Assembly (NCBI GenBank): GCA_030425805.1
Contig: JAUHZC010000003.1
Location: forward strand, 188,701 to 252,700
Length of the DNA stretch: 64,000 bases
Source of the DNA: Alphaproteobacteria bacterium
GTDB lineage: Bacteria; Pseudomonadota; Alphaproteobacteria; JAUHZC01
Direction of reading: 5' to 3'
Part shown: one piece after another, positions 1 through 64,000 of the stretch
Layout: each line of letters opens with the position of its first letter
How positions within the stretch are numbered: the stretch's first letter is position 1
Notes under the pieces: generated by a model
Told to the model about the DNA's origin: nothing
Databases searched by the model: none
What the model saw: only the letters and a program-made list of their open reading frames with translations
Translations under genes and position numbers: made by a program

Positions 1-427
1 AACTATCAACGAGGTAACCGATTTGTTGGAATGTGAAGAAGCTTATAGCAAGAGGAAGAATGATGTTAGGGGATTCAAATCCAAAAGGGATTATATCATT
101 AATGTTGCTTATAATAAAATTTGAGTATTTGAAGTAAAATAGGAAAAAAGCGTTTAAAAAAATCCCTATAGAAAGACATACTTTTCTGTTAATGCTATTA
201 TGGTAAGCTATCGATTGTGATAAGGTTGTCCCTAGTGAATAGTTAAATAAAATAGAATATAAGATTATTGATAGGTAATCAAATTTCCAATATCCATAGA
301 AAAAAAAGCTACACAATACTAACCATATTTTGCCTCCCAAAAAGTAATTTAATCTAATTAGCGAAAAATACCCAAGAAAGCATGTTGGGAGAAATAGAAA
401 TATAAACTGCCAAGAGTTGAACAACAT
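1..427 (-). CDS. MBOAT family O-acyltransferase (AlgI-like), N-terminal part, cut by window edge
   Basis: An open frame runs from an ATG at 425-427 without a stop to the left edge, giving about 142 residues. The N-terminus MLFNSWQFIFLFLP, the later YFKYSNF and the segment ILPLAISFFTFQQIGYLVD match the start of AlgI/PatA-type membrane-bound O-acyltransferases. Several hydrophobic helices are visible. The catalytic His lies beyond the window. Family members acetylate or otherwise acylate exopolysaccharide, O-antigen or peptidoglycan from the inner membrane. It sits downstream of rfbD on the same strand, 165 bases away, so it probably decorates the rhamnose-containing glycan. The family call is strong; substrate is inferred from context. 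Confidence 0.85.
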   Translation of the reverse strand, partial: MLFNSWQFIFLFLPTCFLGYFSLIRLNYFLGGKIWLVLCSFFFYGYWKFDYLSIILYSILFNYSLGTTLSQSIAYHNSINRKVCLSIGIFLNAFFLFYFKYSNFIISNINDIIPFGFESPNIILPLAISFFTFQQIGYLVDS

Positions 428-592
428 AGATTTAAATAAGAACTGCCACTAGAGAGATTGACTCTAATGTAGTCCTGATGCATAGTCCATATTTTTTAAT
501 ATTAAATTCTGTATAGCTGAAATTTTGATGCTGGAGAATATCTGATTTTTCTCAGGGGAGAGATAGCTAGTAAGAAAAAATATTTTTGAGAT

Positions 593-1486
593 TTAATTGT
601 CACTTTTTGAAATTGCTTTGATTGAATCCTGGAGACTTAGGCGCCAATCATCAATAATTCCACATCCTAGATAAGATGATATTTTCTTACAATTCAGCTG
701 TGAGTTATTTGGCCGCTCTAGGGAGTCTGGATACTCCTTGCTTGGTATGGGAATCAGCTCAGGCTGTGTCTCAATTATATCTTTCTCTGCAAATTCATCA
801 AAAATTTCTTTAGCAAACTGATACCAGCTCACAGCTGGGTAGCCAGAGTAATGATATACTCCCCAAGATAAGTCTCCGCAATTAAAGTACTTATCTGCCA
901 ATTTTAACAACACATGTGCTATGCTGTTAGCGCTAGTTGGACCACCAATTTGGTCATCAACGATTGAGATTTGTTTCAGGTCTTTTCCTAGGCGAAGCAT
1001 TGTCTTAACAAAATTGTTACCAGTGGCGGAAAACACCCAAGAAGTACGCAGAATTATATGCTGTTTAAGCCTCTCTTGTACTGCAATTTCACCTTCTAAC
1101 TTGCTTTTCCCATAAACGTTTTTCGGATTTGGGCTATCTTGTTCAACATATGGTCGATCTAATCGACCATCAAACACGTAGTCTGTTGAAATGTGAAATA
1201 AGGGAATGCCTACTTTATTACAAGCATTAGCTAATATTTTTGGCCCTAGGCCATTAATGGCATAAGCTTGTTTTGGATCATTTTCAGCTTTATTTACAGC
1301 TGTATAAGCAGCTGCATTTATTACTAAATCAGGTTTTATCTGATCAAAAATGGCATCAACGTTCGGGATATTGGTAACATCTAGCTGTGTTTTTGAAAAA
1401 CTACAAACCTCAAAACCGTATTTGGAGCTAAGATTTGTTAGACTCTGCCCTACCTGCCCCTCTCTGCCAGTAATAAGTATTTTCAT
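593..1486 (-). CDS. rfbD: dTDP-4-dehydrorhamnose reductase RfbD/RmlD
   Basis: 297 residues, usual length for RmlD. It reduces dTDP-4-keto-L-rhamnose to dTDP-L-rhamnose with NAD(P)H, the last step of the activated rhamnose pathway. Visible features are the Rossmann start ITGREGQVGQSL, the NAAAYTAV segment, STDYVFDG, and the catalytic Tyr-Lys of VYGKSKLEGE. It ends the rfbB-A-C-D order on the minus strand; the gap to rfbC is only 4 bases, so co-translation is likely. Family identification is firm. Confidence 0.95.
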   Translation of the reverse strand: MKILITGREGQVGQSLTNLSSKYGFEVCSFSKTQLDVTNIPNVDAIFDQIKPDLVINAAAYTAVNKAENDPKQAYAINGLGPKILANACNKVGIPLFHISTDYVFDGRLDRPYVEQDSPNPKNVYGKSKLEGEIAVQERLKQHIILRTSWVFSATGNNFVKTMLRLGKDLKQISIVDDQIGGPTSANSIAHVLLKLADKYFNCGDLSWGVYHYSGYPAVSWYQFAKEIFDEFAEKDIIETQPELIPIPSKEYPDSLERPNNSQLNCKKISSYLGCGIIDDWRLSLQDSIKAISKSDN

Positions 1487-1490
1487 GTTT

Positions 1491-2033
1491 TTAGATGCCG
1501 GATTTTATCTGTTTGAGAGTAGGGAGTTTCAAGTCTTTTTCTGAAAGAGAGGGGTTGTCAATTGGCCATTCAATACCAACATCTGGGTCGTTCCAAATAA
1601 GACCACCCTCATCCCCTGGAAAATAGAAATCTGTACACTTGTATTGGATATCTGCAGTTTCACTAAGTACGCAAAATCCATGTGCGTAGCCTGGCGGAAC
1701 CCATAATTGCTTGCCGTTTTCACTAGAAAGCTCAACACCTACGTACTGTCCAAATGAATGTGAGTTTGGGTTTATATCAACAGCTACGTCATAAATAGCA
1801 CCTGAGAAACAGCTAACAAGTTTACCTTGTGGGCGAGATTTTTGGAGATGCAGGCCACGAATTACTCCTTTTTGAGAGTGGGAGTGATTATCTTGGACAA
1901 AGGGTAAATCTATTTCAGCATCTTTATGATAGCGCTCACTTTGGAATGTTTCTTTGAAGAAACCTCTGTGATCGCTAAATTTCTTTGGCTCAATTACGAG
2001 AACCCCTAATAATTTAGTTTTACTGATTCTCAC
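1491..2033 (-). CDS. rfbC: dTDP-4-dehydrorhamnose 3,5-epimerase RfbC/RmlC
   Basis: 180 residues, full length for RmlC. The cupin enzyme epimerises C3 and C5 of dTDP-4-keto-6-deoxyglucose in the cytoplasm. Typical motifs are visible: [11 protein letters not shown] near residue 22, QDNHSHS and GVIRGLHLQ (catalytic His of the GLHxQ motif), YDVAVDI, and [13 protein letters not shown]. Its start overlaps the end of rfbA by 14 bases, consistent with translational coupling inside the rhamnose operon. Confidence 0.95.
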
Positions 2034-2904
2034 TGGAATACCTTTTGGTTAGCTGTAGCAAGTACTGCCCATAATTAGTGTTAGAGAGGCGTTCTCCATG
2101 ACGCAGTAGCTCTGCTGCATTTAGCCAGCCATTGTTATAGCCAATTTCTTCTAAGCAGGCTATCTTTAGCCCATCTCGGCGCTCAATTGTTTGTACAAAT
2201 TGACCAGCTTCTATCAGAGAATCGTGGGTTCCTGTATCTAACCAGGAAAAACCCCGACCCATGAGATTAACATTCAAATCCCCAAGTTTGAGGTAAGTAT
2301 TATTGATGTCCGTAATTTCAAGCTCTCCACGTTGGCTTGGTTTGACAGATTTAGCAATATCTACTACGCGATTATCATAAAAATATAGACCAGTGACAGC
2401 ATAATTTGATTTGGGCTGAGCCGGTTTTTCTTCAATCGAAATTGCTTTGCCTGTTTCATCAAACTCAACAATCCCAAAGTGCTCAGGGTTAGCAACGCGA
2501 TAACCAAAAACGGTAGCGCCAGTTTCTTGTTTAGCTGCATTTTTCAACATGCCTGAAAAGCCATACCCATAAAAAAGGTTGTCTCCCAGTATTAGGCAAA
2601 CGCTGTCATTACCGATGAATTTTTCACCAATGAGGAATGCTTGTGCGAGTCCATCAGGAGTTGGCTGCGCTTTATAACTAAGCTTAATCCCAAAATTTGA
2701 TCCGTTACCTAGCAATTTTTCAAAATTTGGGAGGTCATTTGGGGTGGATATAATCAATATATCATGAATACCAGCTAGCATCAGGACTGATAGTGGATAA
2801 TAAATCATTGGCTTGTCATATATGGGTAAAAGCTGTTTTGATACCCCTATTGTAATAGGGTGCAATCGTGTGCCTGATCCCCCTGCAAGAATGATTCCTT
2901 TCAT
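2020..2904 (-). CDS. rfbA: glucose-1-phosphate thymidylyltransferase RfbA/RmlA
   Basis: 294 residues. It condenses dTTP and glucose-1-phosphate to dTDP-glucose, the first step of the rhamnose pathway. The nucleotide-binding signature [16 protein letters not shown] opens the protein, followed by [17 protein letters not shown] and LGDNLFYG, then [19 protein letters not shown] and the [10 protein letters not shown] segment, all diagnostic of RmlA. It lies 7 bases downstream of rfbB on the minus strand and overlaps rfbC. No oddities are seen. Confidence 0.96.
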
Positions 2905-2911
2905 TGCTACA

Positions 2912-3979
2912 CTATCCCCCTGATTTTCCGATGCGATTTAAATGATAATTGCCGTCCAGTACAGGTTGCCACCACGATTTATTATCGAGATACCATTGCA
3001 CAGTTTTGCGAAGCCCTGTTTGAAATGTTTCTGCAGGCCTCCAACCTAATTCGCGTTCAATTTTAGATGCATCGATTGCATATCGGCGATCGTGACCTGG
3101 GCGATCTGTGACGTAGGTGATCAGGTTTTGGTAGTTGTTAATGCCTTCAGGTTTTTCGGGGTGTATTTCTTCAAGAAGATCGCAGATTGCATGCACAACC
3201 TCAACATTCTGCATTTCATTATGCCCTCCAATATTGTACGTTTTGCCAATTGGTGCTGAGGTGGCTACCAAGAGCAGTGCTCGTGCATGATCTTCGACAT
3301 GCAACCAATCACGAATCTGATTGCCTTTTCCATAAAGAGGCAGAGGTTTTCCTGCTAGTGCGTTCAAAATCATATGGGGAATAAGTTTTTCTGGGAACTG
3401 GAATGGGCCATAATTATTTGAGCAATTCGTCAGTACTATTGGCAAACCAAAAGTGCGGTGCCACGCACGAACCAAATGGTCTGAGCTGGCTTTGGACGCT
3501 GAATAGGGGGAGCTTGGTGCATAGGGGGTGGTTTCTGTAAAAAGGTCATTTTCTCCTTCTAAATCTCCGTATACCTCATCAGTTGATATATGGTGAAAGC
3601 GAAAATTTGATTTCTTGTCCTTTGGCAGTTGATTCCAGTAGCCACGGGTTACCTCCAATAGCTTGTAAACGCCCATAATATTTGTTTCCATGAATGCATC
3701 AGGGCCATCAATTGATCTATCAACGTGACTCTCCGCAGCAAGGTGCATAACAATATCAGGCTGAAAAGTGCTAAAAACTGACTTAAGAGCCGCGCTATCA
3801 CAGATATCGATTTGTTTGAAAGAGTACTGACTAGACCCTGAAACTGAAGAAACAGAGTTGAGATTACCTGCATAAGTCAACTTATCTATGTTAAGCACAT
3901 GGCAGCTGGTGTCATTAATTATATGGCGGATAACTGCAGAACCAATGAATCCTGCACCTCCAGTAACCATGATTTTCAT
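2912..3979 (-). CDS. rfbB: dTDP-glucose 4,6-dehydratase RfbB/RmlB
   Basis: 355 residues, standard for RmlB. It converts dTDP-glucose to dTDP-4-keto-6-deoxyglucose using tightly bound NAD. The extended SDR features are present: [15 protein letters not shown] at the start, [21 protein letters not shown], and the catalytic YSASKAS motif. It is the promoter-proximal gene of the minus-strand rhamnose operon. Upstream, a roughly 475-base gap separates it from the divergent glycosyltransferase operon, so both operons probably start there. Confidence 0.96.
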
Positions 3980-4454
3980 ATACCGTTCTCCAACACAACA
4001 TTAAAGATTTCAATTTATATCATATCCAACTCGGACAGATATATCTTTTTTATGCTCTTAGCCATTCTAATGATTCTATATTCTTCCATGATTTATCCCA
4101 ATATAAAAAGTATAATTATTTTTCTGAGCTAGAATAAATATTTTTAAGACTTGATAAATAAATTTAATCTCTTGCATCTCAGAAAGACTACATTGTATCT
4201 TTGCTAGTCAAAGGCTGTGAAGTATGTTAAAAACCTTCAGAGAATGCTGAATAATTTTTCTCCTCCTCCTTTAGCTCTAGTCTGGGAGGTCTCCCATTTA
4301 GGTCAAAGACAGAAGCTATCTCGTAAACAGGTAGCAAAAACTAAAGATCAATAAGGATATATAAGCTTAAGATATTATTGTTAATGAAATTAATTTAAGA
4401 ATGTAATATACATAAAATTGACCATCAAATTTTTCTGAAATCAAAGGTTTTTAA
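3980..4454. other. Intergenic region between two divergent polysaccharide operons
   Basis: This AT-rich stretch separates rfbB (minus) from the first glycosyltransferase (plus). Only short open frames without good ribosome sites were seen, so it most likely holds promoters for both operons. A candidate plus-strand promoter is listed separately at 4378-4407. No RNA gene or strong hairpin was recognised. Confidence 0.5.
4378..4407 (+). promoter_or_regulatory. Candidate sigma-70 promoter for the plus-strand glycan operon
   Basis: TTGTTA at 4378-4383 and TGTAAT at 4402-4407 are separated by 18 bases. Each has a good match to the -35 and -10 consensus. The position, about 48 bases before the first start codon at 4455, fits. 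The surrounding DNA is very AT-rich, so chance matches are expected. Confidence 0.3.
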
Positions 4455-5435
4455 TTGGCGAAAATAAGTTTTATCATTTGTGCATACAATGAAGAAAAAA
4501 ACATCCCGAAAATTCTAGATGATTTTTCTAGGGAACTTAGTATGTCATCTGAAATGGAGGTTGTAGTCATTGATAATGACTCGCATGATGAGACCTTTAA
4601 CTTGGCAAAGAACCATAAAATTAAAAATACGACGAACAAAAATATATATAAAGTGTTGAAAATAAAACACTGCACCCTCTCTGAATCCAGAAACACAGCG
4701 ATTGGATTTTCTAGTGGTGATTATCTGGTTTTTATTGATGCGGATGCAAGATTAAGCGATGGATTTATAGAAAATTTAGAAAAAAACATAAAGGTTAAAA
4801 TTCCAGATTTGGTGCATGGAAAAATAAAAAATTTCAAGAATGCCACACGGATAAGTAAATTTCTTTATGCAACATTGATTGAACCTTCTTACTACGGGGA
4901 AGAAAAACCATTTATTGGTGCTTTTATGGGTTTTAAGAGAGAGTTGTTTGATAAGTATTATTTTAATGCTGAGATGAAGCGAGGTGATGACACATTAATA
5001 TTTCGAGAAATTAAAAAAAATGAAAATACTAAAGTATTGTTTCTTAATGATGTTTTTGTGCGCAATGAGTTTCCTAATAGTATAATTTCTTGGATTAAAA
5101 ATATATTTATGGAGGGTGTATCAGGCTACTACGTTGATAAATTTACAAACTGTTCAAGTAAAAAGAAAGTTGTACTACCGTTAATTTTTTCAATGAATTT
5201 TTTATGTCCTTTAAGCTCAATATTTTGCATTCCTTATCTACTCAGAGTGATTGCCCTTATGGTTAAAAACACCACTTGCTCCAAATTTGCTGTAAAAGAC
5301 TATATGGTAAAGACTTGCGTGCTGATTGCTTCAATTATTCTGAGGGATTCAGGTTACGTATATGGCATGTTTAGGTTGAAAAAATTCAACTGTGCAAAAA
5401 AGACTTCAACAGTTATGGAGGAGTTTGAGGCTTGA
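4455..5435 (+). CDS. Family 2 glycosyltransferase with C-terminal membrane segments
   Basis: 326 residues, starting at TTG with AAAGG 7 bases upstream. The GT-A fold is evident: ISFIICAYNEEKNIPKILD at the start, VVVIDNDSHDET, and the metal-binding DxD in VFIDADARL. The C-terminal third has hydrophobic stretches around IFSMNFLCPLSSIFCIPYLL and may anchor the enzyme to the inner membrane. It is the first gene of a roughly 11 kb plus-strand operon and overlaps the flippase by 4 bases. It probably adds a sugar to the lipid-linked repeat unit; donor and acceptor cannot be told from sequence. Confidence 0.85.
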   Translation: MAKISFIICAYNEEKNIPKILDDFSRELSMSSEMEVVVIDNDSHDETFNLAKNHKIKNTTNKNIYKVLKIKHCTLSESRNTAIGFSSGDYLVFIDADARLSDGFIENLEKNIKVKIPDLVHGKIKNFKNATRISKFLYATLIEPSYYGEEKPFIGAFMGFKRELFDKYYFNAEMKRGDDTLIFREIKKNENTKVLFLNDVFVRNEFPNSIISWIKNIFMEGVSGYYVDKFTNCSSKKKVVLPLIFSMNFLCPLSSIFCIPYLLRVIALMVKNTTCSKFAVKDYMVKTCVLIASIILRDSGYVYGMFRLKKFNCAKKTSTVMEEFEA

Positions 5436-6772
5436 TAGTAAGTTCATACCTCTACACGGTTGTTGCATTTGTGATAGTAAATGGGTTCAACTTCCTAAGT
5501 CAAATATATCTGGCTAGCAGGATATCACCGGATGTTTTTGGGGCTGTGGCAACTGCTATGGCTTATGTTGTGGTTGCAACGTCTGTAACTCAATTTCAAG
5601 GTGATAAATATTTAATCACCTCAGATAATATCCAAAAAGAGATAGGTGCAGTTTTTGTCTTTGAGCTTATCATTGGATTTGCTTCGTTTATTTTTGTGAG
5701 TACATTGATATATATGTCGAACCATGAAGAATCATTTTATTTGTATTTGTCATCATTGATTCTTATACTTAGTCCTGTGCTCTCCCGAGGTCGGGTGCTT
5801 CAAGAGTCAAATATGAATTTTAGAAATATTAGATTCGTTCAAGTGATTAATACTATATTATCTTTCATAATAATATTAATTCTTGTTGAATATAATATAA
5901 TAGATGATTTTTTCGCTGTTATTTTATTTAGATATCTGTCGTTAATGCTAGAATCAATTTATTTCTCAAAATATCTATTTTCTCACCTGGAAGCTTTGAA
6001 GATATCGTGGTCTTTTGCAAGAAAGTTTATCACAACCAATACTGGGCTATGGCTGGGTGGCTGCATTGTTGTAATATACACTAATATAGATTATATGCTT
6101 CTAAATGTTGCAAATGTAGAAAAAACAGAAGTCGGGTACTATTGGATGGCTTTTACCTTTTTAAGCTTGGTAGTAAAGTTTCGCAACAGTATTAATGAAG
6201 TTGTTTTACCTCATGCAAGGAAGATACAGGGGGGGGGTGAGGAGTCGGATTTCTATAATAAAGGGATGAATAATTTATACATCTTATATTCATTGCCATT
6301 CTTGTCACTTTTTATTTGTGGGGATTCAATATTTTCTCTTTTTTTAGGTGATAACTGGCTAAGGGCATACAAAATAACATTGATATTAATGGTAGCAGCT
6401 TTCTTAAAAGGTTGCTTTAGTATCACAGATATTTTTTTCATTGTTAAACGAAAGAACAATATATTCTTCAAATTATCGATTGTTTATCTTGTGCTATTAT
6501 TGATTGTTGGGTTGCTTCTTTCCTTTTTCTATGGGGTGATTGGTATGGCCTGTGCAGTTGTAATTTCAACTGCTCTCGTTTCAGTGGCATCAACCATTTA
6601 TTGCTACAAAGAATCTTTTAATATATCGAAGTACCTATTTTTTATAATTCTAGCAGCTGTGTATATGCTGCTTATTGTTTCGCTAGAGGAGCCTAACATT
6701 TTTTATCGTATCGTTCTCTGTCTCCCAGTATTGAGTTCGCTCTACATGGGCTATAAGGTAAGATTGATTTAG
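5432..6772 (+). CDS. Wzx-type oligosaccharide flippase (MOP/MATE-like)
   Basis: 446 residues with about 12 hydrophobic segments throughout, the architecture of polysaccharide exporters that move undecaprenyl-linked repeat units across the inner membrane. N-terminal NGFNFLSQIYLASRISPDVFG matches the family. The likely start is TTG at 5432, overlapping the previous stop, with GGAGG upstream. A run of nine G at 6229-6237 lies in frame and encodes a Gly triplet in a cytoplasmic-looking loop, so slippage would abolish the protein. Context with glycosyltransferases and a polymerase-like gene supports a Wzx/Wzy system. Low sequence conservation is normal for the family. Confidence 0.82.
   Translation: MIVSSYLYTVVAFVIVNGFNFLSQIYLASRISPDVFGAVATAMAYVVVATSVTQFQGDKYLITSDNIQKEIGAVFVFELIIGFASFIFVSTLIYMSNHEESFYLYLSSLILILSPVLSRGRVLQESNMNFRNIRFVQVINTILSFIIILILVEYNIIDDFFAVILFRYLSLMLESIYFSKYLFSHLEALKISWSFARKFITTNTGLWLGGCIVVIYTNIDYMLLNVANVEKTEVGYYWMAFTFLSLVVKFRNSINEVVLPHARKIQGGGEESDFYNKGMNNLYILYSLPFLSLFICGDSIFSLFLGDNWLRAYKITLILMVAAFLKGCFSITDIFFIVKRKNNIFFKLSIVYLVLLLIVGLLLSFFYGVIGMACAVVISTALVSVASTIYCYKESFNISKYLFFIILAAVYMLLIVSLEEPNIFYRIVLCLPVLSSLYMGYKVRLI
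6229..6237 (+). repeat. Poly-G tract (9 G) inside flippase gene
   Basis: Nine consecutive G in an otherwise AT-rich gene, read as the end of a Gln codon followed by three Gly codons. The present length keeps the frame open. Tracts like this are classic slipped-strand phase-variation sites. Confidence 0.8.
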
Positions 6773-6781
6773 GAATTTGGT

Positions 6782-7804
6782 ATGGGCTCACTGTCACAAG
6801 ATTTGTATTATAGGCAGCAACACAATAAACTCTTCAGCATGATTGAAAGTTTCTTTTCAATGCAAAATTTAGAGGGAGTTGAGGATGTGATTTTATGTGG
6901 CTCCTATGGAAGAAATGATGGTGCAATTTGTGAAGATGGTGGGTACTACAACGATGTAGACATCGTAGTTGTATTAAATATTTTCAAAAAAAAGAATAAA
7001 AAAATAAGGTCAATTTCTGATGGATTGCGGCGTTTTTTGAACATCAAAAATGTAGATATTCTTTTCACAAACCGCTTAAAAATGATGATGTGGAGGCGGT
7101 CAATATTTTTATACGACCTTAAGTATCATAGTAAAATTCTTAAGGGAAAAGGCGATAGCCTGAAAATAATTAGGGAATTTAATGCTAGAGAAATTCCAAC
7201 TTGCAAGGAGACTTACATATTAGCATCGACCCGTGTCTATTGTATTCTCAAAGCTATATTTTTCTTTGAAATGTGTCAGGATAAAACCTTGGAGAAAATT
7301 ATTGAGGTAAATTACCAAATTGCCAAGCTGGTAATTGCTTGTGGGGATGCATTGCTACTTAGAAATGGCTGCTATGTAACGCGTTTAAATGAAAAGTTAA
7401 GAAAAATCTCTGGTTTTTATAAAGATGAACATTTTATCAATACTTTTACATGGGCTATTTCTTTCAAGAAGGCTCCTAAAGAGGGTGAAATCGTTGTAAA
7501 TTCTGCTGAGGACTTAAATTATTTTTTAGAACTCTTTATTGATTTTTTCGGTCAGTTTTTTCCAGTTACTGAGAAAAAAAATATTATAAAAGTAATACAT
7601 AAAAAAATGCGAGAAAACTGTTTTTTAACTGCGCTGCAGTTTGAGCTTTTTAACTGCTACTACAGACGCAAAGATAATTTGATGCGTGAAGCCCATCTAA
7701 AAAAGGCTGCTAACTACTATTGCAAAATTAATAAGAATAAAAAGCAGATAAATCAATTCTATCCCCTTCTGTCTTGGGCGTTGAAACGGCGGGAGCAACC
7801 ATGA
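6782..7804 (+). CDS. Nucleotidyltransferase-fold protein in glycan operon
   Basis: 340 residues. Near residues 37-62 it carries a polymerase-beta-like nucleotidyltransferase signature, LCGSYGRNDG followed by NDVDIVVV: the GS motif and the Asp-x-Asp metal ligands. The C-terminal half is helical and rich in Lys, possibly a HEPN-like or substrate-binding domain. ATG at 6782 follows AGGA. It overlaps the next gene by 4 bases (ATGA), and that gene encodes an alkaline-phosphatase-fold enzyme, so the two may work as a pair, one transferring and one hydrolysing a phosphodiester. An antibiotic-type or toxin-type nucleotidyltransferase is the alternative. Exact function unknown. Confidence 0.6.
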   Translation: MGSLSQDLYYRQQHNKLFSMIESFFSMQNLEGVEDVILCGSYGRNDGAICEDGGYYNDVDIVVVLNIFKKKNKKIRSISDGLRRFLNIKNVDILFTNRLKMMMWRRSIFLYDLKYHSKILKGKGDSLKIIREFNAREIPTCKETYILASTRVYCILKAIFFFEMCQDKTLEKIIEVNYQIAKLVIACGDALLLRNGCYVTRLNEKLRKISGFYKDEHFINTFTWAISFKKAPKEGEIVVNSAEDLNYFLELFIDFFGQFFPVTEKKNIIKVIHKKMRENCFLTALQFELFNCYYRRKDNLMREAHLKKAANYYCKINKNKKQINQFYPLLSWALKRREQP

Positions 7805-9006
7805 ATAAATTAATTATATACATCATTGATGCTGCTCGACCTGATTATATTAATCCTACAGATACCCCATTTCTCCACCGAATAAAGGCTAATCATGGTC
7901 TAACTGTTTTGCGACCTTCTTTCGGTTTTTGTGAGCGTACAGAAATTATGACAGGGACAAAACCGCTTGAGAATGGATTTTTCACAGCTATTGGTTTTGA
8001 TCCAAGTAGCAGTGGTTATAGAAAATACAAATATTTAAATGCTTTCTTCGGAGTGTTTGATGGTGTTGATAAAATAATTTTTGGTGGATTAGTAAGGAAG
8101 GTAGCACGGAGGATTTATCGTCGCCTTGGTGTAGGATTTGATTGCTATCAAATACCATTCAAATACTTATCTTATCTATCACTTACTGAGGACTCTAGTG
8201 CGGGCATTCGTTTTATGAAAAATGCCCCAAATTCACTATACAAATTATGCAAGAAGAAAGGGCTTAAGGTTAATGACTCTTCCTTTACATCCCTAGGTAA
8301 AGCGGACTTAAAAAACGATCTAGCCAGAATTGACAACCTAAAACATCAATTGTCTAACGGTAATGAGGATGTGTATTTAGTTTATATTTCCCATTGTGAC
8401 TCCAACGCTCATTACAAAGGTCCAGAGTCTACGAATTTTCGAAAATCACTGTCTGTGCTTGATCAGCATTTGTCAGACTTTTATTCTTGGGCTACCACAA
8501 AACTCTCAGAAAATGTAAAAAGCATCTATATTGGTGATCACGGCATGAGAGAAGTGATCAATCGTTTCGACATTACGTCTGCTTTTCATGATTTTGAGTC
8601 AATACATAAAGATCGTATAGAAGCTATTTTTGTTGATTCAACAGTATGTCGATTTTGGTTTAAAGACAAAGAAGTAAAGCTTGCATTTATGAATTGGGCT
8701 ATGGGGCATAGAGAGTTTACTGATTTTGGGGTATTTTATAGTTGTGAAGATTATGAAAAATTGGGCGTCCCGAATGTTTCCAGAAGATATGGGGATCTAA
8801 TGTGGGTGGCAAACTCTGGTGTCTTGATTGAGCCATGTTACTTCAATCCTGAAAAAGGTGTCTTAAATGGTATGCATGGGTACATCCCCAAAGATAATAA
8901 GGATTTTGGCTTTATTACGGGAGATTGTGGATCCTATAAGAGCGACATACAAGATTTGGTAACAGCAAATAAGATAATACTACGAGCTATTAATGATATT
9001 TTTTAG
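7801..9006 (+). CDS. Alkaline phosphatase superfamily (type I phosphodiesterase-like) enzyme
   Basis: 401 residues from the ATG at 7801, chosen because GGAG lies just upstream and the ATG overlaps the previous stop as ATGA. Motifs of the superfamily are in order: YIIDAARPDY (metal-binding Asp), CERTEIMTGTKP (nucleophile Thr region), YISHCDSNAHYKG (Asp and His ligands), and GDHGMREV (Asp-His pair). Such enzymes cleave or transfer phospho-groups; in envelope loci relatives add phosphoglycerol or phosphoethanolamine, or hydrolyse nucleotide-sugars. No signal peptide or membrane helix is seen, so it appears cytoplasmic. Substrate unknown. Confidence 0.7.
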   Translation: MNKLIIYIIDAARPDYINPTDTPFLHRIKANHGLTVLRPSFGFCERTEIMTGTKPLENGFFTAIGFDPSSSGYRKYKYLNAFFGVFDGVDKIIFGGLVRKVARRIYRRLGVGFDCYQIPFKYLSYLSLTEDSSAGIRFMKNAPNSLYKLCKKKGLKVNDSSFTSLGKADLKNDLARIDNLKHQLSNGNEDVYLVYISHCDSNAHYKGPESTNFRKSLSVLDQHLSDFYSWATTKLSENVKSIYIGDHGMREVINRFDITSAFHDFESIHKDRIEAIFVDSTVCRFWFKDKEVKLAFMNWAMGHREFTDFGVFYSCEDYEKLGVPNVSRRYGDLMWVANSGVLIEPCYFNPEKGVLNGMHGYIPKDNKDFGFITGDCGSYKSDIQDLVTANKIILRAINDIF

Positions 9007-10189
9007 AAATTTTCTTTTAGCAAGTGTTCCGTTTGCATGGATGGTGACGCTCTATTTAGTGAAGTATTTTGGGGTATCTCCAATTTTAGACGATGTTCTA
9101 TTTGTAATGGGGGTTGCATTTGCTTTTTATGAGGGAAAAATTGAGAATTGGGCCATTTCCTCATCTGCACTTATTTTGTCAGCGATACTTTTCTCCTTTT
9201 TGGCTTCAGGTGATGGGTTGTCAGTAAGGTTTGCTTACGCAATAAGAGATTATCTTGTCCCATTTACTGCCATTTTCTTTGGGTATTGGACTGGTCAGTA
9301 TGTTTCTTTTGAATCTTTCAGGAGGTATATAATATTATTAATTCCGGTATTAGTCGTTTCCCTGATAGTTGGCATTGTGTTACCAGAGAGCATGCTTGCT
9401 ATCACTGATTATTCTGATAATGGCCCTCCTTCACTAAGGGTTGGCTTGTTTTTTACAAATCCAAATACGTTTGCATATTATATTTGCTTAATTTCCATTG
9501 TTGTTTTAGCTAAAGAAGAATTGGATATTTCGGATTTTGCTTGTGTTGTTATTTTAGGGGTTCTTCTCTTATTTACTACCTCTAGATCAGGCATGATGAT
9601 CTTTCTTGCTTTGATGCTTGCAAGATTTTTTTCCTGTTTTTTTATTAGGCCATTTTTTGCATCTTCTATATTAACTTTGCTGCTTTTGCTTTCATCCTTG
9701 ATTTTAGAAGTTTTTAGCTCACATTTTGATAACCTTAGGTTGACGCGATATGCTAGCTTAGAACGAATTTTTATGTTTGGTGAGCGGTTATCTATATGGA
9801 GTGGTCATTTAAAAGATCAACTCAATATTTGGAAGATCCTTTTTGGAGAAGGTGCGAGTGTTCTTAGTCGTCCGGATGGTTACAATAGCTGGGTAGTTTT
9901 TGATTCGGTATTTTTAAAATATTTCCTTGAAATTGGTCTTTTTGGTATTTTTTCTTACATCATTATATTTTGTGGCATTTGGTCGGAAATCAGAGTGCAA
10001 GGAAAAAGAGGGGCTCATAAAATGTTTTTCTTTATGCGAATGGATCGCTTGAGTTATTGCTTTTTATCAATTTGCACCTTGATCATAGCGAGTGGAGTAG
10101 TGTCTACTATTTTTGACGTCTATCCTGTCAACTACATGGTGTATTATTTTGTAGGATTTATTTGGTTTCACAGTAAAAAAAATGCGTAA
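8993..10189 (+). CDS. O-antigen polymerase/ligase-like membrane protein (Wzy-like)
   Basis: 398 residues with roughly 10-12 hydrophobic segments and a larger periplasmic-looking loop around residues 245-310, the organisation of Wzy polymerases and WaaL ligases. The segment TTSRSGMMIFL (around 200) resembles the RSG motif of the O-antigen ligase/polymerase domain. It overlaps the preceding gene by 14 bases and the following glycosyltransferase by 8. The only such gene in the operon, it most likely polymerises the repeat unit; a ligase role cannot be excluded. Confidence 0.75.
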   Translation: MIFFRNFLLASVPFAWMVTLYLVKYFGVSPILDDVLFVMGVAFAFYEGKIENWAISSSALILSAILFSFLASGDGLSVRFAYAIRDYLVPFTAIFFGYWTGQYVSFESFRRYIILLIPVLVVSLIVGIVLPESMLAITDYSDNGPPSLRVGLFFTNPNTFAYYICLISIVVLAKEELDISDFACVVILGVLLLFTTSRSGMMIFLALMLARFFSCFFIRPFFASSILTLLLLLSSLILEVFSSHFDNLRLTRYASLERIFMFGERLSIWSGHLKDQLNIWKILFGEGASVLSRPDGYNSWVVFDSVFLKYFLEIGLFGIFSYIIIFCGIWSEIRVQGKRGAHKMFFFMRMDRLSYCFLSICTLIIASGVVSTIFDVYPVNYMVYYFVGFIWFHSKKNA

Positions 10190-11297
10190 AGTAGTTATTG
10201 TTGCCCATATTGATGACCCCTATAGTGGAGGAGGCGTTTGCTTGATTAATCAATGTAAGGCATTAGGATCTGAAAAAGTGAGAGCAGTTGTGTTGTTCCG
10301 TGATTGCCCCCTCAGGAAAGTTCTCTCGTCATTGGGCATAAAGGTTATTTTATGTCCAAATGTGACCCTTAATATCAAGTGCCTTTTTGATAGCTTCAAG
10401 AATTTTATAGATACATTCCCGCCAAACAAAACCATTATACACACCCACACAGAAAGAACATCAGTCTGCCTCAATCCAGTGTTTTGGCTTTTAAGGTATA
10501 CAGTAGTAACAACCGTTCATCGATCATTGCTTTCAGGATCTCCATGGGGGGGGGTAAAAGGCAAAATTTTTCTTTTTTTAGAAAATCTTGTTTTGAGGCG
10601 ATTTACTTCCCTTGTTGCCACTGTTTCCAAATCACTCATGATTGAGCTAATAAATCAGAGGAAGATACCAGAATCTCGTATAGTTACAGTCCATAATTGT
10701 GTCGCACAATCTCAATTTGTTCCAAAGGAAAAAAAAAGGAAAAAATCAGAGATTATTATTTTATCTATTTTGCGTTTTGCTCCTGAAAAGGGTTTTATGT
10801 TTTTTGTTTCTGATCCATTTTTAAAGCTCTGTGATGAGATTGGTCGCCCTATACGTCTTGTATTGCTGGGTGACGGCCCATATAGGGAGTATTTTGAATC
10901 TTTAGCTAAGATTGCCTACAATGAGCGGCCAATAGAACTAGTTCTGATGGGAACAGTTCAGAATGTTCATGAATATCTTGAGAATTCAGACTTGTATTTT
11001 CAGCCATCAAAATCTGAAGCTTTTTGTCTTGCAGCCGTCGAGGCATCTCTATATTCTTTGCCCATCTTCACTAGCAGTCTGCCGGTTTTTGATGAGGTGT
11101 TCCAGGAATATTCAGGTCATTTTAAACTTCCAATTTTAGGTGAGGATTTGGCAATAGAGGATGTAGCTCGCAATGTAAATCTGGCTCTCAAAGGGCCTAG
11201 ATTTGGTAAAAAATTTGTGTGGCGTGAATATCCCTTTTCGTTGTCAAAGCATAAAGAAAATCTTGATAGCATGTATAAATTGTTGGAGAAAATTTAA
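10182..11297 (+). CDS. Family 4 glycosyltransferase (GT-B fold)
   Basis: 371 residues. The N-terminal domain begins VVIVAHIDDPYSGGG and has TVHRSLL near 110; the C-terminal nucleotide-sugar domain contains ILRFAPEKGF, LVLLGDGPYR, and the E-x7-E motif in SEAFCLAAVEASL, typical of GT4 retaining transferases. A run of nine G at 10546-10554 sits in frame. Start overlaps the polymerase-like gene by 8 bases and its stop shares one base with rfbF. It probably builds the repeat unit; the sugar is unknown. Confidence 0.85.
   Translation: MRKVVIVAHIDDPYSGGGVCLINQCKALGSEKVRAVVLFRDCPLRKVLSSLGIKVILCPNVTLNIKCLFDSFKNFIDTFPPNKTIIHTHTERTSVCLNPVFWLLRYTVVTTVHRSLLSGSPWGGVKGKIFLFLENLVLRRFTSLVATVSKSLMIELINQRKIPESRIVTVHNCVAQSQFVPKEKKRKKSEIIILSILRFAPEKGFMFFVSDPFLKLCDEIGRPIRLVLLGDGPYREYFESLAKIAYNERPIELVLMGTVQNVHEYLENSDLYFQPSKSEAFCLAAVEASLYSLPIFTSSLPVFDEVFQEYSGHFKLPILGEDLAIEDVARNVNLALKGPRFGKKFVWREYPFSLSKHKENLDSMYKLLEKI
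10546..10554 (+). repeat. Poly-G tract (9 G) inside glycosyltransferase gene
   Basis: Nine consecutive G read as part of Trp, two Gly codons and the first base of Val. This is the second such tract in the operon, and the frame is open at the present length. Confidence 0.8.
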
Positions 11298-12076
11298 TGA
11301 AGGTAGTTATTTTGGCAGGAGGCCTTGGTACAAGGCTAAGTGAAGAAACGCATTTACGCCCTAAACCAATGGTTGAGATTGGTGGGCGGCCAATTCTTTG
11401 GCATATTATGAAAATTTTCTCGAGTTATGGAATTAATGATTTTATTATTTGTTGTGGTTACCGAGGGTACTTTATAAAAGAATATTTTTCCAATTACCTC
11501 TTGCATTGCTCAGATGTTAAATTTGATTTTGTCGACAACAGCACAACTTACATAAACAATCGGGTTGAGCCGTGGCGTATAACCCTTGTGGATACGGGTA
11601 TCAATTCTATGACAGGTGGAAGACTTGGGAGAGTAAAAAATTATTTGGAAGGTGAAAAAGATTTTTTCTTCACCTACGGTGATGGAGTTGGTGATATCAA
11701 CATTACCGAACTACTCAGCTTCCATCGATCACATGGAAAAGAGGCAACCGTCACAGCATGTAGTCCCCCAGGCAGGTTTGGGGCACTAGATATTTCCAAT
11801 GGCACCGTGAAAAGGTTCATTGAAAAACCTAAAGGTGACGAAGGAAAGATTAATGCTGGATTTTTTGTCTTGTCTCAAAAGGTTTTTAGTCGAATTTCTG
11901 GTGATAAGTGTATCTGGGAGCAAGAACCCTTGAGAGGGCTGGCAGCAGATGGCGAGCTAAAAGCATTTGAGCATGATGGATTTTGGCAGCCTATGGACAC
12001 AGTGCGTGATAGAGATTTTTTAGAGGAAATTTGGGAAAAAGGCACAGCCCCCTGGAAAAGTTGGAGTGATAAATGA
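11297..12076 (+). CDS. rfbF: Glucose-1-phosphate cytidylyltransferase RfbF/DdhA
   Basis: 259 residues, normal for the family. It makes CDP-glucose from CTP and glucose-1-phosphate, opening the CDP-6-deoxyhexose branch. The signature VILAGGLGTRLSEET, followed by RPKPMVEIGGRPILWHIM and YGDGVGDI, distinguishes it from RfbA-type enzymes. It shares one base with the gene upstream and overlaps rfbG by 4 bases, which encodes the next enzyme of the pathway. Confidence 0.95.
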   Translation: MKVVILAGGLGTRLSEETHLRPKPMVEIGGRPILWHIMKIFSSYGINDFIICCGYRGYFIKEYFSNYLLHCSDVKFDFVDNSTTYINNRVEPWRITLVDTGINSMTGGRLGRVKNYLEGEKDFFFTYGDGVGDINITELLSFHRSHGKEATVTACSPPGRFGALDISNGTVKRFIEKPKGDEGKINAGFFVLSQKVFSRISGDKCIWEQEPLRGLAADGELKAFEHDGFWQPMDTVRDRDFLEEIWEKGTAPWKSWSDK

Positions 12077-13176
12077 TTAAAGAATGCTACCGAGGGAAGA
12101 GGGTACTTGTAACTGGCCACACAGGATTTAAAGGATCATGGTTGACAACATGGCTACTAGACCTAGGAGCAAAGGTTGCAGGGCTTTCTAATGGAATACC
12201 AACAAACCCCTCAATGTTTGAGGATCTTGCTTTAGAGGACAAAATTTCACACTACATTGCTGATGTTAGAGACTCAGAGCGTGTGTATCAAATTATTGAG
12301 GAGTATAAACCTGATTTTATTTTTCACTTGGCTGCTCAGCCAATAGTTTCAGTATCTTATGACCAACCTCTTGAAACTATAGGCACTAATGTTTTTGGTA
12401 CAGCTGTGGTGATAGATGCAGTAAGACGAATAAATAGAAAGTGCAATCTTGTATTAATCACTTCTGATAAGTGCTATGAAAATGTGGAATGGCTCTGGGG
12501 TTATAAAGAAACTGATCAGCTTGGAGGGAGTGACATATATAGCGCCTCTAAAGGAGCAGCAGAGCTTATCATTAACTCATTTTATAAATCATTTGTTTCT
12601 CATGAGGCTTCACAAGTCCGAATGGCTTCGGCCCGGGCTGGCAATGTCATCGGAGGGGGTGACTGGGCCAAAGATAGAATAGTAGTTGATTGCGTAAAAA
12701 ACTGGGCTAAATCACAGCCAGTAACCATAAGAAGTCCGCAAGCAACAAGGCCTTGGCAGCATGTGCTGGAGCCACTGAGTGGTTATTTGATGCTTGGGGC
12801 ACTGCTTGAAAATAATACACATGTGCCAAATGGTGAGTCCTACAACTTTGGGCCACAACCTGAGCGAAGCAGAAGTGTAGGTGAGTTAATCTCAGATTTG
12901 GCAGTATGCTGGGGGTTCAATTCATTGGAGGATGCTTTCATTCAAGAGAAAAATCAGAAATTTGGTGAAGCGGGTCTCCTTAAGCTGAATTGTGAAAAGG
13001 CTCTCCATCAGCTTAACTGGGAGGCCACGCTTGAATATTCAGAGTGTGTATCAATGGTAGCTGAATGGTATAAGAGCTATTTTAATAATAAGAATGGCAT
13101 TCTTAAATTGACACTTGACCAAATTCATCAATATGAAAGTCTAGCTCGGAAAAGGGGTTTAAGATGGTGTCGCTAG
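12073..13176 (+). CDS. rfbG: CDP-glucose 4,6-dehydratase RfbG/DdhB
   Basis: 367 residues. It converts CDP-glucose to CDP-4-keto-6-deoxyglucose. Motifs: VTGHTGFKGSWL with the family-specific FKGSW, FHLAAQPIVSVSY, TSDKCYEN, and the catalytic YSASKGAAE. The sequence RPWQHVLEPLSGYL near residue 220 is characteristic of this dehydratase. It overlaps both neighbours, giving a tightly coupled CDP-sugar module with rfbF, a cupin epimerase and a reductase. Confidence 0.95.
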   Translation: MIKECYRGKRVLVTGHTGFKGSWLTTWLLDLGAKVAGLSNGIPTNPSMFEDLALEDKISHYIADVRDSERVYQIIEEYKPDFIFHLAAQPIVSVSYDQPLETIGTNVFGTAVVIDAVRRINRKCNLVLITSDKCYENVEWLWGYKETDQLGGSDIYSASKGAAELIINSFYKSFVSHEASQVRMASARAGNVIGGGDWAKDRIVVDCVKNWAKSQPVTIRSPQATRPWQHVLEPLSGYLMLGALLENNTHVPNGESYNFGPQPERSRSVGELISDLAVCWGFNSLEDAFIQEKNQKFGEAGLLKLNCEKALHQLNWEATLEYSECVSMVAEWYKSYFNNKNGILKLTLDQIHQYESLARKRGLRWCR

Positions 13177-13589
13177 ATAAGAATAACAGGGTGGCCTATA
13201 TTCCGCTAATGCAAATTCCAAATGAAAAAGGTGATGTTTTTCACGCGGTTAAGAAATCTGATAATCACTTTAAGGGCTTTGGAGAGGCATATTTTACTAC
13301 AGTTAAAAATGGAGCTATTAAGGGCTGGAAAAAGCACACATTGATGCATATGAACCTAGTTGTTATACACGGCGAGGTTTGTTTTTACCTTATAGATGAT
13401 CAAAATAATTGGAATGCCTCATACACCCTGGGTCCCAAAAACTATGGTTGCTTAAGCGTTTCTCCAGGGATTTGGGTGGCATTTAAAGGGTTAACCGACC
13501 AAAAGAATATCATTCTCAATGTTGCAAGTGAACCCCATGTTCCTGAAGAGGCAATTACTAAGCCATTATCAGACTTCCCTTTGTGGTGA
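13164..13589 (+). CDS. RmlC-like cupin, likely sugar 3,5-epimerase of the CDP branch
   Basis: 141 residues, shorter than RfbC (180). A single cupin core is visible, with KGWKKHTLMHMNLVVIHGEV and SPGIWVAFKGL, resembling dTDP-4-dehydrorhamnose 3,5-epimerase-like proteins. It lies directly after CDP-glucose dehydratase (13-base overlap), so epimerisation of CDP-4-keto-6-deoxyglucose is the natural guess, as in the altA step toward 6-deoxy-L-altrose in Yersinia. A 3,4-ketoisomerase of the FdtA type is the alternative. Confidence 0.7.
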   Translation: MVSLDKNNRVAYIPLMQIPNEKGDVFHAVKKSDNHFKGFGEAYFTTVKNGAIKGWKKHTLMHMNLVVIHGEVCFYLIDDQNNWNASYTLGPKNYGCLSVSPGIWVAFKGLTDQKNIILNVASEPHVPEEAITKPLSDFPLW

Positions 13590-13592
13590 TTT

Positions 13593-14441
13593 ATGAAAGT
13601 ATTTTTGACGGGAGCTAGCGGTATGCTTGGAAGAGCAATAGTCAGTTATTGTTCTCATAACGCCGTAGATATCGTTACCTTCGATAGAAAAAAGTACAAT
13701 GAGAAATATGGTAATATAATTGACCTTAATGGCGCTGATGTCATAATTCATGCAGGCGCAAATACTAATGTAGAAGAATGTGAGTTGAGTCCAATTGCTG
13801 CCTATCAGGATAACACAATACTAACAGACTTATTGGCCAGATCAGCAAAGACGCAACAGGCTAAATTTGTATACATATCAAGCACAGGAGTTTATGGTGA
13901 TACAACCAAAATGCCGCACATTGAAACTCAAAAACCCTGTCCCTGCACTACTCACCACCTTTCAAAGTATTTTGGAGAATTGGTAGTTTCATCTTTGTGT
14001 GAACACTACCTAATTCTTAGGCTAGGCTGGCTATATGGTGGGCCCTTAAATCTGCAAAAAAACTTTGTTGGCCGGATAATTAAACAGGCAAAGGATTCTC
14101 CATTTGGAATTAGCTCTAATATTGACCAGGTCGGAAATCCTACATTTGTAGATGACGTGGTTTTGTGTTTATTCAAACTCCTTGACTGTAAACACAGTGG
14201 TGTTTTTAATTGTGTTAATGAGGGGGTGATGACCCGGTATGAGTATGTTAAAAACATTGTTTGCCTCTATGGGTTAGGGGTTAAAGTATCACCAGTATCA
14301 GCTGATAGTTTTAATAGAGTGGCTCCAGTTTCTATGAATGAAGGGGCCATAAACCACTTTCTTTCCCAAAAAACTAATATCAAAATGCCACCAGCTATTG
14401 ATAGCCTCCAAAAATATATCAAGGGTTTGCTGCCAGCTTGA
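13593..14441 (+). CDS. Extended SDR, RmlD-like 4-ketosugar reductase of the CDP branch
   Basis: 282 residues. The Rossmann start FLTGASGMLGRAI and HAGANTNVEECE parallel RmlD; SSTGVYGDT supplies the Ser/Thr. Where RmlD has Tyr-x3-Lys, this protein reads HHLSKYFGE, so the catalytic Tyr appears to be His while the Lys is kept. It follows the cupin by 3 bases and completes a four-gene CDP-sugar set, probably reducing the 4-keto group. The replaced Tyr means activity is uncertain or the chemistry differs. Confidence 0.7.
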   Translation: MKVFLTGASGMLGRAIVSYCSHNAVDIVTFDRKKYNEKYGNIIDLNGADVIIHAGANTNVEECELSPIAAYQDNTILTDLLARSAKTQQAKFVYISSTGVYGDTTKMPHIETQKPCPCTTHHLSKYFGELVVSSLCEHYLILRLGWLYGGPLNLQKNFVGRIIKQAKDSPFGISSNIDQVGNPTFVDDVVLCLFKLLDCKHSGVFNCVNEGVMTRYEYVKNIVCLYGLGVKVSPVSADSFNRVAPVSMNEGAINHFLSQKTNIKMPPAIDSLQKYIKGLLPA

Positions 14442-14467
14442 ACAGATAAGAAATCATGGACTAAAAT

Positions 14468-15304
14468 ATGAAAGTATGTGTTGTTGCAACAAACTACAAT
14501 AATTCTAAGTATACAATTTCTCTATACGAGTCTTTGCTGAAAGCGAAGGGAATAGATTTTCAATTGGTGGTTGTAGATAATAACTCTAGTGATAAAGAGT
14601 TGGAAATATTGCGTAATCTTGATAAAGATTCGAGAGTTAGAATTATATATTCAAAAAAAAATGTGGGTTATTTTAAGGGTTTGAATATAGGAATTAGCTC
14701 TATTGAGGATAAAGAAAAGAAAACTTTTGATATTTGGCTTGTAGGTAACAATGATATTACTGTCCCAGATAACTTTATACTATCTTTGAAGAGTAAATAT
14801 GATTTTCTAAAGAAATACCCTGTTGTTTCTCCAAACATAGTTACACTTGACGGTATTCATCAAAATCCTCATGTCATAAACTCAATCAGCTGTTTTCGAG
14901 AAATAATTTATAATATTTATCATTCAAGACATTTTCTCGCAAAAATAATCATATGGCTTGCTAAACTTACTAAGAGACTAACTGATCGGTCAGACGAACG
15001 TTTTCATCAACATGCACAGGAAATATACCAAGGATACGGTGCATGTTATATTCTTACCCCTATTTTTTTTAGATATTTTGATAGTTTATGGTCCCCAACA
15101 TTTCTAATGTATGAAGAGTTCTTTTTGTCTAAGCAGTTATCTGATAAGGGTTTTAAAATATTCTATGAGCCAGAAATTATTGTATTTCATGCATGTAAAG
15201 GTGCTACCGGATCGTTGCCCAGCCTGACCAAGTGGGAGTTTTCCCGTGAATCTCACAATGAGTATAGAAAATATGTGGGAATTTGGGGAAAGAAAGATAG
15301 TTGA
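14468..15304 (+). CDS. Family 2 glycosyltransferase (rhamnosyltransferase-like)
   Basis: 278 residues. GT-A features: CVVATNYNNSKYTISLYESL, VVVDNNSSDKE and WLVGNNDITVPDNF; NND here takes the place of the DxD motif, as in many rhamnosyltransferase-like members. LMYEEFFLSKQL matches the later conserved acidic segment. It is the last gene of the plus-strand operon, 26 bases after the reductase. It likely transfers the deoxysugar made by the operon or rhamnose from the rfb operon. Confidence 0.82.
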   Translation: MKVCVVATNYNNSKYTISLYESLLKAKGIDFQLVVVDNNSSDKELEILRNLDKDSRVRIIYSKKNVGYFKGLNIGISSIEDKEKKTFDIWLVGNNDITVPDNFILSLKSKYDFLKKYPVVSPNIVTLDGIHQNPHVINSISCFREIIYNIYHSRHFLAKIIIWLAKLTKRLTDRSDERFHQHAQEIYQGYGACYILTPIFFRYFDSLWSPTFLMYEEFFLSKQLSDKGFKIFYEPEIIVFHACKGATGSLPSLTKWEFSRESHNEYRKYVGIWGKKDS

Positions 15305-15309
15305 GGGCC

Positions 15310-15368
15310 AATTGATTCCCAGTATTTTCATCCTTAGGTAGATTGGTTAAGGAAATAGAGAATCAATT
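15310..15368. terminator. Long-loop inverted repeat between convergent glycan operons
   Basis: AATTGATTC at 15310-15318 and GAATCAATT at 15360-15368 are exact reverse complements separated by 41 bases, placed between two convergent operons. It could be part of a bidirectional terminator, but the stem is AT-rich, the loop is long and no T-run follows, so the call is weak. Confidence 0.25.
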
Positions 15369-15399
15369 ATGGTGTCTTGCGCTCTTATCTGAGTAGATG

Positions 15400-16566
15400 T
15401 TATTTTTGAGCTTTCAAAAAAAGCGAATGTTTTACTAACAAAACTTCAATATCTGCAGCGCCTGGCTCATACACCTGGGTTACATTTAAAATATCGTGGC
15501 ATGCAACATAAGGATCAACACCAATGATGCTATACCCGTCTTGGTGAAGTGTCAGCGCAATTTCTAGCGCAGGGGACTCTCGCAAATCGTCTACATCTGG
15601 CTTATAAGTTAATCCGAGACAAGCTATTTTAGGCGCGTATCCCTTTTGCTTTTCAAAAGCATCAGCTTCTGCCTTAATTTTTTTTATTACCCACTGAGTT
15701 TTGTACAAATTCACTTCACGGGCACACCTGATAATTTTAGTGTTCTCAGGATCTTGAGTAACTATAAACCATGGGTCCACAGCGATACAATGCCCTCCAA
15801 CCCCTGGGCCAGGTTGTAAGATATTAACTCGAGGATGGTGGTTTGCTAACTGGATTAATTCCTGTACATCAACACCTATTTTATCACAAACTATCGAAAG
15901 CTCATTTGCAAAGGCAATGTTAACATCTCGATAGCTATTTTCAACAAGCTTGCACATCTCAGCAGTAGCAGCTGTTGTTGTTAAAATTCTTCCTTTAACA
16001 AAAGTTTTATAAAACTCCCTCCCTACATCAATATCTTGCAATCGTAGCCCTCCAACCACACGATCATTCTCAACCAGTTCGATCATAATCTTTCCTGGCA
16101 AAACACGTTCAGGGCAATAGGCCATATAAATTGTTGAAAGATCTACACCTTGCTTTTTAAGTACATCTGCTATTTTTTGTGTTGTGCCAACTGGAGAGGT
16201 GGATTCTAAAATGATAAGGTCTCCAGCCTTTAAAAGAGGGGCAATACCCTGAGCTGCTTTTAAAACGAAATCTAAATTTGGGGTAGGGCAAGATTTGTCC
16301 TGGTGAAATGGCGTAGGAACGCAAATAATGTATACATCGCCAGGCTGTGGTGAGGTATATGCTAAAAGCCGTTTTGAGGCTACACTTCTTTGAACAGCCT
16401 GATCAAGGTCAGGTTCCACAATATGAGCTTCGCCTCTATTGATAGAGGAAACAACATCTTCATTGATATCAATACCAGAAACTGTATATCCAGCTTGGGC
16501 CAAAACTGCCGATGTTGGTAAACCAATATAACCTAATCCAATAACTGTAACTTTTCGATCTAACAT
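15400..16566 (-). CDS. wecC: UDP-N-acetyl-D-mannosamine dehydrogenase WecC
   Basis: 388 residues from the ATG at 16566, chosen because the protein then begins directly before VTVIGLGYIGLPTSAVLAQ and the ATG overlaps the wecB stop by 7 bases; a longer frame upstream reads through wecB sequence. It oxidises UDP-ManNAc to UDP-ManNAcA with two NAD. The three UDP-sugar dehydrogenase domains are visible: NAD-binding start, central region, and GPGVGGHCIAVDPWF with the catalytic Cys, then GLTYKPDVDDLRESPA. It ends the minus-strand operon. Confidence 0.92.
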   Translation of the reverse strand: MLDRKVTVIGLGYIGLPTSAVLAQAGYTVSGIDINEDVVSSINRGEAHIVEPDLDQAVQRSVASKRLLAYTSPQPGDVYIICVPTPFHQDKSCPTPNLDFVLKAAQGIAPLLKAGDLIILESTSPVGTTQKIADVLKKQGVDLSTIYMAYCPERVLPGKIMIELVENDRVVGGLRLQDIDVGREFYKTFVKGRILTTTAATAEMCKLVENSYRDVNIAFANELSIVCDKIGVDVQELIQLANHHPRVNILQPGPGVGGHCIAVDPWFIVTQDPENTKIIRCAREVNLYKTQWVIKKIKAEADAFEKQKGYAPKIACLGLTYKPDVDDLRESPALEIALTLHQDGYSIIGVDPYVACHDILNVTQVYEPGAADIEVLLVKHSLFLKAQK

Positions 16567-17702
16567 AGTATCTCTTTTAGTTGTGATAGAATGGAATCGC
16601 AAGCATTTCCATCTCCGTAGGGATTATGAGCGAAAAGCATCTTTTCATAATACTCCTGGTCTTCCAACAGTTTTGAAATTTCTTGAACTAGTTTTTTTTC
16701 ATCTGTCCCAACAAGTTTAACAGTTCCGGCCAGGACAGCCTCTGGACGTTCTGTGACCTCTCGCATCACAATAACAGGTTTTCCAAGGCTTGGAGCCTCC
16801 TCCTGAATTCCTCCACTATCTGTTAAAATGATATGAGCGTGCTTCATTAATAAAACGAATGGCTCATACTCAAGGGGTGCAATAAGATGGACATTATCTG
16901 TACAGCCTAATATGGACGCAACAGGCTGCTGGACAGCCGGATTCAAATGGACTGGATAGACAAAGTGTACCTCTGGGAATTTTTTGGCAAGTGCCTTAAC
17001 TCCATGGCAAATTCTGGAAAAACCATCTCCAAAATTCTCCCGGCGATGCCCTGTAATTAAAATTATTTTGGCTTTCTGCCATGGAAAGCAGAGCATTGCA
17101 TCTAGTAGCGATTTTACCTTTTTAGAACGTTCTAAATCATGACCTAACCGCTTTAGTACCCAATGAAGGGCGTCAATAACTGTATTTCCTGTAATACTAA
17201 TCGTTTTTGGATCAACATTCTCTGAAAGCAGGTTTTCCTGACTTTGCTTTGTAGGGGCAAAATGGATATTAGCTATCCTCCCAATGAGCTGACGGTTAAA
17301 TTCTTCTGGGAAGGGAGCCTTAAGGTCAAAAGTCCGCAGCCCAGCTTCTACATGCCCGATGAGAATTCCATGGTAGAATGCAGCAAGGGCAGTTGCAAAG
17401 GCAGTTGTTGTATCTCCGTGAACAAGGACTATATCGGGTTTTTCTACCTTCAAAACATCTCTCATTTTTAATAGAACAAAAGCTGTTATATCAAATAAAT
17501 CCTGGCCATCTTTCATTAAATCTAAATCAATATCAGGAGTAATATTGAAAACATCTAAAACCTGATCTAACATCTGACGATGTTGTGCTGTAACACAAAC
17601 TTTGATATCAAAGTTCCCACTTTCAGTAAGCTTATGGAACAGAGGTGCCATCTTAATAGCTTCTGGCCTTGTTCCAAAAGTAAGAAGAATCTTTTTTTTC
17701 AC
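16560..17702 (-). CDS. wecB: UDP-N-acetylglucosamine 2-epimerase WecB
   Basis: 380 residues, standard length. It interconverts UDP-GlcNAc and UDP-ManNAc, the substrate of the next enzyme. Motifs: LTFGTRPEAIKMAPL, VHGDTTTAFA, HVEAGLRTFDLKAPFPEEFNR, ITGHRRENFG, and LTDSGGIQEEAPSLGKPVIVMR. It overlaps its neighbour genes by a few bases on both sides, so wecB and wecC are translated together. Confidence 0.95.
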   Translation of the reverse strand: MKKKILLTFGTRPEAIKMAPLFHKLTESGNFDIKVCVTAQHRQMLDQVLDVFNITPDIDLDLMKDGQDLFDITAFVLLKMRDVLKVEKPDIVLVHGDTTTAFATALAAFYHGILIGHVEAGLRTFDLKAPFPEEFNRQLIGRIANIHFAPTKQSQENLLSENVDPKTISITGNTVIDALHWVLKRLGHDLERSKKVKSLLDAMLCFPWQKAKIILITGHRRENFGDGFSRICHGVKALAKKFPEVHFVYPVHLNPAVQQPVASILGCTDNVHLIAPLEYEPFVLLMKHAHIILTDSGGIQEEAPSLGKPVIVMREVTERPEAVLAGTVKLVGTDEKKLVQEISKLLEDQEYYEKMLFAHNPYGDGNACDSILSQLKEILC

Positions 17703-18916
17703 TTTAAGATTTTCTCCATTTGTTTCAGCATTTTTTGTGCGAGTTGAACTCTATCAAAATACCTTGAAGCCTCCAAACAATTTTTCTTTAAATTCAAGTA
17801 ATTCAGCCTTTTTAATGTTTTGATTTCCTGCACTAAGCTTTCAGGATTTTCAGAATCAAAAGTAACCCCAATTTGGTGTTTTTTAACAATATCTGAAGAC
17901 TCCCCATGAACTCCATGCAAAACCGGAATGCCCATTCCTATACTTTCGAAAAGTTTTGAGGGAATAACAGTACGAAAAAGAGACTCATTGCGTAGATGTG
18001 TAACGCTTGCGTCGAGTGTTGACCAGTAAGAAGGAATGTCTTCCTTAGATACAGAGTCTAGAAAAGTTACATTTGACAGGGCTTTCTTTTGTGCATATTC
18101 CTTCAGTTTTTCTTTTTCTGCTCCATCCCCTATAAAAAGAAAGTGTATATCCTTGCATCCTTCTTTATGAAGAATGTCCGCGGACCTAAGCAATGTTTCA
18201 AGGGCATGTGCCATACCATGTGTTCCAATATATCCCACAATAAATTTCCCCTCCAGATTTAGGGATTTGACGAGACTTACCTTTTTTTTCCGGGGGTAAA
18301 ACAGCAACTTGTTAATGCCATTTGTAACAATTTTTATTTTTGAGCGCTTACCTCCTCTTTCCAAAATATATTTTTCAAAGCTATTAGTAACACAAACAAT
18401 AAGGCTAGCATTCTGGTACAAATAAGACTCTATTTTTTCGAGTAAGGAAATTACCCACCCATCTTTCATAGCACCAACAGCCTTGATTGATTCTGGCCAA
18501 AGATCACGAACCTCAAATACCCATGGAATGCGTTTCAAAAGGTGTATGATGTAAGCACCACATGCATTAAAAAATTGTGGTGAAGAGCCAATGACAATAT
18601 CAACTTTCCTAATAAAAATTGAAGCTATGATTGCAGAAAACATATAACTTATATAGTCCAATATTCTTCTAAAAATCCCTTCATTTGCTGTGATGTAACT
18701 CCAAACACGGACAACACGAATTCCGTCCATTACCTCTTCTTGCCACAGCTTATTGCGATATCCAGGATAAATTTTGCCCTTAGGGAAATTTGGAACACAC
18801 GTCACTACTGTAACCTGGTGGCCTTGTTTTACCCACTCTTTGCAATGATCAAATGTCCGGCTTGCTAGCGCATTAACTTCGGGGTAAAAATTATCACTAA
18901 TAAAAAGGATATGCAT
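17699..18916 (-). CDS. WbuB-like family 4 glycosyltransferase
   Basis: 405 residues from the ATG at 18916, which overlaps the preceding stop as TGATG; two GTG codons just upstream are less likely. N-terminal ILFISDNFYPEVNALASRTFDH, VTCVPNFPKGKIYPGYRN and VWEVRDLWPESIKA-like text are typical of WbuB/WcaI glycosyltransferases. The C-terminal GT-B domain shows VGYIGTHGMAHALETLL and FLFIGDGAEK. It sits between a heparinase-like gene and wecB, an order known in many amino-sugar glycan loci, and probably transfers an N-acetylated amino sugar. Confidence 0.87.
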   Translation of the reverse strand: MHILFISDNFYPEVNALASRTFDHCKEWVKQGHQVTVVTCVPNFPKGKIYPGYRNKLWQEEVMDGIRVVRVWSYITANEGIFRRILDYISYMFSAIIASIFIRKVDIVIGSSPQFFNACGAYIIHLLKRIPWVFEVRDLWPESIKAVGAMKDGWVISLLEKIESYLYQNASLIVCVTNSFEKYILERGGKRSKIKIVTNGINKLLFYPRKKKVSLVKSLNLEGKFIVGYIGTHGMAHALETLLRSADILHKEGCKDIHFLFIGDGAEKEKLKEYAQKKALSNVTFLDSVSKEDIPSYWSTLDASVTHLRNESLFRTVIPSKLFESIGMGIPVLHGVHGESSDIVKKHQIGVTFDSENPESLVQEIKTLKRLNYLNLKKNCLEASRYFDRVQLAQKMLKQMEKILK

Positions 18917-20532
18917 CACCACTCCAGAATTATTTTTGTATTTTTGCTTTTAAAGCGTAAGACAATTACTTTTGTTGGAAGAACTTTTCCGAATTCAGGG
19001 GCATAGGACCCGTCTTTTATTGAAAATTCTCCTTCTAGCACTTTAAACAATAAAGTTTGATCACCACTCTTCAAAACAATCCCTTCTTTTGTATCAGAAA
19101 AGACAACATCCGGGTGTAATATAAATCGAGAGATAGCGGCAACTCTTCCTGTAACCGTATCAGTCACAATCAATGAGTTTTGTTTTAGTTCCCAATGTCG
19201 TGTATGTACGGGATTTCCTGGCAAGAGCTTATATCCGTTGTGTGAACAAGTAATATCATTTTCTGATACCTCTAAACCAAAAGGATATGCACGTTTGGCA
19301 ACGCGAAACCCACCCCAAACTTGACTTGAACTTTGACCTTCTATTTCTACAGTGGAATGGGAATATGTTTCACGCTCCTTTTGTCTCTGTGCGCTTAAAC
19401 CATAGCATGAAGTCCCTCCATTCACGATAAATCGCTTTAAACCTATTGAAAGCTCAAACGAGAGTGTGTCAGCATGAGCATGGCCTGGGAGGTAATCAGG
19501 ACCAACAGGACCAACATCTAGAAAAGCTCTCATTTTCCCAAGTTGAAGGCAAATATAGCCACTTTCCCTAAGGAGATTTATCTTTTTCTGAGGGGGGGAT
19601 GTAAAAGGTATATCTAATTCTTTCGTATAAGAAAAAATCCTTTCTGGACAAGGTGCAATGCCAAATGCCGCATCGTTAAATAGTGGGATCTCACCATCAG
19701 GATGGGACATTGCTTGGAGCCAACTGCACATTTGAGAAGCTACTTTTTCCCACATTTCCTGATGTGTCACTGGTATACAACCTTGGTAAATACGTGCAAT
19801 ATGAATTAGATCGAGAAGGTCTTCTAGAAAGATACTGTGATACATAGGAGAACGTTCAAAATTTCCCCCGTCTGGAAGAATTTGTTCTTCTAATTCATTT
19901 TTAACGATACCCAGGCCTGTTTCAAGCCATACTTTTGCATCACTTCCTTTGAAAAAGCATCCTGCAAAAATAAGAGCTTTGGCATTTGAGAAAAGGTGAT
20001 TACCCAAAATATGAAACTCAAGTTTCTGTGATAACCAGCGCACTTGAGTGGCTAAACTTTCTAATAAAAATGCGTTCGTTTCAGAATTAGCTATGGCCCA
20101 TTTTATCCAATTAACAACTCGTAATGATGTGGGATAAGGTTCCCAACCAACGCCTACACCTATGGGATTTTCTTTAATCCACCTCTGAATAAATTCAATA
20201 TGCCAACGTTTTCTGCGTTGCGCGTTGACAGCATTTAAATCATCAAAATAGTGAAGATTATAACACCAAAGTTTTTCAACATTCTGAGGATTCCATCCTA
20301 CATCCTTAAATTTATGCGCTACATTGAGGAAATCAAAAGTTGTCTTAGAAAAAAGACTTTGGTTTTTTTCTAAAAAATGTATGGGTTTTAACTGGATGTT
20401 TTTTTTTCTTAATGGAGGTGCTTGTAAATTCTTTACCTTTGGCTTGTATACATAATACCAAAGGCGCCACAAGATTTGCTTGGCCTTAAGATAGCGAAGC
20501 GTATGATAATATAGGAAGAGCTTTGAAAGCAT
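18916..20532 (-). CDS. Heparinase II/III family protein
   Basis: 538 residues. The N-terminal alpha-toroid contains LWCYNLHYFDDLNA and GVGWEPYPTSLRVVNW; the C-terminal beta-sandwich has PGHAHADTLSFEL, with the His residues expected at the active site of polysaccharide lyases. No signal peptide is evident, which is usual for this subfamily found inside exopolysaccharide loci. It may trim or edit uronic-acid-containing glycan. It lies 8 bases downstream of the two-domain oxidoreductase. A run of seven G (19592-19598) lies in the gene. Confidence 0.82.
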   Translation of the reverse strand: MLSKLFLYYHTLRYLKAKQILWRLWYYVYKPKVKNLQAPPLRKKNIQLKPIHFLEKNQSLFSKTTFDFLNVAHKFKDVGWNPQNVEKLWCYNLHYFDDLNAVNAQRRKRWHIEFIQRWIKENPIGVGVGWEPYPTSLRVVNWIKWAIANSETNAFLLESLATQVRWLSQKLEFHILGNHLFSNAKALIFAGCFFKGSDAKVWLETGLGIVKNELEEQILPDGGNFERSPMYHSIFLEDLLDLIHIARIYQGCIPVTHQEMWEKVASQMCSWLQAMSHPDGEIPLFNDAAFGIAPCPERIFSYTKELDIPFTSPPQKKINLLRESGYICLQLGKMRAFLDVGPVGPDYLPGHAHADTLSFELSIGLKRFIVNGGTSCYGLSAQRQKERETYSHSTVEIEGQSSSQVWGGFRVAKRAYPFGLEVSENDITCSHNGYKLLPGNPVHTRHWELKQNSLIVTDTVTGRVAAISRFILHPDVVFSDTKEGIVLKSGDQTLLFKVLEGEFSIKDGSYAPEFGKVLPTKVIVLRFKSKNTKIILEW

Positions 20533-20540
20533 TTGACTGG

Positions 20541-22658
20541 CTACTGCAAACTGCTATCGATTTCGATACAGATGCGACTGACTTCTTGGATTTCGTGGTA
20601 AGGAATGGGTCCAGAATCGCCAGACTTAATACATTGTAAAAACTCTTTTACACAAGTTTTCTGGCCTTTGTCTTGAAAAAACATTCTCTTCTTATAAAAT
20701 CCAGGCCATCCATAACCCGTTAAATTACGATAGTTGTTCAATTGCAAAACTGCATTACCACAAAAAACTTCAATGCGTTCCTTAGGAAAGGCTTTCCCTC
20801 CATTCGCCAGATAATGAATTGTCCCAAAAGAACCATCCTCAAATTGTAAATTAATAGAAACTTTGTCATTAGATACAGTTTTTCCAGATGTCTGGCCTAG
20901 CTTCATTGCCTGGTATCCTTTAATAGGGACACCAGCAAGATATCGCATCAGATCAACAAAATGGCACCCTTCACCAATAATCCGACCCCCCCCCACTGCT
21001 TTATCTTGTGTCCAATGCTCTCCTGGTATAAATCCGGCATTTACTGTCATAATAAAGACCTTGGGATCCTTCCTAACCTCAAGAAGGGATTTCATCTCTT
21101 TGACAAGGGGTGCAAATCTGCGGTTGAAGCCAACCATAATTTTCTTCTGATCACCATATTTTAGAACAGCCTGATCAATTTCATTAAGCTCTTTTAATGT
21201 TAGAGCCAGAGGCTTTTCAACAAACACGTTTTTCCCTGCTTCAAGTGCCCTAATAACCTGTGCAGCGTGCACATTGTGACGTGTTGCAATAACAACAGTA
21301 TTAATTTCTTGATCTTGAAAAATATCGTTCAAGTCAGTTGAAGCAACAATAAATCCAGCTTTTTCCCCATGGTGCACGCCACTAATGCCTGTACTCGTAG
21401 CAATAGTTTTTAACTGTGCACCTCCAGCTTTAAAGGCAGGGATTAAAGTGCGGGAAGCATAATTTCCTGCACCTATCACCCCAACGACAGGATACTCTGG
21501 CTGGAAATCTGATTTCATCCCCAGGGGAATTGTTCCTCTTTTTAAACTTTTTTCTTCTGTCTTTGGATAGTCAAGAATAATTCCTAATGCAGCTTTGTTG
21601 TCCAATTCTTGATAAGCTTTTTCCGCTTCATGGATGCAAAAGCGACTTGTAATCAGGGGCTTGGTGTTTATTTTTCCAGCTGACATCATTTCTAAAACAG
21701 CTTGAAAATTTCTCTGTTCTGTCCACCTTACATAGCCATAGGGATAATCTATTCCTTGCTCCTCATAAGACTCATCATATCTTCCGGGCCCATAAGAGCA
21801 AGAAACTTGGAAGGTGATTTCTTTTTTGAAAAAGTCATCTCGTCGGAGATTTAACCCAACAACCCCAACCAAGACAACTCGCCCACGTTTGCGGCACATC
21901 TGTGCAGCTTGCTGAATAACTTCATCACTTTGTGTGGCTGCAGCGATGATCACACCGTCAACACCTTCACATTTGCTAAAGTTGGAAGCTGCAGCAATGG
22001 GGTCTTCCCCCTTGGAAAGATCAACTGTTTCTGCACCAAATTGACGTGCAAGTTCACATCTTTCCGTATCAAAATCAATTCCTAAAACGCGACAGCCATT
22101 TGCCTTCAACATCTGTACTGTTAAAAGCCCAATCAAACCCAAACCAGAAACAACTATTGTTTCTCCCAAAGTAGGGTTAATAAGCCGGATACCTTGCAAG
22201 CCTATGGAAGCTAGAACTGTAAACGCTGCTGACTCATCATCCACATTATCAGGAATTTTAGCACAAAGATTTCTCGGCACGCGCACAACCTGTGCATGGT
22301 GACCATTTGAAACAATCCGATCACCCTTCTTAAATTCTTCTGCGCTGCTTTCTAAAACAATACCTGCATTGCAATACCCAAGAGGGAGAGGTTGGTCTAA
22401 TTTTGACCGAACAGCATCTAACGTTGCTAGAAGCCCGTCTGTTTTGATTTTTGAAAGAACCTGCTTAACTTTTTCTGGTTGTTGCCTAGCCTTGTGGATA
22501 AAATTTGCTTTTCCAAACTCTACAAGCATTCTTTCTGTGCCTGCAGAGACAATCGACTTTTGCGTAGAAATCAAAACCGTTCCTTGACGTATTTTTGGAC
22601 ATGGAACATCAGCAACTTTTGTTTCCCCATTTTTTAAATTTTGGAGGACTTGCTTCAT
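20541..22658 (-). CDS. Two-domain oxidoreductase: zinc-type alcohol dehydrogenase plus Gfo/Idh/MocA
   Basis: 705 residues. Residues 1 to about 360 form a medium-chain dehydrogenase (GYCNAGIVLES, GDRIVSNGHHA, VVSGLGLIGLLTVQMLKANG). From about 392 a second Rossmann domain begins, VGVIGAGNYASRTLIPAFK, followed by VEKPLALTL, the Gfo/Idh/MocA signature. Such fusions recur next to heparinase-like and WecB genes in envelope loci, but their substrate is unestablished; oxidation and reduction of a nucleotide-linked sugar is the likely role. A poly-G tract of nine (coding strand) lies in frame at 20986-20994. It overlaps hisF by 4 bases. Confidence 0.85.
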   Translation of the reverse strand: MKQVLQNLKNGETKVADVPCPKIRQGTVLISTQKSIVSAGTERMLVEFGKANFIHKARQQPEKVKQVLSKIKTDGLLATLDAVRSKLDQPLPLGYCNAGIVLESSAEEFKKGDRIVSNGHHAQVVRVPRNLCAKIPDNVDDESAAFTVLASIGLQGIRLINPTLGETIVVSGLGLIGLLTVQMLKANGCRVLGIDFDTERCELARQFGAETVDLSKGEDPIAAASNFSKCEGVDGVIIAAATQSDEVIQQAAQMCRKRGRVVLVGVVGLNLRRDDFFKKEITFQVSCSYGPGRYDESYEEQGIDYPYGYVRWTEQRNFQAVLEMMSAGKINTKPLITSRFCIHEAEKAYQELDNKAALGIILDYPKTEEKSLKRGTIPLGMKSDFQPEYPVVGVIGAGNYASRTLIPAFKAGGAQLKTIATSTGISGVHHGEKAGFIVASTDLNDIFQDQEINTVVIATRHNVHAAQVIRALEAGKNVFVEKPLALTLKELNEIDQAVLKYGDQKKIMVGFNRRFAPLVKEMKSLLEVRKDPKVFIMTVNAGFIPGEHWTQDKAVGGGRIIGEGCHFVDLMRYLAGVPIKGYQAMKLGQTSGKTVSNDKVSINLQFEDGSFGTIHYLANGGKAFPKERIEVFCGNAVLQLNNYRNLTGYGWPGFYKKRMFFQDKGQKTCVKEFLQCIKSGDSGPIPYHEIQEVSRICIEIDSSLQ
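20986..20994 (-). repeat. Poly-G tract (9 G on coding strand) inside two-domain oxidoreductase gene
   Basis: Nine C on the plus strand, read as three Gly codons in the segment AVGGGRIIGEG. The current length leaves the gene in frame. It is the third nine-base tract in this polysaccharide locus. Confidence 0.8.
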
Positions 22659-23425
22659 CGTAACAAACCATAACCTTTCTTTTCTTGGTAAGATGGATAA
22701 TTGATTAGCACAGCTTTGTATTTTCCCTTGTAAACAAAAAGACTCCCTGCGGCTGCTCCAACAACTCCAAACTCATCAAAAAGACTTTTAATGTGTAGGA
22801 AGTTACCTGCTCCTCCTAATACTGTTAAGGGAACGCGTATCCTTTCCTTAACAAGCTTGATCAAGTGATGGTCGTACCCCTGCATCATACCATCATTATC
22901 AATAGACTGCAGTAAAACCTCCCCCACTCCCTGTGTTTCTAACTCTTGGATCAAATCTATTAAATCAAGGTGAATTTTTTTATGACCACGGTGAGTCATT
23001 GCGGTATATTTTCTTAATAGACCCGTTTTTTTCACATTGACAACCCCAACAATACTCTGCCTCCCCACACGCTTGATGGCCTCAGGAATAAGTAAAGGAT
23101 TATCAATGTAGCTTGATCCTACCGCAACTTTTTCGACGCCAAGACTTATAATTCTCTCGATTTGATCAACACGTGTAATGCCCCCTGCATAACACATTGG
23201 CATGCGACATTCATTTGACATTCTTTCTATGAGGTCAAAATTTGGTTCAGATCCGCTAGGGGTTGCATCAATATCTGCAACAATAATCTCATCGGCTTCT
23301 TTTTCATTGAATATACGGATTGCGTTCAAAGGGTCACCGACATACTTTCCCTCACCAAATCTAATTGTTTTGGTTAGTCCACCTTCGTGTAATAAAAGGC
23401 ATGGTGTTATTCTTGGGCGTAACAT
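22655..23425 (-). CDS. HisF-like cyclase paralogue of an LPS amidination system (WbuZ/HisF2 type)
   Basis: 256 residues, TIM barrel of the HisF family with ITPCLLLHEGG at the start, DIDATPSGSEPN, AGGITRVDQIERI and LLQSIDNDGMMQGYD. The two catalytic Asp of histidine cyclases are not kept: CLDV reads CLLL and the AID segment reads VVNV. That argues against histidine synthesis and fits the paralogue that, with HisH, delivers ammonia to a WbpG-type sugar amidotransferase. It overlaps the oxidoreductase by 4 bases and follows hisH by one base. Confidence 0.82.
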   Translation of the reverse strand: MLRPRITPCLLLHEGGLTKTIRFGEGKYVGDPLNAIRIFNEKEADEIIVADIDATPSGSEPNFDLIERMSNECRMPMCYAGGITRVDQIERIISLGVEKVAVGSSYIDNPLLIPEAIKRVGRQSIVGVVNVKKTGLLRKYTAMTHRGHKKIHLDLIDLIQELETQGVGEVLLQSIDNDGMMQGYDHHLIKLVKERIRVPLTVLGGAGNFLHIKSLFDEFGVVGAAAGSLFVYKGKYKAVLINYPSYQEKKGYGLLR

Positions 23426-23426
23426 G

Positions 23427-24038
23427 CTAAGTCCCTATTTTTGAAAAATTTTTCAAAAGGCTAATCCCCCAGTGGTGGCTTTTCTCCGGATGGCACTGGA
23501 TACCATAAATTTTTTCCTTGTTAACTATGGAGGGGAAAGCGCCATCATAATAAGTCTTCCCTAGTATGTGGTCTGTATCGGCAGGAGAAAAATAGTAAGA
23601 GTGCAAAAAATAAAATTGAGGATTTTTAATGTCCCTCAAAATATCATCCTTTTTTTGAGCCTGGATTGTATTCCAGCCCATATGTGGTAAAGGATGACTG
23701 TTGTCCAAATTTGAGAATTTCTCTACTGTTCCTGGAATCCAACCCAACCCTGGTTTTTTCCCTTCAGCGCTACTATTTGCCATCATTTGCATGCCAACGC
23801 ATACGCCAACCACAGGAATTTTTCTGTCTAAAACAAGATCATCCAAAGTGTCACGCATGCCAGATTTATCCAATTTTTCCATGGCCCAATCAAAGGCACC
23901 CACACCAGGCAAAATAATTTTTGAAGCTTTTTGCAGGTCTTGTTTGTTTTGAGCCAAGAAAGCTCCAACATGAATCTCCTTGAAAATATTGAGAAAAGCC
24001 CGAACATTCCCAACGCCGTAATCAACAATCGCAATCAA
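23427..24038 (-). CDS. HisH-like glutamine amidotransferase subunit of the amidination system
   Basis: 203 residues, class I glutamine amidotransferase. VDYGVGNVRAFLNIF opens the protein, the nucleophile Cys is in VGVCVGMQMM and the His/Glu of the triad are in IQCHPEKSHHWG. It hydrolyses glutamine and channels ammonia to the HisF-like partner encoded next. It overlaps the PP-loop amidotransferase gene by 4 bases. The setting inside a glycan operon, not with other his genes, argues for a surface sugar role. Confidence 0.85.
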   Translation of the reverse strand: MIAIVDYGVGNVRAFLNIFKEIHVGAFLAQNKQDLQKASKIILPGVGAFDWAMEKLDKSGMRDTLDDLVLDRKIPVVGVCVGMQMMANSSAEGKKPGLGWIPGTVEKFSNLDNSHPLPHMGWNTIQAQKKDDILRDIKNPQFYFLHSYYFSPADTDHILGKTYYDGAFPSIVNKEKIYGIQCHPEKSHHWGISLLKNFSKIGT

Positions 24039-25159
24039 CGTTTTCCTCCGACTTCTTTTCCCAATAGCTTCAAAACGAAAGCACCAATTTTGTATATCCA
24101 GGCCTGTGATTTGTAATCTTCATAGCTCTTCTTCTCAATTTCTAGATATGAAAGAAGCTCTTGAGTCGTAATTTCTAATTTGTTAGCTACAAACTCAATT
24201 TCTTTTTTTATCTCTTTTTTATCATATGGAGGAGATTTAAGCTCTTCTAAAGCTTCGCTTCTTGTCATTTGATGGGTTAGAATAAGGCTGGAGAACTGTA
24301 CCTTTCTAACATCATAATTAAACCTCTCAGGAAGCCAGAAACTCTCATAAAATCGTGTAAAGCGAGATTCAAAGTGTTTCTGTGGATAAGGTTTCCAGCC
24401 AAATTCATTTTGAAGAGTTTGGATGGCATCCTTCTTAATATATTTAACAAAATCCAGAGGCCTTACAACCTGGATTCCTTTGATATATGGAAGGTATATT
24501 TTATGCCACAATATGGATGTTAAAGGATATTTTTTCAGAGGCTTATTCCCAAATTGGCGATGGATATCCCTTATTTGTCGAGCGTCTGATTGGTAATACA
24601 TCCAGTCAACGGGATTGCGAACACACTCCGTTGAGATATTTCCTCCCGTAAGGATATACTTTACATCATATTTATTTGCAAATTTATACATTGTTGCAAA
24701 AAAAGCATTGTCCTGAGGAGAGTCAATATGCGACACTCCTGATTTGAAAAAAGATAGCTGCAGATCTCGCATTTCTGCCCAATCTATTACCTCAGTAAAA
24801 AGATCAAGATTCAGCCCATCAACTAATTTTTCAATATTATTAACAGCAATTTGTGAATTCCAACCAGCATCCACATGAAAGACAAGCGGCCTCAAGCCAT
24901 ATTTTTTTACAGCTAGATAGAGAAGGTAAGAGCTGTCAACACCCCCACTCATGCCTATGATACAATCAAAATCTCGCTTTTCCCCATCTTTTTTAATTTT
25001 GGCTACAAGAGTTTCTAGTTTCCTCACCCCTTCTTCCCCTGTATCCCATCGAGGTAAGGTGTGATTCAAAAAATTATTACAATGATCACAAACTCCGTTC
25101 TCATCGAATACAATTTTTGGATCACTTGTATCCATCACACAATTGGAGCAAATTTTCAT
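24035..25159 (-). CDS. N-acetyl sugar amidotransferase, WbpG/PseA-like PP-loop protein
   Basis: 374 residues from the ATG at 25159, which directly precedes the conserved KICSNCVMDTSDP; a TTG four codons upstream is possible. N-terminal CxxC pairs (CSNC and CDHC) suggest a zinc site, and IIGMSGGVDSSYLLYLA is the ATP pyrophosphatase loop. In Pseudomonas, WbpG with HisH2/HisF2 converts an N-acetyl group of a UDP-sugar to acetamidino. The same three genes are contiguous here and begin the minus-strand operon that also encodes WecB and WecC. Confidence 0.87.
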   Translation of the reverse strand: MKICSNCVMDTSDPKIVFDENGVCDHCNNFLNHTLPRWDTGEEGVRKLETLVAKIKKDGEKRDFDCIIGMSGGVDSSYLLYLAVKKYGLRPLVFHVDAGWNSQIAVNNIEKLVDGLNLDLFTEVIDWAEMRDLQLSFFKSGVSHIDSPQDNAFFATMYKFANKYDVKYILTGGNISTECVRNPVDWMYYQSDARQIRDIHRQFGNKPLKKYPLTSILWHKIYLPYIKGIQVVRPLDFVKYIKKDAIQTLQNEFGWKPYPQKHFESRFTRFYESFWLPERFNYDVRKVQFSSLILTHQMTRSEALEELKSPPYDKKEIKKEIEFVANKLEITTQELLSYLEIEKKSYEDYKSQAWIYKIGAFVLKLLGKEVGGKR

Positions 25160-25470
25160 TGAGATATACAAACCTTTTAATCCCCTTTATACGAGATCTC
25201 AGGTGCATTTTCAATATGGAAGAAAACCTCCCCCGCGTCTGTAACGGTTATGCTGGGCTCTGTGGGAAGCATGGCGGGTGTTATGGTTACCAGGATTGTG
25301 AAGTTCCCAAAAGTTGCTTTGGAAGAACGAGATCCATGAGTCTAACCTTTCCGGATTATTTGAACAGATTCAGTCATGCCAAGGCAATTCTCGTAAGAAA
25401 CATCCTCTTCTTAGTGAGCTAGTGATGCTGCTTAATAATATTGTTGTAAGATCTATAATTCCTAATCTGT
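25160..25470. other. Intergenic stretch between glycan locus and accessory island
   Basis: No confident gene. It must hold the promoter for the minus-strand wbpG operon. A 68-codon open frame on the plus strand (25216-25422, ATG start) contains five regularly spaced Cys, but has a poor ribosome site and no recognised homologue. Another frame is also locally open, so the region may be eroded coding DNA. Confidence 0.35.
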
Positions 25471-25503
25471 AGGCCGGAGGCTCGAATCCTCTCGAGGGCG
25501 TCA
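25471..25503 (+). repeat. tRNA 3'-end fragment, left copy (att-like)
   Basis: The sequence contains GGAGGCTCGAATCCTCT, a T-stem and loop with TCGAAT, then a degraded acceptor end without a proper CCA. The bases before it (CTAATCTGT) could be the 3' side of an anticodon stem. No 5' half exists, so it cannot make a tRNA. It matches the right copy at 29 of 33 positions. Confidence 0.7.
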
Positions 25504-25529
25504 TGATTTTCAAGGGTTTCAGGAAAGTT

Positions 25530-25572
25530 AGATTCTCCATTTTTTTAGAGAGGAAAATTGTTGAACTTTTAT
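25530..25572 (-). pseudogene. Remnant of the 5' end of a HAD phosphatase gene
   Basis: Reading from 25572 on the minus strand gives IKVQQFSSLKKMEN, matching the start MKIQQISSLEKIEN of the intact HAD gene at 43218. The start codon is now ATA and similarity stops after about 14 codons, shortly before the tRNA fragment. Non-coding bases between it and the XRE gene also resemble the right-hand copy (CCTGTTC-AA-CAAGG). It is the stump left by a deletion in a duplicated module. Confidence 0.65.
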
Positions 25573-25638
25573 TGAAGGTTTTCCTTGGTTAGAACAGGTG
25601 GCTAGAGGCTAGCTAATTTTGAGATGTTTTTTAATAAT

Positions 25639-26046
25639 TCATCCAGTGAAAGCTGTATCCAAAGACATTTTGCTTTCGGAGGTGTCTTGGTAGCTATAAA
25701 TATCTTCAAGTAGGCTAACATATTCATCCATTGTAAGGTCCATATCTCTATTCATGAGTTCTTGGGTTAAGGAATGTGCACATTTTTGCGTAAGTTCCAA
25801 ATCGAGGTAAGCTCGTTTGACTTTTTCCCCAAGAAGCTTGTCTTCGATTCCTTCGATAAGCTCTTGAGGTTCATAACCAAAAGCTTCAGCAATAGCAAAG
25901 ATGGTTTTTGTAGTGGGTTTTTTTGTTTTTCCACTTGTAATGTTATGCACAGCATTTCGGTTTAAACCAGCTCTTCGTTCAAACTCGAGAACCGAAATTC
26001 CCATTTTTTCAATGCTGGCCTTTATTCTGGATGCAAGAATGCTCAT
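25639..26046 (-). CDS. XRE-family regulator, left copy (slightly truncated)
   Basis: 135 residues from the ATG at 26046, set 7 bases after AAGGAG. The N-terminal helix-turn-helix reads EKMGISVLEFERRAGLNRNAVHNITSG, followed by KTIFAIAEAFGYEPQELIEG. The C-terminal half is acidic and helical, possibly for dimerisation. A close paralogue lies at 43265-43702. Here the protein ends at a TGA exactly where the paralogue has Trp (TGG); the downstream codons still match, so the last 10 residues were lost by one point mutation. It is divergent from the operon starting at 26425 and probably regulates it. Confidence 0.85.
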   Translation of the reverse strand: MSILASRIKASIEKMGISVLEFERRAGLNRNAVHNITSGKTKKPTTKTIFAIAEAFGYEPQELIEGIEDKLLGEKVKRAYLDLELTQKCAHSLTQELMNRDMDLTMDEYVSLLEDIYSYQDTSESKMSLDTAFTG

Positions 26047-26053
26047 AAAAAAT

Positions 26054-26100
26054 CTCCTTGACATCATATATTTCGTATAATATACGTATACCTATACAAA
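26054..26100. promoter_or_regulatory. XRE promoter/operator with palindrome, left copy
   Basis: CGTATAATATACG at 26074-26086 is a perfect 13-base palindrome centred on one A, lying 28 bases upstream of the XRE start, and followed by GTATAC. The block from TTGACATCA to TATACGTATA is nearly the same upstream of the second XRE gene, which implies that both regulators bind related operators. AAGGAG (26054-26059, minus strand) is the ribosome site. Confidence 0.5.
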
Positions 26101-26174
26101 TATATAATGCGTATATGTGATAAATTTTTACTACAACATCTCTAAAAAGGCAACGATAAAGCCCGGCTTGGGGG

Positions 26175-26415
26175 ATGGAATGGGTTACGATGAGAATGTT
26201 TAGCCAAATCCTGAAATTTATTAGTGTAGGTTCAATTTTCATGGGGTTTGGGACCCCCATGAAAGGTGGGATCCCTTCTTGGACCTATTTTCTTTGGGTT
26301 TGTTGTAGGGACTCCGCTGATGGGGTGTTTTATGACCGGTTTCAAATGGCGTTACTTTTGGGATGAGATTATAAAACGCTTGTTTTGTGGGCAAGTGTGT
26401 AGAGGGGGAGAGTAG
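26175..26415 (+). pseudogene. Possible frameshifted small membrane protein at the head of the operon
   Basis: From ATG 26175 one frame reads MRMFSQILKFISVGSIFMGF and onward to SWTYF; a second frame continues FGFVVGTPLMGCFMTGFKWR and YFWDEIIKRLF to a TAG at 26413-26415. Joined at about 26290 they would form a roughly 80-residue protein with two hydrophobic segments. The end lies 9 bases before the next start, as a real first gene of the operon would. I do not recognise the family. A sequencing error or a recent frameshift would explain it. The rest of 26101-26174 is AT-rich and without a gene. Confidence 0.35.
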
Positions 26416-26424
26416 ATAAGAAAA

Positions 26425-28116
26425 ATGAATAGCTTAAAGGAAGAAAAGTCATTTAATATCTGTCACCATATCTGGGATCAGAAGTATCGTTATGGCGAAG
26501 AATCCTTAGACCAGACACTACAAAGGGTGGCAAAATTCTTAAGTCAAAATGAAAACAATAGTGCAGAGTGGTACCAACTCATGCTTGACGCCATGAGTTC
26601 GTTTGAACTTATACCTGGTGGACGTATTCTTTATGGTGCCGGCACTTCACGTGAAGCAACCTTAATGAATACATTTGTCATGGGGAAAATATCTGACTCA
26701 TTTGAATCTGTATTTGAAAATCTCTATGAAACAGCACTGACCATGCGCTCAGGAGGTGGAATAGGGATCAACATAAGTCATTTGCGTCCAAACGGAGACT
26801 TTATTGCAGGCCTGGAAGAAACGACAGCTGGACCTCTTCCATTTCTAGATCTTTGGAGTAGTATGTGTGGTTCAGTCATGTCTGGAGGCGCAAGGCGAGG
26901 AGCAATGATGGGCCTTCTTGCGTGTGACCATCCTGATATTTTTGACTTTATTTCACTGAAAAAAAGAGATAAATTCACTAATTTCAACTTCTCAGTATTA
27001 ATTACTGATGCCTTTATTAAAGCGGTTAAGACAAACGATACTTGGATCTTACAGTTTAAAGGTGAGCCCTATAAGGTTATCCAAGCCCGTGAGCTATGGG
27101 ATCGGGTAATGGAAAGTACTTACTACAATTCTGAACCTGGCGTTATTTTTATTGATCGCATTAATGAGCGTAATAATCTTTCCTATTGTGAAGAGATTGT
27201 CAGTACAAATTCATGTGGCGAACAGCCCATGCCTTTCTATGGTGCATGCCCACTTGCTTCAATTAATCTTGTTAAGCTCATACAGAATCCCTTCACGGAA
27301 AATGCTTTCTTCGATGAGACCAGGTTCAGGGAATTAATATCTATTGGTGTTCGGTTACTGGATAATGTCGTTGATCTTTCCCACTTGCCGTTACAGAAGC
27401 AAAGAGAGGCAGTGCTCAAAACACGAAGAATCGGACTTGGTATCACTGGCTTGGCTGATGCTTTGGCAATGATGAATATACGTTATGGCTCACAGCAAGC
27501 CTTGGATCTATTAGCTGATTGGATGCAACTTCTCAGAGATTATAGCTATATTTCTTCTTCTCAAGTTGCTCTTGAAAAGGGCCCATTTCCTCAATTTGAT
27601 AAGGATAAGTTCCTACGAGGTGGCTTTGCGAGGACTCTTCCTCAGTATATTCAAAAGCTGATTAGACAGCACGGTATTCGGAATGGAGTTCTCAACTGTA
27701 TCGCACCTACAGGAAGTATTTCTCTGTTTGCAAACAACGTCTCCTCTGGGATTGAGCCAATATATTCATTGAAGACGGAGCGAAAAATTCTCACGAAGCA
27801 AGGTGAGGAGGAAAACTTCATCCTAGAGGATTATGCCTACAAACTCTTTAAGCAAGCTCCAAGGGCAACAAGTACTTTTGTTACTGCTACAGAACTTGGA
27901 GTTGAGGAGCATTTACAAACTCAAGCTGTGGCCCAGCAATATATTGATGGCAGCATTTCCAAGACTATCAATTGTCCGGAAAATCTGAGCATGAATTCAT
28001 TGGAGGATGTTTATTTGCAAGCTTATGAGCTGGGTTGTAAAGGCTGCACAACCTATCGCAAATCAGAGGTAAGGGGTTCAATTTTTCAAGAGATAAAGGA
28101 AGAAGAATATGTCTAA
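26425..28116 (+). CDS. Class II (adenosylcobalamin) ribonucleotide reductase-like enzyme, divergent
   Basis: 563 residues aligning with NrdJ-type reductases: LIPGGRILYGAGT, SGGGIGINISHLRP, GARRGAMMG, STNSCGEQPMPFYGAC, APTGSISLFANNVSSGIEP, SKTINCP and GCKGCTTYR. The thiyl-radical Cys264 (NxCxE) and Cys275 are present. The N-terminal redox Cys, normally in LFNCFV, is Thr83 (LMNTFV), and the usual C-terminal extension with the swinging Cys pair is missing: the protein ends 22 residues after CTTYR. So it may use a B12 radical on a ribose or other polyol without normal turnover by thioredoxin. It opens the operon and overlaps the aminotransferase by 8 bases. Standard reductase function is the alternative. 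Confidence 0.8.
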   Translation: MNSLKEEKSFNICHHIWDQKYRYGEESLDQTLQRVAKFLSQNENNSAEWYQLMLDAMSSFELIPGGRILYGAGTSREATLMNTFVMGKISDSFESVFENLYETALTMRSGGGIGINISHLRPNGDFIAGLEETTAGPLPFLDLWSSMCGSVMSGGARRGAMMGLLACDHPDIFDFISLKKRDKFTNFNFSVLITDAFIKAVKTNDTWILQFKGEPYKVIQARELWDRVMESTYYNSEPGVIFIDRINERNNLSYCEEIVSTNSCGEQPMPFYGACPLASINLVKLIQNPFTENAFFDETRFRELISIGVRLLDNVVDLSHLPLQKQREAVLKTRRIGLGITGLADALAMMNIRYGSQQALDLLADWMQLLRDYSYISSSQVALEKGPFPQFDKDKFLRGGFARTLPQYIQKLIRQHGIRNGVLNCIAPTGSISLFANNVSSGIEPIYSLKTERKILTKQGEEENFILEDYAYKLFKQAPRATSTFVTATELGVEEHLQTQAVAQQYIDGSISKTINCPENLSMNSLEDVYLQAYELGCKGCTTYRKSEVRGSIFQEIKEEEYV

Positions 28117-29359
28117 AAAACTTGCCTTATTTGGTGGGGAACCCGTGATTCCAATCAGATACCGCACATTTCAACACCCTCGCATTGATGTCTCTCAAAC
28201 ATCGATCATGTCAGAGCTGAGCGATACAATGATTTCATATGAAGGTAATGGGATTACCAAACAGTTTGAAAGTGTGTTTGCAGACTTTTTTTCACTAGAG
28301 AATACTTTATCCTTCAACAGCGGGACAAACGCTTTATTTGCACTTTATTATGGAGCAGGTTTGAAAGAAGGGGATGAGGTGCTTGTGCCTGGGTTTACTT
28401 TTTTTGCCACAGCTACACCACTCTTTCTTCTAAAATGTCGACCAGTTCTTGTGGACTGTACTCCCAATGGAAATATGGATCCTGAGGATATAGTTAGGAA
28501 AATAACTCCCAGGACCAGAGCAATAGTTGTCACGCATGTTTGGGGTTTTCCCTGTGAGATGGACAAAATCCAGAAAATTTCTAAAGAGCATAATCTCCTT
28601 TTATTTGAGGATGCATCACATGCGCATGGAGCAACAATGGATGGCCGGCATGTTGGTTCTTTTGGTGATGGTGCTGCATGGAGCCTAGGAGCGAAGAAGC
28701 TTCTTACTGGTGGGCAAGGAGGCATACTCGCAACGCCACATAGAGGGATCTTTGAAAGGGCATTGCTTGTAGGACATTATAACCGAAGGGCTTTGTCACA
28801 AGTAGAAGACATAGGTCTTTTTCCTTTTGCAGAGACAGGAACAGGGCTTAATCTGCGGATGCATCCTTATGCTGCTGCAACACTACTAGAGCAGATGAAG
28901 TCTTACGGTGATCAGCTTGCTGAAAGACGTGAAACAGCGGAGATGTTGATTGAGGGAATAAAATCTATTCCTGGACTAGAGACTCTTCCCGTTGATCCTC
29001 GCATGGACCCTTCTTGGTATGCTTTCCCGCTTCAATATAATAAGAAAGAGTTTAAAGGGGTTAGCAAAGAAACTTTTGTAAAAGCATTACAGGCAGAAGG
29101 GGCACTGGAAGCTGACATTCCAGGCACAACCTGTCCGCTCAATCGTTTTTTTGCATTCCAGGTGAATTTCACAGGTCAGAAAGTTCCTAATAGTGATCTC
29201 CAACCCACAAATCAGAGCTTACCCGCGTGTGACAAATACAGTGAGGTTTTTCTCAAATTGCCAACATGGTATGGGCCAGACAGATTACAATATACAGAAT
29301 ATTACATTAAATCATTAGAGAAAGTGGTGAAGAACTGTGATGAACTCAAGAACATATAA
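28109..29359 (+). CDS. DegT/DnrJ/EryC1/StrS-family PLP aminotransferase
   Basis: 416 residues. N-terminal LALFGGEPV is typical of the StrS group. PLP residues are visible: LSFNSGTNAL, Asp168 in LFEDASHAHGA, and the Lys of WSLGAKKLLTGGQGG (197 by alignment). VPGFTFFATATPL and LRMHPYAAA also match the family. These enzymes transaminate ketosugars, cyclitols or related natural-product intermediates. Flanked by a ribonucleotide-reductase-like gene and a Nudix gene with overlapping reading frames, it is probably part of a small-molecule pathway, not the O-antigen locus. Substrate unknown. Confidence 0.88.
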   Translation: MSKKLALFGGEPVIPIRYRTFQHPRIDVSQTSIMSELSDTMISYEGNGITKQFESVFADFFSLENTLSFNSGTNALFALYYGAGLKEGDEVLVPGFTFFATATPLFLLKCRPVLVDCTPNGNMDPEDIVRKITPRTRAIVVTHVWGFPCEMDKIQKISKEHNLLLFEDASHAHGATMDGRHVGSFGDGAAWSLGAKKLLTGGQGGILATPHRGIFERALLVGHYNRRALSQVEDIGLFPFAETGTGLNLRMHPYAAATLLEQMKSYGDQLAERRETAEMLIEGIKSIPGLETLPVDPRMDPSWYAFPLQYNKKEFKGVSKETFVKALQAEGALEADIPGTTCPLNRFFAFQVNFTGQKVPNSDLQPTNQSLPACDKYSEVFLKLPTWYGPDRLQYTEYYIKSLEKVVKNCDELKNI

Positions 29360-30251
29360 AGTTGAAAATGAGCCCAGTGAGCAAGGGTTCCTTTCTTTGT
29401 TGGATGAATGCAATCACTTCAACCTTGAAGAGTTCTCTTCTGTGAATTATGCAGGCTTTCCAATAGGGTATGTGCACAAGGATTTTGTACACTATGTCTC
29501 TCAAAATCCAATGTTTCTTCTTGATAAAGGTAATCTACATATTGTGGAAGATTATCACGATAGCCAAAAGCTAACAGATGCTTTCAGCAAAATAAATAGA
29601 GAGTTAGAAGACAATGGCATAATTAGAAACTCACATGGCGGTGAAGAATATAATGTGGTTCATAGTGGTTTCACCAATCCTTTGTTTAAAATAAGCCGTG
29701 CTGCAGCAGGTTTTTGGGGAATCCGTGTTTTTGGAGTTCATGTCAATGGTCTTTCAGAGAGAAATGGGCAATGGCACATGTGGGTTGCTAAGAGAGCGAA
29801 ATCGCGTTCAGCTCCAGGTTTACTGGATCACATGGTTTGCGGTGGTTTGGATTCAAGTTTATCAATCCAGGAAAACCTCATTAAAGAGGCACAGGAGGAG
29901 GCAAACATTAATGCACAGGATATTATCAAGGCATCCCCTGCGGGCATGGTTTCATGTTGGATACAGACAGGCCATTTCCTAAACCGATTTACTCCTATTA
30001 TTTACGATCTTGTATTAGATAAAGACTTTGAGCCAGTGAATAAAGATGGTGCAGTGGAGTCTTTTTCAACCATGGCACTCGATGACATATGCAAGCAACC
30101 TGAAAAGATCGCTTTGTTCAAAGTCAGTGCTTACCCTGTGCTTGTCAATCTTTTGATAAGGCACGGATACATAGAGGCTGATCATCCAGAATATCTCAGT
30201 CTTTGCGCCTCATTGAACAGGGGCTTTATCGATATAATTAACACTAAATAA
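29340..30251 (+). CDS. DUF4743-Nudix protein (thiamine pyrophosphokinase-like Nudix group)
   Basis: 303 residues from ATG 29340; a GTG one codon upstream is possible. The N-terminal half resembles DUF4743 (FPIGYVHKDFV) and the C-terminal half is a Nudix domain with GGLDSSLSIQENLIKEAQEEAN, whose REUxEE core appears as KEAQEE, as in this subgroup. Relatives in fungi and plants hydrolyse damaged thiamine diphosphate derivatives. Here it overlaps the aminotransferase by 20 bases, so a role on a pyrophosphate-containing intermediate or house-cleaning for the pathway is inferred. Confidence 0.78.
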   Translation: MNSRTYKVENEPSEQGFLSLLDECNHFNLEEFSSVNYAGFPIGYVHKDFVHYVSQNPMFLLDKGNLHIVEDYHDSQKLTDAFSKINRELEDNGIIRNSHGGEEYNVVHSGFTNPLFKISRAAAGFWGIRVFGVHVNGLSERNGQWHMWVAKRAKSRSAPGLLDHMVCGGLDSSLSIQENLIKEAQEEANINAQDIIKASPAGMVSCWIQTGHFLNRFTPIIYDLVLDKDFEPVNKDGAVESFSTMALDDICKQPEKIALFKVSAYPVLVNLLIRHGYIEADHPEYLSLCASLNRGFIDIINTK

Positions 30252-30265
30252 GAAAAGGAAAGAGT

Positions 30266-30829
30266 ATGAAGAAATATGCTGTTCTCACAAATGATATGCA
30301 AGTTGCATTTGCCAATAAACATGAAGAGCGTAGAGACGCTGTTCAAAATTTTCTACCAGGATTTTTGAAATTTATTAATTCAATGCGTTCACATGGTATT
30401 CCTATCATTCACTTACAACTAGTGATCAGTGATGATGATCCCCGCTCAAAAGAAAACTATGGCCCTTTCCCACCTCTTGTGGAGGGCTCAAAGGGTGTGC
30501 AAATTCTTCCAGAGTTGTGGGATGAAAAAGATACTATTGTCGTAAAAAATAAAGATAGTGGGTTTTTTGAAACAGATTTGGATGAAAAGCTTAAAGAGTT
30601 AGGTGTGGATACCTTAATCATCTCTGGGATGCAAACTCAGATTTGTGTTCAAACGACTGCGGCTGACGCACACTTTCGCGGATACAATGTAATTGTTCCA
30701 CCTGAGACAGTCACATCTACCCGTGGTGAAGATACAAAGCGCTCCTTGGAGTGGATGGAAAGCTATTGTGCAAAAATTATTCCCAGCCAAGAGATTATTA
30801 GCAAGTTCGCCCAAAATGAAGATATTTAA
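30266..30829 (+). CDS. Isochorismatase-family cysteine hydrolase
   Basis: 187 residues, single domain. The catalytic triad of the family is visible as Asp10 (LTNDMQVAF), Lys93 (IVVKNKDSGFF) and Cys126 (MQTQICVQTTAADAHFRGY). Members hydrolyse amides, ureas, vinyl ethers or carbamoyl groups, including nicotinamidases, N-carbamoylsarcosine amidase and biuret hydrolase. It lies 14 bases after the Nudix gene and 10 before hypE. A carbamoyl or nitrile-derived amide substrate would suit the neighbours, but this is inference. Confidence 0.85.
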   Translation: MKKYAVLTNDMQVAFANKHEERRDAVQNFLPGFLKFINSMRSHGIPIIHLQLVISDDDPRSKENYGPFPPLVEGSKGVQILPELWDEKDTIVVKNKDSGFFETDLDEKLKELGVDTLIISGMQTQICVQTTAADAHFRGYNVIVPPETVTSTRGEDTKRSLEWMESYCAKIIPSQEIISKFAQNEDI

Positions 30830-30839
30830 GGAGATCGAG

Positions 30840-31859
30840 ATGACTGAAAATAATGCAATCATACTTGACCATGGAGCAGGGGGTTTACTCAGCAAGAAAC
30901 TTCTTGATGACATTATTATACCTATTTTGGAGCCCGTGTATCTTGGAAAAATGGAAGACTCAGGGATAATCTCTTTGAATGGCTCACAAGTCGCTATTAC
31001 GACAGATAGTTTTGTTATTGATCCTATATTTTTTCGAAATGGAGATATAGGAAAATTGTCCGTTTGTGGGACAGTCAATGACATTGCTGTCTCTGGGGCA
31101 AAGCCTGAATGTATCAGTCTTTCATATATTCTAGAGGAAGGATTCCCGATAGATAAATTGAGGAAGATAACGGAATCAATAGTTACTACTTGCCAGGAAG
31201 CATCTGTTTCAATCATCGCGGGTGATACAAAAGTAGTTGGTAAGGGTGAGGCTGATCAGATTTATATCAATACGACTGGATTTGGGACATTTTCTTCTGA
31301 TCGCTCGCCTTTAAGCCTTTCTAAAATAAGTGACAATGACGATGTTATTGTTTCCGGTCATGTAGGAAATCATGGTATCCACATTCTTTCAATGAGGGAA
31401 GGGTTGGGTTTTGAAAGCCGTGTATTGAGTGACTGTGCTCCTTTGAATAAAGCGATTCAAGCAATCCTTGGTAAATATGGAGATGATATACACTATATTC
31501 GTGACTTAACGCGTGGCGGGCTTGGGAGTATTTTTAATGAAATATCTAATGATACTCAGAAAAATATAACCTTAAAAGAAGCTGACATTCCACTTCAACA
31601 TGAGACGGTGATGGCTGCAGAAATGCTGGGTGTCAGTCCCCTTTATTTAGCTAACGAAGGGAATATTTGTATCATGGCTAATCCACGTATAACTGAAAGC
31701 CTTCTCCAAGATTTGCAGGCCATGGAATACACAAAGCATGCGGCATTGTGTGGCAAGGTCTATAAGAGTGAAGATCCAAAGGTTTTATTTCAGCAAGAGG
31801 ATGGGACCTTATCTATCCTTGACTTCCTTAAAGGAGCAGAATTGCCGAGGTTGTGCTGA
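30840..31859 (+). CDS. hypE: HypE-like carbamoyl dehydratase
   Basis: 339 residues from the ATG at 30840, placed after AAGGAG; a longer frame upstream is not supported. In hydrogenase maturation HypE receives a carbamoyl group on its C-terminal Cys from HypF and dehydrates it with ATP to a thiocyanate. All key parts are seen: LDHGAGGLLSKKL, TTDSFVIDPIFF, GDIGKLSVCGTVNDIAVSGA, AGDTKVV, RDLTRGGLG and the C-terminal PRLC ending in Cys339. The stop overlaps the hypF start (TGATG). No hydrogenase or other hyp gene is nearby, so the cyano group may go elsewhere. Confidence 0.93.
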   Translation: MTENNAIILDHGAGGLLSKKLLDDIIIPILEPVYLGKMEDSGIISLNGSQVAITTDSFVIDPIFFRNGDIGKLSVCGTVNDIAVSGAKPECISLSYILEEGFPIDKLRKITESIVTTCQEASVSIIAGDTKVVGKGEADQIYINTTGFGTFSSDRSPLSLSKISDNDDVIVSGHVGNHGIHILSMREGLGFESRVLSDCAPLNKAIQAILGKYGDDIHYIRDLTRGGLGSIFNEISNDTQKNITLKEADIPLQHETVMAAEMLGVSPLYLANEGNICIMANPRITESLLQDLQAMEYTKHAALCGKVYKSEDPKVLFQQEDGTLSILDFLKGAELPRLC

Positions 31860-34171
31860 TGACAGGATGTGCAACCTACAAAATTGTTGTGGAAGGTAAG
31901 GTTCAAGGAGTAGGATTTAGGCCCTTTATCTATGTTCTAGCTACAGAAATGGATCTTAAGGGAAATGTGAGTAATAACTCTAACTCAGTTGTTATTACGG
32001 CCCAAGGAGCTACTGAGCAGCTCGATAAATTTGTTGAGACAATCAAGGAGAGGAAGCCGCCTGCAAGTTCGATTTCTAAACTTGATTACGTACAGGTTTC
32101 TAATGAGGAACAGTATGAAAACTTTCAAATTATTGATAGCCAAACGGTATCTGAGAAAGGTATTCCAGTAACAGCTGATCTTGTAGTTTGTCAAGAATGC
32201 CTCACAGAGATGTTTGAGACCTCGAATCGGCGTTACCTGTACCCTTTTATCAACTGCACAAATTGTGGTCCTCGTTACTCAATTATTCATGATATTCCGT
32301 ATGATAGGCCCAACACGAGCATGTCATCATTTAAGATGTGCGATGATTGTAGGAAAGAATATAATGACCCTTTGAATCGGCGTTTCCATGCCCAACCAAT
32401 ATCTTGCTGGAAATGTGGGCCAGAGTTACGGCTTTTGAATAAGGACTTCCAGACAGTTCCATGTGATGACCCTATTGCGGAAGCCGTTTCATATTTAAAG
32501 CAAGGACATATCATTGCTGTCAAAGGGATTGGAGGGTACCATCTCATAGCTGATCCATTAAATGAAGCATCTCTAGAGACGCTTCGACTCAGGAAAAAAC
32601 GAGACCAGAAACCATTTGCATTAATGTGCTATGGCTTAGAAGAGTGCGAAGAGATCTGTGTTGTTCGCTATACGCATGAACGGGAACTGTTAGAGAGCAT
32701 TGAAAGGCCGATCGTTCTTTTGCCTAAGCGTTCAGATCACCCCTTGCCTGAAAATGTAGCCCCGGGCAACACGAATTTTGGTGTTATGTTGCCCTATACG
32801 CCCATTCATGTCTTGCTAATGAAGGGGTCATTTAAATATCTTATTTGCACCAGTGCAAATATCAGTGATAACCCCATTATTCACAATGAAGACAGTGATG
32901 ATTATAGGGAACTTACCAATCTTTGTGATTATGTTTTGACTCATAATCGGGGAATCGTGAATTTTTCAGATGATAGTATTGTGAAGTGTATTATTGAAGA
33001 TAATTCGCCTCGACATCACATCATTCGCCGTTCTCGAGGGTATATCCCAGATTTATTTGAGTTTATGCATGAAGGACCACCACTGCTAGCTGTTGGTGCA
33101 GAGTTAAAAAATACGGTCAGTCTGACGAAAAAGAATAAGATTTTTATGAGTCAGCACGTGGGTGATTTAAAAGGTGTGGGTTTGTATAGTTGCTTTGTCG
33201 AGCTTATCAACAATATGCGTACTTTTTTTGATCAAAAACCTGAAGCGGTTGTTTGTGACCTGCATCCAAATTTTATCAACACTACTTTTGCAGAGAAATT
33301 AGGAATTCCTGTTCTTCGTTGCCAACACCACCACGCCCACATGAATGCATGTATGGCTGAGAATAGTCTGGAAGGACCAACAATTGGTGTTGTCTTTGAT
33401 GGTATGGGGTTTGGTCTTGATGATAAAATCTGGGGTGGGGAGTTCTTGGTTGGAGATTATAAATCTTTTGAAAGGTGTGGTCATTTTGAATATTTCTCCT
33501 TACCGGGTGGAGACAAGTGTAATAAAGATATATCACGTACGCTTTTTGGGCTTTATTATTCATATTTTCAAAATAAAGACCTTCTTTTATATTTAAATAA
33601 TGAATTGTTTTCCATGCAGCAATTTGAAGTTTTTGAAAAAATGGTAAAACAAAATATCAATTCTCCCTTAACCTCTAGCTTGGGAAGAATATTTGATGCT
33701 GTAGCCGTGCTGATTGGCTTGCGCGCCCATGCTAACTTTGAGGGTCAAGCCGCGATAGAACTAGAACAATTAATTTGTAAGAGTTTTGATGGCATGCAGC
33801 ATGGTTTTTACAATCACTCTATAACAAATGCAGGCAAGCTTCCTTTTCAGATATCTGTTAAAGAGTTTCTCTCCGAGATTATAGAGGATGTAAAGACTGG
33901 CACCCCGAACTCACTAATCAGTGAGAAATTTCATAATATGCTCATCAATATTGTCGTTGATGCTTGCCGAGTCATACGCCAAAAGCACACTCTTAATGAT
34001 GTCACATTGTCAGGTGGATGTTTCTTGAATACGTACCTCCTTGAAGGATGTATCCATCAGCTGACAAAAGAAGGGTTTCATGTCTACTACCACCAAAGAT
34101 ACCCAACCAATGATGGCGGTATCTCTTTGGGGCAGGCTGTACACGGCTTGTCAGTTCTTGGAAGTGGTTGA
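31859..34171 (+). CDS. hypF: HypF-like carbamoyltransferase
   Basis: 770 residues from the ATG at 31859, overlapping the hypE stop by one base. HypF uses carbamoyl phosphate and ATP to make carbamoyladenylate and loads HypE. All domains are intact: acylphosphatase (VQGVGFRPF, residues 15-23), zinc-finger region with CxxC pairs (CQEC, CTNCGPRYS, CDDC, CWKCGP), YrdC-like domain (AVKGIGGYHLIADP), and Kae1-like domain (HHHAHMNACMAEN, GVVFDGMGFG, LSGGCFLNTYL). It is followed by carA and carB, which would supply its substrate. No degraded motif was found. Confidence 0.94.
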   Translation: MTGCATYKIVVEGKVQGVGFRPFIYVLATEMDLKGNVSNNSNSVVITAQGATEQLDKFVETIKERKPPASSISKLDYVQVSNEEQYENFQIIDSQTVSEKGIPVTADLVVCQECLTEMFETSNRRYLYPFINCTNCGPRYSIIHDIPYDRPNTSMSSFKMCDDCRKEYNDPLNRRFHAQPISCWKCGPELRLLNKDFQTVPCDDPIAEAVSYLKQGHIIAVKGIGGYHLIADPLNEASLETLRLRKKRDQKPFALMCYGLEECEEICVVRYTHERELLESIERPIVLLPKRSDHPLPENVAPGNTNFGVMLPYTPIHVLLMKGSFKYLICTSANISDNPIIHNEDSDDYRELTNLCDYVLTHNRGIVNFSDDSIVKCIIEDNSPRHHIIRRSRGYIPDLFEFMHEGPPLLAVGAELKNTVSLTKKNKIFMSQHVGDLKGVGLYSCFVELINNMRTFFDQKPEAVVCDLHPNFINTTFAEKLGIPVLRCQHHHAHMNACMAENSLEGPTIGVVFDGMGFGLDDKIWGGEFLVGDYKSFERCGHFEYFSLPGGDKCNKDISRTLFGLYYSYFQNKDLLLYLNNELFSMQQFEVFEKMVKQNINSPLTSSLGRIFDAVAVLIGLRAHANFEGQAAIELEQLICKSFDGMQHGFYNHSITNAGKLPFQISVKEFLSEIIEDVKTGTPNSLISEKFHNMLINIVVDACRVIRQKHTLNDVTLSGGCFLNTYLLEGCIHQLTKEGFHVYYHQRYPTNDGGISLGQAVHGLSVLGSG

Positions 34172-34198
34172 TTGTATAGGTATATATTGTGAGGCTAT

Positions 34199-35299
34199 AT
34201 GAAGATAAGATTGGAAAATGGCCAGGAATATCGGGGGGAATCATTTGGGTACCCTAAGAATGCCATTGGAGAGGTTGTTTTTAATACTTTGATGTGTGGA
34301 TATGTGGAGGCTTTAACAGATCCCTCTTATCATGGTCAAATTCTGCTATTAACTTACCCCCTTCAGGGGAACTATGGGGTTCCTGATTCGCTATTTGAGT
34401 CGCGTCGTATTCAGGTAAGTGGACTTTTAATAGCGAATCATGCCTTGTACCCAGCACACTTCAAACATGCTCACACTTTGCAAGAGTGGCTTTATTCTCA
34501 AAAAATTCCAGCGTTGCATCAGGTCAATACACGTGCTCTTACCCAGTATTTACGGGAAAAGTCAACGATGAAAGGGTTGCTTGTCAGCCAAGAAGGAGAG
34601 TATCCACAGGCAGCTGAAGTTGATACGATTATTTATAGTGAAGAAGAGTGCGTTTTTCACAGTGGTGATCTGAAAGTTCTTGTCATTGACATAGGCTGTA
34701 AAAGAAATATTATCAGATCGTTATGTTGCCGAGGAGTGACAGTGATTTGCATCCCATGGTGGAAAGATTGGGAGCAGTATATACCGGAGTGTAATGGAGT
34801 TGTTATCTCCAACGGTCCTGGTAATCCGAATCAATATGTAGAGCTAATAACGCGTGTGAAGGGTTTAATAACCCTAGATATGCCGATATTTGGCATCTGC
34901 CTCGGTCATCAACTCCTTTCTCTTGCAGCAGGGGCCGTCATAGAGAAAATGGCGTATGGTCATCGCTCGGTAAACCAGCCCGTAAGGGATGAGAGAACAA
35001 GAAAGTGTTATATAACATCTCAAAATCATGGCTACATGGTTGTTAAAGAGACTTTGCCGGAAGATTGGATGCCATGGTTCACAAACTTAAATGATTATTC
35101 AAATGAGGGAATGTATCACAAGTATAAACCAATTCGCTCTGTTCAGTTTCACCCCGAAGCTTCCCCAGGTCCAAATGATACAGCTTTTCTGTTTGATGAA
35201 TTTGTTTACGATATGAACGCATATGGTCGTACCATTTCAGTTTCTTCAAAGTATAAGGCTATAGAAAATCAAGTTTATGATTTGGAAATAAGAAAGTGA
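34199..35299 (+). CDS. carA: Carbamoyl-phosphate synthase small subunit, divergent type
   Basis: 366 residues. The N-terminal domain begins MKIRLENGQEYRG and has EVVFNTLMCGY and ALTDPSYHGQILLLTYPLQG. The glutaminase triad is intact: Cys234 (FGICLGHQ), His318 and Glu320 (SVQFHPEASPG). The wording of the N-terminal domain is nearer to animal CPS1/CAD than to E. coli CarA, which has EILTDPSYSRQIVTLTYP. It makes ammonia for CarB, encoded 13 bases downstream. Position directly after hypF suggests a dedicated carbamoyl phosphate supply, although it may also serve pyrimidine or arginine synthesis. Confidence 0.92.
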   Translation: MKIRLENGQEYRGESFGYPKNAIGEVVFNTLMCGYVEALTDPSYHGQILLLTYPLQGNYGVPDSLFESRRIQVSGLLIANHALYPAHFKHAHTLQEWLYSQKIPALHQVNTRALTQYLREKSTMKGLLVSQEGEYPQAAEVDTIIYSEEECVFHSGDLKVLVIDIGCKRNIIRSLCCRGVTVICIPWWKDWEQYIPECNGVVISNGPGNPNQYVELITRVKGLITLDMPIFGICLGHQLLSLAAGAVIEKMAYGHRSVNQPVRDERTRKCYITSQNHGYMVVKETLPEDWMPWFTNLNDYSNEGMYHKYKPIRSVQFHPEASPGPNDTAFLFDEFVYDMNAYGRTISVSSKYKAIENQVYDLEIRK

Positions 35300-35312
35300 G
35301 AGCAATTAATTA

Positions 35313-38300
35313 ATGATAAGAAAGGATCTGCCAAAAAAAGTACTTGTATTGGGTTCGGGAGGGCTTCAAATCGGTCAAGCTGGTGAGTTCGATTACTCTG
35401 GTAGCCAGGCCTTAAAAGCTTTGCGGGAAGAGGGAATAGAAACCGTCCTTATTAACCCAAATATTGCGTCCGTTCAAACCGATTGGGACATGGCTGATGC
35501 TGTGTATTTCCTTCCTTTGGAATCCAACTTTATTGAAGAAGTTATTCAAAAAGAGAATGTTGATTCGATTCTCCTTAGTTTTGGAGGGCAAACAGCCCTG
35601 AATTGTGGATTAGAACTTGATCGGCAAGGGATATTAGAGAAATATAATGTGAAAGTTCTAGGGACATCTCTTCGTACAATCGACTTAACCGAGGACCGTA
35701 AACTTTTCGCTTTAAGCCTAGCGGAAATAGGTGTGCCTGTAGCTCAGTATGAGTTTGCCTCCTCAGTTGCAGAGGCTCTTGTTGCTGCAGAAGGGATAGG
35801 CTTCCCTGTTATGATTCGCACTGCATACACTTTAGGTGGTAAAGGGTCAAGTATAATCAAAAACAAAGAAGAATGCCTAAAGTATGCCGAAAAAGCACTA
35901 AAAAATTCATCTCACGTTCTTGTTGAAGAGTGCCTCGCGGGTTGGAAAGAATTTGAGTATGAAGTGATGCGTGACGGACAAGATAATTGTCTCATTGTCT
36001 GCAACATGGAAAATATTGACCCTATGGGTATTCATACAGGAGATTCAATTGTTGTTGCCCCCTCCCAGACACTTGATGATGTTGAGTATCAACGCTTAAG
36101 AGATATTGCTTTGAAAACAGTGAGGCATCTGGATATTGTGGGAGAGTGTAATATTCAGTTTGCCCTTGATAAGGAGTCCCGCACATTTAAGGTTATTGAG
36201 GTGAATGCGCGTCTTTCACGCTCATCTGCCCTTGCATCAAAGGCTACAGGCTACCCGATTGCTTACGTAGCTGCGAAGGTTATTCTAGGCTACGAGCTTG
36301 CTGAAATTAAGAATGCTATGACAGGTGTTACAACAGCATTCTTTGAGCCAGCTATGGATTATATTGTTTGTAAGGTTCCTCGATGGGATTTTGATAAGTT
36401 CCCGGATATTGTTCCTCTTATTGGAAGTGAAATGAGGAGTATTGGTGAGGTAATGTCTATCGGTCACTCCTTCGGGGAAGCAATCCAGAAAGCCCTTCGA
36501 ATGGTGGGTTTGAATTACAATGGGCCGTCAGCCTTACAAGCTGTTAATGACTACAGTGTGCCGAGCCCAACACGAATATTAAGCATCTTTAAAGCTCTTA
36601 AAGGGGGCGTGGCATGTTCTGTACTCGCAGAAGCTACGGGTATTGATCAATTCTTTCTCAATGAAATGAAGGTAATTGTGAACACTGAATCAGAGATTGT
36701 AGATAAAGGGAACTTAGATAGATTTGATGCTTTGTTTTTTAATAAAATCAAGAAATTAGGGGTGTCTGATGAACGAATTGGTGACTTAGTCAATGCACCT
36801 GTACAACAGGTTATCAAACGAAGGCAAGAGCTAGGTGTAAGGCCATATCTTCTACAAATTGATACCCTTGCCGCCGAATACCCCGCAGTAACCAATTTCA
36901 CTTACTTGAGTTATGGCGCATCCCAGCATGACTCAACAGGTCCACACAAAAAGGAGCGTGTTCTTATCTTGGGGGCTGGTTGTTATCGAATAGGGTCAAG
37001 TGTTGAGTTCGATTGGTGTGCAGTGAACTGTTCTAAAGCTTTAAGACAAATGGGGTATGAGACAATATTGTTAAACTGCAACCCTGAAACGGTTTCGACT
37101 GATTTCGATAACTGCGACGTTCTTGTTTTTGATGAAATCTCTGTTAGTAATATTCTCGAACTATGTGAGCTTTATAACCCCATTGGTGTTGTGGTTTCGA
37201 TGGGAGGGCAGGTGCCAAATAACCTTGCTAAAGATATGGAAGAAAATGGCATCCCAATTTTAGGTACCCCACCGCACTCAATTAACCTTGCTGAAGATCG
37301 CTCGAGGTTTTCAACGTTGCTCAATAAACTAGAGATTGATCAGCCACAATGGTGTGCTGTTAATACTCTAGAAGATATAAGGAAAAATCTCGATATAATC
37401 GGGGGTTTCCCTGTTTTAGTAAGGCCTTCGTTTGTTTTATCAGGTACCCGTATGGGGGTTGCCTATAACGAGGGGGATTTGCAACACCTTGTAAGTCAAG
37501 CCCAGATAGTGTCCCCAAAGCATCCGGTAATTCTTTCAAAGTTTGAAAAAAACGCTAGAGAAATCGAATTTGATGCTGTGGGACAAAATGGTGAAATAGT
37601 AGTCTTTGCATTTGCTGAGCATATCGAAAACGCAGGTGTGCACTCTGGCGATGCGACTTTAGTTTTGCCAACGTTTAGTCTGAGCCAAGCATTACAGAAG
37701 AGAATGCAGCGTATTGCATCTTCCATTGCAGCTTCTTTAAAAGTCTGTGGGCCATTTAATATACAATTTTTGATTAAAGATGAATCTGTGAAGGTTATAG
37801 AGTGTAACTTGAGAGCTTCTAGGAGTTTGCCTTTTGTATCAAAATCCGCAGGCGCAAATTTTGTAGAAATTGCAGTTAAGGCAATGCTTGGCGAATCGAT
37901 CCCTCGTCAAGCTAGCTCCATTGAAAGTAACTTACCTTACTTTGCGGTGAAGTCCCCCCAATTTTCATTTGAGAGAATGCCCGGCGTTGATCCCTGTTTG
38001 GGTGTTGAAATGGCTTCTACGGGAGAGGTTGCTTGCCTGGGGCAAAGCTTTGAAGAAGCTTTACTTCTTTCAGTCTTATCTAGTGGTTTTGTTGTGCCTA
38101 CCCAGGGTGTGCTGCTGGATGTGTATGAGGATACAATACATAGCTCTGAGCTGATTACTAATCTCCTTTCACTGGGTTTGGCTCTTTATACAGTGGGAGA
38201 ACATAATGTGTATTGTGCTGAACCCATAGAAGAAATAAAAGCATTAGAGATGATGAAAGATGGAGAGATCGACCTCGTCATAAGTCTTGCAAGTAAATAT

Positions 38301-38474
38301 GATCTATCAAGGTCGGAGCGGGGATGTACACTGCGCAAAGCATCTCTTGATGCGAATACAAGCTTTATTTCAAATGTACAGTTAGCAGAAAAAATCATTG
38401 ATTCATTGATTTATTATAAGTTTAATAAATTGAACTTTTCTTCATGGTCAAATTATTTAAATTTAATGGAATAG
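35313..38474 (+). CDS. carB: Carbamoyl-phosphate synthase large subunit, divergent type
   Basis: 1053 residues, full length with two ATP-grasp halves. It forms carbamoyl phosphate from ammonia, bicarbonate and two ATP. VLVLGSGGLQIGQAGEFDYSG, PNIASVQT, CNMENIDPMGIHTGDS and IEVNARLSRSSALASKATGYP mark the first half; the second begins VLILGAGCYRIGSSVEFDW. IEVNARLSRSS and the SGGLQIGQAGEFDYSG wording resemble the eukaryotic CPS group instead of the usual bacterial IEMNPRVSRSS. The C-terminal allosteric domain is short and poorly conserved. It closes the operon. Confidence 0.93.
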   Translation: MIRKDLPKKVLVLGSGGLQIGQAGEFDYSGSQALKALREEGIETVLINPNIASVQTDWDMADAVYFLPLESNFIEEVIQKENVDSILLSFGGQTALNCGLELDRQGILEKYNVKVLGTSLRTIDLTEDRKLFALSLAEIGVPVAQYEFASSVAEALVAAEGIGFPVMIRTAYTLGGKGSSIIKNKEECLKYAEKALKNSSHVLVEECLAGWKEFEYEVMRDGQDNCLIVCNMENIDPMGIHTGDSIVVAPSQTLDDVEYQRLRDIALKTVRHLDIVGECNIQFALDKESRTFKVIEVNARLSRSSALASKATGYPIAYVAAKVILGYELAEIKNAMTGVTTAFFEPAMDYIVCKVPRWDFDKFPDIVPLIGSEMRSIGEVMSIGHSFGEAIQKALRMVGLNYNGPSALQAVNDYSVPSPTRILSIFKALKGGVACSVLAEATGIDQFFLNEMKVIVNTESEIVDKGNLDRFDALFFNKIKKLGVSDERIGDLVNAPVQQVIKRRQELGVRPYLLQIDTLAAEYPAVTNFTYLSYGASQHDSTGPHKKERVLILGAGCYRIGSSVEFDWCAVNCSKALRQMGYETILLNCNPETVSTDFDNCDVLVFDEISVSNILELCELYNPIGVVVSMGGQVPNNLAKDMEENGIPILGTPPHSINLAEDRSRFSTLLNKLEIDQPQWCAVNTLEDIRKNLDIIGGFPVLVRPSFVLSGTRMGVAYNEGDLQHLVSQAQIVSPKHPVILSKFEKNAREIEFDAVGQNGEIVVFAFAEHIENAGVHSGDATLVLPTFSLSQALQKRMQRIASSIAASLKVCGPFNIQFLIKDESVKVIECNLRASRSLPFVSKSAGANFVEIAVKAMLGESIPRQASSIESNLPYFAVKSPQFSFERMPGVDPCLGVEMASTGEVACLGQSFEEALLLSVLSSGFVVPTQGVLLDVYEDTIHSSELITNLLSLGLALYTVGEHNVYCAEPIEEIKALEMMKDGEIDLVISLASKYDLSRSERGCTLRKASLDANTSFISNVQLAEKIIDSLIYYKFNKLNFSSWSNYLNLME

Positions 38475-38514
38475 CTACCTTGAAGGCCAATCATGTCATA
38501 TTGTTGACTGGCAG

Positions 38515-39501
38515 CTATGGCTTCTTAAAGTGCCGTATATAAGAGAGCCTGAAGAGAACCAGGATCGATGCGATAAAGCCCACGATATTGAATGCATTTA
38601 GTTTGAGAGGGAATATTGGCCACGAAAGGGCAAGGACGATGAGCGGAGTTAAACTGCGCATGGCCATCGAGTAGCGAAAAGTAGAAAATTCTGCCCCTCT
38701 AAAAAACAAGAACAGAGAGGAGAAAATAAAAATATTGGCAAATATAATTAATAAAATGTATTCTATGTTTTTGAAAAATAGGTTGAGTTCAATAGTCTCA
38801 GGGACTTTGATCAAAAGTGAAAGGGTAACCAAAATTATATATGAAAATAAGTGACTAACTGCAATAAGATAGTTTCGATTGGTGCACTCCGTCTTTTTTG
38901 CAACTAGTGAGTAATAAACAGAGAAAAAAAAGCTACTAAATACAGCAAAACCAACTCCTGTAAAGTTTAACATAAGTGATTCAACCTCATGGTCATAAGC
39001 GATGCAGAATCCTCCACAAAGTAAAATAAGGAGAAGTATTGCTTCTTCCATAGAAGCACTTTCTTTTAGGTAGAAGTAAGAAGATAAGAAAGAAAAAATC
39101 ACAAAAAACCGTGTAAATAGTACGAAAGCTGCAGGATGTAGCAAATATATGGCCCCAAAATATGTACATAGAGCAAAAGCATTTACGACCATTAGTTTTC
39201 CACATAGGCCAATATCAACGATGGGAGGGCAATATTTTTTAGATAAATTTCGATAAAGAACAAAGGTCGCGCAAATAAAAGTGCAGATAAGAGAGTTTAA
39301 TAATATGAAGTTTTCAAAAGAATAATATGATAAAGATATCTTATACATAATCGTTGCGAGACCACTGAGTAAGATGGAGAAAAATTGTATAATCTCTCCT
39401 CTGGCGGAATTGCAATGATTTAAATATTTGATAATTTTAAAGTTCATTTTTGATAAGTGGTTTTTAATCAACTGTGCTGTTTTTTCGGGCTTTTTTAGCA
39501 A
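38515..39501 (-). CDS. EamA/DMT-type membrane permease
   Basis: 328 residues with about ten hydrophobic helices, the layout of drug/metabolite transporters. The two five-helix repeats are visible, with helices around FFSILLSGLATIMYKISLSY, NAFALCTYFGAIYLLHPAAF and FRYSMAMRSLTPLIVLALS. It is convergent with carB, 40 bases away. It could export the product of the adjacent pathway or import a precursor. The family call is based on topology more than motifs. Confidence 0.7.
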   Translation of the reverse strand: MLKKPEKTAQLIKNHLSKMNFKIIKYLNHCNSARGEIIQFFSILLSGLATIMYKISLSYYSFENFILLNSLICTFICATFVLYRNLSKKYCPPIVDIGLCGKLMVVNAFALCTYFGAIYLLHPAAFVLFTRFFVIFSFLSSYFYLKESASMEEAILLLILLCGGFCIAYDHEVESLMLNFTGVGFAVFSSFFFSVYYSLVAKKTECTNRNYLIAVSHLFSYIILVTLSLLIKVPETIELNLFFKNIEYILLIIFANIFIFSSLFLFFRGAEFSTFRYSMAMRSLTPLIVLALSWPIFPLKLNAFNIVGFIASILVLFRLSYIRHFKKP

Positions 39502-39622
39502 AAAAGTTTTTATATTTAGGGCTTGGAAGATGCCACCATAAAAATTTATAGATATTTAGTTTGTTAAAAGACATAGTAACTAGAATAATGTAGGGAATCA
39601 AAATAATATTTGTGCCTCAGCC

Positions 39623-40429
39623 ATGCCATTAGATCTTTTTAGTCAGCCCCATATACACGTATCAACGCAACCAGCCAAGATCTTGAACATACTGAATCTC
39701 AATATCCAAAATCCTTCGGTGGATAGGGCGCATCAACAACTTGATTGGATGCTGAAGGTTGACTGGAATATCATGATATTGACAGAAGCTAAGTTTTCAA
39801 AAGGATGCCTCCATATTGCCAACGTATTAGGTGAAAGAGGCTATAAGGTACACATTCCAGATCAGTCTGATGCAGTGGATGATTATGCTGTTTTTATTGC
39901 AACCAAAAACCTGCCTATTGAGGAAAAGTCATTTTCCTTTCTCAGTCATTCACGAATAAATGCAGTACGCATTCTTTCTCATATTGGATGGATTAATGTT
40001 TTGGGTATTTATGTTCCCACGCATAGTGAATTTGAGCCTTATAAGAACGACAAGAAGATGAAGTTCCAAAACCAATTCATAAGTGCTTTTTCATCTTATT
40101 TGGGTGATAATAAAGAAGACTCTCACTACATCATCGGTGGTGATTTTAATGTAATTGAGCCTGCGAATACACCTAGATTGGGACATTTTCACAGATGGGA
40201 GTATTTCTATAACCAGTTTGCTGAATGGGGATTTCAAGATGGATTTAGGGCACTGCATCCCCACAAAGATGAGCGGAGCTGGTCTGGGAGGATGAACTCA
40301 TTCAGGTTGGATCATCTCTTTACTTCAAAGGATATTACACCTTATATCGTTGAGTGTTTCTATGCACACGAGACTAGATCTCTTAAGCTAAGTGATCATT
40401 CTGCTATGGTTATGAATGTTGAGTTTTAA
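39623..40429 (+). CDS. Endonuclease/exonuclease/phosphatase (EEP) fold hydrolase
   Basis: 268 residues. The EEP metal and catalytic residues are in order: LNLNIQNP (Asn), LTEAKFSK (Glu), IGGDFNVIEP (Asp and Asn), SFRLDHLFTS (Asp, His) and KLSDHSAMV (Asp-His). ExoIII-type DNA repair enzymes, nucleotide or phospholipid phosphatases share this fold. It is divergent from the permease and lies just before the right tRNA fragment. Pathway dephosphorylation or DNA repair are both possible. Confidence 0.82.
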   Translation: MPLDLFSQPHIHVSTQPAKILNILNLNIQNPSVDRAHQQLDWMLKVDWNIMILTEAKFSKGCLHIANVLGERGYKVHIPDQSDAVDDYAVFIATKNLPIEEKSFSFLSHSRINAVRILSHIGWINVLGIYVPTHSEFEPYKNDKKMKFQNQFISAFSSYLGDNKEDSHYIIGGDFNVIEPANTPRLGHFHRWEYFYNQFAEWGFQDGFRALHPHKDERSWSGRMNSFRLDHLFTSKDITPYIVECFYAHETRSLKLSDHSAMVMNVEF

Positions 40430-40566
40430 ATTGACTATGCTGTGAGAATAGTGAGGATTTTAGTGTCTTATTCATCCTTCAGTCTTATATTTAGCATCGT
40501 CCAAGTCTAAAAAATAATGCTCATTTAAACATTTCTGAAGAAAGTAACTATTAAAACTCTATATAT

Positions 40567-40599
40567 AGGCCGGAGGTTCGAATCCTCTCGGGGTCGCCA
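40567..40599 (+). repeat. tRNA 3'-end fragment, right copy with CCA (att-like)
   Basis: Contains GGAGGTTCGAATCCTCT, a complete five-pair T-stem with TTCGAAT loop, followed by CGGGGTC, a discriminator G and CCA. The 5' half of a tRNA is absent. The left copy lies 15,096 bases away in the same orientation. Confidence 0.75.
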
Positions 40600-40693
40600 T
40601 ATTTTCCATAAATAAATCCTTTGAGATATATCCAAAAATTGCAATTTTCGGGTGTTCTTAAAGTCAAAATATAAATTTATGCTAAATGTATTT

Positions 40694-40712
40694 GTATTCT
40701 GTGACAGAATAC
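40694..40712. promoter_or_regulatory. Perfect 19-base palindrome, likely operator
   Basis: GTATTCTGT and ACAGAATAC flank a single G, a perfect dyad. It lies 69 bases before the preferred start of the sensor-like gene at 40782 and has operator-like size. The CTGT-ACAG core resembles sites of several repressor families, but no regulator can be assigned. Confidence 0.45.
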
Positions 40713-40781
40713 GCCAGAATCACACTGTCAATAAGTGATTTGCTTGATTGTTTGAATACTCATAATACAGGGAAAGGCTAT

Positions 40782-42446
40782 ATGTTAGGGAATCTTAACA
40801 ACAACTTTTTGCAAGCTATTGTTATTGTTGCGATTCTGTATGTTGCCGGTACTGAAGCTTGGGATATTTATCGCACGGATGATGAGCACTCCAAGGAAGT
40901 TATAAATGATGTTTCCCTAGCTCTTAAAAAGGGCTTTGATTCTAACGCAAATTTGCTTCGGTATTTAGGGGAGCAGATTATCATCCATGATGATATCGAA
41001 GGAAAAGCTGTTGAGACACTTATCCGAAAAACGCCTTCATTATCATACCCCTCATTGACAACATCTTATATTAGCATCGCTGATAAAAACGGGGTGATGA
41101 GGATAAGCGGCAAAGCTGGGATTTTGCCCAAAAATGCAAATAATATCCAAAAACGGCAATACTATGAGACGGCAAAAAAAGATCCTTGGGGGTATAAATT
41201 CTCTGTTCCTGAGAAAAGTCTTTTTAGTGTGAAATATGTATTGCCTTCAGCAATGGGTTTTATAAAAAGAAATGGGGATTTTGTCGGTTATCTTGTCCTA
41301 GGGTATACGATAGGTGAATTATATGACTACATTAAACCTAGTTTTGTAAGGCGGGGCTATCATTTCTATGTGTACGATGTTCACAATGATAAATATGTCC
41401 CTACCTTCAATACTGATGATGAAACTTTTTATAAAAAAAGAGAGAAGGATATTTTAAAGAAAATAGTCCCGAATTATCCTTTTGAAATTCATATTTATAA
41501 AGAACGTAGCCTTATTTTGATAGACAAGCTTTATGATAATCTTTTGCTACTTCTAAGCCTGTGTATGTTTTTGGGATATCTAATTTTTATGAATAGTAGA
41601 CTGCAACAATATCAAAAGTCAGTGATGCAGCTCATTGAAAATGATGATGATAATAATGAAGTAAATAAGCTCCGTGACCTCCACGACCTTATCCATGCGC
41701 TTAAGGAAAGATATATGACCTTTGATAAAAAAATAGCATACCTCCAAAAAGAGTTTGAAAAACAAATACGAGGTAAACGCATACTGGAGATGTCGATGTA
41801 TGGAAGGGAAAATCATCATGCAGAGGTGATGAACAAAGTCTATTCTGAGATCGAAGAAGTTGAATTCTGTTTAAGCGCCTTAAAAAATATATGTGAAGAT
41901 ACAAGGTATACAAAATTGATTTCGCGATGCTCAGATCTGATGGATTCTATCAAAGATATAAAGCCTTCACAGCAAGAGAGGAGCCCTTACAGTCTGAATT
42001 CAATTGTAGAAGAGACAATCTTTTATTATTCCGCAGATTTCCATGAGAATGAGATTATGATTGAGAAAAAACTAGATAGGAAAATCCCTATATGTGCAGG
42101 GGATCAGCTTTCAGTGAAACATTGCTTGATCTCAATTCTGGGCAAGATTTTGGAGGAAAGTTATGGTCTCAAAAAGATTTCTATCAAATCTGGTTACTGT
42201 AGAGATCAAAGTGGGAATTTCTATGTAGAAGTTACTGAAAAATCATCAAAAGACGGGAGACTTGCTCAGGTTGATTTTGATGAATACGTAGAAAAACTCC
42301 AGAGCGATACCCTCTCGATCGAAGTTAAAGAAGAGGGGAGAAGAAGAGACTGGTATGTCAGTATTAAAAGCTTCCAAGTCACTCAAAACGATCAGAAAAA
42401 TATACAGGTTGAAAGTTTTGGGGAAGTGTCTTCAAGTAAGCACTAG
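40782..42446 (+). CDS. Membrane sensor protein, degenerate histidine-kinase-like
   Basis: 554 residues from ATG 40782, chosen because AGGGAAAGG precedes it and the first helix (NFLQAIVIVAILYVAGTEAW) then lies at the N-terminus. A periplasmic region of about 220 residues resembles a Cache/PDC sensor (SYISIADKNGVMRISGKAG, QRQYYETAKKDPWGY-like). A second helix (LYDNLLLLLSLCMFLGYLIF) and a charged coiled coil follow. The C-terminal part recalls a HATPase domain (YSLNSIVEETIFYY) but lacks recognisable N, G1 and G2 boxes or a phospho-His. It may signal without kinase activity. Its 3' end overlaps the convergent HAD gene by 68 bases. Confidence 0.6.
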   Translation: MLGNLNNNFLQAIVIVAILYVAGTEAWDIYRTDDEHSKEVINDVSLALKKGFDSNANLLRYLGEQIIIHDDIEGKAVETLIRKTPSLSYPSLTTSYISIADKNGVMRISGKAGILPKNANNIQKRQYYETAKKDPWGYKFSVPEKSLFSVKYVLPSAMGFIKRNGDFVGYLVLGYTIGELYDYIKPSFVRRGYHFYVYDVHNDKYVPTFNTDDETFYKKREKDILKKIVPNYPFEIHIYKERSLILIDKLYDNLLLLLSLCMFLGYLIFMNSRLQQYQKSVMQLIENDDDNNEVNKLRDLHDLIHALKERYMTFDKKIAYLQKEFEKQIRGKRILEMSMYGRENHHAEVMNKVYSEIEEVEFCLSALKNICEDTRYTKLISRCSDLMDSIKDIKPSQQERSPYSLNSIVEETIFYYSADFHENEIMIEKKLDRKIPICAGDQLSVKHCLISILGKILEESYGLKKISIKSGYCRDQSGNFYVEVTEKSSKDGRLAQVDFDEYVEKLQSDTLSIEVKEEGRRRDWYVSIKSFQVTQNDQKNIQVESFGEVSSSKH

Positions 42447-43218
42447 CATCAGTTATAGCCGTATCAATTTCTTCGCCTGTGTTTCCTGATAAAACCAGGA
42501 GCGTTTGAATCCCATACTGATTGCCGCCAAGAATATCAGTCCCTACAGTATCTCCAACCATAATTGCTTTTGCTTTATCAATGCTCTTAAGATTAAACTT
42601 TTCCCAAATAAGGTCATAAATGAATTTGTGGGGCTTACCCATGTATATGACAGATTTCCCTTTTTTCTCGAGATATGCGCTATAATAACCCGCAGTTTTT
42701 CGAGTTGTTCCATCAAATGGGGCTGTAATATCTGGGTTCGAGCAAAGGACGGGTATATCTGTTTTGGCAATCTCATCTAGCACCGACATAAAAGCACTGT
42801 TATCCTCAGACTCTTCAGTGAAAAGAGAAAGGACAACAAGGTTTGCTTTCTTAAAGTCATCCACAAGAATGCTTTCACTATCAAAGAAAAGATCTTTGTT
42901 TTTATGCTGACCAAAGTGAAATATTTTGGCATCAGGATAATTTTTGGAAATATAAAACCGCGTTGCATCTCCAGAGGTGAAGATAGAGATGTTTTCTGGG
43001 AATCCAAGATTCACAAGCTTGTTTTGCGCAATGTGATTTGGGCGAGGGTTGTTTGTTAAAAGAATGACCTTCTTTCCGCTATCTAAAAGTCTGGAAATTG
43101 TTTTTTGTGTCCCGGGAAGGGCATCTTTTTCATCGTAAATGACACCAACCATATCAACGATAAAAAGATCAAATTGATTCTCGATTTTTTCCAGGGAAGA
43201 AATTTGTTGAATTTTCAT
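42379..43218 (-). CDS. HAD-IIA family phosphatase (NagD-like)
   Basis: 279 residues from the ATG at 43218. Motif I reads FIVDMVGVIYDE (DxxGV with the second Asp replaced by Val), motif II LLTNNPRP, and motifs III/IV are in GKPHKFIYDLIWEKF and MVGDTVGTDILGGNQYG. The NagD-like cap lies between. DxVGV in place of DxDGT is seen in the TIGR01459-type HAD-IIA group. It probably hydrolyses small phosphates. It is 46 bases downstream of the XRE gene on the same strand. A stump of a paralogue lies at 25530-25572. Confidence 0.8.
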   Translation of the reverse strand: MKIQQISSLEKIENQFDLFIVDMVGVIYDEKDALPGTQKTISRLLDSGKKVILLTNNPRPNHIAQNKLVNLGFPENISIFTSGDATRFYISKNYPDAKIFHFGQHKNKDLFFDSESILVDDFKKANLVVLSLFTEESEDNSAFMSVLDEIAKTDIPVLCSNPDITAPFDGTTRKTAGYYSAYLEKKGKSVIYMGKPHKFIYDLIWEKFNLKSIDKAKAIMVGDTVGTDILGGNQYGIQTLLVLSGNTGEEIDTAITDASAYLKTLPQNFQPVYFSDRFE

Positions 43219-43264
43219 TGAAGGGCCCCCTTGCTTGGAACAGGCGATTAAAAAAAAGAGGAGA

Positions 43265-43702
43265 CTAGCTAATCTCAAGGTGTTTTTTGATAATCCATTC
43301 AATAAATGTTTTATCCAAAGCCATTTTGTTCTCAGAGGCATCTTGGTAGCTGTAAATATCTTCGAATAGAGCAATATATTCATCCATAGTGAGATCGATG
43401 TCTTTATCCAAAAGCTCTTGGGTAAGAGCTTGCGTGCATTTGTGCACAACTTCCAGGTCGAGATAAGTGCGCTTCACTCTCTCCACAAAATGCTTGTCTG
43501 CAAGTCCATCAATAAGTTCATGGGGCTCACAACCAAATGCTTCCGCAATAGCATAGATGGTTTTTGTTGAGGGTTTCTTCGATTTTCCGCTGATAATATT
43601 ATGTACAGCATTCCTATTCAGGTTTGCTCTGCGCTCAAACTCAAGAATAGAAATCCCCATTTTTTCAATGCCAGATTTAATTCTGGCAGCGAGAACACTC
43701 AT
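43265..43702 (-). CDS. XRE-family regulator, right copy (full length)
   Basis: 145 residues. The helix-turn-helix is EKMGISILEFERRANLNRNAVHNI, followed by KTIYAIAEAFGCEPHELIDG. It is a close paralogue of the left copy across its whole length and retains the C-terminal EWIIKKHLEIS that the left copy has lost through a stop codon. It shares a nearly identical promoter block, so the two could cross-regulate. Its target is unknown; the divergent short frames at 43847 and 43998 and the HAD gene are candidates. Confidence 0.88.
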   Translation of the reverse strand: MSVLAARIKSGIEKMGISILEFERRANLNRNAVHNIISGKSKKPSTKTIYAIAEAFGCEPHELIDGLADKHFVERVKRTYLDLEVVHKCTQALTQELLDKDIDLTMDEYIALFEDIYSYQDASENKMALDKTFIEWIIKKHLEIS

Positions 43703-43730
43703 ATTAGAATCCTATTGACATCACATTTTT

Positions 43731-43778
43731 TGTATAATATACGTATAAATATACATCATATATCTTCGTATATATGAT
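43731..43778. promoter_or_regulatory. XRE promoter/operator with palindromes, right copy
   Basis: TGTATAATATACG at 43731-43743 differs from the left palindrome in one base. A second inverted repeat follows: ATCATATAT (43755-43763) and ATATATGAT (43770-43778), perfect nine-base arms with a six-base spacer. Both lie just upstream of the XRE start and suit autoregulation. Confidence 0.5.
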
Positions 43779-43846
43779 ATATTCTCTATCACAAATCGCC
43801 TGAGAAATCAACCAAAAAACTGCTTTATGAGATAGGAGAGGTACAG

Positions 43847-44017
43847 ATGGGAAAGAGAAATAGATTGCTTATTCTGTCAATTTTAGAGATGAGGATGGGT
43901 GCATTAATGCAGGAGTTTTTCGAAATATTTTCAGCAGAAAATTATAGCTTTTATCAATTTGAACGGGCTTCATATAAAAAAACTAGGGAGAAAAGACATG
44001 GAAAATACACAAAATAA
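43847..44017 (+). CDS. Small hypothetical protein divergent from XRE
   Basis: 56 codons from ATG 43847 with AGGAG about 9 bases upstream. The product is basic at both ends (MGKRNRLLILSILEMRMGAL at the start, TREKRHGKYTK at the end). It overlaps the next small gene by 20 bases. No family is recognised. The good ribosome site is the main support; it could also be a leader. Confidence 0.35.
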   Translation: MGKRNRLLILSILEMRMGALMQEFFEIFSAENYSFYQFERASYKKTREKRHGKYTK

Positions 44018-44204
44018 TACGCCAATGTATGATGTGTTCCACGCTCTAAAGACAGAGTCAGGAGAGACTGACTGGCAAAAAATAGGCGCCGCCTGGAAAA
44101 ACACAGAGGAAGAAGGTTTAACCATTAGGCTAAAAGAAATGCCAGAGACAATGGAGCTGATTTTCTTTGAGCCCTTTCAAGAAAAGGTGCAAAGCAATGT
44201 TTGA
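43998..44204 (+). CDS. Small acidic conserved-looking hypothetical protein
   Basis: 68 residues from ATG 43998, preceded by AGGGAG. MYDVFHALKTESGETDWQKI, GAAWKNTEEEGLTIRLKEMP and a hydrophobic strand (MELIFFEPF) suggest a compact soluble fold. Short proteins with a similar TDWQKIGAAW segment are known as uncharacterised in alphaproteobacteria, as far as I recall. No function can be assigned. Confidence 0.6.
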   Translation: MENTQNNTPMYDVFHALKTESGETDWQKIGAAWKNTEEEGLTIRLKEMPETMELIFFEPFQEKVQSNV

Positions 44205-44371
44205 TTAAGCTGTTGCGTCCGGATTTTATATCTTTAAAAATTCTTTAAAGAGAGAAGGTACTTGTTCCTACGGCTTTGAAGGTGTACAACATACTGAGTA
44301 TATATTGATCCCCATTCCTAATTTATAGGGGTGAGTGTAACCTCTAGAATCACTAGTTAAGTGGACATTTC

Positions 44372-47242
44372 ATGCGACGTGCGGCAGCATCTTTGCTAAC
44401 TTTTTTAATAGCGTTTTTGCGAATTCTGTTCTGGGTTGTCGCTGTTACAGTGGGTCTATGGTCGGGCCTGTCTTTTCTTGATGTCAACTTTACGGTGAAT
44501 CCTCCTGCAGAAACTTCTCTCTGGTCTTATCAGAAATTGCAAATACAACCTCACTATCTTCAGGTTCGTTTGCGCATTCATGACCTGAAATACAAGCGAG
44601 GGAAACAGTATTTCAGTCTTGAAGAGGGGAGGGTCCATTTCTCACCTTTCCAATTTTTAATGGGTCGAAGCCTCTCTCAACTGAAGCTTAGGAATGCCAA
44701 TTTTTATTGGCCAGATGGAAGCAGTGCTTCAAAAGAGAGCACAACAATGCCGTTATGGCTAAAGCAAATTGAGTGGAAAACAATTTCTCTTGAAAATGTT
44801 GAAGGCCAGTATGCAGAAAAAATCAAAATTGAAGATTTATGCTTTGGGAAAAAGCCTCTTTCGGGGCAAATCACGCTCCTTGAAAATATGCCCTTGGCTT
44901 CTGGATTCCAGCTTAAAAAAGGGACAAAGTTTTTTCTTTCTGGACAGTTATATCCTGAGTTTGAAAAAAGCCACATAGATGCTAGAGGTCAGATTTCTGG
45001 TATGTTGCTTGCCTCAGGGGAGTCTTTACCTATTGATGACTTTACACTCAACCTGAGCTTTTCATCAGAAGATGCATTGCAAGCAAAGCTTCATTTTGAC
45101 CTAGGGCAAAAGAGTGTTCTTGATTTTACAATTAAGGCTCTTGGTTCAAATTTTATACGTGCTCCTTTTGGATATGAGGGAAAGGTTACACCCCTCTCCC
45201 TTGGGGATTTAAACGCTTTATGGCCTGCAGGTCTTGCCCAAAATGCCCGGAATTGGATCCACAATAACCTCAGTGTAGGTCATATTGAAAATTTGTGGGT
45301 TAAGGGAGAAGTCTCTTCATGGCGTGAAGGTTTGGAACCTCTTTCTATGAATGGGGGTATGAAACTCAAAAATATGCAGGTGAAATATCATGCAACTTTA
45401 CCCCAAATCCAAGGCATGGATGCGGATGTGACTTTTACTCCCGACCATTTTGATATTCGTCCCACGAGTGGACACATTAAAGGTCTCGATATTCATAAAG
45501 GGGTGATTCTTCTAAAAGGTCTGCAAGAGGAAAATCAAGATGGTGATGTTTCCCTCCAGATCAAAGGCCCCCTGCAAGATGCTTTTTGGTTAATTAATGA
45601 ACCAGGTTTAGCTCTTCTTGACCGCTTCAATTTCAAGCCAGAGGACGCTACAGGGGAGGCAGAGTGTGATGTGAGGTTTCAGTTCCCACTGCTCGGAAAG
45701 CTTACTTTAGATGGTGTTGAGACAGAAGCCTCTGCCAAAATGCGAAAGGTTACATTACACACCCTACCTGGAAGCAAGGGCCTTGGCCCTTTGACCGAAG
45801 GCGAATTTTCCCTGATTTTGAAAGATCATCAGTTAACTCTGAGGGGTAAAGGGGTGGCAGGAGATCCGCTTGAACTAACATTAACAGAAGATTATCGTCA
45901 GAAGAAAATCGTGCAAACATTGCAAGCCCAAGCAACATTTGAAACGGGAAAGCTTCTAGAAGGTCTTGAATTGGGTGGCTTTGTAAACAGGCCAGAGGGG
46001 AGTCTGAAATTTATCAGCAAAGACAATAATGTAGATTTGACGGTGACCTTTAAGGGTGGGAAAATTTTGATTCCTTTCTTTCAAGATATTGAGGTATCTG
46101 CAGAAAAACCTATTGTTCTTGAGGGAGGTGGTCCGCTGAAAAAGGGTCTTCCTGCAGACAAATGGTCATTGAAAGCAACTCAAGAAGAGAAGCTTCTTGT
46201 GCAGGGTGAGTTATCATTTGCACCTGAGAAAGGATTTTCCCATTTTACCCTGGAGAGCCAGCCTGGTTTTGCCCAAGCATTCAAGGTTGAAGGTCATGAA
46301 AAAGAAAATATTTGGGATATCACAGCGTCCGGAAAAGCCTTGAATATCTCTCCTCTGCTGTCCCGGAAATCTTCTGATGATGATACCTTCACAGGCCATG
46401 CACGTTTGAGGCTTGAAGATGCACTAATTGGGGATCGCCCTTTCCTAAAAGAGCTTGTGGGAGATTTTTCCTTTCAGGAAGGCAAAATCGTTGAGGGGAG
46501 CTTGATGGCAAAATCAGGCCAGGAGCATGAAGACGCCTTCACATTGACAATATCTCAGGATGATAAGGAACGGCAACTTTCTATACAGGGAGAGAATTTT
46601 GGTCGCATTCTCAGCAGCCTTTCGGAAGATATTGACCTGGATGGAAAGGCTCTGGAAATAAAGGCGCATAAGCCCCTAGAAGAGGGACAAGATAAACCCT
46701 GGAAGGGATCCTTTACTGTAGAAGATGCAACAATTAAGAAAATCCCCCAAATCACTCAGCTTTTCCGCATTCTCACACCTTTTCCAATGATGGATGTCAT
46801 GAGTCAAAAAAATGAGTACCTCGTTTTCCGTAAGCTTCAAGGAGACTTTGAATTCCACAAAGCGCTGCTCACATTCAAGGAGACCTTTGGAACTGGTATT
46901 AACATCAGCATGACTTTGGATGGAGAAGTAGATTTTGAACATGACTACCTCAAGCTTCAAGGAAGTGTTGTTCCCTTCAGTGTTTTAAACACAATCCTGA
47001 GTCATATTCCCATCATTGGCCGTCTTCTTACCGGTGGTAAAGGAGAGGGCATTTTAGGGATGAATTATAGTATCGAGGGGCCCTTTAGTGAGACAAAAAT
47101 CTCATCAAACCCTATGAGTGTTCTCACGCCAGGAATTGTACGTAAATTTACCCGGAATAGTTCTAAGATTGATCGTGAGAAATTGGCTGAAGAAAAACGC
47201 CTTCGGGAAGAGGTTCTCGAAGAAGAAGAATCTGCAGAATAA
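44372..47242 (+). CDS. AsmA-like protein with DUF3971, likely envelope lipid transport
   Basis: 956 residues. One N-terminal membrane helix (LTFLIAFLRILFWVVAVTVG) is followed by a long beta-rich periplasmic region, including PAGLAQNARNWIHNNLSVGH (DUF3971 type) and the AsmA-like C-terminal segment MSQKNEYLVFRKLQGDFEF to PFSVLNTILSHIPIIGRLLTG. Relatives such as YhdP and TamB bridge the inner and outer membranes and move phospholipids. It ends at a strong bidirectional terminator. Paralogue identity within the AsmA superfamily is not certain. Confidence 0.85.
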   Translation: MRRAAASLLTFLIAFLRILFWVVAVTVGLWSGLSFLDVNFTVNPPAETSLWSYQKLQIQPHYLQVRLRIHDLKYKRGKQYFSLEEGRVHFSPFQFLMGRSLSQLKLRNANFYWPDGSSASKESTTMPLWLKQIEWKTISLENVEGQYAEKIKIEDLCFGKKPLSGQITLLENMPLASGFQLKKGTKFFLSGQLYPEFEKSHIDARGQISGMLLASGESLPIDDFTLNLSFSSEDALQAKLHFDLGQKSVLDFTIKALGSNFIRAPFGYEGKVTPLSLGDLNALWPAGLAQNARNWIHNNLSVGHIENLWVKGEVSSWREGLEPLSMNGGMKLKNMQVKYHATLPQIQGMDADVTFTPDHFDIRPTSGHIKGLDIHKGVILLKGLQEENQDGDVSLQIKGPLQDAFWLINEPGLALLDRFNFKPEDATGEAECDVRFQFPLLGKLTLDGVETEASAKMRKVTLHTLPGSKGLGPLTEGEFSLILKDHQLTLRGKGVAGDPLELTLTEDYRQKKIVQTLQAQATFETGKLLEGLELGGFVNRPEGSLKFISKDNNVDLTVTFKGGKILIPFFQDIEVSAEKPIVLEGGGPLKKGLPADKWSLKATQEEKLLVQGELSFAPEKGFSHFTLESQPGFAQAFKVEGHEKENIWDITASGKALNISPLLSRKSSDDDTFTGHARLRLEDALIGDRPFLKELVGDFSFQEGKIVEGSLMAKSGQEHEDAFTLTISQDDKERQLSIQGENFGRILSSLSEDIDLDGKALEIKAHKPLEEGQDKPWKGSFTVEDATIKKIPQITQLFRILTPFPMMDVMSQKNEYLVFRKLQGDFEFHKALLTFKETFGTGINISMTLDGEVDFEHDYLKLQGSVVPFSVLNTILSHIPIIGRLLTGGKGEGILGMNYSIEGPFSETKISSNPMSVLTPGIVRKFTRNSSKIDREKLAEEKRLREEVLEEEESAE

Positions 47243-47266
47243 CCTAGTGCATTAAATGATAAAGGC

Positions 47267-47297
47267 AAAAAAGCCCGGATTAACGCCGGGCTTTTTT
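47267..47297. terminator. Bidirectional rho-independent terminator
   Basis: AAAAAAGCCCGG (47267-47278) pairs perfectly with CCGGGCTTTTTT (47286-47297) around a seven-base loop. GC core plus T-runs on both strands let it end both the AsmA-like gene (plus) and secB (minus). Confidence 0.92.
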
Positions 47298-47321
47298 ATG
47301 CAACGATCTTTAAGGGGGCTC

Positions 47322-47819
47322 TTAGTGAACCTTTGCAGCTTCTTTCTCTTCCTCAACAACCTGGGAAGCCGCTTGATCTGCTTGCTGGCGATAGAGAGCA
47401 GCAAAATCAATGGGTGCGAGAGAAAGCGGTGGGAAGCCACCTTGAGCCGTTGTCTCGGCAATAATTTGGCGCGCAAAAGGGAAAAGGAAACGAGGACACT
47501 CAATTAACAGAATAGGGCGAAGATCTTCAGGCTTCATTTCCGCTTCAAAAGTAAAGAGGCCGCGATAATCTAACTCAAGTAAGAAAACGGTTTCCCCTTT
47601 GACAGTGGCTTTTACAGTTGTGCCAAGCATCACTTCAAAAGCCTTATCTCCGACAGGATCTGCCTGAACATCAACACTTACATCGATGTTGGGTTTATCT
47701 TCTGTGGAGGTAAAATACTTCAAAGGATTCGGGCTTTCAAAAGAAAGATCCTGAATGTATTGTGCTCCCACTTGGAAAGCCATGCTTGGTGTTGCGTTTG
47801 CAGCTGCTTTGTCTGTCAT
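47322..47819 (-). CDS. secB: Protein-export chaperone SecB
   Basis: 165 residues, usual SecB length. It holds precursor proteins unfolded and hands them to SecA. VGAQYIQDLSFESPNPLKYF and FLLELDYRGLFTFEAEMKPE are typical, followed by LIECPRFLFPFARQIIAETT and GGFPPLSLAPIDFAALY, the diagnostic C-terminal region. It ends just after a shared terminator and faces the AsmA-like gene. The gene is a marker for Proteobacteria. Confidence 0.95.
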   Translation of the reverse strand: MTDKAAANATPSMAFQVGAQYIQDLSFESPNPLKYFTSTEDKPNIDVSVDVQADPVGDKAFEVMLGTTVKATVKGETVFLLELDYRGLFTFEAEMKPEDLRPILLIECPRFLFPFARQIIAETTAQGGFPPLSLAPIDFAALYRQQADQAASQVVEEEKEAAKVH

Positions 47820-47893
47820 GCTTATACCCTTCGGTTCAATTTAAGGGACCTTAACGTATTCTGTAGGGGAAGGCTAGGAATAAATAGCTACCT

Positions 47894-48439
47894 TTAGTCC
47901 AATGTTTCAGGGGAGTTTTCTGCAGGAGTTAACATTGCTTCAATATATTTTTTAAGAAGCAGTCTGTGGCGAAAGCCGAACTCAACTTCAAGAATTTCAG
48001 GAGCTGTCCCAGCTCTTTCTTTTTCGCCAATTCTGTTCATAAGCGCTACTTCTTCCTTGAAAAATTTTCTGCGTAATCTAGCTAAAGTTCCGGTTAGCTC
48101 ACGGAATGAATTTTCGTCAAGAGTTCCTGATCGGCAGTGCGCAAGAGCTTCTTCAATTTGCTCGTCTATTGCACACACAAAGGGGCTACACAAATCGTCA
48201 GTTCCCTCTAAGGCAAGTTTGCTAAAGAAGGGTGTTCCGGGAAATAAAGTGGCTGCTATTTCATCTTCTGCTGCAGCTCCAGAGGGTGGTGCTTGCTTAT
48301 CACAAAAAGTACTAAGATTGAGCATATCATCAGATCCTGCAAGTGATGCTGATTTACACACGACGGTATTACCATCCACCTGCGCTCCCCACAGGGATAT
48401 TGAGGCGAAAAGACTAATAAGAAAAAATATTTTATTCAT
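47894..48439 (-). CDS. Secreted hypothetical protein
   Basis: 181 residues. MNKIFFLISLFASISLWGAQ is a plausible signal peptide cut after WGA. The mature part has six Cys (VVCKS, TFCDK, DLCSPFVC, AHCRS) and a helical C-terminal half rich in charged residues (ARLRRKFFKEEVALMNRIGE). I recognise no family. It lies between secB and uvrB on the same strand and is probably periplasmic. Confidence 0.6.
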   Translation of the reverse strand: MNKIFFLISLFASISLWGAQVDGNTVVCKSASLAGSDDMLNLSTFCDKQAPPSGAAAEDEIAATLFPGTPFFSKLALEGTDDLCSPFVCAIDEQIEEALAHCRSGTLDENSFRELTGTLARLRRKFFKEEVALMNRIGEKERAGTAPEILEVEFGFRHRLLLKKYIEAMLTPAENSPETLD

Positions 48440-48509
48440 AATATTTTCTTATATGGAAAATAATTACTGCTCAAGTTCTATTTTTAAGAAATTAATTTTT
48501 GAGGGGGGC

Positions 48510-50486
48510 TTATAAGGTCAGGGCTTGTTGTTCAAGCTCTTTGACTTCATCCCGAAGTTTAGCAGCTGTTTCAAATTCCAGATCCTCAGCAGCTTTCAGC
48601 ATATCTTTATTGAGAGCTTTGATCTTAGCCTGGATTTCACCTGGTGAGAGTTTAGGAAGTTTCTTCCCAGCTTCCTCAACTTTGGCTGCATCCTCAACAA
48701 TGCGGCGGATGGATTTTTCCACACCTTTCGGGATAATGCCATGCTTGGTGTTATGATCAATTTGTTTCTGACGGCGGCGCTCTGTTTCATCTAAAGCGGC
48801 TTTCATGGAGCCTGTAACTTTATCAGCATACAAGATTACACGCCCTTCCACATTCCGGGCGGCGCGGCCAATAGTTTGAATCAAGGATGTGCGGGAGCGA
48901 AGGAACCCTTCCTTATCAGCATCCAAAATTGCAACCAAACGACATTCGGGAATATCTAATCCTTCCCGGAGGAGGTTAATCCCTACAAGCACATCAAATT
49001 CTCCTGTGCGGAGATCTTGGATGATTTGAATCCGCTCCAGCGTGTCTATATCAGAATGCATGTAGCGAACTTTGAGGCCAGCTTCGTTCAGATAATCCGT
49101 GAGGGCTTCAGCCATTTTCTTGGTCAGTGTGGTCACAAGAACGCGTCCATTATATTTCACAGCATCCTTACACTCATGAATCAGGTCATCCACTTGATCC
49201 TTGGTGGGGCGAATATCGCAGACAGGATCAACCAAGCCTGTGGGGCGGATAATCTGTTCTACAAACACACCTTGGGTTTGCTCAAGCTCCCAAGGGCCAG
49301 GCGTTGCAGAAACGTACACTGTCTGAGGACGGCGCTCTTCCCACTCTTCAAACTTGAGGGGACGATTGTCTTTACATGATGGCAGGCGGAAGCCATGCTC
49401 AGAAAGAACAGCTTTTCGGGCAGCATCTCCCCGGTACATTCCTCCGATTTGAGGCACTGTGACGTGGCTTTCATCCACAAACAAAAGAGCATCTTGTGGA
49501 AGGTAATCAAAGAGAGTAGGGGGCGGCTCTCCAGGAGAGCGTCCTGTGAGAAAGCGGGAGTAATTCTCGATCCCATTGCAGTGCCCGACTGTTTCCAGCA
49601 TCTCAATATCAAAGGTAATCCGCTGGCGTAGACGTTGGGCTTCCAGCAGCTTGTTTTGGGACTCAAGCTCTGCGAGTCGCGTCTTCAGCTCAAGCTTAAT
49701 CCCTTTTACAGCCTGGGTCATTGTGGGGCCAGGTGTGACATAGTGGCTATTGGCGTAAATCTTGACCTGGTCTAGTTCTTTAACAACTTCTCCCGTAAGG
49801 CTATCGATCTCGATGATAGATTCAACTTCGTCCCCGAAGAGGTTAATGCGCCAGGCACAATCTTCAAAGTGAGAGGGAAAGACTTCGATCACATCCCCCC
49901 GCACGCGGAAAGTTCCCCGGGTGAGAACCATGTTGTTTCGCTTATACTGCAGCTGCACCAGTTCTTGGAGAAAAGCATCTCGGTCCAATTCTTCTCCCAC
50001 CTGCACAGGAATCACCATTTGGCCATAAGACTCCCGTGACCCAATGCCATAAATACAGGAGACACTGGCAACAATCACGACGTCCCGTCGCTCCAGCAAA
50101 GAACGGGTTGCACTATGGCGCATCCGATCGATTTGTTCATTGATAGAGGCTTCTTTTTCAATGTACGTATCTGTCCGTGGGACGTAGGCTTCTGGCTGAT
50201 AATAGTCGTAGTAAGAAACGAAGTATTCCACTGCATTATGGGGAAAGAATTCCTTCATTTCCCCATACAACTGTGCAGCAAGGGTTTTGTTGGGAGCAAG
50301 GATTAGGGCAGGCTTTTCAGTGCGTTGAATGACCTGAGCCATAGTAAAAGTTTTTCCTGATCCCGTGACACCAAGCAAAACTTGATCCTGGGCGCCTTTC
50401 TCCACCTCTTCTGAAAGCTCCTGGATGGCTTGGGGCTGATCTCCAGCAGGCTCATAGGAAGAAGAAAGAGAAAAAAGCTTCGCCAT
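48510..50486 (-). CDS. uvrB: UvrABC excision repair subunit UvrB
   Basis: 658 residues. It probes DNA damage delivered by UvrA and recruits UvrC. Walker A is GVTGSGKT (residues 39-46); the beta-hairpin region has [20 protein letters not shown]; helicase motifs include [23 protein letters not shown], and [20 protein letters not shown] motif ends the protein ([20 protein letters not shown]). It starts directly after the tyrS stop, implying co-transcription. Confidence 0.97.
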
Positions 50487-51755
50487 CTAATCCTCAAGCT
50501 TCAGAGCAACGTGGCGCTTTTTCCCAGAGGAGACTTTGACAGGCCCCTCTGCAAAAAGAGACATTGGATAGAGAGCCTCCGTATCTTGGACGGTCTCTCC
50601 TTGGATGCGGGCGCCTCCACCTTTGATCAGACGGCGGGCTTCTCCTTTAGAAGACGCAAATCCGCTGGCCATAAAGATATCAGTGACATGGACTTGCCCC
50701 TCTTGGATCATACCCCGGGGAAGGGTTTTCTCGGGTAAACCATCAACACTATCGCCACTTGTACCTTGGAAGTTTGCGAGAACAGCAACATGGATTTCTG
50801 CAAGAACGTCCTCTCCATGGGTCGATTGCGTAATGGTATCTGCAAGCAGGGTTTTAGCAGCATTAATATCTGCCCCTTCTGCCATGGGGAGGGCCTCAAT
50901 CTCAGCAACAGGGATATCCGTAAAGAGCTTTAGGAAACGTATAACATCTCGGTCATCCACATTGCGCCAATATTGCCAAAAATCAAAGGGAGGAAGAAAG
51001 TCTTCATCTAGCCAGACAGCCCCACCCATGGATTTACCCATCTTTTTTCCATCAGCCGTGGTGATCAGGGTGGAGGTGAGCCCAAAAGCTTGGGCTCCTG
51101 TGAAGCGCCGGACCAGATCAGCACCATTAATGATATTTCCCCATTGCTCAGAACCACCAAGTTGGAGCGTGCACTTCTCTCGCCTGTAAAGCTCAAGGAA
51201 ATCTACAGATTGGAGAATCGTATAATTAAATTCGAGGAATGTGAGGGGTTGCTCTCGATCCAGGCGTTGACGGACACTGTCCATCGTGAGCATTCGGTTG
51301 ATTGTAAAGTGAGGACCATAGGTCCGCAGCAAATCAATATATGAGATGTCCTTGAACCAGTCGTAGTTATTTAAGATCTTGGCATCAGTGGGACCATCCC
51401 CGAATGTGAGGAACTTTTCAAAAACCTTTTGCAGGTTCCGCATGTTTTCCTCAATCTTCTCATCACTCAGGAGCTGCCGGCTCTCATCCCGGCCAGAAGG
51501 ATCTCCAATGCGGGTAGTTGCTCCTCCCATAATAATAAGGGGTTTGTGGCCATATTGCTGGAGTTTGCGCAACCACATAATCTGAATGAGGTTTCCAACG
51601 TGTAAGGAAGGGGCTGTGGCATCAAATCCGATGTAGGCAGTTACAGGCTCCTTTTGAAGAGCGTTATCCAAAGCTTCAAAATCGGTGCATTGGTGAATGT
51701 AGCCACGTTCCGCAACGTCTTTTAGGAAAGGGCTTTTAAAGCTATGCTCGGTCAT
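50487..51755 (-). CDS. tyrS: Tyrosyl-tRNA synthetase
   Basis: 422 residues. Class I synthetase with the HIGH-type motif in APSLHVGNLIQIMWL, the tyrosine-binding GGSEQWGNI, and the KMSKS-type motif as DGKKMGKS. The C-terminal S4-like RNA-binding domain contains SSKGEARRLIKGGGARIQGE. It lies between the nfu-like gene (2-base gap) and uvrB (adjacent). Confidence 0.96.
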   Translation of the reverse strand: MTEHSFKSPFLKDVAERGYIHQCTDFEALDNALQKEPVTAYIGFDATAPSLHVGNLIQIMWLRKLQQYGHKPLIIMGGATTRIGDPSGRDESRQLLSDEKIEENMRNLQKVFEKFLTFGDGPTDAKILNNYDWFKDISYIDLLRTYGPHFTINRMLTMDSVRQRLDREQPLTFLEFNYTILQSVDFLELYRREKCTLQLGGSEQWGNIINGADLVRRFTGAQAFGLTSTLITTADGKKMGKSMGGAVWLDEDFLPPFDFWQYWRNVDDRDVIRFLKLFTDIPVAEIEALPMAEGADINAAKTLLADTITQSTHGEDVLAEIHVAVLANFQGTSGDSVDGLPEKTLPRGMIQEGQVHVTDIFMASGFASSKGEARRLIKGGGARIQGETVQDTEALYPMSLFAEGPVKVSSGKKRHVALKLED

Positions 51756-51757
51756 AT

Positions 51758-52354
51758 TTATTCCTCATCCATTTGAAAGGGATCTTCTGTTCCCATGGCA
51801 CGGACTTCTTCAACTTCAGGGATGTAGTGCTTCAGCATGTTCTCAATCCCAGATTTTAATGTGGCTGTGGAACTTGGGCAGCCTGAGCAGGCACCACGCA
51901 TCTGGAGATAAACAATGCCATCCTCAAAATGGTCAAAAACAATATCTCCCCCATCCATAGCTACAGCGGGGCGGATCCGCGCATCAAGGAGTTCCACAAT
52001 TTCTTTTTCAATTTGACTAAGATCATCAAGATTTCGCTCAGAGGGTTCCTGTCCTTCAGGCAGCTCAAGCAAATCAATAGAGGTATGAAGGGTAAAGTAA
52101 TCCACAAGCGTCCCAAAAATATCAGGCTTCAAGACACTCCAACTGACTTTAGGGTTCTTTGTGATTGTGATAAAATCTTGTCCAAAGAAGCAGGCTTGAA
52201 TTCCAGGAATTTGAAAGAGTTTCTTAGAGAGGATCGTACGCTCCCCCTCTTCTTTATTTCGAAATTCCACAGGGGGCTGGTCTCCCATGACATCTTGGCC
52301 AGGGAGGAATTTGAGAGAGAGGGGATTCGGCGTTTCTTCTGTTTGAATAAACAT
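51758..52354 (-). CDS. NifU-like iron-sulfur scaffold/carrier (Nfu type)
   Basis: 198 residues. The N-terminal Nfu domain (MFIQTEETPNPLSLKFLPGQ) is joined to a C-terminal NifU domain with DARIRPAVAMDGGDI and the cluster-binding Cys pair in GACSGCPSS. It carries Fe-S clusters to apo-proteins. This two-domain form is common in alphaproteobacteria and mitochondria. It is the first gene of the nfu-tyrS-uvrB run. Confidence 0.93.
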   Translation of the reverse strand: MFIQTEETPNPLSLKFLPGQDVMGDQPPVEFRNKEEGERTILSKKLFQIPGIQACFFGQDFITITKNPKVSWSVLKPDIFGTLVDYFTLHTSIDLLELPEGQEPSERNLDDLSQIEKEIVELLDARIRPAVAMDGGDIVFDHFEDGIVYLQMRGACSGCPSSTATLKSGIENMLKHYIPEVEEVRAMGTEDPFQMDEE

Positions 52355-52462
52355 GTGTGGACCTCTTTTATATTAACAGGGAATCCTGTAAACTTTTGTA
52401 AGACCTTTGGGGATGAAAAGCAAATTTTTTGTCCTTTTTAAAGAATGAGACAGGGAGGGGTC

Positions 52463-55400
52463 GTGTCAAAATTTTGTGTCACGCTTGACGATAAATATAC
52501 CCTCCAGGAGGGCCGCATCTATCTCACAGGTCTTCAGGCTTTGGTGCGCCTTCTCCTCATGCAGCGCTGGGCAGACCAATCTCACGGATTTAATACAGCA
52601 GGATTTCTCTCCGGTTATCGGGGATCTCCCCTGGCTGGCATTGATCTTGAGGCCTGGCGTGCCGCAAAATATCTAGAAGAAAATCGTGTAATTTTTCGTC
52701 CTGCCATTAATGAAGATTTGGGGGCAACAGCTGTGTGGGGAAGTCAACAAGCCAGCCTCTTTCCTGGAGCAACTGTCCAGGGTGTTTACGGTATGTGGTA
52801 TGGCAAGGGCCCAGGCGTAGATCGTAGTCTTGATGCAATTAAACATGCAAACCACGCAGGGACAAGCCGACTTGGGGGTGTGCTTGCCCTCATGGGGGAT
52901 GACCATGCTTGCAAATCTTCCACTTTGCCTCATCAAAGCGATATGGCCATGATGTCGGCCTTTGTCCCAATTCTGAATCCATCTTCTGTACAAGATGTTC
53001 TGGATTTAGGGCTCTACGGATGGGCAATGTCTCGGGCCAGTGGGTTATGGACAGGCTTCAAAATGGTTTCCGATACAGCAGAAACAGCAGCTTCTGTAAC
53101 TGTGGGATCGGAGCGTTTTCACCTTCTTCCACCAGAGCGTTATGGCGGAGAGACCGCAAGTCTTTCCATTCGTTGGCCAGACCAACCAGCTGTGCAAGAA
53201 GAACGCCTCCATACCGAGCGTCTTCCCCTGGTTCAGCGTTTTGCTTATGCTCACCGGCTCGACAAAATTCTTTGGGCACCAAAAAAAGCCCGTGTAGGGA
53301 TTGTGGTGACAGGAAAGTCGACGATTGATACTCTTCAGGCACTTTCAGATCTTGGCATTGATAACAAACTTGGACGGGATTTGGGCATTCGTGTCTATAA
53401 GGTTGCTCTCACCTGGCCCCTTGAGCCAGAACGGCTCAAGGAGTTTGCTGAGGATTTGGAAGAAATCATTGTGGTGGAAGAAAAACAGCCTTTGATCGAA
53501 AACCAGATAAAAACATTGCTTTATGCTTATCCAGAGAGCCAGCGTCCTCAGGTTGTTGGTAAAACTGATGAACGGGGCCGGCCTCTGCTTCCTGTGACTT
53601 ATGAGCTCGATAGTTTGCAGATTGCAACAGCTCTCGGGCAGCGTTTCCAAAAGCTTGGCATTCCTCTCGAGAAACGAAGTGCAAGTCAGTTAAACTCCTT
53701 GCAACAACGCCAAGCTGAGCTTCAAGAAAAGAATGTTCGCCTAGAGAGATCTCCTTTTTATTGCTCGGGTTGTCCGCACAATACGTCAACCCGGGTTATA
53801 GAAGGGTCTCGAGCTCTTGCAGGAATTGGATGCCACTACATGGCCACTTGGGTTGAGAGTGAACGCACAAAAACAGTCAGCCATATGGGGGGTGAAGGTG
53901 CCGGGTGGATTGGCCAATCTCCTTTCCGGGAAGAGCCCCATATTTTTGCGAATATGGGTGATGGGACCTACTACCATTCAGGGCTGATGGCAATTCGGGC
54001 ATGTGTCGCAGAGAACGTGAATATTACCTACAAGATTCTCTATAACGATGCTGTTGCCATGACGGGTGGTCAGCCTGTGGAGGGTGGTTTGACTGTGCCG
54101 CAAATCACACAACAGGTCGCAGCAGAAGGGGTGAAGAAGATCGTCGTTGTAACAGATGATCCTGAAAAATACCCGGTAGGAGCTGGCTTTGCTTCAGACG
54201 TAAAAATCTATGATCGCAGTGAACTAGAGTGGGTTCAGCAAACTTTGCGAGAATGGCCCGGAGTTTCAGCGCTTATCTATGATCAAACCTGTGCAGCCGA
54301 ACTTCGGCGTCGCCGTAAGCGGGGAATGGCTGAAGATCCGCCTGTGAGAGCCTTTATTCATAAAGATGTGTGTGAAGGTTGTGGCCATTGTAGTGAAAAA
54401 TCCCACTGCCTTTCCGTGACTCCTGTTGAAACAGCCTTCGGAGAAAAACGGGCCATTGACCAATCAAGCTGTAATAAGGATTTTTCCTGTGTAGATGGTT
54501 TTTGTCCAAGCTTTGTGAGTCTGGAGGGCGCTGTTTTGAAAACGCCTAGTCCAGAGCCAAGTCTTTTTGACCATGCGCTCCCAACACCAAAACAACCCCC
54601 CTTAGAAACGCCGTATCCGATCTACATCACCGGCATTGGAGGGACGGGAATTGTGACCGTAGGAGCTTTGTTGGGGATGGCAGCTCACCTTGAGGGAAAG
54701 GGATGTACGGTTGTTGATCAAGTTGGTCTCGCACAAAAGGGAGGGGCTGTAGTATGCCAGCTTACCATTGGCAAAGGTCCAGAGCAGCTCAAAAGTGCCC
54801 GCATCGGAACCGGACAAACGCGTCTCCTTCTGGGGTGTGACTTAGTCGTCTCCGCTTATCCAGATACATTGCGGACGTTACTTCCTAAAACCACTAAAGC
54901 TATTATTAATCAGAATCAGGCCATTACGGGGGAATTTACCAAGGGCGGGACTTATGACTTCAAGACCAAAACCCTTCTCCAGGATCTCAAAGCCTATGTT
55001 GATCCTGATGATTTGGATTTAGTTCCCGCAGGAGAAGTAGCGAAAGCTCTTCTAGGGGATACAATTTCGACCAATATTTTCATGATGGGTTATAGCCTTC
55101 AAAAAGGATTGGTGCCTGTTTCTCTTGAGGCTGTTGAGGAAGCAATCCGTTTGAATAATGTCGCTGTTGAGCAAAATCTCCAAGCTTTGTACCTGGGCCG
55201 TTTAATGGCTCACGAACCTGAGCTTGTACAAAAAGCAGCCCTCAAAGAAAAACCTCTGGAAGAGCCAATCCCCAAAGGATTAGAAGAGCTCATTTCTCAT
55301 CGCATGCTGCATCTTTCAGCATATCAGGACATTGACCTTGCTCACACTTTTGAGGCCTTTATTCGTCGTGTGCAGTATCGTGAGGCAGAAGTTTGCCCAG

Positions 55401-55945
55401 GGCGGGAATCTTTAACCCAGGCAGTTGCTGTAAACCTGGCCAAGTTTATGATGGTTAAGGACGAATATGAAGTTGGGCGTCTCTACACAGATGGCCGCCT
55501 CGAGGAACAGCTCAAGGCTCAGTTTGAGAAATGGGATCGGATGCACCTTTATCTTTCGCCCCCAATCTTGGCGCCGAAAGATCCTCATACTGGAAAGCCT
55601 ATTAAAATCAAGGTAGGAGCCTGGGCTTTGCGGGTCTTCCGTTTGCTAGCGCGTTTCAAATCAATTCGCGGAAAGTGGTATGACCCGTTCTCATACTTGG
55701 GGGAGCGTAAGCACGAGCGTCAGCTTTTAGCTCAATATCAGGACCTTCTTTCCGAGATTCTGCCAGGTCTTACGGCTGAAAACCATGCTATTGCTGTGAA
55801 GCTTGCCAGGCTTCCAGACGAAATTCGTGGCTATGGTTACATCAAAGAAGGCAAAGCAGTTACTGCTGAAAAACAAAAGCAAAAACTCCTTGCCCAGTTC
55901 TGGGAAAAAGCCTCAGGAAATACTCTCTCTGGGACGAATGGATAA
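52463..55945 (+). CDS. Indolepyruvate ferredoxin oxidoreductase, fused alpha/beta/gamma type
   Basis: 1160 residues from GTG 52463, preferred because GGGAGGGG precedes it; an ATG at 52445 would add six residues. It oxidatively decarboxylates aryl or branched 2-oxoacids to acyl-CoA. Order of parts: pyrimidine-binding and TPP domains (LTGLQALVRL, GYRGSPLAGIDLE, YCSGCPHNT, MGDGTYYHSG), a ferredoxin-like Cys cluster (CEGCGHCSEKSHC, later CVDGFCPS), then the gamma domain (YITGIGGTGIVTVGALLGMA, VDQVGLAQKGGA). The single large chain is typical of Proteobacteria. It converges on the TssE-like gene with 6 bases between. Confidence 0.93.
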   Translation: MSKFCVTLDDKYTLQEGRIYLTGLQALVRLLLMQRWADQSHGFNTAGFLSGYRGSPLAGIDLEAWRAAKYLEENRVIFRPAINEDLGATAVWGSQQASLFPGATVQGVYGMWYGKGPGVDRSLDAIKHANHAGTSRLGGVLALMGDDHACKSSTLPHQSDMAMMSAFVPILNPSSVQDVLDLGLYGWAMSRASGLWTGFKMVSDTAETAASVTVGSERFHLLPPERYGGETASLSIRWPDQPAVQEERLHTERLPLVQRFAYAHRLDKILWAPKKARVGIVVTGKSTIDTLQALSDLGIDNKLGRDLGIRVYKVALTWPLEPERLKEFAEDLEEIIVVEEKQPLIENQIKTLLYAYPESQRPQVVGKTDERGRPLLPVTYELDSLQIATALGQRFQKLGIPLEKRSASQLNSLQQRQAELQEKNVRLERSPFYCSGCPHNTSTRVIEGSRALAGIGCHYMATWVESERTKTVSHMGGEGAGWIGQSPFREEPHIFANMGDGTYYHSGLMAIRACVAENVNITYKILYNDAVAMTGGQPVEGGLTVPQITQQVAAEGVKKIVVVTDDPEKYPVGAGFASDVKIYDRSELEWVQQTLREWPGVSALIYDQTCAAELRRRRKRGMAEDPPVRAFIHKDVCEGCGHCSEKSHCLSVTPVETAFGEKRAIDQSSCNKDFSCVDGFCPSFVSLEGAVLKTPSPEPSLFDHALPTPKQPPLETPYPIYITGIGGTGIVTVGALLGMAAHLEGKGCTVVDQVGLAQKGGAVVCQLTIGKGPEQLKSARIGTGQTRLLLGCDLVVSAYPDTLRTLLPKTTKAIINQNQAITGEFTKGGTYDFKTKTLLQDLKAYVDPDDLDLVPAGEVAKALLGDTISTNIFMMGYSLQKGLVPVSLEAVEEAIRLNNVAVEQNLQALYLGRLMAHEPELVQKAALKEKPLEEPIPKGLEELISHRMLHLSAYQDIDLAHTFEAFIRRVQYREAEVCPGRESLTQAVAVNLAKFMMVKDEYEVGRLYTDGRLEEQLKAQFEKWDRMHLYLSPPILAPKDPHTGKPIKIKVGAWALRVFRLLARFKSIRGKWYDPFSYLGERKHERQLLAQYQDLLSEILPGLTAENHAIAVKLARLPDEIRGYGYIKEGKAVTAEKQKQKLLAQFWEKASGNTLSGTNG

Positions 55946-55951
55946 GTCTTA

Positions 55952-56443
55952 CTAACCAATCTTTTGAGGAGGCTGGAGATCTTGTTTAGGAGAATCAAAG
56001 CTCTCCAGATTGGCTTGGAATTTAATACGCTGCTCGATTTGGTTCACAAGCACATCACCATAGACCGTAATCACAAGGGTTTGGGTGGTTGGATCATAGT
56101 CTTCGATTTCTACATGAACATTCAGAAACCGGGGCTCAAAGCGCATAATGGTTTCTGCCAAAATCTCGCTCACGGCTTCCCAAGCTGCAATATTTTCTGA
56201 GGGGATATTTGAAAAATCCATAAACCCATAACCAAGCACAGACCAACGGACCTCATCTGGCATAGCATCTGTATCGTACCGGGCATAAAAAGAGCGTGTG
56301 TTGAGAAGTCGGCCGACTTCCTCTGCAATTGATTCAAAAAGCCCATGGATATCGTAACCCCGAAATGGCACAGATTCATGCTGTGTCTTAGGATCATCAT
56401 CTTGCAAGCGATCAAATAAAGGGGCTCTAAAAATTTCTGTCAT
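55952..56443 (-). CDS. tssE: Type VI secretion baseplate protein TssE (gp25-like)
   Basis: 163 residues. PLFDRLQDDDP at the start, SIAEEVGRLLNTRSF, VRWSVLGYGFMDFSN and ETIMRFEPRFLNVHVEIEDY match TssE/GPW-gp25 proteins that form the T6SS baseplate wedge. Its ATG overlaps the stop of the NDUFS4-like gene (ATGA), an unusual partner. No TssB, TssC or TssK gene lies nearby in the window, so other parts must be elsewhere if the machine is functional. A phage or eCIS gp25 protein is the alternative. Confidence 0.8.
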   Translation of the reverse strand: MTEIFRAPLFDRLQDDDPKTQHESVPFRGYDIHGLFESIAEEVGRLLNTRSFYARYDTDAMPDEVRWSVLGYGFMDFSNIPSENIAAWEAVSEILAETIMRFEPRFLNVHVEIEDYDPTTQTLVITVYGDVLVNQIEQRIKFQANLESFDSPKQDLQPPQKIG

Positions 56444-56745
56444 GAGTTGCCTCTATAGCGGCCTGGCCTGAAACGATCTCCATAACTTTTTATAATTGGT
56501 TTCCCATCTCCTTGAGTAACGAGGGTATAGGAAAGACCCTGAGCCTCAGCATAGGCAACAGCAGCATCTTTATTAGGAAATGTCAGGGCCTTTTGAGACT
56601 GCGTTGCACGCTCTCCTACCCACCCCATCAAAGGGTCCCGATAGAGATTACCGCGGGGCATGTATTCTAAAATCCACTGAGATGTTTTAGCCTTTCCAGA
56701 CTGGGTGGCGACTTTGGAATAGGGATAGATACGGACTTTAACCAT
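56440..56745 (-). CDS. ETC complex I subunit, NDUFS4-like
   Basis: 101 residues from ATG 56745, with AAGG upstream; a longer frame upstream is antisense to the PAAR-like gene. VKVRIYPYSKVATQSGKAKT, WILEYMPRG and DPLMGWVGERATQSQ, then FPNKDAAVAYAEAQGLSY, match the 18 kDa (AQDQ/NDUFS4) subunit of NADH dehydrogenase found in mitochondria and alphaproteobacteria. It is thus a lineage marker. It overlaps the TssE-like gene downstream by 4 bases, without functional logic known to me. Confidence 0.9.
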   Translation of the reverse strand: MVKVRIYPYSKVATQSGKAKTSQWILEYMPRGNLYRDPLMGWVGERATQSQKALTFPNKDAAVAYAEAQGLSYTLVTQGDGKPIIKSYGDRFRPGRYRGNS

Positions 56746-56805
56746 AACCTTGATCTCACTCTCCCCAACAGTATACCCTAGACAAGGAAGCTTGATGAGA
56801 AAAAA

Positions 56806-57150
56806 ATGGCAGGACCTTTTGTAGGTATGGGGGCTCTGATTATGTGTGATAAAGGAGTCGTGCCTTTGCCTCTCGTTGTAACACCCCAAAACCGTGTGAT
56901 GGGAACAGCGGGCCCCCTTGCAAATATCATGGATTTCATTCCCATGAACAATATTAAGCCCTTTGGGATCTGTGCCGTTCTCGGAGGGTTGCCCTGCGTG
57001 CCAGCAATTGTGGCGCCGTGGATCGTCGGATGCCCAATTGTGCATGTTGGACCCATGCCTGCACTCACGATGCAATCTCAGGCCATGTGTGCTTTGGGAG
57101 GGCAGGTTAAAATCCTCTTCCCAGGGCCTCCTACAACGGTCATTCCTTAG
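56806..57150 (+). CDS. PAAR-like (DUF4280/DUF4150 type) spike-tip protein
   Basis: 114 residues. GPFVGMGALIMCDKG, LANIMDFIPMNNIKPFGICA and ALTMQSQAMCALGGQVKILF match PAAR-like proteins, where repeated Gly- and Pro-rich turns form a cone that tips a VgrG-type spike. Six Cys in the body agree with the family. It is divergent from the TssE/NDUFS4 pair. No effector domain is attached, so it may be a simple tip or adaptor. The ribosome site is weak. Confidence 0.8.
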   Translation: MAGPFVGMGALIMCDKGVVPLPLVVTPQNRVMGTAGPLANIMDFIPMNNIKPFGICAVLGGLPCVPAIVAPWIVGCPIVHVGPMPALTMQSQAMCALGGQVKILFPGPPTTVIP

Positions 57151-57387
57151 GAAGAAGAGCCTGGTTGAGAAAAAAGTGCTAAAATTGTCAGATTTTTCGT
57201 ATTTTGAACCAATTATAGTGTAAACTGTGTGGCAGCTCTTGATCGACTCTTACTAAATAGTGCTGTTAAAATAGCTTTTGCAAATCGCTTTAATTTCAGA
57301 TTTTAAGGAGAGGAGAGGGAAGGGTCAGCATAGCTGGCTCTGTACAAGGATGCTTAATAAAACTGAAACGCTAAAGGAGATTACGTA

Positions 57388-57597
57388 ATGGCGACAGGAA
57401 CAGTAAAATGGTTTAATCCAACAAAAGGGTATGGATTTATTGCACCTCAAGATGGGTCTAAGGACGTTTTTGTGCATATCAGTGCTGTTGAAAAATCAGG
57501 AATGAATGGCTTGGACGAGGGACAAAAAGTAAGTTTTGACCTTGAAACAAACAGAGATAAAACATCTGCTGTTAATCTTGCTTTAATTCAAGAATAA
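57388..57597 (+). CDS. Cold shock protein (CspA family)
   Basis: 69 residues, a single cold-shock domain. [20 protein letters not shown] carries RNP1 (KGYGFI) and DVFVHISAV carries RNP2. It binds single-stranded RNA and keeps it unfolded. Upstream is a 237-base untranslated stretch, long enough for a thermosensing 5' leader as in cspA of E. coli; nothing specific was recognised in it. GGAG precedes the ATG. Confidence 0.95.
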
Positions 57598-57606
57598 CCC
57601 CAAAAA

Positions 57607-57636
57607 AATCTACCAAAGCTCCCCCTTTGGTAGATT
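57607..57636 (-). terminator. Rho-independent terminator of the rod-shape operon
   Basis: AATCTACCAAAG (57607-57618) and CTTTGGTAGATT (57625-57636) form a perfect 12-pair stem. On the minus strand it is followed by a T-run (A-run 57602-57608 on the plus strand), so it ends rodA. It may also stop cspA transcription. It overlaps the last two bases of the rodA stop codon. Confidence 0.85.
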
Positions 57637-58795
57637 AAAATAATCCTGGCCGTTGGCTGGAGATTCGGCTGTGAGCCTGAAGATCGCAGGCAAAAAGAAG
57701 CCCGAATGAGGCCATGATTGTGAGAAGCGATGTCCCCCCATAAGAAATGAGGGGAAGAGGAACTCCCACAACGGGAAGCATTCCCATGACCATGGCCGTA
57801 TTTACAAACACGTAGAGAAACAGAGACGTTGTGACTCCGAACACGATGAGCCGTCCGAATTGGTGATGAACGCGCCATGCAACCCGATATCCGTATCCAA
57901 TTAAGAGACCAAAGAGGAACAGAAGGAAAATCGCACCTGCAAAGCCCCATTCTTCTCCGATCATTGTAAAGATAAAGTCGGTTTGCTTTTCAGGTAGAAA
58001 ATTCAGATAACTCTGACTCCCTTGCATAAAACCCTTCCCAAACAAGCCTCCTGAACCAAGGGCAATTTTGGATTGAATCACGTGGTAACCCGAGCCCAAA
58101 GGATCATTTTCAGGATTGAGAAATGTTAAAACACGCTTCTTCTGGTAGGTGTGTAAGAAAGGCCATGCAAGAGGTGGGAGCCCTACAATGGCTAAACCTC
58201 CCACCCATAAATAGAATTTATGAATGCCTGCAACAATAATCATGGCTCCACCAATCATTAAGATCATTAGAGTTGTTCCCAGGTCTGGCTGACGCAGAAT
58301 CAGGAGTGAAGGGATCAGAAGCAGACAAAAAGGAATAATCGGGGCCCAGAAAGTTCGCACTTCTATGTCACTTAACTGATGAAAATAGCGGGCAAGGGCT
58401 GGAATAATGGCTACTTTCATCAGCTCAGAAGGTTGGAGCTGGATAAAGCCAAGATTAATCCATCGTCGGGCCCCCATGCCTACAAACCCCATTACCTCAA
58501 CGCCGATAAGCATGACAAAACACAGACCATAGATCCAGAAAGCCCATCGAAAAAGCGATCTTAAAGAAGCCAAAGATATCACAAGCATCATACTAAATCC
58601 GATAAGGAACCGGACGAGCTGCTTGGCCGCCCAAGGCTGCCAGCTTCCACCTGCTGCAGAATAGAGTGTCATGAGCCCAATGCCAATGAGGATAAAGATG
58701 ATGAAAATCATTCCCCAGGGAAGGGACCAGAAAGTCTGAAAAGCAGAGCGAAGGCCGCGTTTGGAATGATGGTCCAGGTGGAGATTAAATTGCAT
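57635..58795 (-). CDS. rodA: Peptidoglycan polymerase RodA (SEDS family)
   Basis: 386 residues with about ten membrane helices. SEDS motifs: WAAKQLVRFLIG, GMGARRWINLGFIQLQPSELMK, LRQPDLGTTLM, and PLPLISYGGTSLL near the C-terminus. It is a glycosyltransferase that works with PBP2 in cell elongation. It overlaps mrdA by 11 bases and is the last gene of the mreBCD-mrdA-rodA operon. Confidence 0.96.
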   Translation of the reverse strand: MQFNLHLDHHSKRGLRSAFQTFWSLPWGMIFIIFILIGIGLMTLYSAAGGSWQPWAAKQLVRFLIGFSMMLVISLASLRSLFRWAFWIYGLCFVMLIGVEVMGFVGMGARRWINLGFIQLQPSELMKVAIIPALARYFHQLSDIEVRTFWAPIIPFCLLLIPSLLILRQPDLGTTLMILMIGGAMIIVAGIHKFYLWVGGLAIVGLPPLAWPFLHTYQKKRVLTFLNPENDPLGSGYHVIQSKIALGSGGLFGKGFMQGSQSYLNFLPEKQTDFIFTMIGEEWGFAGAIFLLFLFGLLIGYGYRVAWRVHHQFGRLIVFGVTTSLFLYVFVNTAMVMGMLPVVGVPLPLISYGGTSLLTIMASFGLLFACDLQAHSRISSQRPGLF

Positions 58796-60602
58796 TGTAT
58801 TTCACTCCCATTTTGCTGGCAGCTTGAAGGATTTTGACTCCCTCAGGGGCGGCTGTTTGGCTGCCCCATCCCCCATGATCAATAATCACAGAGACAGCAT
58901 ATTGAGGGTTCTCTGGTGTGGTAAATCCAACAAACATAGCATGATCTCTCAGATGCCAAGGGAGCTCGTGTGTTTTACGAACGCCGGCTTCCCTCTCTGC
59001 TTTTGAAATGCGGCGGACCTGGGCTGTTCCTGTTTTTCCAGCAATACGGGGTATGACTTTATTGAATCGACGCAAAGTTCCCCGTTCTCCATAGACCGCT
59101 GTCATCATGCCCTTGCGCACAAGCTCAAGGTGCTGAGGAGGGCAATCTATAGGGTTCCAGGAGAGAAGAGAGCTCTCTGCGGCTTTTTCAAAATCAAGAG
59201 TTGGTTCAATTTTTCGGCCGCTGGCAAGACGGGCTGTCATGATGGCGAGCTGAAGGGGTGTTGCTTGGGTATACCCTTGCCCAATCCCTGTGTTCACAGT
59301 TTCCCCGCGATACCAGGGTTGCCCCAGATATTTTTTCTTCCACTCTCGGTCAGGAATGAGTCCAGATTTTTCGCCAGGCAATCCAAGGGAAGAAACACTT
59401 CCAAGGCCTAAATCTCGTGCCATATCAGCGATTGCATCAATTCCAATTTTAAGTGCGAGTGTATAGAAAAAAGGATCACAAGAAAGCGCAATAGAATTGA
59501 GAGGGTTTACATTTCCATGGCCATGCTTGCGCCAACAGTGGAAAGTGTGGGATCCCAAGTGAAACTTTCCATTGCAGTGCACAGTGTAATTTTCATCAAT
59601 AGCCCGCTTTTTGAAGGCTGCTAAAAGAGTCACCATCTTAAAAGTAGATGCCGGAGGATAGAGCCCCTGAAGGGGTTTGAATGTGAGAGGATGGTGAGGA
59701 TCATTCAAAAGTTCAGCCCAGCTTTTGTGATCAATCCCTTCTACAAATTTGTTTGAGTCGTAAGAAGGCTTTGAAACAATGGCTTCAATGGCTCCATTCT
59801 TGACATTAATGACAACACAGCTCGCACTTTTATATTCCTCAAGCTCATCACTAACAAATTTCTGGAGCTCATAGTTCAGAGTAAGTTTTTGATTGCGACC
59901 ACTTTTAGGAGGGGTTTGAGAGATTGTGCGAATCGGGCGATTGACAGCATTCACCTCGACTTCTTCATAGCCAATCTTCCCTCTAAGGCTGGTATCGTGA
60001 ACTTTCTCAATACCGCTCTTGCCCATGCGAAAGTCAGAGAGTTGAAGATAAGGCCGCTCAATTTGGTCTCCTTTTGCAGGGCGTCGGACATATCCAATCA
60101 CATGAGCCATCTCATCCGTATAGGGATAATGCCGTCGCAACCCCTGTTCAACATGTACTCCTGGAAGATCAGGCAGCGCAAGAGAGAGGCGGGAAACTTC
60201 TTCCCAGTTGAGAGATTCCTTTAGATCGATCGGCATGAATTTGGGTCGTCGCAAGATTTGGTTTTCTGTGAGTTCAACTTCTTGGGGGGAGAGATGTAGA
60301 TAAGTCTGGGCTTGAGAAAGGGTTTCTCGCCAGTTTTCAGCTTCTTCTGGCACCATGAAGGCTTTGAAAATTGTCTTGTTATCACATAAAGGCTTTCCAC
60401 GAACGTCTAAGATAAGACCCCGTTGAGGCGAGAGAAACTGGAGCTTTAGCCGATTTTCTTCGGCAAGATTTTTGTAGTGGCGCCCTTTAATAAATTGCAG
60501 GTAGTACAGTCTTCCAATAAGGGCAAGGCCTAGAACAGATTTTCCCAGGCCTAAAATGAAGGCACGGCGGGTAAAACTGTGGAAATGCTCAAACTTTGCC
60601 AT
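58785..60602 (-). CDS. mrdA: Penicillin-binding protein 2 (MrdA)
   Basis: 605 residues. One N-terminal membrane helix (GKSVLGLALIGRLYYLQFI) precedes the dimerisation domain and the transpeptidase domain. The catalytic Ser319 is in ASTFK (SxxK), SCDPFFY is the SxD/SxN motif and GKTGTAQV the KTG motif. It crosslinks peptidoglycan during elongation with RodA. It overlaps mreD by 14 and rodA by 11 bases. Confidence 0.97.
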   Translation of the reverse strand: MAKFEHFHSFTRRAFILGLGKSVLGLALIGRLYYLQFIKGRHYKNLAEENRLKLQFLSPQRGLILDVRGKPLCDNKTIFKAFMVPEEAENWRETLSQAQTYLHLSPQEVELTENQILRRPKFMPIDLKESLNWEEVSRLSLALPDLPGVHVEQGLRRHYPYTDEMAHVIGYVRRPAKGDQIERPYLQLSDFRMGKSGIEKVHDTSLRGKIGYEEVEVNAVNRPIRTISQTPPKSGRNQKLTLNYELQKFVSDELEEYKSASCVVINVKNGAIEAIVSKPSYDSNKFVEGIDHKSWAELLNDPHHPLTFKPLQGLYPPASTFKMVTLLAAFKKRAIDENYTVHCNGKFHLGSHTFHCWRKHGHGNVNPLNSIALSCDPFFYTLALKIGIDAIADMARDLGLGSVSSLGLPGEKSGLIPDREWKKKYLGQPWYRGETVNTGIGQGYTQATPLQLAIMTARLASGRKIEPTLDFEKAAESSLLSWNPIDCPPQHLELVRKGMMTAVYGERGTLRRFNKVIPRIAGKTGTAQVRRISKAEREAGVRKTHELPWHLRDHAMFVGFTTPENPQYAVSVIIDHGGWGSQTAAPEGVKILQAASKMGVKYNAI

Positions 60603-61110
60603 GACTCCACCGCTGAATTTTTCCGCCTAGGAAGATATAAAACAGCGGGAAGCTTCCCACAGTCACAATCCAATTTTTCCAAATCAATTTTAAAACAAGA
60701 AACGTGCCAGCTGAGAAAAAGAGAACCCCTTTGACAAACATACAGGCTAACAAAATAAAACTCGCAAGGGCCCAAACTTGAAGGAAATGAGCATTCTCTA
60801 GGAAGTGCCTTTGGAAAATAACAAAGAGATGCAGGAGAACAAGAGATAATCCATGTACGCCAAGGGGTGCCCCAATGCTGATATCACAGAGTAAACCTAG
60901 GATAAGGAGATAGCTGACTTTTAATTGAGAGGGGTAAAAAAGGCTCCAACACATGACAATCAGCATGCACCACTGTCCTTCCGGCAGGGGATATTGTGCG
61001 GAGATAACTTCCATAACAAATCCAACGATGAGCGTTAGAAGAGGGAAAGATGACACGACATAGGGAAGTGCTTTTTCCCAGAAAGAGATGTCAAAATGCC
61101 CTCGACTCAT
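60589..61110 (-). CDS. mreD: Rod shape-determining protein MreD
   Basis: 173 residues with four to five hydrophobic helices (FPLLTLIVGFVMEVIS, LLILGLLCDISIGAPLGVHG). The Asp-Ile-x3-Pro-Leu-Gly-x-His-Gly segment is typical of MreD. It bridges the elongasome in the inner membrane. It overlaps mreC by 4 and mrdA by 14 bases. Low conservation is normal; context makes the call. Confidence 0.88.
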   Translation of the reverse strand: MSRGHFDISFWEKALPYVVSSFPLLTLIVGFVMEVISAQYPLPEGQWCMLIVMCWSLFYPSQLKVSYLLILGLLCDISIGAPLGVHGLSLVLLHLFVIFQRHFLENAHFLQVWALASFILLACMFVKGVLFFSAGTFLVLKLIWKNWIVTVGSFPLFYIFLGGKIQRWSHGKV

Positions 61111-61976
61111 AGCCGATCCTTGCGTGATTGTGGGTTGAAATCCTTAATAGGTTGATGATCAAGCACTTTGACTTGGCGCAAAAAAGCCAAATTCGGAGTC
61201 CACTTCACTGCGGGTTGATCTTGATTTTTCATGACAATGGTTCCCACATAGACGCCTCTGGGGAAGACGCCGCCATCCCCTGAGGTAATCACAGTATCGC
61301 CTTCCTTTATTTCTCGAACATTGAGAATATGCTCAAGCTTTAAAAGTTTGTCAGAGCGCCCGACAGCAATGCCCCGAAGGCCTTTTTTCCCAATAAGAAC
61401 AGGTGTATAGGAAAGAGGATTGTCTAGAGGCATCATGCGGCTATGGCGGTTTGCCACATCAATGAGTCGCCCTAGAAGAATTCCCTGGCTAACAACAGTT
61501 TGATGTCGCTCAAATCCATCATTTTTGCCTTTGTTAATCCAATAGTACTTTCCGCCACCGTAACCAGCTGCCATGAAAAAGTCGCAAGCTTTGCCAGTGT
61601 AGATATCTCCACTTGAAAACTGCTGGGTTTCTTGAAGAGCGTGATATTGGAGTTTGAGTCCCTCATACTCACGCTCAAGGTTTTTTAAAGCTTGGTTCTC
61701 CTTCATCAGATTCTGATAACGTCGCTGGTTGATGAACAGCAGCTTTACCCACTGTGCTCCTTCGCCCAACCATTGATAAGGTCGGGTGAGGGTATATCCA
61801 ACAGCGCCTGTTACGTCTTTTGCCCAGGTCAGGAGGCGTGTGTCTTGAAGTTTTGGGGAGACAAAAACAAAAACAACAGAAAAGGCAAGAGCTGCAAAGA
61901 GGAGCCAGAGACCCTTGTAATAAGCAAAGAGCCGGTTGTGTCGATTTCGACCTTGATAGACGAAGAACTTCCCCAC
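61107..61976 (-). CDS. mreC: Rod shape-determining protein MreC
   Basis: 289 residues. One N-terminal helix (GLWLLFAALAFSVVFVFVSP), then a coiled coil (NLMKENQALKNLEREYEGLK), then the periplasmic beta domain with GILLGRLIDVANRHSRMMPL, EGDTVITSGDGGVFPRGVYVG. It connects MreB filaments with the PBP2-RodA synthase. It lies 18 bases downstream of mreB. Confidence 0.93.
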   Translation of the reverse strand: MGKFFVYQGRNRHNRLFAYYKGLWLLFAALAFSVVFVFVSPKLQDTRLLTWAKDVTGAVGYTLTRPYQWLGEGAQWVKLLFINQRRYQNLMKENQALKNLEREYEGLKLQYHALQETQQFSSGDIYTGKACDFFMAAGYGGGKYYWINKGKNDGFERHQTVVSQGILLGRLIDVANRHSRMMPLDNPLSYTPVLIGKKGLRGIAVGRSDKLLKLEHILNVREIKEGDTVITSGDGGVFPRGVYVGTIVMKNQDQPAVKWTPNLAFLRQVKVLDHQPIKDFNPQSRKDRL

Positions 61977-61994
61977 GGCTCCAGCCTCCCGGGT

Positions 61995-63861
<1,867 letters not shown>

Positions 63862-63869
<8 letters not shown>

Positions 63870-64000
63870 ACGCTTGATACATCAGGTTCAGGGTGCAACC
63901 TGCCTCACGATTATCCTCCTGAGTTTTGGTCTGTGGGTAGGAAAGAGTGTATTTTCTTTTTCGCAGGCTTACAGTCCTCTCGTTCTCATCGGCATCCTAA
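63862..64000 (+). CDS. Membrane protein, N-terminal part, possibly CcmB heme exporter permease
   Basis: Open from ATG 63862 to the window end, 46 residues. MLRRLIHQVQGATCLTIILL and a hydrophobic run FGLWVGKSVFSFSQAYSPLV suggest a membrane protein. Overlap of 8 bases with the CcmA-like gene argues for CcmB, but the piece is too short to confirm; an LptF-type permease is the alternative. Confidence 0.5.

Follow-up and report, generated by a model that had tools for sequence, protein, structure and literature searches.

The window, the stretch of 64,000 nucleotides that was analysed, carries an eight-gene operon headed by a paralogue of the class II ribonucleotide reductase (RNR) NrdJ in which threonine stands at the position of the first redox cysteine. 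Judged from sequence, this gene has departed from ribonucleotide reduction in a real and conserved way, most likely toward a redox-neutral reaction. More specifically, we give a probability of roughly 45% to the reading that it encodes a redox-neutral B12 radical enzyme making a 3'-keto-2'-deoxynucleotide, which would be aminated at C3' by the next enzyme of the operon. We refer to NrdJ copies of this kind as Thr-type and to those with cysteine at this position as Cys-type.

Active-site residues of the window RNR

NCBIfam, Pfam and PDB sequence searches all identify the protein as a class II RNR barrel. Its score against TIGR02504 (NrdJ_Z) is 506 bits, above the cut-off of 400, and T. maritima (Tm) NrdJ, 1xje, is its best solved relative in the PDB sequence search. 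The same entry is the closest PDB structure to an AlphaFold2 model of the protein (mean pLDDT 85.8, pTM 0.89), with a TM-score of 0.84 by query length and 29% identity. In phmmer alignments, Cys264 corresponds to the radical cysteine Tm Cys322, Cys275 to Tm Cys333, and Thr83 to Tm Cys134 (by its index in the deposited chain). These alignments bear out the sequence-only reading, which had taken Cys264 and Cys275 for the thiyl and second cysteines and Thr83 for the occupant of the first redox position. N262, C264 and E266, the residues that mark membership by the radical cysteine, are all present. The positions concerned are:

26425..28116, + strand: Thr-type NrdJ paralogue, class II RNR barrel, 563 aa (open reading frame with ATG start)
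26671..26673, + strand: codon of Thr83, the first redox Cys position, from alignments
27208..27222, + strand: codons of Asn262-Ser263-Cys264-Gly265-Glu266, the radical Cys with its Asn and Glu; Ser263 marks the Thr-type
27247..27258, + strand: codons of Cys275-Pro276-Leu277-Ala278; the second redox Cys is present, and Pro276 and Ala278 are marks of the Thr-type

Column 83 holds cysteine in 22/22 aligned relatives and threonine in the window RNR. This first alignment of 22 other rows took in 5 of 11 loci from one search, leaving out L006 and L012 (both Cys on reading), L009, L010, L013 and L014; of 20 further loci (L016-L035), L032-L034 were omitted as split matches of the long type. Thr83, combined with the retention of Cys264, Asn262 and Glu266, counts in favour of a redox-neutral radical reaction.

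The protein also stops at 563 residues without the swinging CxxC tail, as had been read from the sequence. Its last cysteine is C541, and its stop codon falls where the next gene has already begun (an overlap of 8 bases), so that no tail remnant is left and none is hidden behind a frameshift. The four long relatives whose ends were inspected (L005, L011, L016, L035) have a Cys-rich tail of the CPxCG...CxxC type. Such a tail is not universal in NrdJ, about 30% of which are described as lacking the Cys-rich domain (PMC5704485); the missing tail alone is thus weak evidence, and Thr83 is the strong part. Two candidates for a substitute tail were rejected: CKGC at 538-541 belongs to an ordinary GCKGCTTYR motif that long NrdJs also have, and a split RNR with its tail on a neighbouring gene is ruled out by the lack of any Cys-rich small frame at 26425-38474 among listed frames of at least 90 aa.

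Could the gene simply be decaying, or have lost catalysis, in a genome that has shrunk? The genome size of 1.41 Mb, a long branch in the tree and a best identity to other NrdJ of about 50% would fit this, yet the frame is intact, it overlaps its operon neighbour, 108 of the 123 columns that do not vary among the other 28 rows are retained, and the Thr-type relatives are under purifying selection (see below). We consider this explanation very improbable. An isomerase, epimerase or lyase acting on a nucleotide or other phosphorylated sugar, with the aminotransferase working on a different product, is a less remote alternative, though still an improbable one. The changed neighbours in the active site (A135, S263, P276, A278), as well as M269 and F271, found in the window copy only, may mean another substrate. 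Against this, the PTG motif is kept along with the 108 invariant columns, and the nearest aminotransferases sit in nucleotide-type operons.

The window genome (1.41 Mb, 12 contigs, 91% complete) is the sole member of its order in the comparison set. The sequence-only reading had proposed a check for another functional RNR, and a PF02867 search found one: an open frame of 1245 aa on contig 8, which carries HACF, NPCSE, ACNLAS and the tail CQECG...CMKCDTCGST, and is by sequence a complete NrdJ. The same search of this 91% complete genome found no further large-subunit RNR frame. DNA synthesis here is therefore probably already B12-dependent, leaving the window gene free for another job. Compared with alphaproteobacterial NrdJ (TIGR02504), the window RNR has in common the barrel fold, the radical cysteine with its Asn and Glu, the second redox cysteine and about 50% identity; it differs in Thr83, in the missing tail, in its non-DNA operon and in its occurrence beside a second, complete NrdJ.

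Thr-type NrdJ in other genomes

Scanning 385 genomes of the class with the window RNR gave a match at E<=1e-150 in 130 of them, its own included, and the other matches reach at most 52% identity. Genome G150, one of those matched, holds a second NrdJ copy of 576 aa with NTFV, NSCAEQ and CPLAS and without a tail. Searched against 146 relatives of G150, this copy revealed such copies in 9 genomes, and G438 and G440 were added by scanning 398 genomes across the phylum, of which 39 (own included) matched at 1e-140. Short Thr-type copies are thus present in 11 further genomes, which belong to a single alphaproteobacterial family.

In the 12 Thr-type rows, window included, T83, A135, N262, S263, C264, E266 and P276 are found in 12/12 and A278 in 11/12. 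C275 is likewise kept in 11/12; it is Ser in G769, where both redox cysteines are thus absent. Cysteines after R545 are absent in 12/12 (six rows are cut at the match end), and the full listed frames of G779, G796 and G744 likewise end without one. The threonine, serine and proline at 83, 263 and 276 occur together in 0/19 Cys-type rows and in 0/80 viral relatives (80 listed of 276). The latter read C, S, N, P, C, E, C, L, G at positions 83, 135, 262, 263, 264, 266, 275, 276 and 278 in 80/80, and with all of these aligned viral sequences being Cys-type, a phage origin of the Thr-type was rejected. Three other candidates were not retained as Thr-type: G126 (574 aa) and G015 (610 aa), which are short yet carry NCF and a terminal Cys pair, and G154 (662-aa frame), Cys-type on reading.

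Among G150, G794, G769 and G766, dN/dS is 0.07-0.11 in 5/6 pairs, the sixth being saturated, which indicates that Thr-type copies are kept by selection despite the missing redox pair. This purifying selection and the T83/S263/P276 set common to 12/12 rows count for a redox-neutral reaction. A long-frame NrdJ is also found in the window genome and in 10/11 of the other Thr-type genomes (open frames of 736-1245 aa); in the eleventh, G779 (81% complete), none is among its matches.

Whether the window gene and the other Thr-type copies form one lineage was addressed with an alignment and tree including 19 Cys-type rows chosen by hand. The nine first-found Thr-type copies are monophyletic (100/100, stem 0.77). 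The window gene lies apart on a long branch, and a single clade uniting it with the nine is allowed (p-AU 0.466). At the 27 columns separating the nine from the 19 Cys-type rows, it is Thr-like at 5 and Cys-like at 17. The five (83, 135, 263, 276, 278) include the first redox position and neighbours of both catalytic cysteines (263 by 264, 276 by 275). The phylogeny suggested by the sequence-only reading therefore yielded a Thr-type family, with a clade including the window gene compatible but without support, and this lack, together with the 5/27 against 17/27 columns, counts against our main reading. Common descent with later drift and convergence on the same active site are both possible from these sequences.

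We read the surroundings of 7 of the 11 other Thr-type genes (all except G769, G829, G762 and G440). The three glutathione S-transferases (GSTs), the GGDEF/EAL frame of G438 and three cobalamin frames of G150 were checked with Pfam; other neighbours were assigned by reading translations. No DegT-like aminotransferase lies beside the gene in 7/7 (listed frames), so if the reaction is common to the family, its product is used differently there. A divergent GST gene adjoins the Thr-type NrdJ in 3/7 (G744, G796, G438), a GGDEF/EAL frame is near it in 3/7 (G779, G744, G438), cobalamin-synthesis genes are next to it in 2/7 (G150 and G794; L053 and L076, divergent from the cluster), and an ABC transporter adjoins it in G766. 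The GST could serve in disposal of a reactive furanone (see below) or in supplying glutathione to a reductase. GST stands divergent from the Thr-type NrdJ at L088 10055-12777, L082 8971-11692 and L083 5735-6385, followed in two of these loci by GGDEF/EAL, possibly a functional link.

The missing aminotransferase and the GST at 3/7 count against the redox-neutral reading and bear on its chief competitor, that these proteins are still ribonucleotide reductases, re-reduced by formate, glutathione or another thiol, or a protein, with Thr83 or Glu266 handling the 2'-OH. Class III RNR (NrdD), a glycyl radical enzyme, works with formate on an incomplete redox pair and without a Cys tail; it keeps the first cysteine and lacks the second, the reverse of the window RNR. 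The GST genes hint at glutathione chemistry, and the retention of Cys275 in 11/12 copies means that this residue still matters, which also counts against a redox-neutral reaction. Tail-less NrdJ are moreover common, and DTT is described as reducing one directly (PMC5704485). Against a reductase stand the loss of the first redox cysteine in 12/12 rows and of both in 1, the long-frame NrdJ in nearly all of these genomes, by which reduction is already covered, and the window operon, none of whose genes is a DNA-precursor gene. We consider it unlikely overall. It had been claimed that a normal RNR lacking these cysteines could not reset itself: the findings support the view that the protein is not a normal reductase, and the claim is too strong to the extent that another electron donor might serve.

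Each of the three Thr-type copies compared with the NCBIfam model (window, P0009, L058) exceeds its cut-off. Such genes thus get named 'adenosylcobalamin-dependent ribonucleoside-diphosphate reductase', that is, as DNA-precursor enzymes.

The operon and its carbamoyl genes

Eight + strand genes follow each other in the order RNR, DegT, DUF4743-Nudix, isochorismatase-like, HypE, HypF, CarA and CarB, with overlaps or gaps of at most 27 bases. Besides the RNR gene, the features are:

25639..26067, - strand: HTH regulator, divergent, upstream of the RNR gene; possible operon regulator
28109..29359, + strand: DegT-family aminotransferase, 8-base overlap with the RNR gene; Pur4/AdgC-like by comparison with copies from adg-like operons
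29337..30251, + strand: Nudix hydrolase with DUF4743 domain, closest PDB entry 3dup
30266..30829, + strand: isochorismatase-family hydrolase
30840..31859 (start 30840 or 30819), + strand: HypE, above the NCBIfam cut-off, C-terminus PRLC
31853..34171, + strand: HypF carbamoyltransferase with five HypF-type Pfam domains
34199..35299, + strand: CarA, carbamoyl-phosphate synthase small subunit
35313..38474, + strand: CarB, single copy found in the genome

A promoter and terminator scan found sites no more numerous than in shuffles. The DUF4743 Nudix is scattered (16/58 genomes, the window's own included) and gives no guide to function. The isochorismatase-like gene has weak scores against biuret and ureidoacrylate-type hydrolases; its sequence fits ureido chemistry, no more. 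Just after the operon (38515-40429) lie an EamA transporter (- strand) and a weak frame of the endonuclease/exonuclease/phosphatase family (+ strand), possibly an exporter and a phosphatase of the pathway. The region lies between two similar HTH regulators separated by 17 kb (25639-26067 and 43265-43702, both - strand) and might represent a segment that is mobile or was duplicated. Just upstream (22655-25171, - strand), HisF2/HisH/WbuX-type genes for acetamidino (amidine) sugar modification are part of a polysaccharide locus.

The plasmid copies most similar to the aminotransferase come from the Plautia stali symbiont (43.8%, on pPstS2) and Ca. Pantoea carbekii (43.4%, on pBMSBPS2); both lie in an operon of Gfo/Idh, DegT, Nudix and inositol monophosphatase. 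The next matches are on Streptomyces plasmids, with Gfo/Idh plus Nudix or thymidine phosphorylase. Among 397 other genomes of the phylum there is one match at 1e-70, also in a Gfo/Idh-type operon, and among 384 other genomes of the class none at 1e-60. In a 15-row tree, the window DegT joins three symbiont-type copies (96/97); a wider group of all six rows with Gfo/Idh context is compatible with this tree (p-AU 0.167), without support. A lysine invariant in 15/15 rows, taken as the PLP lysine, is present in the window DegT. The second complete NrdJ, the eight-gene operon and this kinship (96/97) count for the redox-neutral reading.

HypF is described as transferring the carbamoyl group of carbamoyl phosphate to the C-terminal cysteine of HypE, which becomes a thiocyanate (PMC4506123). 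Like the system that makes the cyanide ligands of [NiFe]-hydrogenase, the window has a HypE with a PRLC end, a complete HypF, and CarAB as a carbamoyl phosphate source; it differs in that its genes are joined to a nucleotide-type operon and that HypD has 0 matches in the genome (4/14 controls match). OTCace_N, the domain of aspartate/ornithine carbamoyltransferase, also has 0 matches (14/14 controls match); at 91% completeness such absences may be gaps. With a single CarB, this leaves no found pyrimidine, arginine or hydrogenase use of carbamoyl phosphate here, and from sequence CarAB-HypF-HypE seems to serve this operon alone. A natural guess is that the product carries an attached carbamoyl or cyano group, and these two absences and the one CarB count for it.

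Proposed chemistry and related operons

In Photorhabdus luminescens, adgB-E, homologues of pur10/4/7/3, make 3'-amino-3'-deoxyguanosine, as confirmed by expression in E. coli (PMC9239236). Pur10 is described as oxidizing the 3'-OH to a carbonyl with NAD, Pur4 as the aminotransferase, Pur7 as a Nudix hydrolase and Pur3 as a monophosphatase (PMC11641026). The window operon has in common with this pathway a Pur4/AdgC-like aminotransferase (42-43% identity to stinkbug-symbiont copies) followed by a Nudix hydrolase. It differs in that the Pur10-like Gfo/Idh 3'-dehydrogenase is absent and the RNR paralogue takes its slot, in that neither a Pur3-like phosphatase nor an inositol monophosphatase (IMPase) is seen among its genes, in that Hyp and Car genes are added, and in its Nudix (DUF4743), which is of another subfamily than that of adg. 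The other Nudix subfamily, the missing phosphatase and the 91% completeness count against our reading.

In this setting, we infer the following course. Adenosylcobalamin would generate a thiyl radical on Cys264, which would take H3' of a ribonucleotide, after which water would leave from C2'. Without a redox pair, the C2' radical would regain hydrogen from Cys264; this would yield a 3'-keto-2'-deoxynucleotide and restore the cofactor. The Pur4/AdgC-like aminotransferase would capture this unstable ketone as a 3'-amino-2',3'-dideoxynucleotide, with no net redox change. The Nudix enzyme would remove phosphate, and CarAB, HypF and HypE would make a carbamoyl or cyano group, probably decorating the product. 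E. coli RNR with mutated redox cysteines reportedly follows the ketone-release path, in work by Mao and others in 1992. RNR is described as passing through a 3'-keto-2'-deoxynucleotide stage, to which the redox Cys pair delivers electrons (PMC3483043), and that this ketone is a known intermediate counts for the ketone-making reading. Once released, it is described as losing base and pyrophosphate to give a furanone (PMC7321198).

The direction of the sequence-only reading, a B12-dependent radical enzyme with a redox-neutral or different role, gains from the second NrdJ, the 11 further Thr-type copies and the 3'-aminotransferase operon; for the exact role, the odds are those given above. More tentatively still, an RNR-derived 2'-dehydratase and 3'-ketone maker may replace the NAD dehydrogenase, the product of this small-genome alphaproteobacterium being a 3'-amino-2',3'-dideoxynucleoside, carbamoylated or cyanated by a CarAB-HypF-HypE line released from hydrogenase duty, and the other Thr-type NrdJs the same enzyme in other pathways. 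By title and abstract, we recognised in the open-licence PMC literature neither an RNR-like enzyme in nucleoside biosynthesis nor a role of HypE/HypF outside hydrogenase, and a biosynthetic operon of this make-up has no known match in the searches made. To our knowledge, a redox-neutral RNR reaction has so far been seen only with damaged mutants and suicide substrates. If the proposal is true, the RNR fold has a natural reaction of this kind, there is a direct way to chain-terminating amino-dideoxynucleosides, and HypE/HypF gain a role outside hydrogenase.

Related operons were also observed on plasmids. An adg/pur-like operon (Gfo/Idh, DegT, Nudix, inositol monophosphatase) is found on plasmids of stinkbug gut symbionts (L037, L036), with a further case at L041 (G169). 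In Ca. Pantoea carbekii it occupies over half of a plasmid of 6.3 kb (NZ_CP010909.1, 6287 bases), and it is perhaps a defensive source of aminonucleosides. In Streptomyces sp. 769, a Gfo/Idh, DegT and Nudix operon on pSGZL (L038 9411-16703) has a plasmid-borne alaS in its vicinity, possibly encoding a self-resistance alanyl-tRNA synthetase. A Nocardia plasmid (L044 4131-9490) holds a cluster of DegT, formyltransferase, endonuclease/exonuclease/phosphatase and Nudix genes, perhaps another aminonucleoside pathway.

Follow-up and report, generated by a model that had tools for sequence, protein, structure and literature searches.

An isochorismatase-family gene (ICH) and the genes for HypE and HypF form a cassette that is widespread in bacteria, and this cassette is probably a cyanyl donor for small-molecule biosynthesis rather than part of hydrogenase maturation. 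The case described here lies in a window of 64,000 nucleotides, the whole stretch of DNA that was analysed, from a genome that is the sole representative of its order and that is assembled as 1.41 Mb in 12 contigs (91.2% complete, such that about 9% may be missing). The earlier note had singled out a HypE-HypF pair at 30840-34171; these coordinates were right, but the true unit is wider, an operon of eight genes spanning 26425-38474, all on the plus strand and encoding, in order, an RNR-like protein, DegT, Nudix, ICH, HypE, HypF, CarA and CarB. With the starts as called, the spacing between these genes is -23 to +27 bp, including about 10 bp between ICH and the ATG of HypE. An EamA-family transporter gene that converges on CarB probably belongs to the unit as well, and EamA genes are also found near the cassettes of two other loci (L030 and L061). 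The features are:

26425-28116, plus strand: NrdJ-like (class II ribonucleotide-reductase-like) protein, 563 aa; PF02867/PF00317, TIGR02504 over the cut-off
28109-29359, plus strand: DegT/DnrJ/EryC1-family PLP aminotransferase, 416 aa; PF01041, 222.7 bits
29337-30251, plus strand: DUF4743 and Nudix hydrolase, 304 aa; PF15916, PF00293
30266-30829, plus strand: ICH, isochorismatase-fold cysteine hydrolase, 187 aa; PF00857, 120.5 bits
30840-31859, plus strand: HypE, 339 aa, C-terminal PRLC with terminal Cys339; TIGR02124, translation, conservation
31859-34171, plus strand: HypF carbamoyltransferase, 770 aa; TIGR00143, Pfam domains, translation
34199-35299, plus strand: CarA, glutamine-hydrolysing carbamoyl-phosphate synthase small subunit; TIGR01368, 389.5 bits, over the cut-off
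35313-38474, plus strand: CarB, carbamoyl-phosphate synthase large subunit; TIGR01369, 1320 bits
38515-39501, minus strand: EamA-family transporter, candidate exporter; PF00892

The pair itself is complete, as had been claimed for it. HypE scores 397.5 bits against the TIGR02124 cut-off of 251.6, HypF scores 769.8 bits against the TIGR00143 cut-off of 466.1 (both NCBIfam equivalog families), and five Pfam families account for the full HypF domain set of acylphosphatase, two zinc fingers, YrdC, HypF_C and HypF_C_2 (Kae1-like). HypE begins with an ATG preceded by an AAGGAG site and ends in GAELPRLC, and base 31859, an A, is common to its TGA stop and to the ATG of HypF; the one-base junction, the PRLC terminus and the HypF domain list given in the earlier note are thus all confirmed. 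Both proteins retain the positions that are conserved in their hydrogenase-type counterparts. The HypCD and hydrogenase set that would have refuted that note's reading was looked for across the assembly: HMM searches of the source genome returned no match to HypD (PF01924), HypC (PF01455) or the NiFe large subunit (PF00374), with control genomes positive in each case, and a hydrogenase maturation role is therefore rejected for this genome.

Immediately downstream, CarA retains the glutaminase cysteine motif GICLGHQ, and CarB is the single copy found in the source genome. The product of CarAB, carbamoyl phosphate, is the substrate of HypF. The source genome gave no match to the aspartate/ornithine carbamoyltransferase family (PF02729), leaving CarAB with no ATCase or OTCase downstream, nor to PyrF, the OMP decarboxylase (PF00215), with 14 of 14 controls positive in both searches; no O-carbamoyltransferase was found there either, and HypF is the only carbamoyl-phosphate consumer found. 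With no ATCase, OTCase or PyrF found, pyrimidine or arginine synthesis is rejected as the main role of CarAB. The C-terminal MGS domain, which is an allosteric domain in E. coli CarB, is degenerate in this copy (12.8 bits against a cut-off of 24.1, compared with 77.4 for the E. coli protein). Given these absences and the degenerate MGS domain of the sole CarB, CarAB in this organism appears to act as the supplier of HypF, free of the controls of pyrimidine and arginine synthesis.

In a tblastn search of plasmids with HypF, several of the top matches were hydrogenase-free and adjoined an isochorismatase-family gene, as seen in Rhizobium WSM2304, S. clavuligerus, Citrobacter, Salmonella and Streptomyces NBC_01361, the last of which carries the cassette (L036) inside an NRPS cluster. 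On nodulation plasmids of Paraburkholderia, the cassette lies several kb away from a separate hydrogenase operon. A search of plasmids with ICH placed its best ten records, cassette records among them, at 43.7-51.6% identity, with the next dropping to 33%. A GTDB genome scan with an ICH alignment then yielded 74 loci, including Streptomyces, Nocardia, Sorangium, Enterobacteriaceae, Photobacterium, Psychromonas, Paraburkholderia, Cohnella, Solirubrobacterales and a Bacteroidetes MAG. ICH, HypE and HypF are all present at 65 of the 74, on one strand at 62, and the one-strand cassettes have median gaps of 56 and 15 bp. Among the other nine loci, HypF occurs on its own at three (L041 and L049 being short contigs), HypE is broken at one, and at five both genes are absent from the stretch (L046, L099, L107, L109 and L110, some of them on short contigs). 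Since the loci were found via ICH patterns rather than HypE or HypF patterns, this co-occurrence is not imposed by the scan, even though the seed alignment had been drawn from HypEF-linked ICH genes.

In actinomycetes, the cassette sits within NRPS or ATP-grasp clusters; gene calls on the high-GC loci were made with a GC-frame scheme and are rough. A sample of 398 genomes from the source phylum gave no ICH match except the window's own, indicating that the cassette is rare in that phylum, and the cassette of an Escherichia sp. (L084) has no near match in complete E. coli genomes. A viral origin was considered and rejected, as scans of viral contigs gave no ICH and merely remote RNR and DegT matches.

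Cassette HypEs carry a signature of their own. The PRLC terminus is present in 71 of 74, the three exceptions being broken frames, and PRIC terminates all ten of the hydrogenase HypEs taken for contrast, in keeping with the PR(I/V)C motif described for the hydrogenase protein (PMC4506123). The earlier note had asked whether these copies form a clade with other hydrogenase-free operons. In IQ-TREE analyses, the cassette HypEs, with the window's own, do form one clade with 100/100 support; the expectation holds less cleanly for HypF, where there is a cassette clade too, but with one Paraburkholderia hydrogenase HypF (L033) nested inside it. The window HypF is sister to that of the Bacteroidetes MAG locus L041 (100/98).

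ICH has the fold and the Asp-Lys-Cys triad (Asp10-Lys94-Cys127) of an isochorismatase-fold cysteine hydrolase, its AF2 model (pLDDT 94) matching 3hb7 and the triuret and biuret hydrolases in a fold search. A second cysteine, Cys168, is also cassette-invariant: both it and Cys127 are present in 75 of 75 aligned sequences, and Cys168 is missing from both hydrolase structures with alignments that extend to this position. The hydrolase triad is kept in 68 of the 75, and in the remaining seven Asp10 is replaced by Gly and Lys94 by Arg, with both cysteines retained. By count, these seven agree with the seven Nocardia loci of L090-L108.

In hydrogenase maturation, HypF S-carbamoylates the C-terminal cysteine of HypE from carbamoyl phosphate, HypE dehydrates the S-carbamoyl group to a thiocyanate, and HypCD receives the cyano group (PMC12134894, PMC6594144); an infrared study has read the HypE species as an isothiocyanate (PMC4506123). 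Along the same lines, CarAB would convert glutamine, bicarbonate and ATP to carbamoyl phosphate, HypF would activate this and S-carbamoylate Cys339 of HypE, and HypE would use ATP to dehydrate the adduct to a thiocyanate (or isothiocyanate). These three steps probably operate here, judging by the intact family-defining sequences and by the matching steps established in hydrogenase HypEF. The earlier note's reading that the cyano-forming chemistry is used is thus supported at the level of sequence, and the case is made stronger by the adjacent, genome-unique CarAB, by the lack of any other carbamoyl-phosphate consumer found, and by the conserved third gene. The purifying selection to which that note appealed is indicated by conservation across many loci. 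With HypCD absent and ICH an almost constant companion of the pair, ICH would on the simplest reading be a new acceptor or transfer partner; it would replace HypC-HypD and take or direct the cyanyl group, probably via Cys127 aided by Cys168, and we infer that its cysteine nucleophile in an oxyanion-stabilising pocket would be suited to attack on the thiocyanate carbon. The group would then be handed to a small-molecule nucleophile, giving a cyanamide, a nitrile, a thiocyanate or a derived group. Several points weigh against this scheme: cassette neighbours are too varied for any single acceptor to fit all hosts, most ICH sequences keep the hydrolase triad, five ICH homologues have neither HypE nor HypF on their stretch, and about 9% of the genome may be missing. 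It is tempting to speculate that the acceptor is host-specific; in the window, our best guess is an aminated nucleotide, because the cassette there stands with a sugar-type aminotransferase and a Nudix hydrolase as well as with an RNR-like radical enzyme.

Several other readings deserve consideration, the most credible of them being that the cassette delivers a carbamoyl group, with HypE as an S-carbamoyl carrier and ICH transferring the group to an amine or alcohol. S-carbamoylation needs HypF alone, and the closest characterised fold relatives of ICH act on carbamoyl-type substrates (triuret, biuret and ureidoacrylate); however, cassette HypEs keep the hydrogenase-shared residues and ATP-site motifs, whose loss would be expected in a simple carrier, and simple O-carbamoylation is performed by TobZ/CmcH-type enzymes without HypE (PMC6594144), which makes this reading unlikely. 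Because the triad is kept at 68 of 75 loci, ICH may alternatively be an ordinary hydrolase, in a cassette that makes or removes thiocyanate, cyanate or cyanide, or one in which ICH proofreads stray HypE adducts. This is less probable still, given that the seven loci with Gly and Arg in the triad leave both cysteines unchanged, that the second cysteine is cassette-specific relative to the two aligned hydrolases reaching its position, and that the cassette is located in clusters that have exporters and are of the NRPS and ATP-grasp kinds.

The two remaining readings stay closer to hydrogenase biology, and both are very improbable. The one acceptor established for the cyano group of HypE is iron on HypCD (PMC12134894), and the cassette could supply the metal centre of an enzyme other than NiFe hydrogenase; yet searches of the genome gave no HypC/HypD scaffold homologue, and among the cassette neighbours no metalloprotein family recurs, in contrast to exporters and secondary-metabolite genes. 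The least probable of all is that HypEF is the relic of a hydrogenase system that has been lost, or serves one hidden in the 9% of the genome that the assembly lacks. An assembly that is incomplete and divided among contigs gives this idea its footing, but it requires the simultaneous absence of HypC, HypD and the large subunit, the HypE frames and motifs are intact, and the window HypE falls in the PRLC clade, outside the hydrogenase clade. Delivery of a cyanyl group to small molecules is the preferred reading.

The upstream genes offer a possible acceptor for the window's cassette. Relative to class II NrdJ, the RNR-like protein is about 50% identical to the alphaproteobacterial enzymes and, in alignments, keeps the equivalents of the thiyl-radical cysteine (Cys264), the second reducing cysteine (Cys275), Asn262 and Glu266; in contrast, Thr83 replaces the first reducing cysteine, which is Cys in 31 of 31 compared canonical relatives, and the zinc-finger tail of about 190 residues at the C-terminus of those relatives is absent. 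It thus has neither the reducing cysteine pair nor the C-terminal dithiol tail of a functional ribonucleotide reductase. A housekeeping reductase role is unlikely, as the Cys225 equivalent and the tail are gone and a separate RNR of about 1245 aa exists elsewhere in the source genome. The DegT gene shares 8 bp with the RNR-like gene and its product is 46% identical to the homologue at L041, while the Nudix gene overlaps DegT by 23 bp. The L041 operon repeats RNR-like, DegT, HypF and ICH, though Nudix is missing from it, and its RNR-like protein shares the Thr substitution along with the NSCGE and CPLAS motifs. The same RNR-like features are seen in a 576-aa protein at L158, which lies beside cobalamin-synthesis genes and without HypEF, showing that RNR-like proteins of this kind also occur away from the cassette.

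In a normal RNR, a 3'-keto-2'-deoxynucleotide is the intermediate reduced by the cysteine pair (PMC8465479), and with that pair missing it could be the end product of the RNR-like protein. We therefore tentatively propose, as a doubtful but specific possibility, that the operon makes a cyano- or guanidine-type 3'-amino-2',3'-dideoxynucleoside. The RNR-like protein would act as an adenosylcobalamin radical dehydratase, converting a ribonucleoside diphosphate to the 3'-keto-2'-deoxy nucleotide with no reductant; amination of C3' would then fall to DegT and removal of phosphate to Nudix, before the amine is cyanylated by HypEF together with ICH. A 3'-ketone, an aminotransferase and a Nudix pyrophosphohydrolase also occur in the puromycin and ADG aminonucleoside pathways (Pur10, Pur4, Pur7, Pur3; PMC11641026). 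Compared by gene logic, the order is the same, except that the RNR-like protein would stand in for the Pur10 dehydrogenase and that HypEF, ICH and CarAB are extras. If the proposal is true, both the radical enzyme activity and the way of placing a nitrogen-carbon group on a chain-terminating nucleoside would be new.

The cassette is borne on plasmids and in secondary-metabolite clusters of several phyla, where it is currently annotated as "hydrogenase maturation". To our knowledge, the sole known target of enzymatic cyanation from carbamoyl phosphate is the iron of NiFe hydrogenase, and the recurrence of HypEF with a third partner suggests an unstudied transfer of cyanide-derived groups onto small molecules. 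Should the cassette pass cyano groups in this manner, it would constitute a modular, portable route from a central metabolite to nitrile-, cyanamide- or guanidine-type groups. An isochorismatase neighbour together with a HypE ending in PRLC provides a simple tag for separating cassette pairs from hydrogenase genes, and the source genome is a clean case, having a sole carbamoyl-phosphate synthetase found and no consumer found but HypF.

HypE and HypF are already known, and a Streptomyces candidate RiPP cluster identified with decRiPPter was reported to contain hypE and hypF without other hyp genes, with a novel function briefly suggested (PMC7794033). That pair resembles the present one in lacking the other hyp genes and lies near an ATP-grasp ligase; PMC7794033 says nothing of an isochorismatase-family partner or a PRLC signature, nor of phyletic spread, a link to CarAB or a mechanism. 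No paper was found in the open literature on the ICH-HypE-HypF cassette, the PRLC signature or a dedicated CarAB, or tying an isochorismatase to HypE/HypF chemistry. Relative to 3hb7, the triuret hydrolase TrtA and the biuret hydrolase BiuH, ICH has the same fold and triad at no more than 30% identity in the fold matches; its family differs in the extra invariant cysteine, in the altered triad of some members and in a fixed partnership with HypEF. Finally, the window pair shares with NiFe-hydrogenase HypE-HypF the domain set, the conserved residues and the C-terminal cysteine, and differs from it in having no HypC, HypD or hydrogenase found alongside, in ending HypE with PRLC rather than PRIC, in belonging to a separate HypE clade, and in possessing an ICH neighbour and a CarAB of its own.

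Alongside the gene trio encoding the isochorismatase-fold cysteine hydrolase (ICH), HypE and HypF (the cassette), the window carries a run of sugar or surface-polymer genes, in which heparinase II/III-like, fused dehydrogenase, and HisF- and HisH-like proteins were recognized by eye; another protein of the run, scoring 327 bits, is a WbuX N-acetyl sugar amidotransferase. Elsewhere, two further ribonucleotide reductase (RNR)-related genes were found.

Window 18916-25171, minus strand: sugar/surface-polymer gene run
L158:3307-5037, minus strand: short RNR-like protein, 576 aa
G000:C8:133186-135324: second, large RNR, frame of ~1245 aa

The short protein of locus L158 has the same Thr-for-Cys change as the window's RNR-like protein, and its tail is absent; cobalamin-synthesis genes (CbiX, CbiC, methylases) adjoin it, and a full-length RNR is also present in that genome. 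The large RNR, on contig C8 of the window's own genome (G000), is presumably the housekeeping enzyme.

In actinomycetes, the cassette lies at the core of NRPS clusters (L036, L043, L047, L048, L051, L054, L060, L111, L112), several with an SHMT-like gene (F9) immediately after HypF. In seven ICH sequences Gly replaces the triad Asp and Arg the triad Lys, a count that agrees with the seven Nocardia loci L090, L096, L097, L104, L105, L106 and L108. Neither HypE nor HypF occurs on the available stretch around the ICH homologues L046, L099, L107, L109 and L110, from gut Firmicutes MAGs, Gilliamella and Erwinia; at L107, the HAD-type gene that adjoins the enterobacterial cassette is present as a neighbour. 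L098 and L101 (Lonsdalea and Raoultella) are cassettes in decay, with HypE broken and HypF broken or missing. Finally, a hydrogenase operon of Paraburkholderia aromaticivorans encodes a further HypF.

L033:9974-12304: hydrogenase operon with this HypF

Because this HypF falls within the cassette clade but its companion HypE is hydrogenase-type, the mismatch suggests that HypF has been exchanged between the cassette and hydrogenase systems.
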